Of a DNA stretch of 64,000 bases, positions 1 through 64,000 are shown piece by piece (positions within the stretch are counted from its first letter, which is position 1; the number at the start of each line of letters is the position of its first letter). Origin of the DNA: Volvox africanus (taxonomy: Eukaryota; Chlorophyta; Chlorophyceae; Chlamydomonadales; Volvocaceae); the NCBI GenBank assembly GCA_030268105.1, contig BSDZ01000024.1, positions 2,013,501 to 2,077,500 on the forward strand, in the 5' to 3' direction. The notes below the pieces were generated by a model, which made no database searches, had not been told where the DNA came from, and saw nothing but the letters and a program-made list of their open reading frames with translations. Made by a program: the position numbers and the translations under genes.

Positions 1-487
1 GGCTCAGGCTCAGGCTCAGGCTAGTTCGGGTGTCAGGGGGGGAGGTGCCAAGGTGGGGCTTCTTGCCGGGGGCCGAGGGGGGAATGGGGGTAATGCACAT
101 TTGTTCACTGATGTCGGCTCCGAAACCCTGAAGCCCTTAAACACTCGACGCGGGTGTGTACCACCCGGGACACTCATACCCAACCATTACTCCTTCCCCG
201 CCGTATTTCTTGTACGGCTAAGCAAGTACGGCTAAAAGATTATCCCTCCACCCCGCACCGTTCAGCCGCCCTCCCTTGACTCGGACCCCCTCCTATCCCC
301 CCATACTCGTTGTCACTCTGGCTACGCCGGCCGGGTGGGGCACTCGCGGTGGTTGGGAGGGTGGGGTCTCCCCTGCCGCGGGTGCTGAACGTAATGCATC
401 ACACAATAACAATGTGGCGAATTATCCTCTCGATCGTACCGATCGTACTCGGGATCGTACTCGTGCTGGCTTGTGGTGGTGCTGCTG

Positions 488-2404
488 ATGAACCTGCAGG
501 AGGTGAGGGGGAGGGGGAGGAGGGGGGAAGGGGCGTTTAAGGTACAAATGAACCTCACGGTGCTGATCAGGTTCCCTAACTCCCTCCTGTCATGTCCATC
601 AATCCCTCCCCTCTCTCCCCTCTCTCCCCTCTCTCCCCTCTCTCCCCTCTCTCCCCTCTGCGGAGCAAATCCAGTTTCGTACTATTCCACGTATTCATGG
701 TGGGCGTGGACGTGTCTCTCTTCACCCCTGTCCCTTCGTCCCACTCAACCCTATGGGCAGGAAACCACCTTTCCCAAATTTTGGGCGCTGCTGCAGTACC
801 TGCAGGTATCGGAAAGTGAATTTGTTTGTCGTACTGTGACATGTCGTGCATTGGGCTGTCGCGTATCGAGGTCTGCGAGGAAAGCTCAAGGGAGGGAGGG
901 TTTCGGGCACGAGGGAGAAGGGGCTGCTGACGTCATTGCGTCCTACTACTAGCTTCCTCCCTCCCCCCCTCCCCGCTGACCCCTCAGCGCTATCGGCACA
1001 AGCCCAGCTTCCACGGCATCGTCTTCGTGCGGACACGCCAGGTGATGGCTGCGAGAAGGGAGCAGTGCCCGGGGTGTTTGGGTGGAGGGGGGGAAGGGAA
1101 ATGTGTGTGTGTATGTAAGTTGATGAGAGTGCTACAAAGGGTGTGGATGTGGTACAGGATTATATGGTTGCTCTAAAACCCATATATTCTTTGCGCGGAA
1201 TGGTGATCTCCTCGAAGGAGGGAACTGAGAGAACCGCTGCACACACGCGCGTGCTCGTGCACGTCACCCCTCATCAGGCGGTGTTCCATGTGGCGGACAA
1301 GATCCGCAGAGCCGCGCAACTTCAGTTCGTTGAGGTGAGTGATTAATAGGAAATATAATTGAGTCGTTTTCGGGGTGGGCGTCGTGTTGGTGAAAATACA
1401 TGAAAAGACACGAGTACTGGGCGGTACGGCACCTGATATGTACGGCATGTATGTACGGCAGGTCCTGGAGCTGATTGGGCACAATAACGCGAGCAGGCGG
1501 AGGGGACTGTCGCTCGAGGAGGACCGTCACGGCCGCGGCATGACCGACTCGCAACAGCATCTTGTGATTGGTATCTTTAAAGTGAGTGGGAGAGGGGAGC
1601 GGAGGGGGAGATAAGTTAGCCTGTAGACCAGCAGTAGCGGCGGACCCTCCACCGCCCGCACCCTCACACCCAACATCTACACCTCAAGCTACAAATGATG
1701 TTCGCGTCGTACAGTATAAGTATCCGTATCTCTACTTAAGTACTCGACGTGAAATTCCCCCTTCACCCTATCCTCCACCCTATCCCACACCACCACCCGT
1801 TCCGAAACACAGGAGCCAGGTCGCAAGGTGCTTGTGGCCACTTCCGCTGCGGAGGAGGGTTTGGACGTGGCCTCCTGCGAGTTCGTGGTCAGGTACAACG
1901 CTGCGGCTACTGGCATACAGTTGCTGCAGAGCCGGGGCCGGGCGCGCCAGCGGGCGGCGGAGTTCTGCACCATTCTGCAGGTGGTGGTGGTGTGGAACAT
2001 TTGCTGTGGTCGCTATCGCCCTCACTGGCCCTCACTGGCCCTCACTGGCCCTCACTGGCCCTCACTGGCCCTCACTGACCCTCACAGGCCCTCACAGGCT
2101 CCGCAGGACATTTATTTTTTTCATTCAATGGATGTTGAAACCTGCGCTGGTGACCCGATCCAGCGTGACGCTGGCAACGTCGGATCGATCGAAACGCCGA
2201 CTCAGGACTCACCCTTCCATCCCTCTCCGCTGCCCTTCTGCTTTACCCCTTACCTCGTTGCCTAATTAGGAGGGAACTCAGGACGTGGAGCTGCACAACA
2301 AGAGCCGTATGGAGGAGGCCAACATGCACCTGTGGCAGCGCAACTTTGCCGAGTCCGCGGTGCGGCGTCTGTCAGCAGCGCACGGCGCCGCTGAACAGAT
2401 TTGA
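488..2404 (+). CDS. Dicer/RIG-I-type superfamily 2 helicase, C-terminal part (5' partial)
   Basis: Exons read as 761-805, 988-1041, 1278-1334, 1462-1581, 1813-1980 and 2270-2404, all phase 0 with GT-AG borders; a further exon ending at 502 (GAG|GTGAGG) is possible. The product carries the helicase C-terminal domain of Dicer and RIG-I-like proteins: GIVFVRTRQ (motif IV region), VLELIGHN, then ATSAAEEGLDV (motif V) and QSRGRARQ (motif VI). In Dicers this domain translocates on double-stranded RNA. The N-terminal ATPase lobe with Walker A/DExH is not visible, so the gene starts outside the window or is truncated. It stops at TGA 2402-2404 with no RNase III or PAZ domain, but the same frame stays open for 47 codons after that TGA. 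A TGTAA motif at 3364-3368 could end the transcript. I cannot tell Dicer-like from RIG-I-like, nor exclude a pseudogene. Confidence 0.82.
589..652. repeat. CTCTCCC minisatellite
   Basis: Short pyrimidine tandem repeat built on CTCTCCCC, in non-coding sequence just upstream of the first clear helicase exon. Confidence 0.85.
2015..2100. repeat. CTCACTGGCC tandem repeat in helicase intron
   Basis: About eight head-to-tail copies of a 10-base unit CTCACTGGCC, the last ones diverged. They lie inside the last intron (1981-2269) of the helicase gene. There are no spacers, so this is a minisatellite and not a CRISPR array. Confidence 0.9.
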
Positions 2405-4229
2405 AGATGCAGCGCGGGTGTTGATGCGGATGACCTGATTGCGGACATGCCGCTTCGTCCCTATCCCTGGAGCCGGAACGGGTCTGGGGAACTAGTTCTT
2501 GTGGCGATGGGCGTGACGGCTACCCTGGGTGGTGAGGTGGCGCGGTGAGCCCCTGCGGAGCTGGGCCGCCGAGAGGAGGAGCGGGATGGTGGTGATGGCG
2601 GGGTTGGAGGTGGGGGGGTACTGCCTGAAGAGGTACATATTACAAACACTTCAAACGCGCCGATGATACGGTGTACATATCTTGAAGAAAAGTGTTGCAG
2701 GGATGAGGGATACGCCCAGTACCTAATTTTATGTAGCGGATGATGGACAGCTGGCCTTCGAGCAGAGGGGGGAGGCAGGTCGAGAGACTGGTGGAGGTGT
2801 TCCTCGCAGTGGTACCTCCGAGTCCTGTGAGTTAACTCTTCCCTCCCCAAACCCTGTGTGCAGTCAAGTGTCGTGTGTGCTATCCCGGTTTTTGTTTCGC
2901 CGTCCCCTACCACCCGGTGGGAGGGGATGGGTTTTCTTCCGCGTCCGGTGTCTTCCCATCCAAGTTCTGTAGGGTTTTGATTTCTTTTGCAAGAGGGAGG
3001 GTCCCTTCCTCGCTTTGCTTCATTTTCACGACCGCCTGCGTTCCACTCTTTCGGTGTATGACCTTTGCTGTGGCCTATGACTCACGATTCTTCATGACTA
3101 AACGGACTCTCCTTCTCTACTCATTCTTTCTCGAGGCATTACAGTCATCGTCGCCACCACCTGCGCCCCAAATCAAAAGTCCATTCATTTTTACTCGACT
3201 TCACGGTTTGTCGTTTTTGCGGCCGGCGTCATCCGGGAAAATGCCGTTGATTGTCCTTGTCAATGTAGGCATTACTTTCCGTAGCCTTGCAGCAACAATC
3301 AGCGTCAGTGCCCTGAGCAAATGTCGGAGCGGGGGTCATATTTTTTGGATTATTAGGGGGAGCTGTAAGAGAGGGGTGCTTTGTTCATGCGCTCTCGGAG
3401 GGTTTATCACCGTGTCTGCATTTGTATGCTTCTGTACATAATTGGGAGAATGAGGGGCGCAGCGAGAAATTTGTGTTCCAAACATCTTGGTTGTCGCCCA
3501 GGAGAAGTGATGAGTAACATGCTGCTAATAACTTGTTGATGCATTTGTCGTTTATTGCGACGTTTTGTGTTGAAAGCGCAAAGATTTTGGTTACTTGTGA
3601 CTACAGGCCATGCAGCAGACCATGCTATTCCGTGCCCCCAAGGATAATTTGCCTTTTATCCTTTCGTTGCCGCCACTTAAGCCATGCATCAGTGCCAGGT
3701 GGTGTTAAAGTCGCAATCGCTCGTGCTAGTGGTAAGGGCGAAGTTGGAGGTCAAGGGTTAGCCACCTTACGATGGCAGACCCCCGAACACTTTTGAACGT
3801 TCATGTCAGCTGTGACATGTCAGCCGTGATGAAGTGCATGCTCTCAGGGCCATCCTTGGTGAGATGGTCTGTACTGGGCTATGCACAGTAAGAGATGCAG
3901 CGCTACAGCGCATGCCGTATTGTAACCCATTTACCGTGACAGCAGGACAAAACAAAGGCGAATTCAATACAGCCTAATTACAACCACGTGTTGCTGGAGC
4001 CGAGGTGGTGACGTGATCTGGCCATTTTCGAGCTTTCGGCAGTCGCGATGGGCCGACTTACGGATATATGGAACAAGGCGCAGCCCTGGCAACGGCGAAA
4101 CCTGGTCATAAGCAGCATATTGCTCTGCTGGTCTGCTGTCCTGATGGTGTGAAGGTTCCCACGTCTCAGCCACTTGCCAACATCATATGACCTCTGGCAC
4201 CTTCTGCTAAAGGTCATCCATTACTGCAG

Positions 4230-4316
4230 GTCGACATGGCCTACCTTAAAAATGATCCATCAGTTCGAAAAAAGTTCAAGCTCGATGAGGAGTCAGCCGA
4301 CAAGGAGCGGGAATAG
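4230..4316 (+). pseudogene. Isolated coding-like terminal exon (unrecognised)
   Basis: A good acceptor (ACTGCAG) opens a 28-codon frame ending in TAG. The residues are charged and hydrophilic with a plausible exon composition (KKFKLDEESADKERE at its end). No upstream exon on this strand joins convincingly. A second coding-like snippet ending in TAA lies near 4550-4613. Together they look like remnants of an eroded gene, or of one whose other exons I failed to find. Confidence 0.25.
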
Positions 4317-4992
4317 CCCACTACGTGCAGTCATCGCCCAGAATGATCGCCGAAAAGGTGGATAAGTGAAATTGAATAATACAACACATGAGATTGCGAC
4401 TGCGTATTAGCAGCAGATCTCTGCTAATGGTTCGACCGTCACTACTTGTAACGTCAACAGCAACTCCTGTTCCATATAGATTTCTATGGCATGCGCAATC
4501 AGTCCAATGCATGTGCAATCCAGCGAAAAACCAACGATACTCCGCCTGTGTCAAGATACAACGTGCAGTTCAAGGCCACCTGCCAAATCACTGATGGCCA
4601 GCAAAGCCTCATGGTGTAAAATACAGATAGCATAAAAATTTATCCCAATAGCAAAGTCGGCGTTGCGCAGGCACGACCGGAAGCTGCCTAAGGCAACAGT
4701 AAGTACTTCAATGCAAGCGTTCACCGCTGCTTAACCAGTACCGTCGAAGATACATGTCGTGCACTAGACTGCACAACTGAAGCGTGAGCAGTTAGGCTGC
4801 AAGACCAGAGGCCCTCCCGTGGTGTCCGGTATTGTGTTGGACGCGGATGAGGAACATCTCGCGTCACAGAGCTCTGACTTGCAAAAGGCGCGCCAAAGCT
4901 TTGCCTGAGTACATATATATATATGAGACGGGGGGAGTTCAGAATACCTTATGGCGTGTTAAGCGCAAAGCGCGCCACTGTACAATATCTAC

Positions 4993-5231
4993 CTGACGCG
5001 TGGCGGCGTCTGTGGTGGCTTTGCTGTTGAATATACTAGCTCCTGTACATGAGGTTTGGCTAACGATGTCGGGGCCGGGGGCTTGTCGTCCCGATGGACC
5101 TTGAAGTGTTGGCGGAGGCACGTAGCCCCGCACATAAAGCCCGAGCTGCCTGACCTAATGCAAGCGATGCATTCCATACATGCTGCATCACCGCAAAGGG
5201 CGCAGGTCGGGGAATCACTCCTGGCAGTCAT
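4993..5231 (-). CDS. Zinc-finger exon (C6H2/MYND-like), gene incomplete
   Basis: An ATG at 5231 opens a frame that quickly forms a treble-clef-like zinc-binding pattern C-x2-C-x4-C-x2-C-x2-C-x9-C-x3-C-x3-H-x3-H (starting CALCGDAAC, ending QHFKVH). This resembles the C6H2 finger at the N terminus of type 1 methionine aminopeptidases and the related MYND fingers. The exon ends at a good donor (GTCAG|GTAGAT) at 4993. I found no aminopeptidase catalytic domain or other partner domain downstream on the minus strand down to 3.5 kb, so this is either a small zinc-finger gene or a fragment of a broken one. Confidence 0.4.
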
Positions 5232-6963
5232 GCTTGGGCAGGCGGATGGGCGAACAAAGCTTCGAAGTGTTTGTGGGTATATCGTGTATTTTTCCTCATT
5301 ACGAAACTTACTGTTGATATCCGCCGGAGACCTCCACTCTGAATATCGACCCACGAGCTCGTCCACCGGTACCGCAGGTCGTTACTGCGCCGTACCTGGA
5401 GCAATCGCCCGACAAATGTCGGAGCCAACGCCCGTCCTTGGCAATGTGGCACTTTGTTTTTAAGGGCTTCTACTATGTTTAACTGGTCCCGGAAAGACAC
5501 TTAAAGAGTCGAGTCTTTTTCATTGCATAGGATAGGTTTCTGTCAGAAACTCTCTTAGTTGTTAGATGTTAGCTGTTGTTAGTCGCAAAGCTGTCGCCCT
5601 ACATTGCTCTTTGGCATCTACTCATGTGGTTCTCACCTCGACATACACACTACTTTGCCGTGATACAAAATCAGCTAGATGAAACTGATGTTACTGATGC
5701 GGGCTCCGACTGACAAGCCCACCCAACGGACACAATGTTTCAATTTACACGCCATGCAAAAAACATTTCGTATCTTTATGTCGGCAGTTTTTACGCGCCT
5801 GGAAATGCCCTAGTAATTTTTGCACATCCTTCTTTACATCCTAACAACTAGTAGCCCGCCGTAACAATTGTCATTCCCCACAGCCTGTGGAAAGCCGCAT
5901 CGCGATCGGCACCCGGGCCTCAGGACAACCAGAAAACATCCGATAGCCCTCCTCAAATGTCCAACGGTGCAATACAAAGCCAGACTCTTTCGCGAAAGGC
6001 CCCAGACGCTGCGAGCAAAGGCTGAATAGCTTGCCGCAACTCGCATCCTTGGTAACGGGGGAAAAGGACTTGTCCAGGCCCGCAAATAGTTGCCGCACTC
6101 ATGCCGTTACCTCCTGCCGCAACTTGTCCCATCCTACAGCAAACCTGAAACAGATTAAAGTATACCCGAGACGTATAACAGCGCCCACCAACTCGCTTTC
6201 CCTTCATGCGGCGGGAAGGGGCTCCTAGTAGCCAGAGCCTCCAACTTGCGCCCGTGTGGATGAAACAACTACACCCCCATATTCCCTCCTCGTCCGCGAT
6301 TTGCGTGCAGACACCCATAAACCATCCGTCCATCCATCCGATGAGAATCCAGGTATCTGCATCAGAGTATCCGCGCATACCTGCCTTGCCACGAGAGATG
6401 AAAGGATTGTTGTAGAGATCTCCTAAGAAGAGAAAGACATCTGTCACTGGGCCACGCGTCACTACAAACCAATATCTCCTTCCTCCTCTACTCCCGTTGC
6501 ATCACACGCCGCACACACGCAGGAGCTTGCTCAAGCCTGGCATTCTGTGTAACATGCCGCCCCCGTCATTAGAGAGAGGAGAAAAGCGGGCAACCACCTC
6601 TGGCGGCGCAACATATACAACTAACTGCAGCGGCATATCTCTGGCCCAACAACACACGCGTACTTTCCAATCTATCCAATCCATATCCGACCGTAGGGTC
6701 TCGTTCCGCCTGTCTCTGCGGAAGCTGCCTCGTGCCTCTCGATACTGAGGCTGCCTCTGTCCGCGACCCCCATCACACCCAATCAGCGTGTGATCTATTC
6801 GACCACTCTTGCATGTGCTGCCTCTATTTTATTTCTTTCTTTCTTGTCTTGGAAACCAAAACCTGACTCACACTCTTGCAGCGCCTCCCCTCCCCTGCCT
6901 AGTCATCGGAGGAAGAAGGGGACGAGCGCGAGAACTGGCACAAAACTCAATCAGCTGCGGGCG

Positions 6964-9900
6964 TCAAGAGAGGTCAAACGAGCCCTGGCCTTCTCGGATG
7001 GCGTACATGAGGCGCGCCGCCATGACGGCCTTGCTGCTGTACGGCGGCAGTTTTATGTAGTTGGCGCACGTCATGACGCTGGGCAGGTCAGCGTCCGCTG
7101 CGCAGACCGCCGCAACCAAACTCGCATCCTGGAAGCTCCCCACCGGAGTGGGGCCGTTGCTGGGCCCCTCACCGCCACTGCGAATGGAAGTTTGGAATCA
7201 CGCAGAAACGGCCAGGGAGCCGAAGACCACCGGCACAGTTCGTCGGCATAGAGCGGGGCACCGAGAATGCTAGCTAGCTTCAGACAGACGGAAGCAAAGA
7301 CCCCCCAGGCAAATAAGCTTAGGAGCCTTGCTTGCGATGCGGTGGTTTGTTCACCTGTACAACACCATACTTGTCGAAGGAAGCGTCCAGGACGAATCTG
7401 CGTCATGAAAGCTGTGCTCCTCTTTCTCCCCTCTTTTCCTTCTCTCTGTTCCTTCCAGACGTTTTCCCTCTGCACTCTCTTACCTGGGATGCTTTCGAAC
7501 CACCGTCAATCGCGGCTGCAGCGCTGTGAGGCCCCCGGGCGGCAGACGCGGGCAGCCGGTGACGAAACGCAGGAAGGCCCGTTGGTCCGCGGCGTCCAGC
7601 TCCGACAGGATCTCCAACAGAAACCTTGCGACACGACGAGGGGGAAGGGCACAACCCAACATGTGAGATGTCCATGCGAAGGAAGGAAACGGACAAATGG
7701 GAGCGGTCGGTTCATGTCAACGACCAACGATCGGTTTGGACAGAGAAAGGGCGTCAGAAGACCGCCACCTCCCGCACAACACACCTGACTGGCGGGGAGT
7801 TAGCCGTGTAGCCGTGATCAAACTTGATGCCCTCCGCCAGCACCTGCAGCGTCCAGCGCTCCCCGCTGCCGCACAGCAACACCTCGATCTCGTCCTCGTG
7901 AAACAGAGACAGCATGCTGTGAGAAAATCACCACCGCCATCACCACCAGCAACAGAGGGAGTAGACTGTAAGGTTTTCCACATCATATCAGATATCCGCA
8001 TTCGAAGCGCCTAACCAGATCCTCGTAGCGACTTCTGTACTCGCTAATATCACTCAGGATTTATTCCCGCGGTTTCGGCGCGGAAAGACTGAAGGGGCTG
8101 TGGGAAAAAGGAACCTGATGTGCGGCGAACGGTGACCTGACGGACTGCACAAATGAGAGCTGAGATCAAATGGAGCGCACGCATTCGACCCCTACCCCAT
8201 TGGGTGAGAAGGGATCACGTACCTCAGGTTAAAGACCTCATTGAAGCCCTCTCGAAATGCCGTCATCTGTGCCGTGATGCCGGAGCCCATACTTGCATCC
8301 ACCACTGCCTCCATGTATTCCTCTAGCTGCTCCGCAGTCTCCACCACCATGTCGGCACCACCGGGACGCAACAGGTAGTCCGGCTGGCCTGTCGTACAGA
8401 AATGGTAAGGGAGAATGAAAACGGCAGCGACACGGCGTGGCGACAGTTATGCAGTTTTTCCCTCTCTTTTCCTTTTCCTTAACGTAATATACTGTTCGCC
8501 TTCTTGTGATATATTCAGGTCTACTGTTTGGTTCCAAAATGAAGACTTCCTTACCCGGTAATTTTCTTAACAAGGGTGGGATCTGCCTCGAATACCTTTC
8601 GGTTCATTCCACGACTCTTACCCCCACGCCATCCTAGCTGCCCCAAAAGCATTACCGCCGTTATCGGTAACAAGAAAGGAGAAGAAAAACAGTTACTTTC
8701 TGTTATTCCACTCACCTGGCAAGACGAAGGTGATGCACAGTTCCTCAACCGCCACTCCGTCGATATGCAGCTTCCCGCTACTCCCCCCCGCCCGGTAGGC
8801 TGCCAACGCCGAGTGGAGCTTCGCCAGAGTGGTACCTAGGCCGGGGTCGAAGCGGGCGATGTCCCACACGTCCAGCGGGCTGCCCAGGGCTGTGCAGTCG
8901 TCAGCCGGCAAGATGGATTTTGCACGTCGAGTAGCGGGGGTACACGGGTGGGGTTACAAGGGTGGTGTGGCGGGTTTGAAAGGGGGAGGGGAATAACCGG
9001 ACGAGACGAAGGGAGGGAACCAAAGCCAGGGTGCAACATACACAGAGCGAGAAAGATTGACGAGGGACGGAGGCGGACCGGTGACGGGGGGGGAGAAATG
9101 GTGTATGTCCGAAAGAAACGAAGTCCAAAGAGTAATCGGTGGTCAATAACCAGATCAGGAACAGAGAGAGGCCCACGAGAACATGCCTACACATGCGTCA
9201 TCCTTGTACCTGTGACGTCTTAAGATCAATTGAACCATTCACTTCCTCCTCCTCTCTTCTCCTGTCCTCCTCTGTCTGCGTCTTTCCTTGCCCTTCCCCT
9301 ACCACAAACGTTTTCCTCATCCTAATCAGTCTCCTTTTCCAAAAGCGCTCGCTCACCAGCAGCGTAGAAAACATGGCTCAGCGGGAGGTCCAGCAGCCGG
9401 TTGTCCTGCAGAGCCTTCGCCAGTGTACGACCCAGCAGCCGGAAGTGCTCTACAACCTTCAAACAGGCCGCGTTACTGCGGGCCGCTGGTGGCAACGGCC
9501 GCGGGAACAGCCCCCAAGGCGCGTTCACGTACTCGCATTCCTCATGGGTGGCTGCCTCACCGCGGCGCGACGGCACCGACAAGCCCGCTCCTGCCACCGC
9601 TGACAGCGCCGCCGACGAAGCGACGGGTCCAGAGAGGCGCTGCTGCAGTGCTGACGACGCCGGTTGAAGCGGCAGCGCCAGCGCTGCCGCGTTCCCGTCG
9701 ACCTCCATCCTATCCGGTGACGCCAGTGCAGATACGCCGCCACTCTCTCGCCCTTCTTCCTCCGCCTGGGGCTCGTCACTCTCCTCCTCCTTCATCGCCT
9801 TGACCTCATTGCCGCCCCCTGGCGATGACTCCTCCCGCTGCGGCTGCTGCTGCTCCTGCTGGGTGTCATCCTGCTCTTCGTGACGCCACATGCCCAGATC

Positions 9901-12900
9901 CTTGCGCTGCAGCTCGTGTGAAAGCAGCGTGTAGAACTCCAGGGTGGGGCCCAGGCCGGTGCCCACCTCGCCAAAATATTCGAGCTCCAGTACGGCACGG
10001 CTGCGGGCGTACAGCTCCATCACCTTGGCGGCTGATTCCAGGATACGCTTGCGGGATACACGTACCTAAGGAGCAGGGAGAGGAGTAGGGTACGGAGCAG
10101 GGTACGAAACAGGATAAGGAGCAGGATAAGGAGCAGGGAGAGTTGGATGATAAAGAGATAAGAGACAGCGCCGAACAAGTTACAAGTTCAAGCCATTTTG
10201 AACCAAGGCTTGATGCTGCAAATATTACAGTAGCTATTCAAGGTAATCACGATATTGTAGTGCTAGACGGCAAGGTAAAAAGCTTTGCTGAAAAGCTTAC
10301 GGCAGAAAATACGGTAAAAGCCATTCAGGGAGTTAAAGCGATAGTAAATGAAATTAAGGTTGATCCTTTGCACTATAAGAAAACCGACTCTGAAATCGCA
10401 ACAGATACAATTAACGCCTTAAAATCAAGTGTATGGGTGCCGGCCCAAAAAAATAAAAACCTTAGTAAAAGACGCGGTGGTGACTTTGTCCGGTGAAGTT
10501 GAATGGCAATATGAAAAAACTGCTGCTTTTACAGCTGTTAAAAATCTATGGGGAATAAAATCAATAAATAATGAAATAACGGTCAAGCCTTCTATTACCA
10601 TTAATGAAGATAAAATAAGACAGGAAATTACTAAAGAGTTTGAAAGGCATGCTCGCCTTGATGTTTCACGTATTAAAATAAAAATACAGGGGAAGAAAAT
10701 CACCGTTGAAGGGGAGGTATCTAATTTCGATGAAATGGATATAGCCGAAGATGCTGCATGGGCAATACCGGGTGTAGCAGAAGTCAAGAATGAGTTAGTA
10801 GCTGACTGAACCACCCTCAGCTTAGAGCTGCGGGTGGTTCAGTTTTGCTACGAACTGTACGCCACGACATGCAGATGTCAGTAGGGTAAAATGAAAAACT
10901 CCATCCTGCCCTGCCTGTGATCCCCCGCCCCCCTAATCTCGCTTCACCCCGACTTACTTTTTGACGCTGCAGACGACCGACCCGCAGCTCTCTCCCGTCA
11001 CGGTCCGCTGCCCCGTGCCCTGTCCCCGGTCCCCCTCCCGCCTCCGCCGTGTGCAGCTGCTGCATATGCTGCAGAGCGCGACCCAAACCGAAGGCGGTGC
11101 AATAGAAGTAGCGCTTGCGGATCTCGAACGGGAACAGGAAGCGGCACGGCGCGGCCAGGGCGGCGCACCAGGAGGGCATGCCGCCGCCGCAGATGGACAG
11201 CACGTCCTGTGGGTTTAGTGCGGGGTCAGAAGGCGGGGGATGGGGCAACAGTACGACACAATGAGCACAATGCAGCCAAGACCCTCATCAGGTAAAATTA
11301 CGGGAAGGAGAAGATGGCGAAGCATGGGAGGAGAGATGACGCGGCGGAGGCCAGGAGGAGAGGAGCGGAGGTGCGATGGGCGGACAGCGAAGGGGGATAA
11401 GGGAAAACGCATGAACGCATCCCTCCTAGTATCCACCTTGACGCAGACAACAGCCGCCTCACAGACCCATCTGTTTACTGCACATGTTGTTAAGCCATGG
11501 ATACTAGCGCCAAGTTCAGTTGGACAATCCTGCTAAGAGGGAAAAAGGCAGCACCTAAATGGTTGGTAAGACCGTTGACGCCCGGTTATCGCAGCAAGCA
11601 GGTCCGCGCCACTGCCTCAATAACAAACGAAGAACACAGATGATGAATGAATCAGTGATATGACCAGACGTGCAGCATGCCGCACACTCATGGACTCCCA
11701 ACATCACCACCACCCCACCCCCACCCCACTTAGCACCCACCTTAAGCTGCTGACCTAGCTTGGAGGAGAGCTTTGCCGACACGAACTCGTCGCGGGGCAC
11801 ATGGCGAACGGCCTCCAGCGGCCCGGCGCTATCCTCCTCCGGTCCGCCGGCACCCACCGCGTCCAGCTCTGCACATGCACGTGGCCCCAACCGATTAACC
11901 GCCTCCAGCAGGGCCAGGAGGGCTAATACCTCCCGACAGGTGGGCGTGCAGGCGAGGTCTGACGGCACCCGGGGCGCCAGGAGCTCCCGCAGCGGGGTGT
12001 TACCCCAGCGACCCAGGCTGCCCGCAGTGGACGAAGACAAAAATGCGGAGGCCAAAGAGGACGTACGGCCGCCGCCGGCAACGCCGGATACAGATGCAAT
12101 CTCCGTTGGCGTGTCGGTGGCGCTGACGGGGCGGTAGTACAGCGTGTGAATTTCGTCCCATAAGCGCCGGCCGCGCCGTTGGCCTTGCTCCTCCTCCCCG
12201 TCTTCCTCTCCTTCCGCTGCCGCTTGCTGTTGTGTATTCACCTGCTGAATGGCTTGAAACACGGTGGAGACAGGTGGCAGCGCCAGGCGCTCATCGCTAC
12301 TCGTGCAGAACACAAGCTTCGCAGCCGCGGCTTCATGGGCGGCAGAACGCCCACCGGCAGCTGCGGCGCCCGTGCCAGCTCCAGCAGCTCCGGCGGCGGC
12401 AGCGGATGCCGCCGCCGCGACAGTGGCGGCGGAACGGCCGCCCCAGGCTCCGCCTGGCCGGCCAGGTGTGACGGCGGCCGCGGCCGCCGCCGCTGCCGTG
12501 GCTGCTGCTGCGGCGGCCGCGCCGCTGCCTGCTTGTGGCGCCATGGCATTGCCTGACGACGGCTGCTGAGCTGCTGAGCGGTCCTGATCCACGTGCAAAT
12601 CGTGGACATGCAGATTGCCGATGTCGCCGTCAACTACAGTAGCACAGACAAGCACTAATGTTACGTGAGCACCGACAATGCATGAAGAGGTAATAGAGAC
12701 ATGACATGCAAACCTCGTTTCCTTGCAGACAAGGATTTCTTGCAACACGGCAACACGCTGCGTAGCGCACCATCATCTCCATCCATGGCATCCTCGTCGA
12801 AGTCCTCATCGTCTTCGTCGAACATGGCGTCGCCACCGCCTCCGGCATCATCCATATCTGCATCGCCGTCGCCCTCATCCATGTCGTCATCGTCAACCTC

Positions 12901-15387
12901 CGGCTCGCTGCCGCCGCCACCCACGCGGCCCCGGGAGCTCCGGCGGCCCAGCCGCCCCGCGTCCTCCTCCTCGTCCGCATCATCACCCACATCCGTCATT
13001 CGATAGTCACGGTCCCCTCCGCCGCCAGTGCCGGTGCCGCCGGTTGCGCCCGCGGCACCACCCACAGTGCCTGTGGAAACGCCGGAGACCCCGTCCTTGC
13101 TGCTGCTGCTATCACCGGGGGCGGCGCCACCTGTGCGACGTTTGCTGCCGCGACCGGCGGGAACGGGCAGGGCACCACGGCGACGGGCAGCTTCCTCAGC
13201 CTCGGCGCGCTCACGGGCGGCCTGCGTGGAGAAGGCCATAAGCGACCATTTAAAGCCTACAGATACTCAAAACACGTATTGGTTCCGTCAAGACTCTTCA
13301 AGGCTATTACAATCGCGAATTACTCCTGCAAACAGGGCGCTCCTGCAAACGCCCTGTTTCGGTCCCAGGCCTTTGTACCCCTCTCTTCGAGTGCGGCCTA
13401 TTCTAAGACGCGCGGCCTTCTTACCTGAGACCGTGTCACACGCCGACTCGACGCACCGCCATCATCCATGGGAATGGGATGCGAACGGGAGCCGGGCAGA
13501 GGCGCCGCAGCCGCAGCCGCAGCCGTTCCGCCACCGTTACCCCCGCCCGTTGTGGCCGCCGATGTGCCCCCAGTGGCGGCTCCAGTCCCTGAGCCTTTGC
13601 TGCCAGCGCCGTCTCCAGCACCGCCAGTCGCTGCCGCTGCCGCCGCTGCTGTGGTGTTCGCATTGCCTCCACCACCCGGCGCCGCCGCAGATCCTTGCTG
13701 TTGCTGCGCCGCTGCCGATGTGCCACGATACACTCGCGGGTAGAGGAACTCCTCAATTGCCATCATGGTGGCCAGGGGCTCAATCAACACGATGTTGGAG
13801 GAGTAGTCGCGGAGGGAGTTGTCCGAGCCGTGGCGGCAAAGCCGCAACTTGAAGGGATGTGTCAGCAACGACAATCCACTGCTCAAGCTGCCGGGGTTCA
13901 TCGCGCTTGCGCTGCCGGCGCTTCCGCCGCGGCTGCCGTACCCGCTGCCGCTGCGGAAACCGCCGGACCCCGATGGTGGCACAGCTCGGCCGTAATGCAC
14001 AGGAAAAGTTTCCACACTAGAAAGAGCCGCCTGCAGCTTCCGCACGAGGCCCACGAGCGGCGGGTTGCAAGGGGCGCCGTCGGCGGGAGTCAGGCCGGCA
14101 CGCGTCAACGCCGCGATGCGTCGCAGGATGGTGGTGGCGCGCTCATCAACATTGGTGGGGGACGCTGCGGCGGATAAATCCGCACCGGTCAAAAAGTCAT
14201 AGACGGCCCTGACGGCGCCTGAGGAGACGCAAGGTGATGCAAAGGCAACGCAGGGAAAGGCAGAAGGAAGAGGTGAGCAAATGAATGGAGCAAGTGGACA
14301 ACGCCACCTGTAATGAAGTTGCTTGGTGAAAGCTTTATACGAGGATTGCTGTCTCTATAGGGGGGAGGGTGCCCCGAAAAAATGCGCCCCGAAAAAGTTG
14401 GGAGCGCCATAAAACAGAACTGAATTGTACTTCACCCCATTCCGCCCACCCGCCAGCGGCAGCTCACCGCTGTTAAGCAGCTCGAACACAGAGACGCTGG
14501 TCCCCGGTGGCAATATCCCGGGAGGGTCTGACGCCAACCCCACACTGGACGACATGCAGGTGGAGGTGGGGGACGCCGCCATCACCATTAGCAGCTGAGA
14601 CAGGGTGACAGTGGGTTCAGATGGAAGCCGCTGCAGCAGCGACCGGACCTGCGCGTCGAAATCACAAAATATTTGAAGTCCAAAAGGCCCCAAAAGGTAC
14701 TGAGGATGAGGGTGTGCGTGATAAATGATACGCAGGGTCCAACTAAAGATACGAGCCAAGGTGCTGTTCCGGGGAATCCTTGAGGTCGGGAGGTCCAAAT
14801 ACCAGTGGAGCACAAGGGACCGTAAAGTGGGTACCTCGTAGGGATTGTCGCGCGAAGCGCCCACCAGAGTGCAGTAGCAGACAGCTTGGGGCAGCCAGAA
14901 GGCAAACCAGGTGTGCTGGACATGAGATCGGCTTGGCGCTGTTCAACCCCGGTGTTAGTAGGTGCCCTAGTCCAGTGTCCAGTGTCAAGAGAAGGGTAGC
15001 GCCTCCTGCTGACGACACAGAACGGAACGAAGTCCAACTGTAACATAACAAGTCCATTCCCAAGCCCGCCGCCCCTAACCGCCCCAACCAGCACCTGACG
15101 GCCTCACCCGCACAAGTCCCTCTGTCTCCGGGGCTCCGCAACCCGAGTCATAATGCGCCCGCTTGAACCGCATAGCACGTGCAGCCAGCGCAACACGGAG
15201 TGATGAACCACCCGGGCTGCTGGGGGGAATGCGGAACGCAGCAGCCGCATTAGCGGCAGCGGTCGCTAGCGCTGCCACTGGACTGGCCGCGGCCGCAGCT
15301 GCGGTCGTGGTGGCAGGTGGTGGCTGGACCTTCTCCTCCCGTGTGGCCGCCAGTGACGGGGACCGTGCCACTGCTGAAACACAACAA

Positions 15388-15418
<31 letters not shown>

Positions 15419-18400
15419 CGGCGGAGAGGGCTTACGATGCTAGTCGAGGTCTCATACGGTTACGACTAATGCAATAACAGCAGCCGTGGCGGCTCGCCTC
15501 TTTCACGAGCTCTCAGTCAGAATTATTTAGTTTCCACCAAACACCTTGATCCTGGAAATGCCCTTCTCTTAGATTATTCATTGCTGTTGACAACACCGGG
15601 CGTACGGAGTGTCCAGGTCCCGCACTTTCTGCGCCTGCTTCCCGATGCAGGCAGACAGGTCCACGATGTTGGCCGCGGTTTACCCACCCCGGCGCGATTC
15701 CTCCACCGTTGACGCAGTTGTGCCACCGCGCGCCGCCACTGCATTGGGCGATGCGGACAGCGCCGGCGGCGGGCTGCTCACCCCTACCACCGGCGTCGCG
15801 GGCGTCGATGATGCAATCTGCTCGATAGCGTGCGCGACGCCCTCCTTCAGGAAGACGTGCTTGAAGACATCTGGCAGCTGAGCCATCAGCACCTCGCAGC
15901 AGTGAAGCGCCGCCGCCAGGGTGGCAGCGTCCCGCACCGCCAGCAGCGCCGCCAGAAAGGCCGCCAGGGGCAGATTCCGCAGTGCCTCACGCAGCTGTGC
16001 AGCGGGACAGGCCACGAGAATCTGGAGGAGGACTCGCAGCGCCCGTGCGCGCACCTGACAGCATGAGAGAGGTAGCAGGGCAGCGGGAGTGTGTTTCTGC
16101 AAGGCCTTCATGCAAGCAAGATGGGAGAGAGTGACGATACTGAATGCCAGAAGTACAGATATACCGCCTACCTGCGCCGTCATGCATGTTACCTCCTTTC
16201 CTACGACCTACCATGTCTTTGCGTATCTTTCCGGCCAGCTAATTTGCACAGCGAGCGCCCGTGCGCACCCTTCCAACAGGACACATCGTATCACCGGACG
16301 AATACCGCCACTGCCAGTCTGAACGTATCCGGGAAAGTAGTGAAGCCCTTCAGTTACCCAGCCTCTATCCACCTTCGACCCGAAAGCCTCATCCCCCACC
16401 TCAGAGATGACGGTCGCGCTGTAGCTGCTAAGCACGAGGGGCAGGATGTCGTTACATAGCTGCGCAGTGACGGACGGATTTGCCGACAGGTAGGCGAGCA
16501 GCTCCCCACCGCGCGCCGCCAGTGCCGCGGGTCCCTGCCGGCCACCGCCACCCAGCAACGCCCCAGCCACCGCAACCCCCTCTCCAGACTGCGTCTGAGC
16601 CTGCGGAAGCTCCACTGCTGCTCCAGATGCCATCAGCGTTTGGGAGTCTGGAACCGGCGGCAGAAGCTCCGACAGCAGCCCTAGCACCTCGTGCATCTGA
16701 TCGGGAGTGCGCAGCAATGCAGCGCCGCCGCCGCCGGCGTTCGGCCCCGTCATGAGGAGTGGCGAGGTGGCCAGCAGCGTTCGAGCGATGGAGAGGGCGC
16801 CGGTGCCGAGCAGGGTGACGGCAACTGAGGCGGAGCTGGCGGCTGCGGTGGCCAGCAGCTTTAAAAGCCCGTAGTAAGTGGAGAGGCTCAGCTGGCTGGT
16901 CATGGCCCCAGTCTCGCTCAATCCAATCTGTGCCACCGTGAGAGCACAGGACCGGCAGCGGCACCACCGAATGAACGAAGGGGTGGGTGCATGGGTATTT
17001 ATACGGCAAGGGAACAGGTTCTGACAGCTTTGTTGCTGCTCTACGCTGCTAAGGAAGCCCTCAAATGCTGGGTGAGCAGCAGTAGCCGCTGAGATACGGG
17101 GAGTATAGATACAGCAGTTATGGATGAAAGACTGAATGGGAACCCTCCGCCCCAAGCCGCCACACGGCCCTGCCTTTTCCGAGGTGTCCCCGCCTCACCA
17201 GCTGCAAAGCCTGCGCCACCAGGCCGCCAGAGGTCAGCGCCTCAAGCAGAGTCGGCTGGCCAGCAGACGCCTCGGCGATGTACGACAGCGACACACAGGC
17301 ATTGTCGACCACCTTAGCGTCCTGTAGTAAGAGAGACGATGGGGTGATTCAAATATACTTCTGGATGATTAGTGGTAATTGCATGGGCAATGTTTTGCCA
17401 AAACCGGTAGAACCACGATAAGTAACGCTAAGTACTACATACCCCCAGGGAAAGTAGCAGCTGACCATGTTCATATGTTGAAAGATTGTGAACAGCGGCG
17501 GGGATGAAGCCCAAAGGCGTCGGGTGCCCTGATCTCTCCTAAACCAACCCGGGCAGCCCCGGCACAAGGAGGTTACTGGGTTTCCCAACTTGGTTCGCCC
17601 CCTTGTCTGTCGTCAGGACTGCTTAGCGGCTGAGGTTCACCACTTTGCTGTTATCTTCTTTCTTAGCAGGGCGGGGCGATTTGCATTTCCAACTTCCCTC
17701 GAGGGCCTTCACCCGACTAGTAATCATATATACATACTCCCGCCCCCTGACTGACCGAGTAGTGCAAAAGGCCCGTGAGTATGGGAATCGCCTCCTTCAC
17801 GGCCGCCTGGGCTGTAGAGCTGGAGGCGGCGGACGGTGACATCGCCAGAGAGCGGCAAATATTGGCCGCAGTGGCAGTGGCTGTGCGCTGCACACCAGTT
17901 GGGAAGAAATCCAAATAGGACAGCACCTGCGGAGTTCACGAGGGAGCCAGCCAGAGACGGTCAGCCAGAGACAGGCAGGCGCATGTAGCAGATAATTGAC
18001 GCGAAACGACGGACTGATCGCGTCCCCACACCGGCCAGGCAGCCATACAGGGAAGTCAAATAGTACGGCTGGTGTGGAAAAAGGATATGAGCAGGACCGG
18101 GCGAGTGGCGTCAAATTAAAACTGGTGAAGTCAGATTCAAATGAAGGGGCCCGTTTGATGTTCCGCAAACCACCATGGTACAGCGGATCACCCCTACATG
18201 TATTTGGACTCACGGGATCGCGAGTATGACGCAAACCCCACAAACCCTAAACCCCCCACTAAACCCAACCCAGACCGAATCGAGGGGGAGCCAGACACAC
18301 AGCCACTCATCTACGAAATGTTCCGACATGGCGGGGTCGGGAATTGAAGTTCCGGATCTGGTTATGATGGGGTCACGGGGATATCGTTGTGGGGCCCCAA

Positions 18401-20969
18401 AGTGGGGCTTGCTCACCGCTAGCAGACCTCCATTTTGCAGAAGTGCCGTCGCGTGCTCGTGAGATAACTTCTCCAGGGCCTGAGGGAGAACCCAGGAGCA
18501 GTGCACCGCACCGCGCCGCAGGGGAACAAGCGAGACCGAGAGAGAGGGGAGAGACGGGGAAAAGAGAGATATGCACGCATGTGTCGAATGAGGCAAGGAC
18601 ATGACACGGGACAAAGGGGCGGAAGCTCACAGAGTTTGATCGCATGTGCACCACCCTTACCCTTTTTCTCGCGTCATTATTCTGTACGAGTATTTACATA
18701 CTGTTAGGGTCATCATCTTATGGCTTATCGGACGACGTCAACAGCACCAATGATGTACACCTGTTATGCACGCGACGCCTGAGGATCCCAACGGACGGTT
18801 TGTTCCTGTGGCCTGAGGGGTGCAGCCTACGTATGCTGTAAGTGTAAACAGACACGTTCGTTCGTGCTGTACCACTGTCCAGTAAATGCATATTTATGCA
18901 ACGTGTCCCACCACCCCCACCTGCAGCGACTGCTCTGCCAGGTCGATGTACTCAATGGTGAGCAGGCGTGCACAAAACGCCGGTACGGCGCCGTGCCGCA
19001 CGATGGCTCCGCACGATTGCGGCAGCACATCCGCCAGGAAGGTGAGGGCGCGGGCAGCCATCAGCATGATGTCCGGGTTCTGTTCCGAGTTCAACAACTG
19101 GATCTGCGGGGTGCAGGGGAAGATCACGTGTTGCAACAAGTTGCAACGAGAGGGGACATCCAAGTTAATGATGACGAAACAGCTAACCAGAGCTTAACCG
19201 CCCCGCTCACAGCTCCCTCCCCAACCATAGCCCGTAAGTCTGCGCTGCTTTGTCCCTGCGGACTGCCTCCTCCATCCTCCTCGTTCAGACAACGATACTA
19301 GTACTCCGTACACACAACTGTTCTCCAACGTGATTTTGGGTTTTCCCTCTTTCTTTCTCCCCTCCCCGCTGTCCGAGCCGGCCTTGTGGTTGACGTATTT
19401 TAAGCTTTTGTCCTCTGGAGCCCCTTCCCTGTGCGAAGCAGGACCTATTGCCTTTGGATCTACGGTTCCTGCTCACACAGCGGCCGGGCAATCTCTACAT
19501 AGCTTCATGGGCACCTTGCTGAGTCCACCCAGCAGCGGTGGACAGCACCCCGAGCAGAAGCCCGTTCTGGGTGTGCCGGACCTCACCAGCAGTGGCACCA
19601 TGCTCTCCGTGGGGAAGGCCGCCAGGTTGTCCTCCGACGAAATCGAGAGCAGCTCGTTTAGTTCCGAGAGGGAGGACAGCTGCGCGCCCTCGTCCTCCGT
19701 CTGTCGAAGGCCCTGCATGATGGCCTGCGGGACACCCGTCCCCGTGCATCCGGGACAAAGGTGCCGAAGCAGGGAACGCGTGCGCTCAGGGAAACTTGCA
19801 AAGCAAAACAACTGAACGGCTAATACGAAATGCGCAGTGGATAAGTGAGGAGGGAGTAAGGGCGGGTCGACAAGGAGGTTTAGGCGACGCACTTTCTGGG
19901 TAACAGTGTATGATGCTCATCCCCAACTCCGCTCCGTCCTCACCTTCATCCTGCTGCCCGATACGCCCCCCATAGGCATCATGTCGTCAAATCCGGCCCC
20001 TAGCTTGCGTAGTAAGCCTTGGAGGGCGCTGCGTGGCCGGACGGGAAAGGACGGATGGAAGCGCGACGCTAAACCGAGGCGTAGCTCTGGGGATATTATT
20101 CCATGCAGCACATGCTAGGGGTATCATCGCTGGGGCTTGGGAGTCCCCGCCCCGTCCCACTCCGCCCCGTTGGCTGTCAAACCATATGTGACCGATTGCC
20201 AGCGTACCTGCTCCCTACCTGCCCACGTAAGGAAATGCGATCCCGAAACGCCCGCGCGGCCGCGTATCGGCACACTTGGGCACAATCCAATGCTAGCGTA
20301 CCTGCCCGCGCCAGAAAAGTTCCGACCGAAGACCTCCGCTAGGTCCTGCATCCGCAGATGAGGCACTCGTGATTGGACACACCCGCCGCGCGTAACAAGT
20401 TGACCGCAGTCAGCGAATGTGAGACACACCTTCTCATCATCCATTCCCTGACCACGACCCTGTCGATTCGCCATCTCTCGTAGCTGGGAAGGCGTCAGTC
20501 GGCGCGCTCCTGAGCTTGCCTTCTCCGCTTCAGCCGGTGCTGATGCTAGTGCTGGTGCTGCTGGAGCTGGCGCAGGCTGGGAAATCGGTGGCGCGGCTTG
20601 AGGCAATGCGGCTTCGGTCTCCTCCTTCAGCTGTTGCCGCTCCTCGGCCTCAGTAGAAGGATCGCGTGCCTTTGCCCTATTCCGCTTAGTCCTACCGGCA
20701 GTTGTCGCGGGAGCTTGCGCTGTGGCAGCGGCTGCCCGCCTAGAACGGAGCCGAGTTACTGGGCCGCCGCTGGGAGAATTGGAACGCTCTATTTCCCGCG
20801 CTGATGCTGATTGTTGTGTGTTTCCGGAACCGGCAACCTCGGATGCCTCGTGATTTGGTGCAGCCGGGCTAGCCTTGGAAACGCGCCGAGTTTTGCGGGA
20901 GGTCTGCTGAGTGCCGCTTGGAGGAGCTTCTTCGCGTTCCTTCCGCTTGGAGGAGCGCCTAGTTTCCAT
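6964..20969 (-). CDS. UPL3: UPL3-type HECT E3 ubiquitin-protein ligase (22 exons, 2203 aa)
   Basis: Exons: 20969-20430, 20345-20302, 20028-19944, 19724-19587, 19103-18921, 18479-18417, 17926-17756, 17321-17199, 16927-16400, 16054-15688, 15373-15108, 14648-14468, 14218-13425, 13221-12771, 12633-11741, 11206-10958, 10065-9357, 8889-8716, 8388-8223, 7916-7785, 7624-7484, 7177-6964. All phases agree and the sum is exactly 2204 codons. The product transfers ubiquitin from E2 to substrates through a thioester. The first 180 residues are basic (RKRK-type runs, likely nuclear). Armadillo repeats follow (about 220-750, with [10 protein letters not shown] and [11 protein letters not shown]), then an acidic Asp/Glu stretch (about 1162-1311). 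The HECT domain runs from about 1693 to the end with [13 protein letters not shown], a Gln/Glu-rich N-lobe insert, [12 protein letters not shown] and catalytic Cys2170 in [11 protein letters not shown]. Arabidopsis UPL3/KAKTUS is the close relative by domain order. Start: first in-frame ATG. The intron 10066-10957 contains a foreign gene. Confidence 0.95.
10066..10142. repeat. Purine-rich GGAGCAGGATAA imperfect repeat
   Basis: Imperfect copies of a 10-12 base purine unit (GGAGCAGGGTAC / GGAGCAGGATAA) fill the space between the UPL3 intron border and the BON gene. The composition is host-like. The sequence AAGGAG at 10128-10133 sits about 10 bases before the TTG that opens the BON frame and could mimic a Shine-Dalgarno site, but it belongs to the repeat. 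The BON frame is open through the whole repeat. Confidence 0.7.
10143..10809 (+). pseudogene. Bacterial-type triple BON-domain protein inside a UPL3 intron (frameshifted)
   Basis: Two overlapping frames, 10143-about 10455 and about 10440-10809, join into one protein of about 222 residues if a single-base slip in an A7 run near 10446-10453 is allowed. It has three BON (OsmY-type) domains: the first ends [12 protein letters not shown], the second holds [14 protein letters not shown], and the third holds [13 protein letters not shown] and [13 protein letters not shown] proteins bind membranes or phospholipids, usually in the periplasm of Gram-negative bacteria; no signal peptide is visible here. 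The DNA is AT-rich (AAA and ATA codons), intronless and opposite in orientation to UPL3, unlike every neighbouring exon. It starts at TTG 10143 or was joined to host repeat at its 5' end, and is followed by an intrinsic-terminator hairpin. The best reading is a recent insertion from a bacterium, possibly an endosymbiont. Contamination or misassembly is the alternative. Confidence 0.9.
10806..10848 (+). terminator. Rho-independent terminator hairpin after BON gene
   Basis: An inverted repeat begins CTGAACCACC at the BON stop codon and closes GGGTGGTTCAG. It gives a 17-bp stem with one mismatch and a 3-base TAG loop, followed directly by TTTTGCT. This is the standard form of a bacterial intrinsic terminator and has no evident role in an algal intron. 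Confidence 0.85.
15381..15419. repeat. CAA/CAG trinucleotide repeat next to splice acceptor
   Basis: (CAA)4(CAG)n run in the UPL3 intron between exons 15688-16054 and 15108-15373. Read on the minus strand it is a (CTG)n(TTG)n tract that serves as the pyrimidine-containing tract just before the acceptor TTTCAG. Confidence 0.85.
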
Positions 20970-22254
20970 GACGCACCTCACCGAAGGGGCGAGGCGCAAC
21001 GCTCACCGACATAAGGAAAGAAGGCAAGTTCCCAAACAAGGTCACCTTGCCACAGGCTCCAGACAAGAACGGAAAAGAGAAATTTTTTACAAAACAGCCT
21101 CACAACATTGGTGGATCATGCATTAGGAAGCCTTCAAGTTGCTTACTTCATAGGTACGGCTTTTGGGCCCCTCTGTTGGGAGTTTAGAGAGCACCCCCAA
21201 ATTGCCAAAATCCCTATCCATATGCTCAGTCTTTAAATTTTGTCCTTTAATACGCGGATTATACCGACAGACCGCGTCGCAGTCAACCACCACGATAGAT
21301 AGCACACCCCTTGCGACAGCGCGAATGGCAAGTCTTGTGGTTTTTAGCATTATAAGTAAAATGTTACGTTAAGGAGGAACTACAGGTCAAAAATTGCTTA
21401 GGAGATTCCGGACTGGCGTTGGGCACACCCAGCCTTGAAGCGTTTCACCGGCACACTGCCGGCGCCTATTCAATCATTTAAGGCAAGTCTTAGTTGTCGA
21501 TTAATTTATTGGTGCTTGTCGGCTGTGGAGTGTTCCGATAGGGTTACGGGACAGCTGCCTTGACTGGCTTCTTTCGCCCAACAGCTCGGCCAAGTTTACA
21601 TTCTGTAACCGTTTTGCGACGTAAATTCCATGAAGCCGTTTCATGTTTATCATATCGTGCCAAAGGATAGTCATTTTTGGGCCAGCGGGACGTTATGACG
21701 ACCGGTTCGTTGCGGCGACCCAACTGCACTGTATGCGCCGCACGGCGGATCTTGCCTTCAATTTTTACGAACATTTTGTGAGGCCAAGGTTGTGCAAAAT
21801 TCATGCTGGAGCCATGTGTCTTGCACCCTAAGCGCTGTCGACATCCTTTTGAGCCTTGGCTCGCTGGTTTAATACAAAGGGTTCACCTTGGACTTTAGGG
21901 ACCCAAGGAGCAACAAAGATGTATAATTTTCCGCAGCCTTACCAAAGCCTTCTGCACATCTCCCAAAATATGCCCTATCAGCTGTTCCATTCGCGCTGCT
22001 TTGCGTTATACAGCTTTCATTACCCAGCTGACACTATCACCTTATTTATGTTTATTTTTGTATGCAGAGATTTCCTCCTACAAGTCATAAATAGGTGTCT
22101 GACATCGTGGTGTACATATCAGCGGACGTGTTAGAACCCCTCCGGCCACCGCGTCAAGGTCTTTAGACGCTCCCGGCTCCCTCCCTTTAGCTTCATCCCC
22201 TGGTGCCAACCACACCTTGTTCCTCGTTATCACTGCCAGCAAGCAGCTGTCGAT
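20970..22254. other. Divergent intergenic region UPL3 / DMP
   Basis: Shared 5' flank of the UPL3 gene (-) and the DMP gene (+). The 86-codon ORF 21804-21544 and the 75-codon ORF 21350-21123 (both minus) have a basic, coding-like composition, the second starting with an amphipathic MLKTTRLAIRAVARG. Neither shows a domain I recognise, nor splice links. Confidence 0.4.
21544..21804 (-). CDS. Hypothetical basic ORF (86 aa)
   Basis: ATG-initiated frame of 86 codons, Lys/Arg-rich with a strongly basic C terminus (KLGRAVGRKKPVKAAVP). The composition suits a small nucleic-acid- or ribosome-binding protein, but I recognise no family. It lies on the same strand as UPL3, in its upstream region, and could be a chance ORF. 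No splice partner was found. Confidence 0.25.
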   Translation of the reverse strand: MNFAQPWPHKMFVKIEGKIRRAAHTVQLGRRNEPVVITSRWPKNDYPLARYDKHETASWNLRRKTVTECKLGRAVGRKKPVKAAVP

Positions 22255-23169
22255 ATGGACGCCATCACGAGGGTCTCCTATTACTTCCCAACGCACACGC
22301 TTACCATCTTCCAAATCTTGGCCAATCTGGTCATCAATGACTCATCCTACTGCCACGACCAAGAGCGGGCACTCGTCATCGCGATGCTGGTCCTCTTCGC
22401 CGTGGTCTGCTTCTTCGTTTCCTTTTCAGATACCTACACCGCCCTGGACGGCCAGAAATTCTGGGTCCTTATCATGCCGGTCTATGGACCCCTGTGCTTC
22501 TCCCTCCCCACTGAGGAAGACAAGGACCGCGTGTACGAGTACTACTACGCCAAGGGCCGTGATTTCGTACATGCCATCGTATCCACCGCGGTCTTCGTCC
22601 TCATCATGCTATTCACCAACCCCGTCTGCATGTGCATCTTCCCGTCCGGCACACGAGACGGCACCTCCCAGTTCGACGCTGCCATCGTCCGCACGGTGCC
22701 GGTCGTCGTGGCACTGATCGGCGGCATGATCATGATGTGTCTCGGCCCACCGCGCCAAATGATCGGCTTCCAGAATGTCCCGGAAAGTGTGCCAGCAGGG
22801 GACCGGCCTATGGCCTCCAACCCCGTATACGCGGGATCCCAGGGCGACTACCCGCCCACCATTCCCGAGGGTGAGGAGGATTTCGAGAGCGGTCCTGGAT
22901 CGGCGCCACACGGCGGCAGTGGTGGCGGCGGGTCGATGATGAAGAGTCAGGAGGGTCCCGGGGCCCTGACATCCAGCAAGAGCTTGTCCCGCAGTGGTGG
23001 GGGAGGTGATGGGAGTTTGGGAGCGCCGAGGGAGAGTTACGTCAGCAGCCAGTACCGTTTGTCGATGAACCCGGGGCGGCAGAGCCACCGGGCGATGGGG
23101 CCGTCTCCGTCACCCAAAAGCGGGGATTATGGGACCAGCGATGGCGGCTATAGCAACAATCCTATATAG
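22255..23169 (+). CDS. DMP (DUF679) family membrane protein, intronless, 304 aa
   Basis: The first 175 residues match the DMP fold of plants: TRVSYYFPTHTLTIFQILA, an Asn-Asp-Ser-Ser-Tyr-Cys segment, then hydrophobic spans at about 42-62, 72-90, 110-133 and 145-166, with DFVHAIVSTAVFVL and PPRQMIGFQNV as conserved blocks. DMPs are small four-span proteins of ER, vacuole or plasma membrane; Arabidopsis DMP8/9 act in gamete fusion, others in membrane remodelling during senescence. The C-terminal 125 residues are a Gly/Ser/Pro-rich cytosolic tail (GGSGGGGS, SRSGGGG) absent from typical plant DMPs. The start is the ATG that directly precedes the conserved domain. TGTAA at 24115-24119 is the first plausible poly(A) signal. 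The role in this alga is unknown. Confidence 0.9.
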   Translation: MDAITRVSYYFPTHTLTIFQILANLVINDSSYCHDQERALVIAMLVLFAVVCFFVSFSDTYTALDGQKFWVLIMPVYGPLCFSLPTEEDKDRVYEYYYAKGRDFVHAIVSTAVFVLIMLFTNPVCMCIFPSGTRDGTSQFDAAIVRTVPVVVALIGGMIMMCLGPPRQMIGFQNVPESVPAGDRPMASNPVYAGSQGDYPPTIPEGEEDFESGPGSAPHGGSGGGGSMMKSQEGPGALTSSKSLSRSGGGGDGSLGAPRESYVSSQYRLSMNPGRQSHRAMGPSPSPKSGDYGTSDGGYSNNPI

Positions 23170-25950
23170 CGGAGGGTTTCGACAGGAATGAGGATGATGA
23201 TGAATGAAACGCGCCGCAGGGAAAAAGGGTCAAGCGCTGGTGAAAGCATGTCAGTTCAGGGGTTGCTGTGCAACTGGAGGGAGGGATGAAGGAGGTGTGA
23301 GCATTGCATATAGCTTCATGGAGGCCGCCGCATGAAGCGCCACGACACTGGGAGGAGAGGGGCTGGATTAAGGAGCGGGTTGGTCGGTGTGCCTTGAGAG
23401 GAGGAAGTGTTGGAAGCGTGCGTTGCATTGACTGGATGCCTGTATAGAAACGGCCCCCCCTTGCTTTGTTTGGAGACCCCGGCGGTCCCACTCGAACGTG
23501 TTATTTTGCGCGCGATATGAATACTCTTTATCGAAGATTGATGGAAAGAGCCCATGCAGCCTGGGTGGTATTGCGGCGGCTTGCGATCTGGTATCCTGCA
23601 GCCCCGAGAGGCCCAATGGTCTTTATCCGTCAGGGGGGAAGGGGTAATGTGTATGTGTGTGTGTGTGTTTGGAGGGATTCAGAGGGATGTGTTGGACTTG
23701 GATCTAGAGGATGGGATATGTGTAGTCGAGGCGCGTGGAGCACGTGACGGACTGCGCAAGACGCACATTTTGTCGTCTGTGTTGGAACGTGCGATCTGCG
23801 CTGGACGCTCCTTATGGCTTCCCTCATGCCCTTCTCCTTGGCGCAAGAAGGATCGTTGTGTTGCTGTTGTATGGCTCTTATTCAGTGTGCGTATATGCCG
23901 AGGAGGGGAGGGCTTCTTATCAATCCGGAGAGTGCGCTGCAAATACAATCCTGCTCCCGTGCATGTGAAGTCATGGGGTTAGCCGCCGCATTTGATTAGT
24001 CATTAGCCTGATACCATTCTGGTGGCACATCCCGTATTACATCACTGGTTACAGATACCCTACGAGCGATCCTCTGGTATTTGGAGCTGTCTGAAATCGT
24101 TTGGCACCTCTCGCTGTAAAATGCTGATGAGGTGTAAGTTGCGTCCACGTGCGGACAGTACACGCCGTTTCACACCCGCTTATGATACCGCACCGCTCAT
24201 GTGTAGGTAGGTGTCCAGAGCATCTCATCTAACACAAGGAGGGGACCCTCCCCGGTCCTTGGAGGGCGCCACTGCCGCCAGGCAGCCAGGTACTCACCTA
24301 CATGCACCGAGGAGGTGATGCCCTAGGGACAGTGCGGAGGAGGTCCCGGCTTTGTTTATTCGGTGATGTGGAGGAGCTAATTTGCAATTTGATGCGCTCC
24401 TGGTCACTCCCTTGCGCCCTTTGTGGCATATGGTAAGTTGGTGACAGATTTCTCACATGTATGGGCATGTGGGAGGCATGTGGGAGGCATGTGGAAGGCG
24501 CTCACATGCGGCCCGTCCCCTCTCTCTTATGCTGGTTTTCCAGTACCTCATCATATTCCTCCATGTCACTTGGCAGCAGCAGCAACAACAAACGACTGTA
24601 CATGGCGTCGTGTGGAGGTAAACTTTTAGTCCCCTAATGATGGCAGTGAGTGGTGCCAAAAGACGGCGGGATGTGAGCGCTGGTGAACAACAACAACAAA
24701 AGTGAACTGATTTTTGTCTTCGCATGTGCGCTTGGCACTGTTAAACCGGGGCCATTTGGCCTTGTTGCTACATGGGCACCGTGGCAATGTGGGCATGTGA
24801 TTGGAAAGGGGCCGAGTTGGGGCCAAGCCTACGTCGGCAGTTTTTCCCTTGCGGATGTGTAAAGCCCCCTTCCCATCATCTCCGACGGACGGGTTCCGTT
24901 GTCTTTTTTCCTTCCAATCCACCACCGCCCCACCCGCCTGCTGCTGTCCCTAGCCGGCTGAGCTGCCCGCCAGAGAATGGAGGCAAATGTGAAGGGGAGC
25001 CGAGAGTGGGAAGGTATATACCGGTTTGTACAGATGTATGCATAACGACACAATGCGGTGGAGTCGAGGCAGAAGTTGTGGCGCGGCTGTCCCCAACGTT
25101 TCTTGGGTGGAACTTTCCCACCAACCCCTAAGACGGCAGAATGGTGATATGGTTTATTGGCCACCCCCCTTTGGCTGATGGATAATGCAGGACGTGTGAT
25201 TATAGCGGCTTATTGAGGGCTGATCGGGGGCAGAGTTTACTACTCCGTTGGTCCGCTACATTCTGCAAGACGGTGGTGGTGAGCACTGAACCCAACAACC
25301 CAATGTAAAAGGCGATTGGGTTAACGAATGGATAAGAGCGTCCCTCCCTCAGGAAGGGCAGGGAGAAGCAGGGGCCTCGTGGCTAGTGGGCTGTTGGTGC
25401 CCGAGCAATTTAACACTTACACAAAGACATGGGGCTGTAAACGCCCTTCCACAGGGGAGTTATTCCTCACCCCTAATCCTCAAATGGACAGAGAGAGAAA
25501 ATCACGGACAAATCTTGACAGATAGATAGACGGTCAAACAAAGCAGCGGTGGCAGTGCGGAATGCGGAATGTGGTGCATTGTACGATAGCTCCATATGAA
25601 CCTTAACACGTCGTACATCATTTATGACTGCGTTTTTGTGATTTATTGACAAATCGAGGAGAAGTAAACAGTGTAAAGGAGCCACCAGGCCCCCTCTGCC
25701 GGAGAGTTGGGAAGAGCAGCACTCAAAAAATAAGACGCCGCGGAAGACAACCTTGCAATCTGATACTGGATGAATGGCCCTCGTGTGTCGTGTCACGCCT
25801 CCTCATCACCGTACTACAACAAACATATTAGCAGCAACACAGCCCGACATGAACAATATCAACGTACAATGTCACCAATGTTGCCCTAGTCCTCAGCAGC
25901 ATCAAGAAGTTATTTACTTTAAATAACTTCCTAAATAACTTCCTTCCTGG
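23170..25950. other. Intergenic region (convergent 3' flanks of DMP and RING-CH genes)
   Basis: No convincing exon on either strand. It contains the DMP 3' flank, a (GT)n run at about 23648-23668, a TTACA at 25418-25422 suitable as poly(A) signal for the minus-strand RING-CH gene, and a perfect inverted repeat at about 25908-25931. Confidence 0.5.
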
Positions 25951-28900
25951 CTAGCTGCGGCGGCGGCCGCCACCGCCACGCGGGGCGCCCAGCGCCGCCC
26001 GTTGTCCCCGCTCGTGTGCATGGCGCTGGTGATTGCGTTGCTGGAAGTGCAGACCAGCCGCCAGTCGCTGCTGTTCCAACCGGCTCCGTGCGCGGTGGTC
26101 CGCGGCCGTCATCACTGAGCTGCGGCCGCGGTGTGTCCCAACGCCGGTCTGACTCTGCAGTCGCTGTCCGGCCACGTCGATGAGGGCATTATCCTGTGGA
26201 AACAACGTTGACGATAGCGTACTGACGCATTCCCAACGGTTTTGTGGATGCAATGCATAAGTGTACATGTTTGCATCTGTGAGTGAAACTTTGACTTTCA
26301 ACGACCAGTTTTGAGCTTCCGCTCACCGTTATGGCGTCAACCGTCAACTTCCCGTCAACCCCCAACTGCTCAACTCTGGACTTACGTACAGCTCACGCAC
26401 GCGGTGCTCCTGCTGCTCGTAGTGGCGGCGCCATTCGTGGTAGACCTCGTCATACGCAGCCCTACCCGGCATCATCGGCGGTAAATCCATAAACGCGGAT
26501 CGCTCCCCCCCGGACTCCCTGGACCGGCTCCCCTCCGTATCCAACGTAAGGCCCGTCACCTCAAAGCTCGTAAGCTGCATCGCGCAACCGTCCGGCCCCA
26601 TAAGGCCCACCCCACCATCTACCCCAGCTGCCGCAATGTCGTCCACCAAGAACCGGATACGTCGCAGCAGCTCTTTTGCATCCGGGAGTGGGAGGGGAGT
26701 GGGAGAGGAGTGCGAAAGGAGTGTGAAGGGGAGCGAGAAGTGCAAACACGGAGAAGCCGACGTCCAACGACTATAAACACGACACAGGCGGACGCGGGAG
26801 AGAGGGGGGAGGACGCCAACACACGAAGAACCGAAAGCTGTGGCTCCAGAACTTCGTTGTAATGTATCGACAAACAGCGGAGGGAGCGGGGTCTGATGAA
26901 GGGTGTGCGGAGATATAGTCCTCTACATGCATACACATACACACATGTACACAATCTATATACCACGTATGTCGTCCCTTCCGCAGCACTCACCCCCGGC
27001 CGCGAACCCCCCGCACGGCATGGACAGCTCCACCGCACCCCCAATGCAGAAGTACACGTGTGCCCCGGGGGGTAGCGGCTGCCGCAGGTCGTGGACCGGG
27101 GGGCAGGCGGCGAGGAGCATGGAGGGAACGGAGGGACTGCAGCTGATGGACTCAAGTACGGCACTGTGGGAGGGCCAGGGCGGAACCCCGCATCCACGTT
27201 TGCTAAAGCTCGCCCTGTGCCGCGTTTTAAATACACTCACGGGCTGTTCATGTCCATGTACGTGTGTCACACAGACTGAGGTGCGTGCGTAAGGATGATC
27301 CTCAAATGACAACAACAATAACAACAATAATTGCAGTACTGGTAATAATTATAATAATTCGACAAGAGTCAGAGGAAGATCATGGAAAAAGTCAAGTGAC
27401 AAGCAGACTAAACCATCCTCACCGATCGTACAACGTACGGCAATTTGGACATGCTATAGCCCAGCTGCTGTCCAGCCACCTTCGAAAGCAGCCCCTGTGG
27501 ATGTACCGCAGCCCACCAGAGCATGTTCGGCAGGGCATGGCCAGCTCATCCTCGGTGTCGTTGCCACCACCTTCATTGCCATCTGCGCAGGAAGCAGCGC
27601 CGGGGGCGGTACTTGCGACCACGCTACAGCTGCTCCCCCGCGGCCGCCCGCCTCCGCCATCTTCACTGCCGTTGACCGTTGCAGCATTTTTATGACAAGC
27701 CGCTCGGCCCTTCCCATAGCACAACCAGCACTCTGGTGTGCTACATTCCTCATCTTCTTCTTGCGCATCACTTTCCTCGCCGTCCCCGTACGCGGACCCC
27801 TCATCCTCATCGCCATCGCCATCTTTGGTGTGGTGTAAACCGCGAGAAGCCAAATCAGCAAATTCCGAAGGCTGGGGCTGCGGCGCCGTCACGGGCGTTG
27901 CCGTGGTGACAGTGGCGGCCGCGGCCGTGGTGGCGCCGCAGCCGCCATCGCCACAATGCTGCCGCTGTTTTCCTCGACCAGCATGGGAATACTGGCGCCG
28001 CACGTCCATATCCATTCTTGGAGGCCCCTCGCACTCATAGTCTTCTTCCGTCGAGTCACCGCCAGCGTTACCGCCATGGGGCGACGGCGCCAAACGCATA
28101 ACTTGTCCTTCTTCGCTATCACTCCAGACAGACATGGCCAGAATTGCAAAGGGGTTGACGGCCCCGCCTTCGTCATCATCTTCATCAAGGCCATCGTCCT
28201 TTACTTCTCTGCCCTCCTCCCACTCGTCTTGTTGCTGCTGATGCTCCGCGCCTTTCTCCTCCTGCTCCCTACCGTCATCGTACAGATGTTCTGTGTTCTG
28301 TACGTCCTGCGTAACCAAGTGGGTTGCACTTAGTTGTGTTGGGGGCTACACAAGGATCAAAACGGTGTCAAAAACTCCAGTTTCAGGTGTTTGTATTCCA
28401 TCAAGAACGTAATTATTGCGTCAAGCAAATGGATATCATGGTAGTTGCGTTGTGCAACATGAACCAATATCTCACAAATATCGCAACATATGGGGCGACG
28501 ACTATTACCAGTACTGGTACGTACCGATGGAGAATGGACATGACTGCTCATTATATACCTGCGTGTCATTGTCGCTCTCAGAACAGCTGAACCTCTGACC
28601 ACTGACGGCGTCATGAGCAACTCGGTTTAATATGTCAGCACTGATATCTGCAAAGAAATGCACCTCGATTTCAGGGGTTGTTCCGGCCACGCAGCCGCCC
28701 TGCTATGTCTCGACAATTCAGCTTCATATGTTGTTATCTCGTTAGCTGAGGGACCTACCATCTTCTATGTCTTGTTTAAGAACTCTCGCGGCAACGTTCC
28801 CTTCCGTGTCGTCCACATCTTCTGACTCCTCGCTCTCTATGTCCTCCTCGTCCTCCTCTGCTATATCAGATAAGCAATCGTATTCGCTATCATCGCTATC

Positions 28901-29370
28901 TGTCGCCAACGGGTCGTCAAGATCGAGAAGCGAAGACTTTGTTGCCTTTCGCAACTTCATACAAACGTGGTTGGGAGAACAGGGATCGTATTTAAGTAAC
29001 AAACCAATGCACTCTAATGAATTGGTGATAAATCGTTCTGAAGGCCAGTGTCCAGTAAAGCCGGATTGGCGTCGGAGCAGCTGCAATCACATACAGCGAT
29101 CTACTACTCACACTTCTGAATTTCTGTGATACGTTTTCAGCAATGTGTACGTTCTAAAGACATATTTCCAACGGCTATATGTACGGCGGCCCAAGGCATG
29201 ACAAACGCTGGCATGCAAAAGTTCATGCTCTGCGCCTCAAAACATGGGTGGTATCGAGAGAGAGCTAACCGTAGTAGCATGTTAAGCATAATATTTGGTA
29301 AATCACCTACATGATTGCAGGCGCATTGCCGAATTAACACTTTTCCGGCTTCGACATGCCAAGTGCACAT
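25951..29370 (-). CDS. RING-CH (RINGv) zinc-finger protein, probable membrane-type E3 ligase family, 675 aa
   Basis: Exons: 29370-29311, 29080-28759, 28647-28559, 28306-27423, 27136-26994, 26672-26386 and 26193-25951. Phases agree and the sum is 676 codons. An acidic, disordered N terminus (EEDEEDIESEESED) leads to a C4HC3 RING-CH motif at about 345-450. It starts CWLCYGKG, has a long Gly/Ser-rich insert, then PCRTCSGGLRYIHRGCFRRW and CPNCRTLYD. MARCH-type RING-CH domains recruit E2 enzymes. After the finger, a segment with HVYFCIGGAVELSMPCGG and a coiled, Arg-rich tail (RRIRFLVDDI; HEWRRHYEQQEHRVRELY) follow; I see no clear transmembrane pair. The first exon could instead be internal, since an acceptor-like AG precedes its ATG. 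The assignment of the last three exons rests on phase and position only. Confidence 0.78.
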
Positions 29371-29644
29371 CTGTAGTGCTGGTCCACACTCAGGATAGCC
29401 TCAGTCTGCAATGGGTAATTAAGGGGTATAAATGGAATTGACACTGCCATGCACAAATGTGATATATTTCATGCGGAGCCGAAATTTCGGCTCTGATTTC
29501 ACGAGTTCCTTGCTTCCTTGCCTTTGGCTACGTTTTGCTACATCTACCAGGCCCTGGTTAACTGTATGTATCTCAGCTTCTGACGTGAACCTATGGCTAC
29601 CGCCACCTATTGCTACATGGACTACTCTTCCTGCCACATCCGGG

Positions 29645-29960
29645 CGCCAACAAATCTTCCCTACCTCCTTCCTCAACGAACATGATAGCTCCAAGGTCCA
29701 GTCAACGTGGAGTAGAAGGACAATTCGTCATCACGTATGAGTATGCTTCGACGTAGCTGGACCGCGCTCTTGATGGAGAGTGTGTCGTCATACCGACGAA
29801 GTCTACCTACCAGTTCAGACACATGCCAGTACTTGGGTATGTGCTGAGAAGATTGCCACGTTGAATATATGTTCTTCGAGAACGGTATTCGTTCCGCTTG
29901 CTGACGCTGATGTTAAGGGAAGGCCGGCGAATGTGCCCCCAACAGCATTAAAGAGGCCCC
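29645..29960 (+). pseudogene. Inverted, degenerate MIPS 5' fragment
   Basis: The plus strand from CCAACAAATCTT onward aligns by eye with the start of the minus-strand MIPS genes: leader, exon 1 (ACGTATGAGTATGCTTCGAC, GACGAAGTCTACCTACCAGT), the exon-1 donor GGGTATG, and part of intron 1. It has many substitutions, small gaps and an in-frame TAG where the intact gene encodes VEYTDHH. It lies opposite in orientation to MIPS copy 1, about 1 kb beyond that gene's stop codon. It is an old partial duplicate, not a functional gene. Confidence 0.85.
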
Positions 29961-30669
29961 AGCTCTGAACAGGTTCGCCCAGAACCCAAAGAGCATTGTG
30001 TCTCATTATATCCGGAGATCTCTCAAATTACAGGATTAGAAATCACGTGATTACATCCAATTCAAATTATGAAAGTGACGCAGTATGTTACACATACACA
30101 TAACAAAATCTAAGTTATAGGTTAAGGGTTAACGTAATGTCGCCTCAAGTGCATCATCAGCACGGGCTAGGTAAGGTACCATGTAATTGGGGTGTGTGCG
30201 TATGTACCTGCTGGGTAACCTCTCATGCAACATGCTGAACTCGCTCCACTACTCAAAGCAGCTACCATACGCGTATGGCGTCGACTGGCAAGGCTATCAT
30301 TGATAAATAAAAGCAACCCAATCCTGGACACCCGCAAACCTATCTACGCCATAAGGCAACCCTTGCAATTCAACGGTATGGCGGAAGAAAGCCCCGATGA
30401 GTCACGCGGTGGTGCATGTTGCATAGAAGGGCGACATTGCCAACCTCGAAACAGCAACACCACTACACCGGCAAACTCCTTCGCACAGATGGAGCTCCTA
30501 ATAAATGGCCCCTAACATTCCCACAATCAGATGGACGGTGGGCCATTTCCGTCCATCTTCGAAACTGGAAAAACCCGGCCACAACAGAGCCTCTTTGAAA
30601 ACCACCCCGACCTCCCAACAACTTGCTGAACACCAAGTTGCCTCTCTAGATGCCGCAACCTGACGCCGG

Positions 30670-32654
30670 TCACGACTTGAACTCCAGCAGCATTTGGCTG
30701 TCAGGCGCGAGTCCCACGCAAGCACGTAGGATGTTTTCAAGCATTGCCCGCTGCTTCGCTAGCGCATTGACGACAGGGGTGCCATACGGCACCAACGGCG
30801 CCTTGGTCAAATAGGAGAGCAGAACGGCAATGGGATGCAACCCGTGGAAAGCCGCCTCGTCGTCCTTCTTCAGGTTGATGCGCGTAATCAGTTCCGCAAG
30901 CAGCACCAAATCAAGGATAATCGGGGCGGCAAGGAGTGAGTCCTCGCAGGTGTTGTGAATGACCAAGGTGTTGCGGCCGCCCATAAAGATTTCGCTTGTG
31001 TACTCGTCCATCGCCCGCTTTGAGTCGCCCACGTACGGCACGTACTTAATCACCACCACGTGGTCGGGATGCTCGCCAGGGGCGTAAAGGATGCTATTCG
31101 ACGACACCATGTCATCAACCACATTCGACTTGGAAATCTCTTTGCTGCGGAACGTCTGTGGCGCCGACAGGTTCAATCCGTCGTTGTTGCCGAGATGGTT
31201 GTACGACACAATGGACGTCGGTTTGATGCCCGCGCCGACCAGGAAATCCACCAGCACCGATTTCAGCTTGGTCTGTCCGGACTTGAAGTCGTCCCCTCCG
31301 ATCAGAACATTGTGCTTGACGGCCAGCTCAATCATTCCCGGAACGAAAGTGTTCTGCGGTGACCCGTTAACGAAGGGCACGCCCTCCAAGACGCACGCCA
31401 CAGCATACAAGGTACTGGGAGCGATTTCTGCTTCGTTACGACCAATCGAGGCCATCAGGTTGTCCGCCGTGTCGTTCAAGCCCTCAACCACCTGAGCAAA
31501 ACGCTCCGTGTTGGCGGTCCAAAGCACAACCACCTTGTCCAGGGAGTTCGTCTCCTTGAATGCCCGAATCTGCTGGCGGACCGCTTCCACCTGCTCCTGC
31601 TTGCTGCCTTTGATGACGTTGTCAGCACGCTCCTCCTGATTCGCAGCAACGAAGTCTGGGTCGTAGATACCTGTGGAGGAAGCAGGGTGAAAAACGAGGC
31701 AGCCTAGGTGAGCAGCCAGTCGGCAGGCATGGGCACCACGGGTGGGCGGAGGGGGCAGCTAACTAAGGTCGGTCGCACTGGCTGCGCCAAGGTCCGTGGT
31801 AAAGAACTTATTGGGTTGTAACCCTAGAACCTCAAAACCCTGAAACCCAAGCGCGCAGATATATGCGGGTTGCTAGCGATCAAGTGGCAAAAAGACTCCC
31901 CCAAAAGGCACCATCGTAAGCTACATGGCGGTCCTGTCGAAACCACACCTGGGAGAGGCACCATATCGCGCATATATGGCACCAGTTGCTCCTGCAGGGT
32001 CCAGTCCAGCACTTTACTGCGCTCCATTGCCTCAGCCAGGTTCATTCCAGAAATGTCCCAACCGCCGAGGACGATATCGACCGGCTCAACCATCGGCAAG
32101 AGAGCCTTAAAAGGAGCGTACACTTCCTCGCCCTCGTAATTGCCAACTCGCACAGTGGCCGCCTGGGTGAGCGATCCATAGAAGTTCGGCTTCTTCAGGC
32201 CATCCTTGGTCATCCAAGTGATGCCACTGCGAGCCAACACAAGGGATGGCCATCAACTTAGGAGCTGGGAGAACATACATGATTTCCACGTCGCATTCTT
32301 GAGCTTACTGCTTGTTTGCAAGAATACCAGCTGTGAGCGTTGCACCGTTGTTCCCGCCCCAGCCCACAAGCATAACTCTGCGAGGGAAAAAGTCACCGTC
32401 AACGAGCGGAAAAAAAGTTGTGAACACCGACTTCGAAACACATATGATCAACGCGCCAACCATGTCAGCCCATACCCGAGTTTTGGCACGCGCCGGTCGA
32501 CGCGGAACTGGTAGGTAGACTTCGTCGGCTTGACGACCCACTTTCCATCAGAAGCGCGGTCCAGCTTCGTCGAAGCATATTCATACGTGCTGATGATGTG
32601 ATGGTCCGTGTACTCCACATTGGGGGACTGGACCTCGAAGCTATCGACAAGCAT
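30670..32654 (-). CDS. INO1: Inositol-3-phosphate synthase, copy 1 (508 aa, 4 exons)
   Basis: Exons: 32654-32476, 32377-32309, 32226-31949 and 31670-30670, with matching phases and 509 codons. The enzyme converts glucose 6-phosphate to myo-inositol 3-phosphate with NAD+, the committed step of inositol synthesis, normally in the cytosol. Length and sequence match plant MIPS end to end: GWGGNNG NAD-binding loop at 65-71, [38 protein letters not shown] at about 331-340, [25 protein letters not shown] and the [20 protein letters not shown] block near the C terminus. Introns are 98, 82 and 278 bases. It is transcribed away from CSL4, with 570 bases between the two ATGs. A TTACA at 30028-30032, outside the duplicated unit, could be its poly(A) signal. 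Confidence 0.97.
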
Positions 32655-33224
32655 GATGTTGAGTGCAAGATTTGTTGGAGCTGCAGGAAGACAGTGGTGA
32701 GGTTGTTCGCAGGCTCGCTCGCTGGCACTACAGAAAAATACAAGAGCTTATAGAACCTTTGAATGCCCGTCGATGGCTGTGCTCTTTTCTTTTTGCAATA
32801 TAGGCCGAGTAAAAGTGTCGTAGTCCTTCTTCTGGGAACACGGAATCCTTGTTAAAATGAGTACATGTTCATATAGGAAAGTGTTTGTACTACCAACGTG
32901 AGTGATCATTGCTCCCTATTTCCCATGCTAGTCCAGAATCCACCGTCGTGCCTTCAAAGCTCTGCCGTCATCGCGATCACAAATCGTCAACACTTACGTG
33001 TGTATAACCCTACACAGTGTTTACAATTTGCCTCGTCGTAACACGTCGTGCAGTTCTTTAACACTGCGGGAGCGCGATAGGGTTGGTCAGCTTACCATCA
33101 CGCATGCAGTTGTTTTGTGTGTTGCATCATAGAATTGCGTGATTCGGCGATTAAATCTTCATAGCACCTGTGTAGCTCAGTCGGACCTCACGTTTGGGAA
33201 ACAGCCACGGTTCTTCCGTCGGTG
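32655..33224. promoter_or_regulatory. Divergent promoter region MIPS / CSL4
   Basis: 570 bases separate the ATG codons of the minus-strand MIPS gene and the plus-strand CSL4 gene, so both promoters and both 5' UTRs must fit here. The region is lower in GC than the flanking exons. I see no unambiguous TATA box. The same block is repeated in copy 2 (39265-39834) with a few substitutions. Confidence 0.6.
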
Positions 33225-36221
33225 ATGGCAGTTACTGCAAGCACAACCACGCCAGTCTGCGTTGGTGACCGCCTCGGTGCATCCGTGAGTGGCGGAGGAC
33301 TTTCCAGCTGAACATGATGCATCGTCGGGACAAAGACCCTCCGATCACGTCTTGGGACAAAGACAGGGAGTAGAGCTGAATCGTACAGCCCCACACGCAC
33401 CCTTTCTCGCCGCTCCCCCGACTATGCTCCTCTCCCCTTCTGGCCACTTTCTTGTGCCTAAAACACATAAGAGACGGTTCCTTTGAAGTCACCCGTGTCC
33501 CTATGGGCCTATAGTCTACCGAAATTCTGTCCAATTTCTCTTTCTCGTTCCGAAGTGGATGCCTCATGCTTTGGCACAGCCTCTCCGCCTCTTTGACAAT
33601 AGTTCTCCGTTCGCTCACCTTCAACTTGTGCTTTTTCCCGATGCTTCATTGCATTGTTCCTTCTCCTCTCGGCGCCCCTCTCCGCTGCCACCATCTATCC
33701 CAGGATGCCTATGAGGCCGGGGAGGGCGTATTCATCAGAGACGGCTTCTTGTTCGCCGGTGTGGTCGGGCACCGACGGATTGAGGCGCCGCGACCGCCGC
33801 TGGATGGAGGGGTAGGGGTAGGAATGGAAACGGAATGGCTATTTTGTCAAAATGTACATACATGAACCCACACTCCGTGCACCGGTGTGCCAATATGTTC
33901 TTGTTTCCTTCCCTTGTTTAATTGTTGAATGAATCCTTTTTATCATTTTTTTTCTCTGTTTTGTTTAATTCTTTCCTTATTATTAATATTTATCAATATG
34001 TTATTCACAAATTACAAGTCCTCGTCTCCTTTGGCTTCAGAAGCCTGTGCTTCACGTGACCACGCGGGGCACCCAGCCACTTGTACCCAAACCGGGAGAT
34101 ATCGTGACGGTGAAGGTCAGAGGGGGGTGAGGGATGGAGAGGGGGGGTCGCGAATGTTCAGCATGGCGTCAGAACGATATCCGCACGAGAACCCGATTAG
34201 GGGCGGGCGGGCAGGCGGTTACTGGTTGAAGGCGGCCGGGGTATGGTGGCAGTGGTAGAGCAGGTATCCGTACTCGCCCCTTGCTCTCCAGCACCCCAGC
34301 CCCTTCCGTTTCCTGATCTTCTCGCTGTTCGCTGCTGCCATCTAGACATGACCCCCCCAACCCCCACCCGCATCATGACCCCATATCAACAGATATCGAG
34401 AGTGACTCAGACAACGGCACTTGCCCTCATCGTTTGCGTGGGCCGGCAAGCGCTCACTACGGAGTTTAAGGGGGCGATCAGGTGCGGGTCGACGATGACG
34501 TGAGTGAGAGCGGCATGGGCCGCACGTCGCACCCCCAGCCCATTGGGTGGTGCTTTCAGCGCTTCGGGTTTCCGGACCTCCCCTCTGTCGCCTACTATCC
34601 AGATTTAGAAAGGGCCAGCAGCCAACGGTTGATCCTTCCCATGGGGTCACATAATCTTTGAGGTTGTTATCAGATGGACCGTTTCTTACTACATTTGCCC
34701 TGCCCTCACCCCTCGGATATGGCGGCATGTCGTGATTGACACGCTATCTAGCCCCATTCGGTTTTCGTGATTCTCATCCGAGTGGCGTGTGAAGTTATGA
34801 ATTCGCGGAGTTTGATCCGACCGATGTAAATTCTAGCAGTTACGAGACTGTATGATGTTGTTGCGGTTGCAGTTAGTGCGGATGGGGCTTGGACGCGTAA
34901 GCTGTTGTTTGATTGACTTGTGAAGATTAATGACCATGACACATGATCATGACGTGAGGTGAAACTTCATTCGTTCTGGTATGTGTACTGCACTAGGCAA
35001 CAGGATGTACGAGCTACGGAAATCGACCGGGTGATTTTGTACGACTGCTTTCGGCCAGGGGACATTGTGCGAGCGGAGGTGGGTGTGCGGGGAGTAACGG
35101 GGCAGGGTCAAGCGGCTGAACGTGCGTAAACAAATGCCGTATACCTCCCCCCTATCGTACAATTTTTGTCGAATTAGATTCCTCTTAACCTGAGCTAGCA
35201 CCAGGGGGTATGGATGCTGGTGCATGCGCAAATGCTGTTGTTGGGCAATTTAAACTCTCGGTCCTGTGCTTCACAGGTCCTGAGTCTCGGAGACGCTCGT
35301 TCCTATTACTTGAGCACTGCGAAAAATGAGCTAGGGGTGGTGTACGCCCGCAGCGCCGCAGCAGGTGAGCACTGCGGCTAACTTCCGGTTTGTTAGCGCA
35401 TTCATCTTCAGCACCGGCACCGGCCTCTTCCTGCCCTCCCGTCCGCCTCTTCCTCCTCCGGCTCTCATTCCCTCAACCAGGCGGTACAGCGCCGCTGCGT
35501 TTTGATCCTGATCTGTTTGTGATATGTATCTGCCGTACCCCATATCAGTTATTACCGGAATGCATACTTGACTATGTATGGTGTTTCCTCGGTTCCTCTC
35601 GCATGTGCACGTTCTGGCATTGCGGTTGCAACCGCCACCGCTGCCTCCCTTTAGGTGAGTAGGTTTGCGCAGATTCTGCGCTCGTTTGGGTCGGTACGCG
35701 CGCTGGTGGGCTGGTCGTTTTGGGTGGATGGGTTGGCGGGGCAATGCGGGTGTAGTTTTTTCAAGGGGGTTTCGGGACGAGCACTCGCATAACAGCGACT
35801 GCGCCAACGGTCAGATAAGCTTCGCCTCGGAACCAACACGTCTACCACTTCGCCGCCAGCAATAAGGCCGATAGTATACATAGTAACCGTTCTTCTTCCT
35901 CTTTTTAACGCTTTCATTCGCGGCGTTGCTTGCCGGCTACCTACGTTGTTAGCTTAAGTCCCAGCTCGTTTCCACTTTTCACCCTCAAAACGACGTCAGC
36001 ATCCGACCTCAAAGGTTTGCCCTCGTTCCTTTAGTACCAGCTGGTTCATTTCATTCGCCTGCCGCCCCTTCCCCGATCTCCCCGAATTCCTTGTTGGTCC
36101 AGGTGCCCCTCTCGTGCCCAACGGCTGGGTGACCATGCAGTGTCCGGAAACCCAGACAGTGGAGAAGCGCAAAGTGGCTAAAGTGGTCAGTGGTTGGGAA
36201 GATATTACTCCGGGGAAATAG
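33225..36221 (+). CDS. CSL4: Exosome complex component CSL4 (206 aa, 7 exons)
   Basis: Exons: 33225-33284, 33704-33811, 34041-34115, 34393-34481, 34997-35078, 35277-35364 and 36103-36221, giving 207 codons in phase. CSL4 (EXOSC1) is the S1/zinc-ribbon cap subunit of the RNA exosome, which degrades and trims RNA 3' ends in nucleus and cytosol. The N-terminal strand domain has VGDRLG and GEGVFIRDGF. The S1 domain runs from PKPGDIVTVK through ALALIVCVG and IRQQDVRATE to FRPGDIVRAEVLSLGDARSY, and YYLSTAKNELGVVYA leads into a C-terminal ribbon with MQCPETQ. In the ribbon I see only a single Cys where zinc-binding homologues carry pairs. Exon 1 lies inside the duplicated segment and exons 2-7 lie outside it. 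TGTAA motifs at 36372-36376 and 36381-36385 probably end the transcript. It is convergent with MIPS copy 2. Confidence 0.95.
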
Positions 36222-36726
36222 ATATGGGCCCAGGTCGTCCTCATTGACCCCTTCCCGAGGGCTGCAAGAGTGGATGCCGGGAGCGCAGAAGTGTGTGTGT
36301 GTGTGTTTTGGTACTACTTTTAAAATGTGCCAAGAAGTTATGGGAAACGGTAAGACTCAAGTGATCGTTCTTGTAAAGGTTGTAATGGGCAGTCCCAGGA
36401 TCAACATGGTATCAGCAGCGTCAGAATGCCTGTCACCGGGGCCCAGAAGGCAAGATTACGCCGACGACAAGTACCTTAAATGCACGTGATAGCCATAATC
36501 TATAACATCATCATATGCCAAATCAAGAGACTCTGGCCATAGGACCTGGCAACGGGTAGGTGGCAAAACATGTAACTCAAATTAGAGCATTATAATCAGT
36601 ATCCATTCACACATTACCATTAATAAACATCGTAGTAAATCCTCTGGTACTTCGTCCTCCGTCATTTCCTTACAAGCAAGAAAAAAAAGATGACGTCGGT
36701 ACGGCACACAATTATGCGACTTTTCA
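36222..36726. other. CSL4 3' flank up to the duplication border
   Basis: Non-coding. Includes a short (GT)n run near 36292-36306, two TGTAA motifs, and AT-rich sequence ending at the left edge of duplication copy 2. Confidence 0.6.
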
Positions 36727-37279
36727 AGGTTAAGGGTTAACGTAATGTCGCCTCAAGTGCATCATCAGCACGGGCTAGGTAAGGTACCATGTAATTGGGG
36801 TGTGTGCGTATGTACCTGCTGGGTAACCACTCATATGCAACATGCTGAACTCGCTCCACTACTCAAAGCAGCTACCATACGCGTATGGCGTCGACTGGCA
36901 AGGCTATCATTGATAAATAAAAGCAACCCAATCCTGGACACCCGCAAACCTATCTACGCCATAAGGCAACCCTTGCAATTCAACGGTATGGCGGAAGAAA
37001 GCCCCGATGAGTCACGCGGTGGTGCATGTTGCATAGAAGGGCGACATTGCCAACCTCGAAACAGCAACACCACTACACCGGCAAACTCCTTCGCACAGAT
37101 GGAGCTCCTAATAAATGGCCCCTAACATTCCCACAATCAGATGGACGGTGGGCCATTTCCGTCCATCTTCGAAACTGGAAAAACCCGGCCACAACAGAGC
37201 CTCTTTGAAAACCACCCCGACCTCCCAACAACTTGCTGAACACCAAGTTGCCTCTCTAGATGCCGCAACCTGACGCCGG

Positions 37280-39264
37280 TCACGACTTGAACTCCAGCAG
37301 CATTTGGCTGTCAGGCGCGAGTCCCACGCAAGCACGTAGGATGTTTTCAAGCATTGCCCGCTGCTTCGCTAGCGCATTGACGACAGGGGTGCCATACGGC
37401 ACCAACGGCGCCTTGGTCAAATAGGAGAGCAGAACGGCAATGGGATGCAACCCGTGGAAAGCCGCCTCGTCGTCCTTCTTCAGGTTGATGCGCGTAATCA
37501 GTTCCGCAAGCAGCACCAAATCAAGGATAATCGGGGCGGCAAGGAGTGAGTCCTCGCAGGTGTTGTGAATGACCAAGGTGTTGCGGCCGCCCATAAAGAT
37601 TTCGCTTGTGTACTCGTCCATCGCCCGCTTTGAGTCGCCCACGTACGGCACGTACTTAATCACCACCACGTGGTCGGGATGCTCGCCAGGGGCGTAAAGG
37701 ATGCTATTCGACGACACCATGTCATCAACCACATTCGACTTGGAAATCTCTTTGCTGCGGAACGTCTGTGGCGCCGACAGGTTCAATCCGTCGTTGTTGC
37801 CGAGATGGTTGTACGACACAATGGACGTCGGTTTGATGCCCGCGCCGACCAGGAAATCCACCAGCACCGATTTCAGCTTGGTCTGTCCGGACTTGAAGTC
37901 GTCCCCTCCGATCAGAACATTGTGCTTGACGGCCAGCTCAATCATTCCCGGAACGAAAGTGTTCTGCGGTGACCCGTTAACGAAGGGCACGCCCTCCAAG
38001 ACGCACGCCACAGCATACAAGGTACTGGGAGCGATTTCTGCTTCGTTACGACCAATCGAGGCCATCAGGTTGTCCGCCGTGTCGTTCAAGCCCTCAACCA
38101 CCTGAGCAAAACGCTCCGTGTTGGCGGTCCAAAGCACAACCACCTTGTCCAGGGAGTTCGTCTCCTTGAATGCCCGAATCTGCTGGCGGACCGCTTCCAC
38201 CTGCTCCTGCTTGCTGCCTTTGATGACGTTGTCAGCACGCTCCTCCTGATTCGCAGCAACGAAGTCTGGGTCGTAGATACCTGTGGAGGAAGCAGGGTGA
38301 AAAACGAGGCAGCCTAGGTGAGCAGCCAGTCGGCAGGCATGGGCACCACGGGTGGGCGGAGGGGGCAGCTAACTAAGGTCGGTCGCACTGGCTGCGCCAA
38401 GGTCCGTGGTAAAGAACTTATTGGGTTGTAACCCTAGAACCTCAAAACCCTGAAACCCAAGCGCGCAGATATATGCGGGTTGCTAGCGATCAAGTGGCAA
38501 AAAGACTCCCCCAAAAGGCACCATCGTAAGCTACATGGCGGTCCTGTCGAAACCACACCTGGGAGAGGCACCATATCGCGCATATATGGCACCAGTTGCT
38601 CCTGCAGGGTCCAGTCCAGCACTTTACTGCGCTCCATTGCCTCAGCCAGGTTCATTCCAGAAATGTCCCAACCGCCGAGGACGATATCGACCGGCTCAAC
38701 CATCGGCAAGAGAGCCTTAAAAGGAGCGTACACTTCCTCGCCCTCGTAATTGCCAACTCGCACAGTGGCCGCCTGGGTGAGCGATCCATAGAAGTTCGGC
38801 TTCTTCAGGCCATCCTTGGTCATCCAAGTGATGCCACTGCGAGCCAACACAAGGGATGGCCATCAACTTAGGAGCTGGGAGAACATACATGATTTCCACG
38901 TCGCATTCTTGAGCTTACTGCTTGTTTGCAAGAATACCAGCTGTGAGCGTTGCACCGTTGTTCCCGCCCCAGCCCACAAGCATAACTCTGCGAGGGAAAA
39001 AGTCACCGTCAACGAGCGGAAAAAAAGTTGTGAACACCGACTTCGAAACACATATGATCAACGCGCCAACCATGTCAGCCCATACCCGAGTTTTGGCACG
39101 CGCCGGTCGACGCGGAACTGGTAGGTAGACTTCGTCGGCTTGACGACCCACTTTCCATCAGAAGCGCGGTCCAGCTTCGTCGAAGCATATTCATACGTGC
39201 TGATGATGTGATGGTCCGTGTACTCCACATTGGGGGACTGGACCTCGAAGCTATCGACAAGCAT
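37280..39264 (-). CDS. INO1: Inositol-3-phosphate synthase, copy 2 (508 aa, 4 exons)
   Basis: Exons: 39264-39086, 38987-38919, 38836-38559 and 38280-37280. All splice sites and the full 508-residue reading frame are as in copy 1, and I see no coding difference, so the protein should be the same NAD+-dependent synthase. The copy includes the same upstream region and could be expressed from it. The 3' flank differs: the duplicated unit ends about 550 bases past the stop codon, and the nearest TTACA is at 36669, in unrelated sequence. Either a very recent duplicate kept identical, or an assembly duplication of one locus. Confidence 0.95.
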
Positions 39265-39834
39265 GATGTTGAGTGCAAGATTTGTTGGAGCTGCAGGAAG
39301 ACAGTGGTGAGGTTGTTCGCAGGCTCGCTCGCTGGCACTACAGAAAAATACAAGAGCTTATAGAACCTTTGAATGCCCGTCGATGGCTGTGCTCTTTTCT
39401 TTTTGCAATATAGGCCGAGTAAAAGTGTCGTAGTCCTTCTTCTGGGAACACGGAATCCTTGTTAAAATGAGTACGTGTTCATATAGGAAAGTGTTTGTAT
39501 TACCAACGTGAGTGATCATTCCTCCCTATTTCCCATGCTAGTCCAGAATCCACCGTCGTGCCTTCAAAGCTCTGCCGTCATCGCGATCACAAATCGTCAA
39601 CACTTACGTGTGTATAACCCTACACAGTGTTTACAATTTGCCTCGTCGTAACACGTCGTGCAGTTCTTTAACACTGCGGGAGCGCGATAGGGTTGGTCAG
39701 CTTACCATCACGCATGCAGTTGTTTTGTGTGTTGCATCATAGAATTGCGTGATTCGGCGATTAAATCTTCATAGCACCTGTGTAGCTCAGTCGGACCTCA
39801 CGTTTGGGAAACAGCCACGGTTCTTCCGTCGGTG

Positions 39835-39894
39835 ATGGCAGTTACTGCAAGCACAACCACGCCAGTCTGCGTTGGTGACCGCCTCGGTGCATCC
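39835..39894 (+). pseudogene. Orphan CSL4 exon 1
   Basis: Exact copy of the 20-codon CSL4 first exon with its GTGAGT donor, carried by the duplication. The matching intron breaks off at 40107 and no CSL4 exons follow, so it cannot make CSL4. It could still be transcribed from the copied promoter and spliced into downstream sequence. Confidence 0.85.
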
Positions 39895-40107
39895 GTGAGT
39901 GGCGGAGGACTTTCCAGCTGAACATGATGCATCGTCGGGACAAAGACCCTCCGATCACGTCTTGGGACTAAGACAGGGAGTAGAGCTGAATCGTACAGCC
40001 CCACACGCATCCTTTCTCGCCGCTCCCCCGGCTATGCTCCTCTCCCCTTCTGGCCACTTTCTTGTGCCTAAAACACATAAGAGACGGTTCCTTTGAAGTC
40101 ACCCGTG

Positions 40108-42178
40108 AACACGGTCCTGCTTGGCGCAAATTGTTTATTGAGGGTAAGTATCTTTTCTTCATTCTCCACGGTAAGAGGCTTGCAAGTTACACAGTAGCTA
40201 GAGCCATGAACTACTAAGAGGGTGCAGCAGATCATATGACTGAGATAAGATCGAAATGTCCTAACAACATTGAGTGCCCGAAGCCTCCGTTCTTGCATTT
40301 TAGGCAAGGTGGAAGACAACACTAAGCCGTTACCGCAGTCATAACTCAGCAACAGTCGAACTGGACAGTAATGGAGAGTCCAGTCAGGGCCCATGAAAGG
40401 CAGGTCACAGCTCTAATGCCCGGACACGTACGACGGGACACAATACCTGCCGCGCGCACCTCTAATGATACAGAAGGTAACAGATGGCATGAAGATTTTA
40501 GCCAACCATAAGACCACCATGGCATCTGACCTAGGAACAGAAACTTATATACAAACCTTATCTGACCCACACAACACGCTAACGTCGCACAACAGCCAGC
40601 CTCGGCTCGGCTCCCCTCTGCGAAATCACGAGAGACCGGGTGGTCAACAAGTGGAGGACAACCTGTAAGCTCCGCGTGAACAGACACACTCGGGAATGTG
40701 CATGTCAAGATAAACACCATCTGAACGTAAACATTGCTGAGTTTGGCAGGGATCATCCATCTGCCCAGATCACTCAGCCAAACTACCTATTAATGCATCC
40801 CGGTTCAACCAGGAACCCTGGTGTCATTGAACCCCTTATTTCACGAGTAACACCACCTTCACGACAGCAATTTCCTCCCTCTCAGGTCCTCGTCCCACCC
40901 GCCCTAAATCAACACCTGCGGTCGGCTTTTTCTCCTCCCGCATACAGCGGCACCACGCACAACAAGGGGTTCTCAAAAACTGTAGACCATGTCGACACAT
41001 CCTTCCGCGCCAAAGCAAAAACCTTTTGAAACGCACCGACAGCCCACCTTGCTTTACTCCTAACCCTTCCCTTAAAACATGTATACAAATTGCAGCGCCA
41101 GGAAATGAAAGAAGCAACCGCTAGGGGCGTGCGTCACAATCGTCCTAAGGGTTCGTCCCATTTCCGACATTTGCAGCATTCTCCATAAAAGTACGCGAGA
41201 CGCGAAAGCAGAAGTGAATAGAAGAACAAGACTTCAGCAGGTGGTTTCCAAGGGCTTTTGTCAACACCGACGTGAGGGGAATGGGTGATGCATGCGGCCC
41301 CACACAAGAGTTCAACCATGGCAGGGCAGCAGTAGCGCAGATCCGGGTATAGGTTGGCTGGGTCTGCAGCAAACAATAGCACAACCCCTCAGATTAACGG
41401 CGATGCCAACATGGGCATAGATGGCGGAGGGTGCGCCGCCGCCGCGCTTTCGCACTCCTATCACCAAACAGCTCTGTCCTTTCAAGGATAAGAACTTTAC
41501 ACTTTACACCAGCCGACGTAGCTGCCTAACGCTCAGCTTTCCAAGTTCACCTTACCAACGCCCCCAATGCATATTTCCTCCTCTCCGGGACAACCACAAC
41601 CCCCAACTCCTACACGCCAGTTTCGCGTGTTGACGCCTACGAAAAGGGTGCCCCAGGCCGTAAAATTAGCGCTGCAATGAAGGAACACAAGTGCAGGGCA
41701 TGCCCCTATTGAAAGCATCAGCCGGTCGTCGCACTCTCCAATAACTTCACCAGGGCTCGCAGCACGTCCATGCACATGTGCATAAACAATATCTAGGAGG
41801 AGGTTTGGTTTTCGACGGGTTGATGATATGGAAACCTTGAACGAACGCAAAAGCAACAAAAGCGACGAATTTACGCTGGGCGCACAACATGGCTTCAAGC
41901 ACCACATTAACGGAGCAAGCAGTCGGTCGTTTGTTGCTTCCAAAAGACTCTGGACGCTGCTGATGAGCAAGCTGGCCACCAGCCAGTCACCTACCTGCAA
42001 CCGCAACGCACAGCTACGCATGGCACAAGGACGACGACTTACATTCCGTCCATTAGGGCCCCGGCACCCCGCAGAGCCGTGTGCCAAAAAAAGCGCCAGC
42101 CCACACCGACGGCTGGCCGACCCTGAACACCACAACCACTACGAAATAACCATCAACATCATCTTAACACAAACTCTT
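40108..42178. other. Region between MIPS copy 2 and the carrier gene
   Basis: No recognisable gene. ORFs 40756-40346 (-), 40640-41029 (+) and 42135-41533 (-) lack domains. A TTACA at 42039-42043 probably marks the poly(A) signal of the carrier gene, giving a 3' UTR of about 150 bases. Confidence 0.5.
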
Positions 42179-43438
42179 CTATTTCTTTGGTACCAACAGC
42201 AGATCGCCTTCGCTGCTGATGTCCTCGACTCCAGCACAATGCGTTGTGATCTGCACGGGATGGCTCTTCACTTCACCATTAAGAAGGTCACGGTTGCGAT
42301 TTGTGGCGGTGGTGGCAATGGCGCCTCTGATCGCCTCAAAGAAGCAAAAGAATACGGCCGAATTGATGCCGTTGCTGGCAGCACGTGCACCGATGCCACG
42401 AAAGAACGCAGCTGGGCCACCTTGCTTCATCACCACCATCGCTGCTGAGCTCATAGATGGCCGTATCGCCGCATTGCACATCATGTTCGTCTTGATGACG
42501 TCCAGAGGCGTCGTCGCCGCTGCCGCAAGTGCACCCGCAACTGCGCCCATGGCAAAATCCTCTTGCAATGACGCAGGCCGACCCTGGTTCACAGCGCGGT
42601 GGACCTGCCGCATGCCCTCATATGCGGCGAACTTGATCGCCATGTCGGGCACGTCTTCCAGGACGGTTGGAAGGTAACCCGTAAAGAGCCCACGGGGCCC
42701 GGCGGCAGCAGTGATAGAGCGCGCCGCAGAGAAGACGTTGGGATAGACACCCGCCTGGACGCTCCTGATGCACACTGCCAGAGGGACCTTGACGAAGGAA
42801 CTGCCCAGCGCCGCCATACCGCCACCCACAAAGGCCACAGTCGTGGGTGGCAGATCCGTGTACCGCGACAGGGTGTTGCAAGCGACGCCATACACCGCAA
42901 AATATGCGCCTATAGCAATACCAGCACCGCTAGCGGCACCAATGACGCCCTTGTACAAACTACCGACGGTTGCCATCAGGGCGCGGCCATCAAAGCGTGC
43001 CAACGTCCCGACCCCACCAGCAGCTGTGGCAGCAGGCGGCGGCACCAGCTGGCCAATCTTGGACAGACCGGGTGGTGGCTTCGTCGACACCTTCCCATTG
43101 GTCTGCAGCCGAACCTTAAGAGTATCCAAAGGGTGGATGGTGCTCTGGGAGGCGGCACGGGCCAGAGCGCCAGCTAAGACATCACTGGCAGGCTTCAGCG
43201 GAACCTTAGAGACAGGAGCGGATACGGCTACTGCGGCGGATGGCGCGGCCTGTACGACAGCGTTGGCATTAAGTACAGAATCGTTGATAGTAGCGACGCT
43301 GACGACGGTGGAGGCGAAGTGCTGGCCACGGTCCTTGCGGCGGCGGCCCAGCAGGGGTAGAGCAGGGCGCCAGGCAAGGGGGTTGGGAAGCGGGATGCGG
43401 AAGGGGATGAGACCCCGACGCTTCTCAACCTCGGACAT
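42179..43438 (-). CDS. Mitochondrial carrier family protein (SAM-carrier-like), intronless, 419 aa
   Basis: Membrane solute exchanger of the mitochondrial carrier family (three about 100-residue repeats, six helices). Repeat 1 has the signature PLDTLKVRLQ (about 103-112) preceded by LAGALARAASQSTIH. Repeat 2 has a degenerate signature (KVPLAVCIRSVQAG, about 217-230). Repeat 3 has PLDVIKTNMM (about 311-320). GLFTGYLPTVLEDVPDMAIKF and AAFFRGIGARAASNGINSAVFF fill the even-numbered-helix regions. The first repeat resembles S-adenosylmethionine carriers, but substrate cannot be fixed by eye. The first 80 residues are basic and Ala/Val-rich and may target an organelle, since SAM carriers occur in both mitochondria and plastids. 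A Pro/Ala/Gly loop of about 35 residues follows the first signature. No introns, unusual beside the other genes here. The start is the first ATG of the frame. Confidence 0.88.
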   Translation of the reverse strand: MSEVEKRRGLIPFRIPLPNPLAWRPALPLLGRRRKDRGQHFASTVVSVATINDSVLNANAVVQAAPSAAVAVSAPVSKVPLKPASDVLAGALARAASQSTIHPLDTLKVRLQTNGKVSTKPPPGLSKIGQLVPPPAATAAGGVGTLARFDGRALMATVGSLYKGVIGAASGAGIAIGAYFAVYGVACNTLSRYTDLPPTTVAFVGGGMAALGSSFVKVPLAVCIRSVQAGVYPNVFSAARSITAAAGPRGLFTGYLPTVLEDVPDMAIKFAAYEGMRQVHRAVNQGRPASLQEDFAMGAVAGALAAAATTPLDVIKTNMMCNAAIRPSMSSAAMVVMKQGGPAAFFRGIGARAASNGINSAVFFCFFEAIRGAIATTATNRNRDLLNGEVKSHPVQITTHCAGVEDISSEGDLLLVPKK

Positions 43439-46400
43439 CTCTGCTTGCAGAGCTTGGAGCTGAGAGCAGAGCTTTGAAGCTTATGACTCTAAAACAGGTC
43501 GACGATTTGCTGTTGAAATTGCTGAACGGTTGCAATGCGAATATATATGAAAAGAAAAACTGTGTAAAGGGACTGCAAATGCGAATTCTTCTGCTCCGTT
43601 GCCGCCTGCAGTTCGGACACACCGCGGCTGGCAAATTATACACGGGTAGGGGTGCGACACGAATGTCCTGTTGCTGTCCTGTGTAATGCACTGACCCTGC
43701 GACGAACTGCTGTTAACAGGACACTGCAAAACTGCACTTGCTGCCAAGAAAACGCACTCTTCAATCAAGTAATTCTCCAGATGCTAAGACTACGTAAGAG
43801 GTAACCGAGCCGTATCACGCTAAGCCGCCCCCGCAAAAGGCTTCCTCCTGCAACACGCCGTCCGCGCGTCGCTTCGTGCTCACGAACCGACGAGTCCTTC
43901 ACGAGATCGCCTTAATGCCCGTGTAGGGTGCAGGCAACCCGGTTGCTACCTGTAATAAATAAGACATAAGCGCAAGCATTCGGAATGAGGGATGGACGGG
44001 ACGCAGTGAAAACTACGAAACACGGAACATACACAAGTACGTTAGTTGAGGTCGACCAGCACGGTACTTACCACAGTGAAGCCACGAAGGGCTGCTAACA
44101 AGCCAGACTGCTCAGCGCGTGGAAAGCACTTTGACGGCTCAGCGTTCCTGTCGCTGACACTCTTATGTTCAGATCTCCACAGCAGCTTGGGCTGCCGAAG
44201 ATGTGTCGAGCCAACGACGGCCGGATGAACTCTTCCGGTGGCTAACTTAAGGGTTTGCTAGACGGGAAATTTTGAGGGGATTGAAAACAGACGGCAGAGT
44301 CAAAACAACCCTTTGTATTGGCCAACAAGCCCTGGAAAGACCGCGCAATAGTCGACTTACAGTCTCACGGATAAGATAACTATGTCCGTGAACTGGCGCA
44401 GCGCAAGATGCGATGAGGCAGAACGTCCACAGTAGAACCTGCACACAAATTGGGAGACCATGGCCCGAGTCAAAACTAGCCAACCCATAGTCGGCGCCCA
44501 ATACGAGCATGGTACCAATAGTGGAAGAGTACCCATGATATAAACACAGCCTATCGGAAGAAGGCTGTGACGCGCACCAATCTTGGCGAGGCCCGCGCCC
44601 CGGCTGAACGCCTACATGACTCGTCAAACTTACCTCCAAGTAGCAGAGCGCCAAAAGACTGTAGTACACCTTACAATAATGACCTTTCGTCGTTTTCATG
44701 GAAGCAGGTCGTGTTTGGATACATTGAGCGGAGGTGTGAGAAGGCAAAAGATCAGGCAACTGGTCAAGTCAGCACAATCACGATTGTCGCAAGCAGTCGA
44801 TACTATTACGTGTGTAACGTAACAACTGTGGAAAACAATGCGTGCATGTATACATGAAAAGGGCGCCACCGCACAGCTCCAGGGTAACAGCGTAAAATTG
44901 GGGCCGTCCGTCTTTGTCGCCCAACTACAATAAGGCCAAGTAATATTACTCAATTTGATGAAGGGTAGCAATGGTCGCTGGCGCAACACTTTACATTACC
45001 GTTTCCTCAGCGGAACGCTTAATGTGAGCAAACTTTTCCGTTATCTACAATTATTCGTATATTTTGATACATTTTGGTTATTTATCACGATTCATATCGA
45101 CGTCTTCTCACATGTCTGGGTCGCTGGCCTTGTGTCGGGGTCGTTACTTTAACGTTCACAAGCCATAGCAGGCCTCGGAGATACACCTTGCTGCATTTAA
45201 TCAAGGCTATACTAACTATTAGGTTCTTACCTAGCCCTAGCCCCTTTGGCTGGGGCTTAAGAGGATAACTTGGTCGGGGCGGCACCTTGGTCCAGCAACC
45301 TTTGTCCCGGGCAGCCTTATTCCCTTTGTATGTATGTGTGCAAGTCACATATGCTTGCACTCCAACACTTTGGGAGTGCGAGCACAAGCAACATTAGTAC
45401 ATAAAATCATTTGCGTCTGGGCGCAATTCAATTCTTACAAGCAAAGCGTTGCCGGGGATGCTTGTCACCTCGGTGGGGGTCTGGTGTGAGGCTTTTGGGG
45501 GTTTTAGGAGTAAAAATCTGTCGGATTAAGTATTGCGTCGGTTGCAGAGTCCTCTGGTCCCCTGATCGTCCAGTACCGATTGCGTGGCCCCATGTTTAGT
45601 TGAAGAGACGGCTACAGCAACCTATTAAACACTACCAGCGGCCGAGGAGAACCCCCATCCCCTTTCACCCCCAGTCACATGGCAATTCCATGGAAGGGTT
45701 AGTACTGCTAAAAAGAGAATGATCAGAAACGTTTTACATCGCAGATAGATCAAGTGGTATGCTTAGCGGCCATGCTGGTCAGCGACAGCCCTTCTGAAGG
45801 GCAATCGGCAGTTGAGTACCCAAACACATCACGACACGCAACGCAAAAAGTATAACCCTGGAAAGAATCAACATATTGGCAAACACACACACACACACAT
45901 GCATATCCCATTTGGGGACTTCTGACCTACATGTAGGGGGCATCCACCCACATCTACCAACCAACAGACAAAGAGAGAGAAATGCACAGATTGCGCAGTG
46001 GTTGTGTTGCTCAATTCCAATTCAGAAATCCATGAAGAGAATGTCAAAGCACGGTAATTCCCCACTCGGGGTCCATCGCCGAATGGCGGAGCCATTAAAT
46101 CACAAATAGCGCAAATGAGTGATTGAAGCGGTATAGCAGGTGGAGAAAAAATAACACAAGAGCCCGAGGGGGCGCCGAGATGAGGATGAGGGGAGGTGGA
46201 TGAAGGGGAGAAATGGAGTAAAGGGTGGCGATAAGGCCCACCTGCGCGCCGAGACCCCGCTGCAGACCAACTGACCGTGTCACAGTGCCTCCCTCCCAAA
46301 CAATACCCTCCCATCCAGCATCCGACAACCCCATTCCCCCTTGCGGTCCCCTCCCCGCGCATACGCACGCGCATATCCCCACCACCACCACCGAGTCGTC

Positions 46401-46574
46401 TCCCCCAGCCCCTCTTCCTCCCACCCCCTCACCCCGGATGCTTCCCCGCCCCCCCTTTCGAAGACCCAGGGAAAGCCCCTTCAAACCTGAAACCCCACAC
46501 AGATACGTGGAGCCTCCGAAGCTCATCAGTAATGCCGTCCAAACAGCACTCGTACACACGTATACTCGTACAAA
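43439..46574. other. Gene-free stretch between carrier and DGK genes
   Basis: About 3.1 kb with lower GC and no exon I can support. It holds the carrier 5' flank, a 170-codon minus ORF (44759-44247) with a hydrophobic segment but no known domain, hairpin-forming sequences at about 45236-45260 and 45352-45382, a (CA)n run at 45885-45899 and a TTACA at 45734-45738 that could terminate the DGK transcript. Confidence 0.5.
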
Positions 46575-47140
46575 TTACACCGCGTGGGGAGCCCCCAGTC
46601 GCTGGGCGATCTGCGCCCCAAGCACCTGCCGTTGTACTGCGGTGATCGTACCCAGCACAACCGCCCCGTCCAACACCTCCCCCACAGCCGCCGTTAGGCG
46701 GGAGGTGGCACTGCTGAGGTCCAGCCGACGAAGAAGTACGGCACTTCCCTGGCATGGCGGGCATTTGTGTTTTTGTGTATACATGTATGTGTGTATGTTT
46801 GTGCGTATGTATTGGGAGGGGACATGGAAGGGGATGGGACGTAGGTGCGTATGTATTGGGAGGGGACATGGGGTTAAGTTTAGAAGAGCTCCGTGGCTCC
46901 AGTTACCGCCGGAATAACCTCGAAATATGACAACAGCATTCCCTCCCCCTCCCCGTCCTCCGCGGAACTGGAAGGGAGGAACGAGGAAAAGAAGTTGGGG
47001 CTAGGTGGAGCTCACCTTGAGACTGACGGAGAGTTGTGCGGCAGGTTGCATCCAGGGTTCCCCATCTACCTGGAAGAGGTGGGTGCAGATTGATTGTAAT
47101 GTGTATATGTGTACATGTGTATATGTTGTATATGTGTATA

Positions 47141-47215
<75 letters not shown>

Positions 47216-47268
47216 GTGAATGTGAATGTGAATGTGAATGTGAATGTGAATGTGAATGTGAATGTGAA

Positions 47269-47317
<49 letters not shown>

Positions 47318-48551
47318 GTGAATGTGGATGTGAATGTGAATGTGAATGTGCGTGCCGTGGAAAGGAGTACCAAGAAGCGGGTAGTACGCACCCCCCGTGC
47401 TTGGGGCCGGGCGGCAATCAAGTGGCTGAGGAGAGCTGGTTGGTGCCCGGGAGCATACAGCGGGGGTCTCAGTCGTTAACGTACCCCTCACATCACATGC
47501 GCAGTGTGAGCTCGGAGAAAGACGAGGGATATTTCGGAAGTATGAATGTGCGGGTTGTGTACTACATAAAGCGTCCGCCATAACCTTCTTGCCTACTTAC
47601 TTGTACGGCACCTCTTGTATGTTTATGTATGCGTATGTGTACGGTACGAAGGAAATATGTATGAGGTGCTGTTTCAGTAGGTAGAGACATACGCATACAC
47701 AAACATACACATTTCCCCGACCCAGCCATCTCCACCCGCCAAACCCCCACCTCCCTTACCTGCATGGGAAGCGCCTGATGGGTAGTTATAATCGCTGTAC
47801 GGCATTGACACAGCTTAGTAGCCCGCGCAAGGCCCACCTGTGACAGGATCCAAAGCAAAATCCAAACATGATTTGATACCGTACAATTTGACACATTACG
47901 ACCAGAGGGCCGTGGATGGCGGGAGGACGGGCGCTCAAGGGAGGCACCAACAACCCGCATGACAATGTCATACCTGCAGCTGCCCCAAGTGTACGGCGCC
48001 GTACACCACAACGACCTCCAGCACCCCGTCGCTAATGCTCTGGGGCGCCTCTGGATGAAGCTGTGGGGGCGGCGGCGGTGGCGGTATCATGAGATCAGCG
48101 GGGACTCTGGCGATGGCTGTTGCGTAGCCGCCACTGCGGCGCGTTGCCGTACCGCTGGCGGGAACAGATACTCCAAGGGCATTTCCGACGTGGCCATCCG
48201 GGGAGAAGGATTCTGCCAAAAGGGGGGACCGGGGGGTACGGGATAATGCGTTTCCCAATGGGACTCAGCCGAGGAGGGAGGGGAGGCCGTCGGGACATTA
48301 GGGGTGTTGGTGCAGCCCCCCCTAGCAGCTGGCCTCCTTTGCCGTACTTGTATAGCCGTATTAATAATCGTACTGCCGTACTCATCACTGACACCCACTT
48401 GGCATACTTGCTCCACCACTTGAGAAACCTCAATACATCATCAATGGATACATAATCACCCAGTCCCTTACCTGGACCTTGCCCCCTGCCGCTGCTGTCG
48501 CCGTTGCTTCCGCCGCCCCCGCCGCCCCCCCCGCCGCCGCCGCCCCCCCCC

Positions 48552-48583
<32 letters not shown>

Positions 48584-51500
48584 CGCCGCAGCCGCCGCAG
48601 CCAACATGAGCTGTTGTTGCTGCTGTGAAACTCCGTTTCCCCACAGATCCACTCCCCCCATGTACGACGGAATATTGAGGAACAAGATCCCCTGAGCCGA
48701 GGGAGGGAGCTCCACAACACTTCCGTCGCACTCCAGCTGCGGGGAGGGGGAGGAGGCGGGGGTTAGCGGTACGGCCAAAACCACACGCCCACGGTGGGGA
48801 ACACGAGTGCGGTGCCACTAACCCCTGATGAAGTTCAGACTGGTACGGAAAAGTGGGAGGTACGGCAGAGCGCATTTAAATGTCACAATACCGCATGAGC
48901 GGGGGAAATAAAGAGGACGAGCCCCCCTCACCCCCACAGCCGACGTGTCGGAAGACGGATCTTCCTTTCGGTACTGTACATTGGGTATTCACAAACGGGT
49001 TGGGCCTTATTCCGCAACTGCAATCATTCCTATGAGCGCTTCTGCCCCTGTCACCCGCCCTCCCCTCTCCCAACCTTTCCCCCAACACCAAACACACAGT
49101 CGTACCTGGAGTCTGTACGGCAAGTCCACACAACTCCTCGCCAGCAGGTCCCTCGCCCCCACGCCCGTGTACCACATCTTGTTGCCGAGCTGGGACTTGA
49201 ACCAGCCCGGGTAGCGCTCCCGCATCTGAACGAAGGGGTGGGGGCGGGGGGAGTGAAACACGTCAGTACGGACATGGACACCCCACATGCAGTACACACA
49301 TACACGCACATACTCTGTGAAACTCCAGCGCACACCAGCTGTCGATTCCAATCCCCAGGTAGTTGTTGAACATCTTGACCTGCACCAGAGGCAGTGCGCG
49401 TGTGAGTATGAGTATGTGTGTTTGCGTGACGGGCGGTGGGGGGGCAAGAACCTACAAACTACATCCGTAAGGCCAACCCAAAACCGAACCCACGAACCCG
49501 TACGACAGGGGGTGGAGGCGGGCTACGCGCCGCCGCCGCCGCCGCTGTGGCCTGACGCCGCCGCGGAAGGAAAGAGCTCCGTCGCTTCTGCGAGGGGTTG
49601 GGGTTTGGATTCGTACGGCATTCAAATGGGGGAAACGGGTGGTGCCTAACGGAAAGGTACCTTAACATACCCACGGGTCCCCCCTTACGAGACACACACC
49701 CGGCCCGCGCTAAGGCACACCAGAAGAGCGCCAGCGGGGAGAGGGACGTTCCGCGGGGTTAGCTAGAAGGGCCTTACCACGGGCTCCGGCGGCGTGGTCG
49801 TAATTGACAACGCCCATCGGTCCAGGGGTGTCGGCGCCGCCGTCGCCACCTCCGCCAACACCGTCGCCACGCCCCCACGCGCGTCCAAGGCTGCCAGTCC
49901 CCCGCCCCAGCCGAGAACTCGGGCCAGGTCGTTGCCTGCATTTCACACATAAAAACAAAACCAGAAAAAAATAAGAAATCAAATTTTAGCAAGAAATCAA
50001 ATAAAGTAGCACCGTAGCGTTATTCAAAAGGATCATATATATATATACACACTAGTTGACGCCTTAGTTGATTCGGCAGATTCCGCTGGATGCTGGTGGT
50101 GGGTGCTGAACCTGGGAAAACCACTGATTTCGGAGAAGTCGGCATGGGAGACTGGATGAGGGTGCCCCGAAATACCGGGGAAGGTAGGGAATGCCAGGTT
50201 AGTGGCCACGGGTGATGTACCCCCCTATCCTACACACACACTACATTATTTAAAAAATATTTATGTTATTGTTGTTTAAGTACGTACATGAAGGAAATTT
50301 GAACATACAGTTATAATGTATGCAATATACTTACTATATATACAATAAATACATAATATATATACATATATATGTATGTTGCGATCTAGAATGAAGCACC
50401 AACGGGGGCGATATAGCACCATCAACAACACCGCTTGGCAACCATTATTATCAAGTAAACAATTTGCGATTTTAAAACGACGGATAGCGGATTTAACCAC
50501 TCTGGCAAAGAAGGGGAACATACGGCATGTACGACAACTCCACTCTTCCGCACACATACAAACACACCTGTTCCAAGTGGTAACACTGCAACTTGCGGCG
50601 GCGGCGGCAGCGGCGGGGACGGTCTTACGCCAGCCGCATGGCCCGTATCGCAGAGCTCCCCGCTGCCATCTCCATTTTCATTTCCGCCGCTGCTGTTTTG
50701 CTGCGCCGCCGCCGCCGCCGCCGCCGCTGCTGCCGCCATTTCCGCCGCCACCACCTCAAGCTCCCCCAGTACCCATCCCGCTGTACCGTCCCCCCCAACA
50801 ACCAGCACTCGCAGCCCCGGCACCCCCCACCACCAGCGGAGAGCTGGCCCTGGAGCCTCCCGTACAAGATCCACCACCTGGGAAACGACGCAGGGGGCAG
50901 GAAATGCAGTACCCAGTGGATGCGAAATAAAATGCCGTACAGACCCATAATCATACGTATCGAACTACTCCCACCCCGACACATACGCACCTGCATTGGG
51001 TGTAGCAGCTGTAGCAGCTGTCGTCTTAGGTGCTCACCGACCTGTTTGGGTGGGGGGGAACGGCACCCGGTGGTGGGGTGGGGTGGGGTGGGGTGGGGTG
51101 GGGGGATCCGAGGTTTGGGTTTTGGTGGGAGTGTGATGCTGGCCGTGTTTTATCGGACTTAACAAACAACGTCAAACGAACCCAACCACCGATTGCTTTG
51201 ATAGGTAACCGAACCGCGTCAGGAATTAGAGCACTCGACGCGTCTCTTAGGCAGGGCACATTAGCTTATCCGTTTTTCGGTTGCAATGGACCCACTAACT
51301 AACTAGTTTTCAATATTTTCATTTCCGCGCCGGTCGTGCCGGGTAGCCACCTGCGGCCCGGAGCGCGGGTTGATGAACACCAGCGCCGGCTTGAAGCCTG
51401 ACGGAAGCACCCCGATACGGAAGTGCCGCCAACGATCCGCCGCTGCCGCGTCCGCCGCCGCCGTCAGCGACCATCCGGCGGCGTGAGAGCGGTACCAAAG

Positions 51501-54500
51501 CTGCGCCTGCTGTCTAAGAGATTGCCCCAACTGAATCTGTTTATGTTGTTGCTTTTGTTGCTTCTTACGGCCGCGGCCGCCCGCAGTGGTGGTGGCGGCT
51601 GCGCTGCCCGAAGTGGCCGTTGAGACCGCACCGCTCGCAGTCGTCGATGACGCCGGCGGCGAGGCAGCGGCGGAGGTCGCGGCACCTGTCCTACCCGCGC
51701 CACTGGTTAGGAAAGTTGGTCGGCCGCCATGGACTGGTAGTACAGCAGTGGGCGGTACGACCATTGCGCCCAGAGGGCCCAGGGAAGTCTGGGGTAGCGG
51801 TATCAGGGTCGGGCAGAATAAGATGGGTTGTGCAAAGATAAGTGTGTATATACTGGGGGGAGGGGGAGGGGGAGGGGGAGTGAACGCAACACCGTACATC
51901 GGCCTAGGTCTAAACGAGGACTCAGTTCCGTCCCCCCCCACACACACAATAAGCGAAACCAGACGCGCACAAGGCGGGATTGCGCAACTCCGAAACCAGC
52001 CAAGCCCCATTAACCTCTCCCGGCCTTTTCTGAACCCCGGGACGACAAACCCACCAACGGATCGCAGCAATCTAACCGGGACAACCGCCCGAAGTCGTTG
52101 GAGCAACGAACCGCGGTCGCCACCGATACCGTCCCTGACGATGGGCCAGGTGACCCACGGGTCGTGCCAGCCCCTTCTGTGCTTCCACCAACCGGACCGC
52201 CACTCGGGGGCGGAGTTGGCGCAACCTCGCCGCCGCCACCGCCGCCGCCACCTTGGCCGCGATGCATGGGGGGTGTGCCGCCGCCGCCGCCGCCGCCGTC
52301 ACCGGCACGGTTGCCCCCGGACTGACCGGCGATATTCGGTAGGCTATGACAACGGCGGTGCCGATCCCAGCCAGCTGCCGCCGCCGGTGCGGCGGCAACG
52401 GAGGGGCCGGCGGCAGCTGCTTTTGTACGGCCATCCATGGCCGCGGGCTTGAGCGTCACCGTACCGCAGGTCGTCGTACCGGCGGCCGCAGGGGCAATGG
52501 TGTTTGGCCCCGTGGGATGCAGGCTGCGCGCAGACTGCCGGCTAGGCCGAGTGTGGTCCCAGGGCGCGTCACCGCCGCCGCCGCCGCCGCCATTGCCACA
52601 GCCACTTTTGCGAGTGGCGGCTGCGGTGGTAGTAGTTACGGCTGTTTCGGAGCTGGCGGTGGCTGCGGCGCCGACCCCTCGCCCCCGTGAGCTGGCTGTG
52701 CCGTCAGCCTTTTGGACGCCGAGGGACAGACCGCCGCCGCCGGCTCGTCCCGTACTGGTCGTCTCTGCGCCGCCGCCGCCGCCGCTGCTGCCGCCGCCGT
52801 CACGCAGGGCGCTGTCGCCGTCGGCATCCCGTTGGAAAGAAACGCCACCACGTGGGGAGCCCTGCCACCATCGGTGGTATCGGGTTGGACGTTACGCAGT
52901 TATTGCGACGGTTATGGAAGTTTGAGTTTTGCAGATCGGCCTCCAAACCCGCCATGTTACACGGTGTGTGTTTCACGGGCGCTCTTACCCCCAAACCCCG
53001 GGGAATAATCCCTGCCCCCAAACACACAATCATTACATATCCCTCTCTTCTCATGTTGTCCATAATCCTCCCGTACGGCAAACACACATGCACACACGCC
53101 CACACCGTGATCTCCTCCGACTCCATGGCCTGCCCCTCCAGAGCCGCCCGAGTGGCGGCCGAGAGCACTCCGGGGTGGACGGAAGACCAGCACTGCACGT
53201 GGACAAAGCGCCTGTGTCGTGTGCGTGTGTGTATGTGTCGTTTGTGGGAGGGAGGGGTTTGGATGAAAATGTTAAATACTGAATTAGCGATTCGCTGCTG
53301 CTGTGGATAATCCCCACCCCCAGGTGTTTAGGGTCATAACCCCGTCCCCCCGTTTCCCCCCCTCCGGGACTGTATCAACCCCCCCGGGATGGTGCTGGTG
53401 GTGCTGGTGGTGCTGGTGAGTAAGCTGCGCTCCCCCCTCCCCCTTGCACCTGCACCCCCCGCAGCGCCACACGGGCTCCACCGCGAGCAGCCCCACTTCA
53501 CACGGCTCGCCGCAATAAAGGCAAAGGCTGGAGGGGCCGTGTGCGGCAGCGGCATGGCTAGGCCAGCTATTAGCGCCGCCGCCGCCGCCGCCGCCGTTAG
53601 TGATTGTGTCGGCCCCCGTCAGCAGCATCTCCGCATCCTGGCACCGGCGTGGAGGGGGTTTGGGTTTGGTGGGTGGGGGCCAGGTCGGGGGTTGGGGCGA
53701 GGCAGAAAAACGGAAAACTGCAGCTGACGGTGGGGAGTGCGGGGATTGTCCAAGGGGAGGGTGAAGGGCGTAAGGCCCTCCCGAGACGCGAGAACTGACA
53801 CTGATGTGTGGAGAACCTTCCATGAAGTAAAGAGGAGAGGGGGGAGAGGGGAGCAGATGAGACCTGGTCACTGATGATACGGGGGAGGGGCTGGGGGCAT
53901 CGAGGGGCTGATGAGGCAAAATCCTTCATGCCGGATGCAGATGCAGGCCCACTCTGCAGGTTGGTTAAATAGCGGTTGGAAAGCTGGTTTGCGGTCTCCG
54001 CCGTAACCCTCTCCTTCCCTTCCCGAACGCAACTGACGCAACCGTCACCACAACTAACCGCTGGAGGTAGTATGAGATCCAGAGTAGTGCCCGCCGCTCG
54101 CCAGTCATGGGGGAGCGACGGCGGGGGTGGCGGCGGCGATGCCACCACCGGTTCGGCTGCTTGCGACAGCGGCGGCGGCGGCACCGCCGCCAGCGACAGC
54201 AATCTACAGATGTGCGGAACCGCCTTTACACATGCGCCGTGGGCCACCACTCCACACAGCTCACAGCACTGGGTGGAGATTGCAGAATGTGAAAAGTCGC
54301 CGAATGATTTCCATAAAGTAAGTGGCAGTGGTGCCAGAGGAGGGATAAGGGGGACAGGATGGGAGCGGGGAAGTACAACTTATCTTAGAAAGCAGAGGGA
54401 GAAGAACACACACACACACTTCCTCTCTATTTCGTGTCGAGGAGAGAAGGAAGCTGAAGCAACTATGTCCCATGTGCGGGAGTGTGTATGTACGTGTGCG

Positions 54501-55592
54501 TGTTTTGCCGTACCTGTGCCCGCCCTTCAGTATCCTGCGCCACCAGCACGGGTTGGAAGCAGCCACAGCACACGACGGGAGCGGTCACAGATTGGGGGGA
54601 GTACCAGCGATGTACGGCAGCAGGGCGAAGCAGGCCGCTGGCGGCGGTGGTGGCGGCAGCTGCATCACTGGCGTGAAGCTCGCGTAAGGCCCGCGTGGCG
54701 ACAGCGACAAAGGCGCTGCCCCGGGCTGCAGTGTACCACCTGTGTTGGATAAATATACACACACATACACGTAATGGTGGGTGTGAAGGTGGTTTCCTTA
54801 CCGTTGCTTTTTGAGCCTTTTTAAACAAAATGTCGTAAATTAGATCCAGCGAATATGATGGATCCGAGATGAAACATCATCTCACCGAGTCAAGGTGGTT
54901 TATGCATCCGAAGGGGGTGGCGGGGTAAGGGGTACGTGTCCCTGATTGTGCATCTGTGCATCTGTGTGTGTGAGAGCGAGAGCGAGAGCAAGCGAGAGAG
55001 AGAGAGAGCGCCAGTGTAAATCCGCTCGATGAGATGAGATGAGAGACAGAAGGTGAGTAAAATCCACTCATCAGGCGAAGGGGTGAAGTGTTTTGTTGGC
55101 AGTAAGACATGCTCATAATGATGAAAGTACAACTGTTGTATAACAGCTCGTTGGCTGTTGCCTATTCGTTTCGGGATATTTAGTAGGAAGATGGTGATGT
55201 GCAGCACCTGGGATGTCTGCAATATTATAAGCATTACTGGGTGATGCTCCTGACCGGCAAAGTGTACCGGCTGGATGGGTGGCTAGCATCGGCAGGCGAT
55301 GGCAGTGAACTCACCGAATCAGGGTTACGCATGCGTTGCGAAGCGTGACTACCAAAAAGATGAAGATGACGGCAGCTAGAGATATCAGCAGCGCTGGCCG
55401 AATCCTCCATTTGCAGGATACGCGACAGAGAGCACCTAGAAAAGGCTGGTGAAAGGGAATAGTGGGCCAGGCTTGGCCTCGCGTAGATAATGCACCGAGT
55501 ATCTTCCAAGCCGATGACCTTGGGTCGCAGTTTAGAGGTTCAGCCAAGAAGTGTAAGACCTCAAGGAGGGTTAACTTCGGAATGCTGTCCAT
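46575..55592 (-). CDS. DGK: Diacylglycerol kinase with C1 zinc fingers (16 exons, 932 aa)
   Basis: Exons: 55592-55315, 54739-54514, 54268-54059, 53637-53450, 53211-53106, 51788-51351, 51041-50991, 50877-50568, 49935-49778, 49379-49314, 49225-49106, 48736-48472, 48050-47974, 47837-47760, 47069-47016 and 46748-46575, 933 codons in phase. The enzyme phosphorylates diacylglycerol to phosphatidic acid at membranes. N-terminal membrane anchor (LLISLAAVIFIFLVVTL), then two C1-type Cys/His regions (HRWYSPQS, CCELCGVVAHGACVK, LCLYCGEPCE, RFVHVQCW). Catalytic domain: ALVFINPRSG, VLVVGGDGTAGWVL (GGDGT at about 527-531), VAVLPLGTGNDLARVLGWGG. Accessory domain: NNYLGIGIDSWCALEFH, GILFLNIPSYMGGVDLWGN, LEVVVVYGAVHLGQLQVGLARA, VDGEPWMQP. 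Plant cluster I DGKs have the same order. A run of over 20 Gly interrupts the accessory domain. The 1.3-kb intron 51789-53105 might hide a low-complexity exon. The first exon is the least certain. Confidence 0.92.
47101..47349. repeat. TGTATG/TGTGAA hexanucleotide microsatellite
   Basis: Blocks alternate: (TGTATG)n to about 47217, (TGTGAA)n to about 47270, (TGTATG)n to about 47319, then (TGTGAA/TGTGGA)n. It lies in the DGK intron 47070-47759, close to the acceptor of the downstream exon. Long ORFs read through it in every frame and are artefacts. Confidence 0.95.
48504..48597. repeat. GGC repeat coding for polyglycine in DGK
   Basis: A (GCC/GCG)n tract on the plus strand that reads as more than 20 consecutive Gly codons, after an Ala stretch, in the DGK exon 48736-48472. 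Confidence 0.9.
51066..51108 (+). repeat. GGTGG / GGGGT repeat, G-quadruplex-prone
   Basis: (GTGGG)n run with at least five G-tracts of four separated by single T, in the DGK intron 51042-51350. The plus strand, not the DGK coding strand, is the G-rich one. Confidence 0.85.
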
Positions 55593-57925
55593 GGCGTTAC
55601 AAGACGTTCTAGAATTTGCTAAGACTGTCTTTCACATGACAGGATCGCAAAAGGCATTTAAAAGGCATTCTTTTGTTGGGCGAAGAGTAGGTCGTCCTAG
55701 TTTTGCAGTTAAGAAGGGTTGGGTCGGTCTCAGAGCCTCCGTCGTCAGACGTAAATAACACAAAACGAAAAACAGCTTTGTACAACAGAGATGTTATTTT
55801 ATTTCTTCTTTCCTACAAATGTTTATGATAGCTAGGTATAGTTGTGCAGTTTGCGAAAATAGATTTTCCGAAGGGTAGGGTTGTGGATTTCGTCCGTCAG
55901 CCAACCAATTTCGTACACCGACAACTGACATTACCGACCGAATAAAAATTTGGCGCGGAAACCTTACTGAGTCGCGGAAGATCACGAAGCTTCACGACAT
56001 CACGAGTATCAGAGTCAAGGCACAATCCTTGTGCAAAAAGCAAACATTAAACGCACTACCTGTGGAAATATGGCCGGTTTGCGGCGGCTAACGTACACCG
56101 CAGCGCCAAAGGCTCTCCTTTTCCAGACAGTTCCTTCCCTCATGGCAAGTGGCAATTCGCAAGGTCGACATGTATGGCAAAACACACTGTACGACAAGCC
56201 GAAAGAATCTTAATCTCCATTCGTGTTTTTTGCCCGCGTTCCGGCTTATGGTTTCGGAGGATAGCCTGACTATTTTGCGCCCTGCATGCATCAGTACGAT
56301 GCGAGCACCTCTACCCCTTTCCTCTTCTTTGCGCATGTCCCCCGATTCGGAGAGCCCTAAGGATAGCCTGGTCAGGCAACCAGAAGACAAAACACACACA
56401 TACACGCGCGCGCGAATGAAGGCCTCCACATACACACTACACGTAGTTACTACTCGGTAAGGGTAACGGTGGAGAGCAGTTATGGTGAGGGCGGCCCCTC
56501 CAGCATCGCCATTGTGTTGGGCCACTGGGTGGTGCTTCCACCACCACCACCACCACCACCGCCTCCGTGGCTCTTGCATGGCGGAAAACTGGCTGCGCCT
56601 GGTCCAGCTCTGGAAATCCTCCTTAGTCTTCCAGGATGTCTGTACGATGATGTACGGCAGATGGGAAATTACGGCAAATCAGTCTGCGGCCAATCGTGGC
56701 ATTTCGCGATGGATGCATCGGGACATTTTGGGATATTTTGGGCGTGGTGATATTGCCTTCCCACTTCTTCTCCTGACGTGCACCATCGGGGCGTACGACT
56801 TAAAAACCAACAACTGGAGTGTCCGTGTCCGGGTACACAGAAGCCTTTGGGGCCAGGGTCGCCCGATCATCCTCATCCCGGCACCTTCCCAACCTGGCTG
56901 AAGTACTTGCCCCCCCTGGTACATTTCCACCTGTACGGCAGAAACGTGGAGCGCGGGAGAGCCCGGAGGTATGGAGATTGACCCGCATATTATATCGGGT
57001 CTTGAGGCGATGCAGCTCCGATGGCGATTATAATCTAACCCTTTCTACAAAAACACCAACCCTGGTCAGCGTTACAGCTGAACGTGCCAATGGCACCTGT
57101 ACGGATTATATGCATTTTAGGGGATGCTTTAGACACAGCACATGAGTACCCACGCACCGCGCTCACACCTTTCCAGTGCTCTCACTCACTTTTTAATGTT
57201 TGCATTTAATGTTGAAACCACAAAACTGTAAATTTGATCGTCAGCTTAATGAAATGTCAAGGAGTCCCCGCAGGCGCGTTCGGTTCATTCTCACACTTGA
57301 GCATAGCCAAGCAGACGAATCCGGGCATCTGTTTAAGACGACTCTCCCGCGTCTTCCAAACTTCCTCAACGTCAGTGTACGATTCCGATTCGAACCGTAC
57401 GACTTAACAGATCATTGTTCGCCCCGCCCGAAATTTAGCCGGAGCGGTTGGCAAACAAAGGTGGGGGAAAGAAGGCTTAGAAGTTCGTCCATTGGAGTCG
57501 GAGTAAGGAAGGAATGTCGTATAGTTTAAGAGCAAGATCCTGACAGCCTCAGGTTGGAATAATGCAAGGCCTTGAAGACGAATGTTAATATATTACCATG
57601 TGTAAAGAGCAAGAAGCAAATACAGCCAGAAATGAAAATCACATCGATATTCGTCCAAGCTCTGATAGCCGGCTGCCAGCAGAGATGACATCGCGTTGTT
57701 AATACGAAGGTATCCCAGTATGTGGTTACAAACACACATAAAATCAAAATACAATTAAAATTGAATTGCGTTGTTCTTGGTCAGTTGCTTCCCGCTCCGG
57801 AACATATACCCGGCATGACTGAATAAGGCTTGAGACGTGGCGTGCTGCTGGAGCACGTAAGATTCTAAAATCTATTTCACCTTTTCACCGGCACATCAAG
57901 TGTCATTCGTGGATGTATCAGGTAG
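55593..57925. other. Divergent intergenic region DGK / UvrD helicase
   Basis: 5' flanks of the two genes. Frames at 56482-56901 (+) and 57200-57529 (+) have partly coding-like composition but no recognised domain or splice links. A CCACCACCA run lies at about 56536-56566, and TACGGCA motifs occur at 56653-56659 and 56934-56940. Confidence 0.45.
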
Positions 57926-58500
57926 ATGCGGAAGCTTGCCTTCGACTGGATTTGGCATTTGGAAAAGCGCGTGCTGGGACAAAAGCAATCCCGCTCACAC
58001 CGCGCGGGCAGCTATGATTATTCATCCTTATCGCGAGTCAACTTCATGAAATGGAAACCATGTCATTACGGCTTGCGCAGTTATGTGCCTTGCTGCGACC
58101 GTGCGGAAATGCTTTTGAACGTCAGCAACGCCAAAGACAGGCTGACCGCGGTTGGCCGCTCCGGCGTCGCCGCAATTACAGACAACTTACCTCACAACCA
58201 TACGGCACAAGGCGCCCGCGCGGCGGCGACAGCTTTACCGTACAACTGTGCCCGTACGATAGTGACAAGGATCCAGGAACCATCACACCGTACGTATAGC
58301 TTGTTGCAGTCTTGTGGCCGACGGGAATTTAAAACATCGTCCCCCCGGCAGCTACCCCTACCCCTACCGCTGATGGCGCGGTCTACTGCAGCTCTTTCGT
58401 ACGACCATTTATCGTACGGCTTAGTGGGCGTTATGCAGGCGGCCATGCAAATGAGGAATACTGGTCAAGCGAACTCTCCCACTTCTAGGTTACAATCACC

Positions 58501-58531
<31 letters not shown>

Positions 58532-61500
58532 GCCACAACAAAAATAGCAGCAACAACTTTGCAGATATGCAAGTTTGGGTCCACCTCAAATATTTCGGAG
58601 CCGCATAAGAATGCTCCGCTGGACTCTGAACTGCCGCAGCAGCACCATCTGGCGGATCGCTTGCCTGTGAGACCTGGCTCAGAGGCGGACGCAGCGACTG
58701 AGAACGCTGTGGTGGCTCGGCTGGTGGCGGTGAAGACACCGACAACGGCGGCGGCGCCCGCGGCGGCAGCAGATGCACTGAGTGGCGGTTTAACCGACGA
58801 GCAGTGGGCGGTTGTACGGGATCGTTCGGCGCCAGTCCTCCGTGTTTTGGCGGGACCTGGCAGCGGCAAGACACGCACGATCATCGCCCGGGTGGCAGAG
58901 CTGGTTCAGGTACGGCACACTACATCTCACAGTTACATCATGTACAGTTCCGTCCACGTTTCTGCAGTTTGCAACGCAACGCAATCCGGATTTGAGGAGC
59001 TGCTTTCGCCGGATGCCGCATTGTGCCGGAGCTCCACATTGCCTGCGCAGCCGACTTCCCGCTGTCTCGTTCCCTTCCCTTCCCCTTGGCAGACTCGGGG
59101 GGTGCCACCCGGCCACATCGCTCTGGTCACCTTCACGCGAAAGGTGGGAGGGAGGGAGGGAGGGGAGGGAGGGACGGGAGGGAGGGATAGAAAGGGAGGG
59201 ATAGAGACGGAGGGATAGAGACGGAGGGATAGAGACGGAGGGATAGAGAGGGAGGGATAGAGAGGGAGGGAGGGAGGGGGGGGAGGAAGGAGGGAGGGGA
59301 TAGGGAGGGATAGGGAGGGGAAGGAAATATAATGGTGCTGATGTAAGCCCTAGGTGTCCATTTTGCGATACATGTTGCAAGGAATGGCGGAAAGCGAGGG
59401 GGGCGAACGCAAGGCCCGGAAGCTGCAACACGAGCAGCAGGACCGAAGGTTTGGCTGACATGTGCGTGCGGGGATGGATGGGGAGGGGGAAGAAGGAAAG
59501 GGGGAGGACTAACAGTCAGGGTCGAATGATGGCCGACGTCGTCCAAAGTCAGGAGAGTGAAAACGACATCTAGGACGTCAACTAACCGGGTAGTCGCCGA
59601 GGCCGCGAATAAAAGTGGAGAACCCACACGTACAAGGAGCGGTAGGAACCGTAATGATGTGGGGTATCGACTTAGTTGCTGGCGGCGAGGGGGGGAAGGT
59701 AAACCCTAAACACCTGACACGAGACTATCGCGACCAAACGCCCTCCCTCAGGTTTCTAATTTAGGCAGCTCGAATGCAATCATAGGGTTGATGTGCATAT
59801 TTAGTCGAAACTGGGTAATCCTGACAATAGCGTCTGTGTCTTATTTCTAAACCCGCAGGCTGCGGAGGAGCTGATTGTCCGTCTGGGGGGGGCTCTCGGC
59901 GCCGGGGTCGCGGAGGGGACGTTCACGGGTACATTCCACTCGCTCAGCGCCAGGCTGCTGAGGTGCGGGGTTGAGCCGGTGCGGGGTGAGGGGACTGGTG
60001 AGGTGTGGGGCGGTTAGCGGATAGCGCTTGGGGGTTAGCGGTTGGGGGGGAGGACAATAGACCGGATTGTTTCGTCGCATGGGGCTGGAGTTAGGGCGGG
60101 GAGCCAACGAGGGATTGCGAGAGCCACTGACCCATGGGTCACGAAAGCAGACTGTATCAAATATGCGTACCGATCTAACTGTTAATCGTTGTACATCAAT
60201 TACGTACGGCACTTGCAGGTCATACTTCCATTTAGCGGACCGTGTCTTAGCTGCAAACTCGCGGTTGGCCTGGTTGTCTAAGGACTTTCGGATCCTGGAG
60301 GTGCGCTTTTGGCCGGTCGGGTCGGGTCACGGGGGACAATCTTGGTTGGAGAGGCTACGAAGGTGGGGAGGTTAGAGTTTGGGACGAGAAGGGAAAAAGA
60401 ATCCGCACCCCCGATTCGTCCCTCCCCAACCCACCCCAACCCACCGCAGTCCGTAAGCTGCTTTGCTTCCTTCACTTTGTCGTATATCGTGACTTGTCGT
60501 ACCTTTAGGAGGAGGAGCGTGACCACATCTTCATGCAGGCTTTGAGGCGGGTGGGCCCGGGGGAGGGCTCGGGGGAAGGACCGACCCGTGGGACTGCCAA
60601 GGTAACCAGGTCCAAGGCCTTCAAGGTGCGTACTTACATGGGATCATGACAACAGAGAATGACACCCTGTTGTGTATACTTGTACGAAGGTTTGTGCGTT
60701 TGTGTGTACGATGGGTCGTATCTATGTGTACGATATGGTTGTGTGTATGTCCTTTTCCAATTGCGAGTTGGGGATGAAACCTCCTCCCCTTTCCATCTCC
60801 CTCTTACCGCGTAGCTACACCTCCAACCTCCGTACCCCCGAATCACCTCCCCAGGAGTTGATATCGTTCCTCAAAAACCGAATCGACACCACTCACGGCC
60901 TCACTCGTACGGAGCTACTAACGAACCTCCGCCGGTTGGCGCCCTTCCACAACCACCTCGGGAAGCTCCTTGATGAGTTTGACAAACACTCGGAGGGCGA
61001 TGGCAGTAGCAGCGACAACGGCCTTGGGCGGAAGGCAGAACTACAGTTATTCCTGGCGACCCTCGATTTGTACGACGAGCAGGTTAAAATTAGCGGCGGC
61101 GTTGACTTCGACGATTTGGTGGGGCTGGCAGTAGCGCTTATGCAGCAGCCGGAGGCGAGGCGGGCCGCGGCGAGGGCTTTTAGGTGGGGCATTGGGGGAG
61201 GGGGGCAAAGTGCCTCTGCGTGTACTTAAGCGCACGTGGGAACAACACACATGCGTGATCTTGTACTCTATGTACAACATAAGTTTATAGTCCCCCCTCT
61301 CCCCCTCTCCCCCTCTCCCCCTCCTTCCTTCTTTCCTTCTTTCCCCCCCTTCATCCCCCCTCACCCCTCTCCCCGTTTTCTCGGGACGCGCTTCGTTTCC
61401 GTATCCCCCACCCCCACCCCTCCTCTCTCGCCTTCCCCCCGGGCCCCACATTGTGCCAATCCGTACAGGCACATCTTGGTGGACGAATTTCAGGTTGGAT

Positions 61501-64000
61501 TGTCCTGCGGGCGGTCGGCGGGAGTGGGGCGGGGGTTAGCCCGAGGGGCGGAAGGGGCGGGCCTCGCCATATGTGCGTAGGTGTGTATTTCCCCTCTTCC
61601 CCGCTTTGCCATCGTCGTGCCCCAACCACCCCACGAATCATTCCCATCATCTCAACATCCCCGTCCTCATCAGGACACCAATCTGCCGCAGTACAGGTTG
61701 GTACGTCTGTTGCAATCAGAAGGATCGGAACTCTTTCTCGTCGGAGATGTCAACCAGGCGATCTACACATGGCGAGGAGCATTGCCGGAAGATGTACGGG
61801 TCGGAGGCGGGTACGGCAATATGCTAACGGCGGTGGAGCCGCCGGACGAGGAACAACTGCTGACGGAAAGGTTGCGGGCCGTACGAGACTCCGGCGGTGG
61901 CGGTACAGGTGGCGGAGATGGCGCCGCCGCCGTAGTTGCTGCTCCAAGTGGCCATGTGGATAACGGGGCGACGCCGGAGGATGCGGCTACGAGGACTGCC
62001 GCTGAGACCTCAACCGCAACGGACAGTACGGCGCGCTTTCTACGGCGCAACCATAGGTAGATACGTGTCAGGGGTTAGGTGGTTAGATAGAAAGTTGGCG
62101 CAAAATGGCGGCGTTTACGATCCGACTGTAAATCAGCCAAACGAATGTTTACTGGTGGCTCTTCGCCTTTATCGACCATATTCTTACTCCGTACTGCCGT
62201 ATTTCCCGTACCTTCTATCTTCCCGTCCGTTTCCCCGTCCTCGCCTCATCCTTCAGATCACTACCCCACATCGTGGAGGTGGCCCAACGAATTATCAACC
62301 AACGCCAACTACCGGCAGTAGCAGACACGTCGCTGCAACAGCATCAGCCCCTGGAGTCATTTACTGTGCTGCAGGCGGTACGAGATCCCCGTGCAGGGGC
62401 GGCGGTTGCGGTTGTAACGACCGGCAACGGCCGGCAAGAGGCGGCGTGGGTTGCGGAACAAATCAAGCGGGTAGTGGCGGCGTCCCATGGGTCTGTACGG
62501 CTGCAGGACGTGGCGGTATTGTACCGTCTCAATCGTCAGGTGTGTTATCCAAACACCGTATTCTGCCCTCACAGCCCCACGGGGACATATCGTCCTCTTT
62601 CGTTTCAGGTGCTGTTGATTCGTTTTCTTTGATGCCTGAAAAAGGTTCCTCTTCCCTTCCTCCTCCCCCCTCCCGACACATACACATACACTCACACCGT
62701 TCCCCCAGGCCCGCATTGTAGAGGAAGCCCTTCAGGCCGCCGGGGTGCCGTACACTCTCCCGAAGAGCCACCCGTTTTGGTCGGCAGAGCAGGTTCGTGA
62801 CGTCGCGGCTTTCCTGCGAATGGCGGCCGCCCCGCTGCAGGCAAGGGGGGCGCTACTGGCGCAGGTGCTCACAAGGCCCAAGAGGGGCATTGACCCGAGT
62901 GAGTTCGGCACCCGGAGCCTGACTGGCTTTGTGCATGTGTATGTGTATGTGGAGAGGTCTATACGGATCATTATGTTTTTGTTATTTATTATTTATATAT
63001 AATGTATTTGTAGATATATTTTTAGATTAGCGAATAGAAGCGTAAAGCACTAGATGCATTTACATCCTGTCCTATGTGCCCCTCCCCCCTCCCCCCTCCC
63101 CCCTCCCCCCTTAAACCCTACAAAATGCAAATCATGAACCCTTAACCCCTCCTCCCCCTCTCTCCTAGGCAGTGCCGTACTCGCCCGAATCAAGAGATCC
63201 ATCCGCCAAGGAAGGACGCCGGGACAGCTGCTGTTTGGGGACATGGTTGCGGCGGCGCAGGACCGTCTCGGAGGAGGCCAGGTGGGGGCAGTAAGTATGG
63301 GAAGCTGTCTGCGCGTGTGTGTGTATTCCCTCAACTCCCCTCCTTGCAGCACCGGGGCATCCCGCCGTCCGGGGTCGGCTCCAGGGAGGCGAAGCAATTC
63401 TCTCAGGGCCAGAAGTCATTGTCAACGCTCAGTCGGGTTTCGTCCGATTCTGCACTCCCCATCTCGTACTTATCTGCAGCAGCTCTCCTCAACCGCTGGC
63501 TCGTGGGGCCCCCTGGAGCTGCTGTATCCGGGCCAGCCGCCCCTGGATGTAACCCGGGGAGTGCCGTACTGGCTGTTAGATGCTGTACGGGATGCCTTGG
63601 AGTTGCTGATGCCGCCGCCGAAGGACCACGCCCCGTGTCCCCCCGGGGGCGGCGGGGGTGGGTCCATGGGGAGGGGGGAGGGGCGGTACTGTCCGCTGGA
63701 GCCCTCCTCGCTGCGGCGAAAGCTGGCGTTCACGGACCTGCACCCGGACGACCCTCCCTGGATGGTGCGGAGCAAGGGGGGAGAGGATGTGCGTGTGCGT
63801 GTGTGTATATGTCTGTATATGTCTATGATTATGTGTACGTGTATGGGTATGTGTATATGCTAGCACTGGCGGGCGGGGCGGGGGCTGACGTCATACTATA
63901 TTGTGTATGTATGTATAAGTACATGCGTGTGTGTACTGTGTACGGCATGCACAGATCAGATCACTGAGGCCACAGGAGGATACTTAGAACACGAGTCGCG
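57926..64000 (+). CDS. UvrD/PcrA-type superfamily 1 DNA helicase (3' partial)
   Basis: Exons: 57926-58909, 59093-59143, 59859-59962, 60219-60300, 60509-60625, 60855-61183, 61469-61493, 61674-62056, 62257-62539, 62709-62898, 63169-63290, 63350-63436 and 63480-63788 (1022 codons so far, phases agree). A 3'-5' DNA translocase of the UvrD/Rep family. After about 280 low-complexity residues come the Q-motif (LTDEQWAVV), Walker A GPGSGKT at 310-316, motif Ia (ALVTFTRKAAEEL), TFHSL (Ib), motif II ILVDEFQDTN, motif III GDVNQAIYTWRGA, an 80-residue insert, motif IV region RNHRSLPHIVEVA and RLQDVAVLYRLNRQ. Land plants have a plastid SRS2-like helicase of this type, and the basic Ser-rich N terminus would suit a transit peptide. 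Motifs V and VI lie beyond the window end. The intron 63437-63479 would be only 43 bases, so the local model is doubtful. Confidence 0.9.
59144..59328. repeat. GGGAGGGATAGAGAC minisatellite
   Basis: Purine-rich tandem array of GGAGGGATAGAGAC-like units in intron 2 of the UvrD-type helicase gene, starting right at the donor of exon 59093-59143. Confidence 0.92.
63079..63112. repeat. CCCCCCT repeat in helicase intron
   Basis: Four to five copies of CCTCCCC(C) in the intron before exon 63169-63290, with potential for G-rich structure on the minus strand. Confidence 0.8.

Follow-up and report, generated by a model that had tools for sequence, protein, structure and literature searches.

A broken fragment of a Megaera BON-domain gene in a UPL3 intron of Volvox africanus, and Megaera-like pieces elsewhere in the genome

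We find that an intron of a UPL3/TRIP12-type HECT gene of Volvox africanus contains a 613-bp fragment of a BON-domain gene of Candidatus Megaera origin, with a broken reading frame, and that further Megaera-like pieces are scattered over the assembled genome, some of them joined into patchworks of short pieces. Candidatus Megaera belongs to the Rickettsiales, is a relative of Rickettsia, and lives inside algal and protist cells. We consider it likely that the fragment in the intron is dead, that it is one of many pieces that entered the chromosomes as filler during end joining, and that it is spliced out without yielding a product. With somewhat less assurance, we favor a broader reading in which a Rickettsiales symbiont's genome is present in the nucleus in shredded form, as thousands of Megaera shards of about 100 bp at thousands of sites, some built into multi-kilobase patchworks and some amplified into a tandem array; symbiont lysis would then have repeatedly supplied new nuclear and intronic DNA to an alga that does not feed on bacteria.

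The BON fragment and its host intron

The fragment lies on contig C24 (2,253,411 bases). All coordinates without a contig name refer to the window, by which we mean the whole 64-kb stretch of DNA that was analyzed, located at 2,013,501-2,077,500 of this contig. The features around the fragment are as follows.

9322..10065, minus strand: open frame holding the UPL3 exon downstream of the intron (open-frame list, TRIP12 match)
10066..10957, minus strand: intron of the UPL3/TRIP12-type HECT gene, with the insert; phase 0, GTAAGT to TAG (sequence and exon alignment to TRIP12)
10067..10138, no strand: tandem repeat with a 12-bp unit (6 copies) bordering the insert on its left, 56% G+C (Tandem Repeats Finder)
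10141..10192, no strand: 52 bp between repeat and fragment, 40% G+C, without Megaera match
10193..10805, plus strand: fragment of the Megaera BON-domain gene, 5' end absent, frame broken (DNA alignment, Pfam BON, tree)
10447..10453, plus strand: A-run, seven As against six in both Megaera copies, a frameshift (alignments)
10805..10843, plus strand: palindrome followed by a T-run, terminator-like (folding, Megaera plasmid match)

An earlier note on this DNA had described an AT-rich stretch lodged between two phased UPL3 splice sites, and both points hold. The G+C content of the insert stretch is 38%, versus 61-62% in the adjoining kilobases. Across the GTAAGT...TAG intron, the exons join in frame, and the joined peptide (RLQRQK/VRVSRK, with the slash at the junction) aligns without a gap to two TRIP12 chains from solved structures; UFD4, likewise from solved structures, matches the joined exons over the same range as TRIP12. 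The downstream frame matches TRIP12 and gives a weak HECT match, under the Pfam cut-off, and the upstream UPL3 frame at 16208-17191 has no match among solved structures at E 0.01. In the assembly sequence, the insert is embedded between these exons; given this arrangement, the UPL3 transcript would be expected to lose it through splicing, and we would expect no function for it. A search of the window against Rfam returned nothing at gathering scores.

The Megaera-like part comprises about 204 of the 220 codons of the bacterial gene. The three BON domains, the lack of introns, and the orientation antisense to UPL3 are all as described earlier; the open frame of about 222 codons is not, nor is the insert a gene. 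In alignments to the Megaera copies, the insert lacks the initial 44 bases of the bacterial frame and another three bases near 10369, and the A-run shifts the frame. The open-frame list contains two overlapping frames (10089-10496, with one Pfam BON match, and 10423-10809, with two). With no bacterial start and a broken frame, a functional BON/OsmY gene was rejected. An error in the homopolymer at the A-run is less likely if the assembly is the Illumina-corrected one discussed below. To the left of the fragment, the 12-bp tandem repeat is probably host DNA, and the 52 bp at 10141-10192 have no source among Megaera or plasmid sequences; the sole plasmid match in that search is weak (E 0.03) and falls on the 12-bp repeat, not on these bases.

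The bacterial origin and Rickettsiales donor that had been proposed are borne out by several comparisons. At the DNA level, the insert is 86.9% identical to a BON-domain gene carried by CP113872.1, a plasmid of the Euplotes symbiont Candidatus Megaera polyxenophila, and 89.9% identical to L030, a contig of the metagenome-assembled genome (MAG) bin-4287. Because the match to CP113872.1 is reported with an E-value of 0 and stands alone at the DNA level in 72,556 plasmid records, a chance match is excluded; at the protein level, the second-best plasmid reaches only 43%. A tree of BON homologues, a check suggested in the earlier note, was built from 69 proteins (65 of 120 listed homologues, with 1,081 found, plus four added) and places the insert in a 19-row clade (support 100/99) with the Megaera plasmid protein, the MAG protein, and unnamed metagenome proteins; its placement inside that clade is poorly supported (86/12). 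By DNA identity, plasmid search, and tree, the sequence is closest to an intracellular bacterium and not to eukaryotes. A native algal BON gene is ruled out by the tree, and a phage collection contained no match to the insert.

The same comparisons bear on age. Between the insert and the MAG, dS is 0.40, dN is 0.039, and dN/dS is 0.097, with 40 of the 60 differences at third codon positions, and the bacterial pairs L030-L009 and L030-L031 give dN/dS of 0.106 and 0.095. Since the ratio for the insert equals that between bacterial copies, most of the differences would have arisen while the gene worked in a bacterium, and the transfer would be recent relative to the divergence of the donors, as had been suggested before. 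In a two-phase model, neutral change since insertion is estimated at 0-2%, with upper limits of 2.5-4.2% that depend on the dN/dS assumed for the donor. Under this model, the donor is a Megaera that these collections lack, and on that scale the insertion is young.

The hairpin previously noted behind the frame folds strongly (-39.4 kcal/mol, z -7.8). The Megaera plasmid AP017965.1 has 29 of 30 bases of the palindrome, located two bases past a transposase gene; no further plasmid matches with E up to 1, viral contigs scanned twice did not contain the palindrome, and neither CP113872.1 nor the MAG carries it behind its BON gene. Judging from these matches, the hairpin probably came with Megaera DNA, either because it flanked the gene in the donor or because it is a separate, second piece.

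Megaera-like pieces in the window and across the genome

Within the window there is a second insert, made up of three pieces.

17349..17398, minus strand: piece 1, 50 bases, 92% to MAG contig C33
17393..17444, plus strand: piece 2, 52 bases, 90% to MAG contig C171
17446..17479, plus strand: piece 3, 97% over 34 bases, transposase of Megaera plasmid AP017965.1

Pieces 1 and 2 share 6 bases, and the G+C content at 17346-17444 is 39%, versus 63% and 57% alongside. The open frames, together with what we take to be the UPL3 armadillo repeats, place 17349-17479 between two UPL3 exons, and thus probably in another UPL3 intron. The search of the window against the MAG covered 60 of the 64 kb (all but 40001-44000) and gave no match in 20001-40000 or 44001-64000; in those two intervals, the genome of an unrelated Rhodothermia, used as a control, gave 0 and 1 matches. 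That one control match, at 48510-48589, is weak (74%, E 2.9e-6). Elsewhere in the window, two identical 362-aa frames lie 6.6 kb apart (30670-31758 and 37280-38368); they resemble inositol-phosphate synthase, and represent either a recent tandem duplication or a collapsed or expanded stretch of the assembly. A carrier protein encoded in the window shares 94% identity with V. africanus, 90% with V. reticuliferus, and 73% with V. carteri, whose gene model may be faulty; V. carteri was accordingly rejected as the host.

At a genome-wide scale, the transfer proposed earlier stands, and its description as a single event proves too narrow, as many other Megaera-like pieces are present. The assembly searched comprises 140,993,249 bases in 126 contigs. 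Besides the window itself, the 730-bp insert region has matches of 86-96% identity in 8 further places, distributed over seven other contigs (each of the 9 candidates was scored; a tenth row of the search was the palindrome against itself). From the MAG, of about 1.7 Mb, we sampled the ends or wholes of 20 contigs, three of which served as queries (20, 18.6, and 20 kb; 58.6 kb in total) and gave at least 49, 42, and 43 matches, with the best 40 of 52, 40 of 81, and 40 of 56 candidates scored, respectively. Of the 42 rows for the 18.6-kb query, 18 were dropped because they fell wholly within query positions 2038-2159, a repeated stretch. At least 116 matches on 33 contigs were retained, with a median length of 95 bp (range 40-3,997 bp), and in the pooled set they form 95 sites separated by more than 20 kb, or 98 if clustered per query. 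Extrapolation to 1.7 Mb gives about 3,400 pieces, 2,800 sites, and 0.65 Mb, figures that are biased low by the limit on scored candidates and, resting on few queries, rough. The finding of two sites in the 60 searched kb of the window agrees with thousands genome-wide. The repeated stretch that was set aside (L053 2038-2159, MAG contig C15) matches 18 host places, many of them on host contig C45, at 73-88%, and has no Rfam match.

The density estimate omits a query containing a BON gene, for which 26 of 42 rows (best 40 of 67 candidates scored) lie in the tandem array on C32 described below. The short, fully scored query finds about 11 places per kb, versus at least 1.2-2.5 rows per kb for the long ones, and the plasmid gene may be over-represented among the pieces. 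As controls, a 20-kb stretch of phage T4 yielded not a single candidate against the assembly, and a 3-kb host stretch without an insert gave no match against plasmids. With 14.3 kb of a more distant Rickettsiales MAG as query, 11 matches were obtained: ten have 70-85% identity, and one, 39 bp long, has 97%. Three of the 11 fall where the BON insert also matches; by these matches, a further donor besides Megaera is possible.

The pieces do not appear to be of one age. When other pieces are aligned to annotated plasmid genes, 165 of the 320 differences in the 19 alignments fall at third positions, a weaker bias than in the BON insert, and L011, L012, and L014 show no third-position excess; with the bias this uneven, the ages of the pieces probably vary, and not all are young. 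Among individual loci, C100 2389631-2403896 holds a collinear series of Megaera pieces that spans 14 kb, with 91-96% identity, and C36 346737-355537 holds a 4.0-kb piece at 87%; both are larger inserts, which were perhaps split later. At C22 586202-591756 (L011, L012), two Megaera-like copies lie in opposite orientation, 5 kb apart, at about 75% to the plasmid, probably an old, duplicated insert.

Several fragments from different source positions can lie side by side at one locus, as in the three pieces at 17349-17479 and, most extensively, in L022, a 3,091-bp locus on contig C8 with a mean G+C content of 34% (25-43% in 150-bp steps). L022 contains at least 24 pieces, each 45-138 bp long, which together account for 1,814 bases, come from both strands, and derive for the most part from different MAG contigs (24 of 36 rows, the other 12 covering the same stretches, with the best 40 of 93 MAG candidates scored); one of the 24 matches the plasmid, and one best matches the more distant Rickettsiales MAG. 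At 9 of its 23 junctions, neighboring pieces meet with an overlap of 0-6 bp or a 1-bp gap, although such overlaps can partly arise by chance at alignment ends. Against plasmids, L022 matches 12 records, 11 of them from Megaera and the other a 48-bp Fusobacterium match. Seven of its pieces map to one IS256 copy, a recurrence that is expected if abundant DNA is sampled more often. At L014, four plasmid records, all Megaera, match in more than one piece, and L004, L008, and L019 have two pieces each.

A different form of repetition is seen at C32 343096-572943 (L023-L029), a tandem array with at least 26 copies of a piece of a second Megaera BON gene, spaced mostly 2.0-2.7 kb apart in its dense part. 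The array unit includes another two matches to Megaera, which touch at a single base; five plasmids from outside Megaera also match the transposase stretch of the unit, over 54-72 bp.

How the pieces may have entered

The sequence of events that we envisage would begin with the lysis of Megaera cells inside the alga. The symbiont's DNA, including its chromosome, plasmids, and insertion sequences, would be cut, mostly to lengths near 100 bp, with some longer fragments such as that of the BON gene; the pieces would reach the nucleus and there be joined to each other and to broken ends at double-strand breaks, by non-homologous or microhomology-mediated joining. Some patchworks would later have been duplicated or amplified together with host DNA.

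For the patchworks, the main rival is template switching, in which a repair polymerase copies short Megaera stretches in the nucleus with no ligation of pre-cut fragments. The pieces of L022, at 45-138 bp, on both strands, and from many sources, would also fit templated insertion; against copying, pieces of up to 3,997 bp and the 613-bp BON fragment exist. Neither observation is decisive, and overall we regard template switching as unlikely, though clearly less so than any of the remaining alternatives. Among these, capture of Megaera DNA by a transposable element that then spread it would account for the pieces that are copied (the C32 array and the two C22 copies), but different places carry different Megaera parts rather than one repeated cargo, which makes such an origin very improbable.

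Contamination of the assembly or the culture by Megaera reads deserves consideration, as Megaera lives in some volvocine strains (PMC4324946), yet we judge it just as improbable as spread by a transposable element. The pieces at the loci retrieved for closer study lie within contigs 0.96-7.8 Mb long; the pieces have for the most part a length of about 100 bp and vary in identity to the reference pieces from 70% to 100%, and one of them was amplified with host DNA in the C32 array. The possibility raised in the earlier note that the fragment occurs only on contaminant contigs therefore fits poorly, given also that the longest match to the three MAG chromosome pieces among scored candidates is at most 4.0 kb, with no symbiont contig covering them. 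A similar published assembly, that of the Thai V. africanus 1101-NZ-11, is described as based on PacBio reads with 166-fold Illumina correction and removal of bacterial-like contigs (PMC10291315); because that pipeline removed such contigs, the missing symbiont contig says nothing on a living symbiont. The least credible of the alternatives is that UPL3 harbors a nested BON gene that was gained by horizontal transfer and still functions. Its low dN/dS of 0.097 and the attached terminator-like hairpin might seem to speak for it, but the start is absent and the frame broken, the low ratio reflects the evolution of the gene in the bacterium prior to its transfer, and a bacterial hairpin would not serve an algal gene.

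If the pieces were indeed joined from the DNA of lysed symbionts, those of about 100 bp and the patchworks of more than 20 would reveal how the chromosomes of a host that is not phagotrophic acquire foreign DNA, and infection by Megaera would have left a fossil record in the chromosomes of the alga. The mechanism also becomes testable, as ligation of nuclease-cut fragments versus template-switch copying.

Relation to known systems

Rickettsial inserts in Volvox carteri have already been published. In strain EVE, PMC4324946 describes one 9-kb rickettsial region with four genes, found in a screen with E at most 1e-50, and related sequences detected by PCR in other V. carteri strains; a 2022 paper cites these inserts (PMC9098888). 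As here, the inserts are nuclear, come from a Rickettsiaceae donor of volvocine algae, and contain broken genes with no function assigned, and the ftsQ piece among them is only 75 bp long (PMC4324946). In contrast to that single 9-kb region, V. africanus holds many mostly short pieces, patchworks, and an intron insert. By the cut of the V. carteri screen, 33 of our 116 retained matches pass at 1e-50, with E-values that come from different programs and genomes; with only these passing, other algal genomes may hold similar scraps unnoticed. In the literature searched, which covered few subscription papers and preprints, we found no further account of rickettsial sequences in the nucleus of a Volvox; as far as that literature goes, what is new here is the number of the pieces, their shortness, their patchwork form, and their presence in another Volvox.

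As a protein family, the closest reference is BON/OsmY (Pfam PF04972, NCBIfam NF007858), with which the insert, a remnant, has three BON matches in common. On the NCBIfam OsmY equivalog model, the intact Megaera protein scores 67.4 bits and the insert half 42.9, both below the cut-off of 174.

The nuclear Wolbachia transfers (NUWTs) of filarial nematodes likewise derive from a Rickettsiales symbiont and lie as dead fragments at many places in the nuclear genome of the host, with 24-653 regions in the groups quoted and averages of 434 and 2,038 bp in two cases (PMC12693587). The Volvox pieces differ in their median match of 95 bp and about 2,800 extrapolated sites, and were found by DNA search and not through gene models.

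Complex organelle insertions (numts, nupts, and numins) offer a further parallel, in which blunt ends and microhomology of 1-7 bp mark end joining (PMC6215612); the mechanism that we propose for the Volvox pieces is the same as that argued for there. Numins likewise join several source fragments at one nuclear locus, the source being an organelle in their case and a bacterial symbiont in ours, and the maize example has four fragments in 3.6 kb (PMC6215612), compared with 24 pieces, mostly under 110 bp, in the 3.1 kb of L022.
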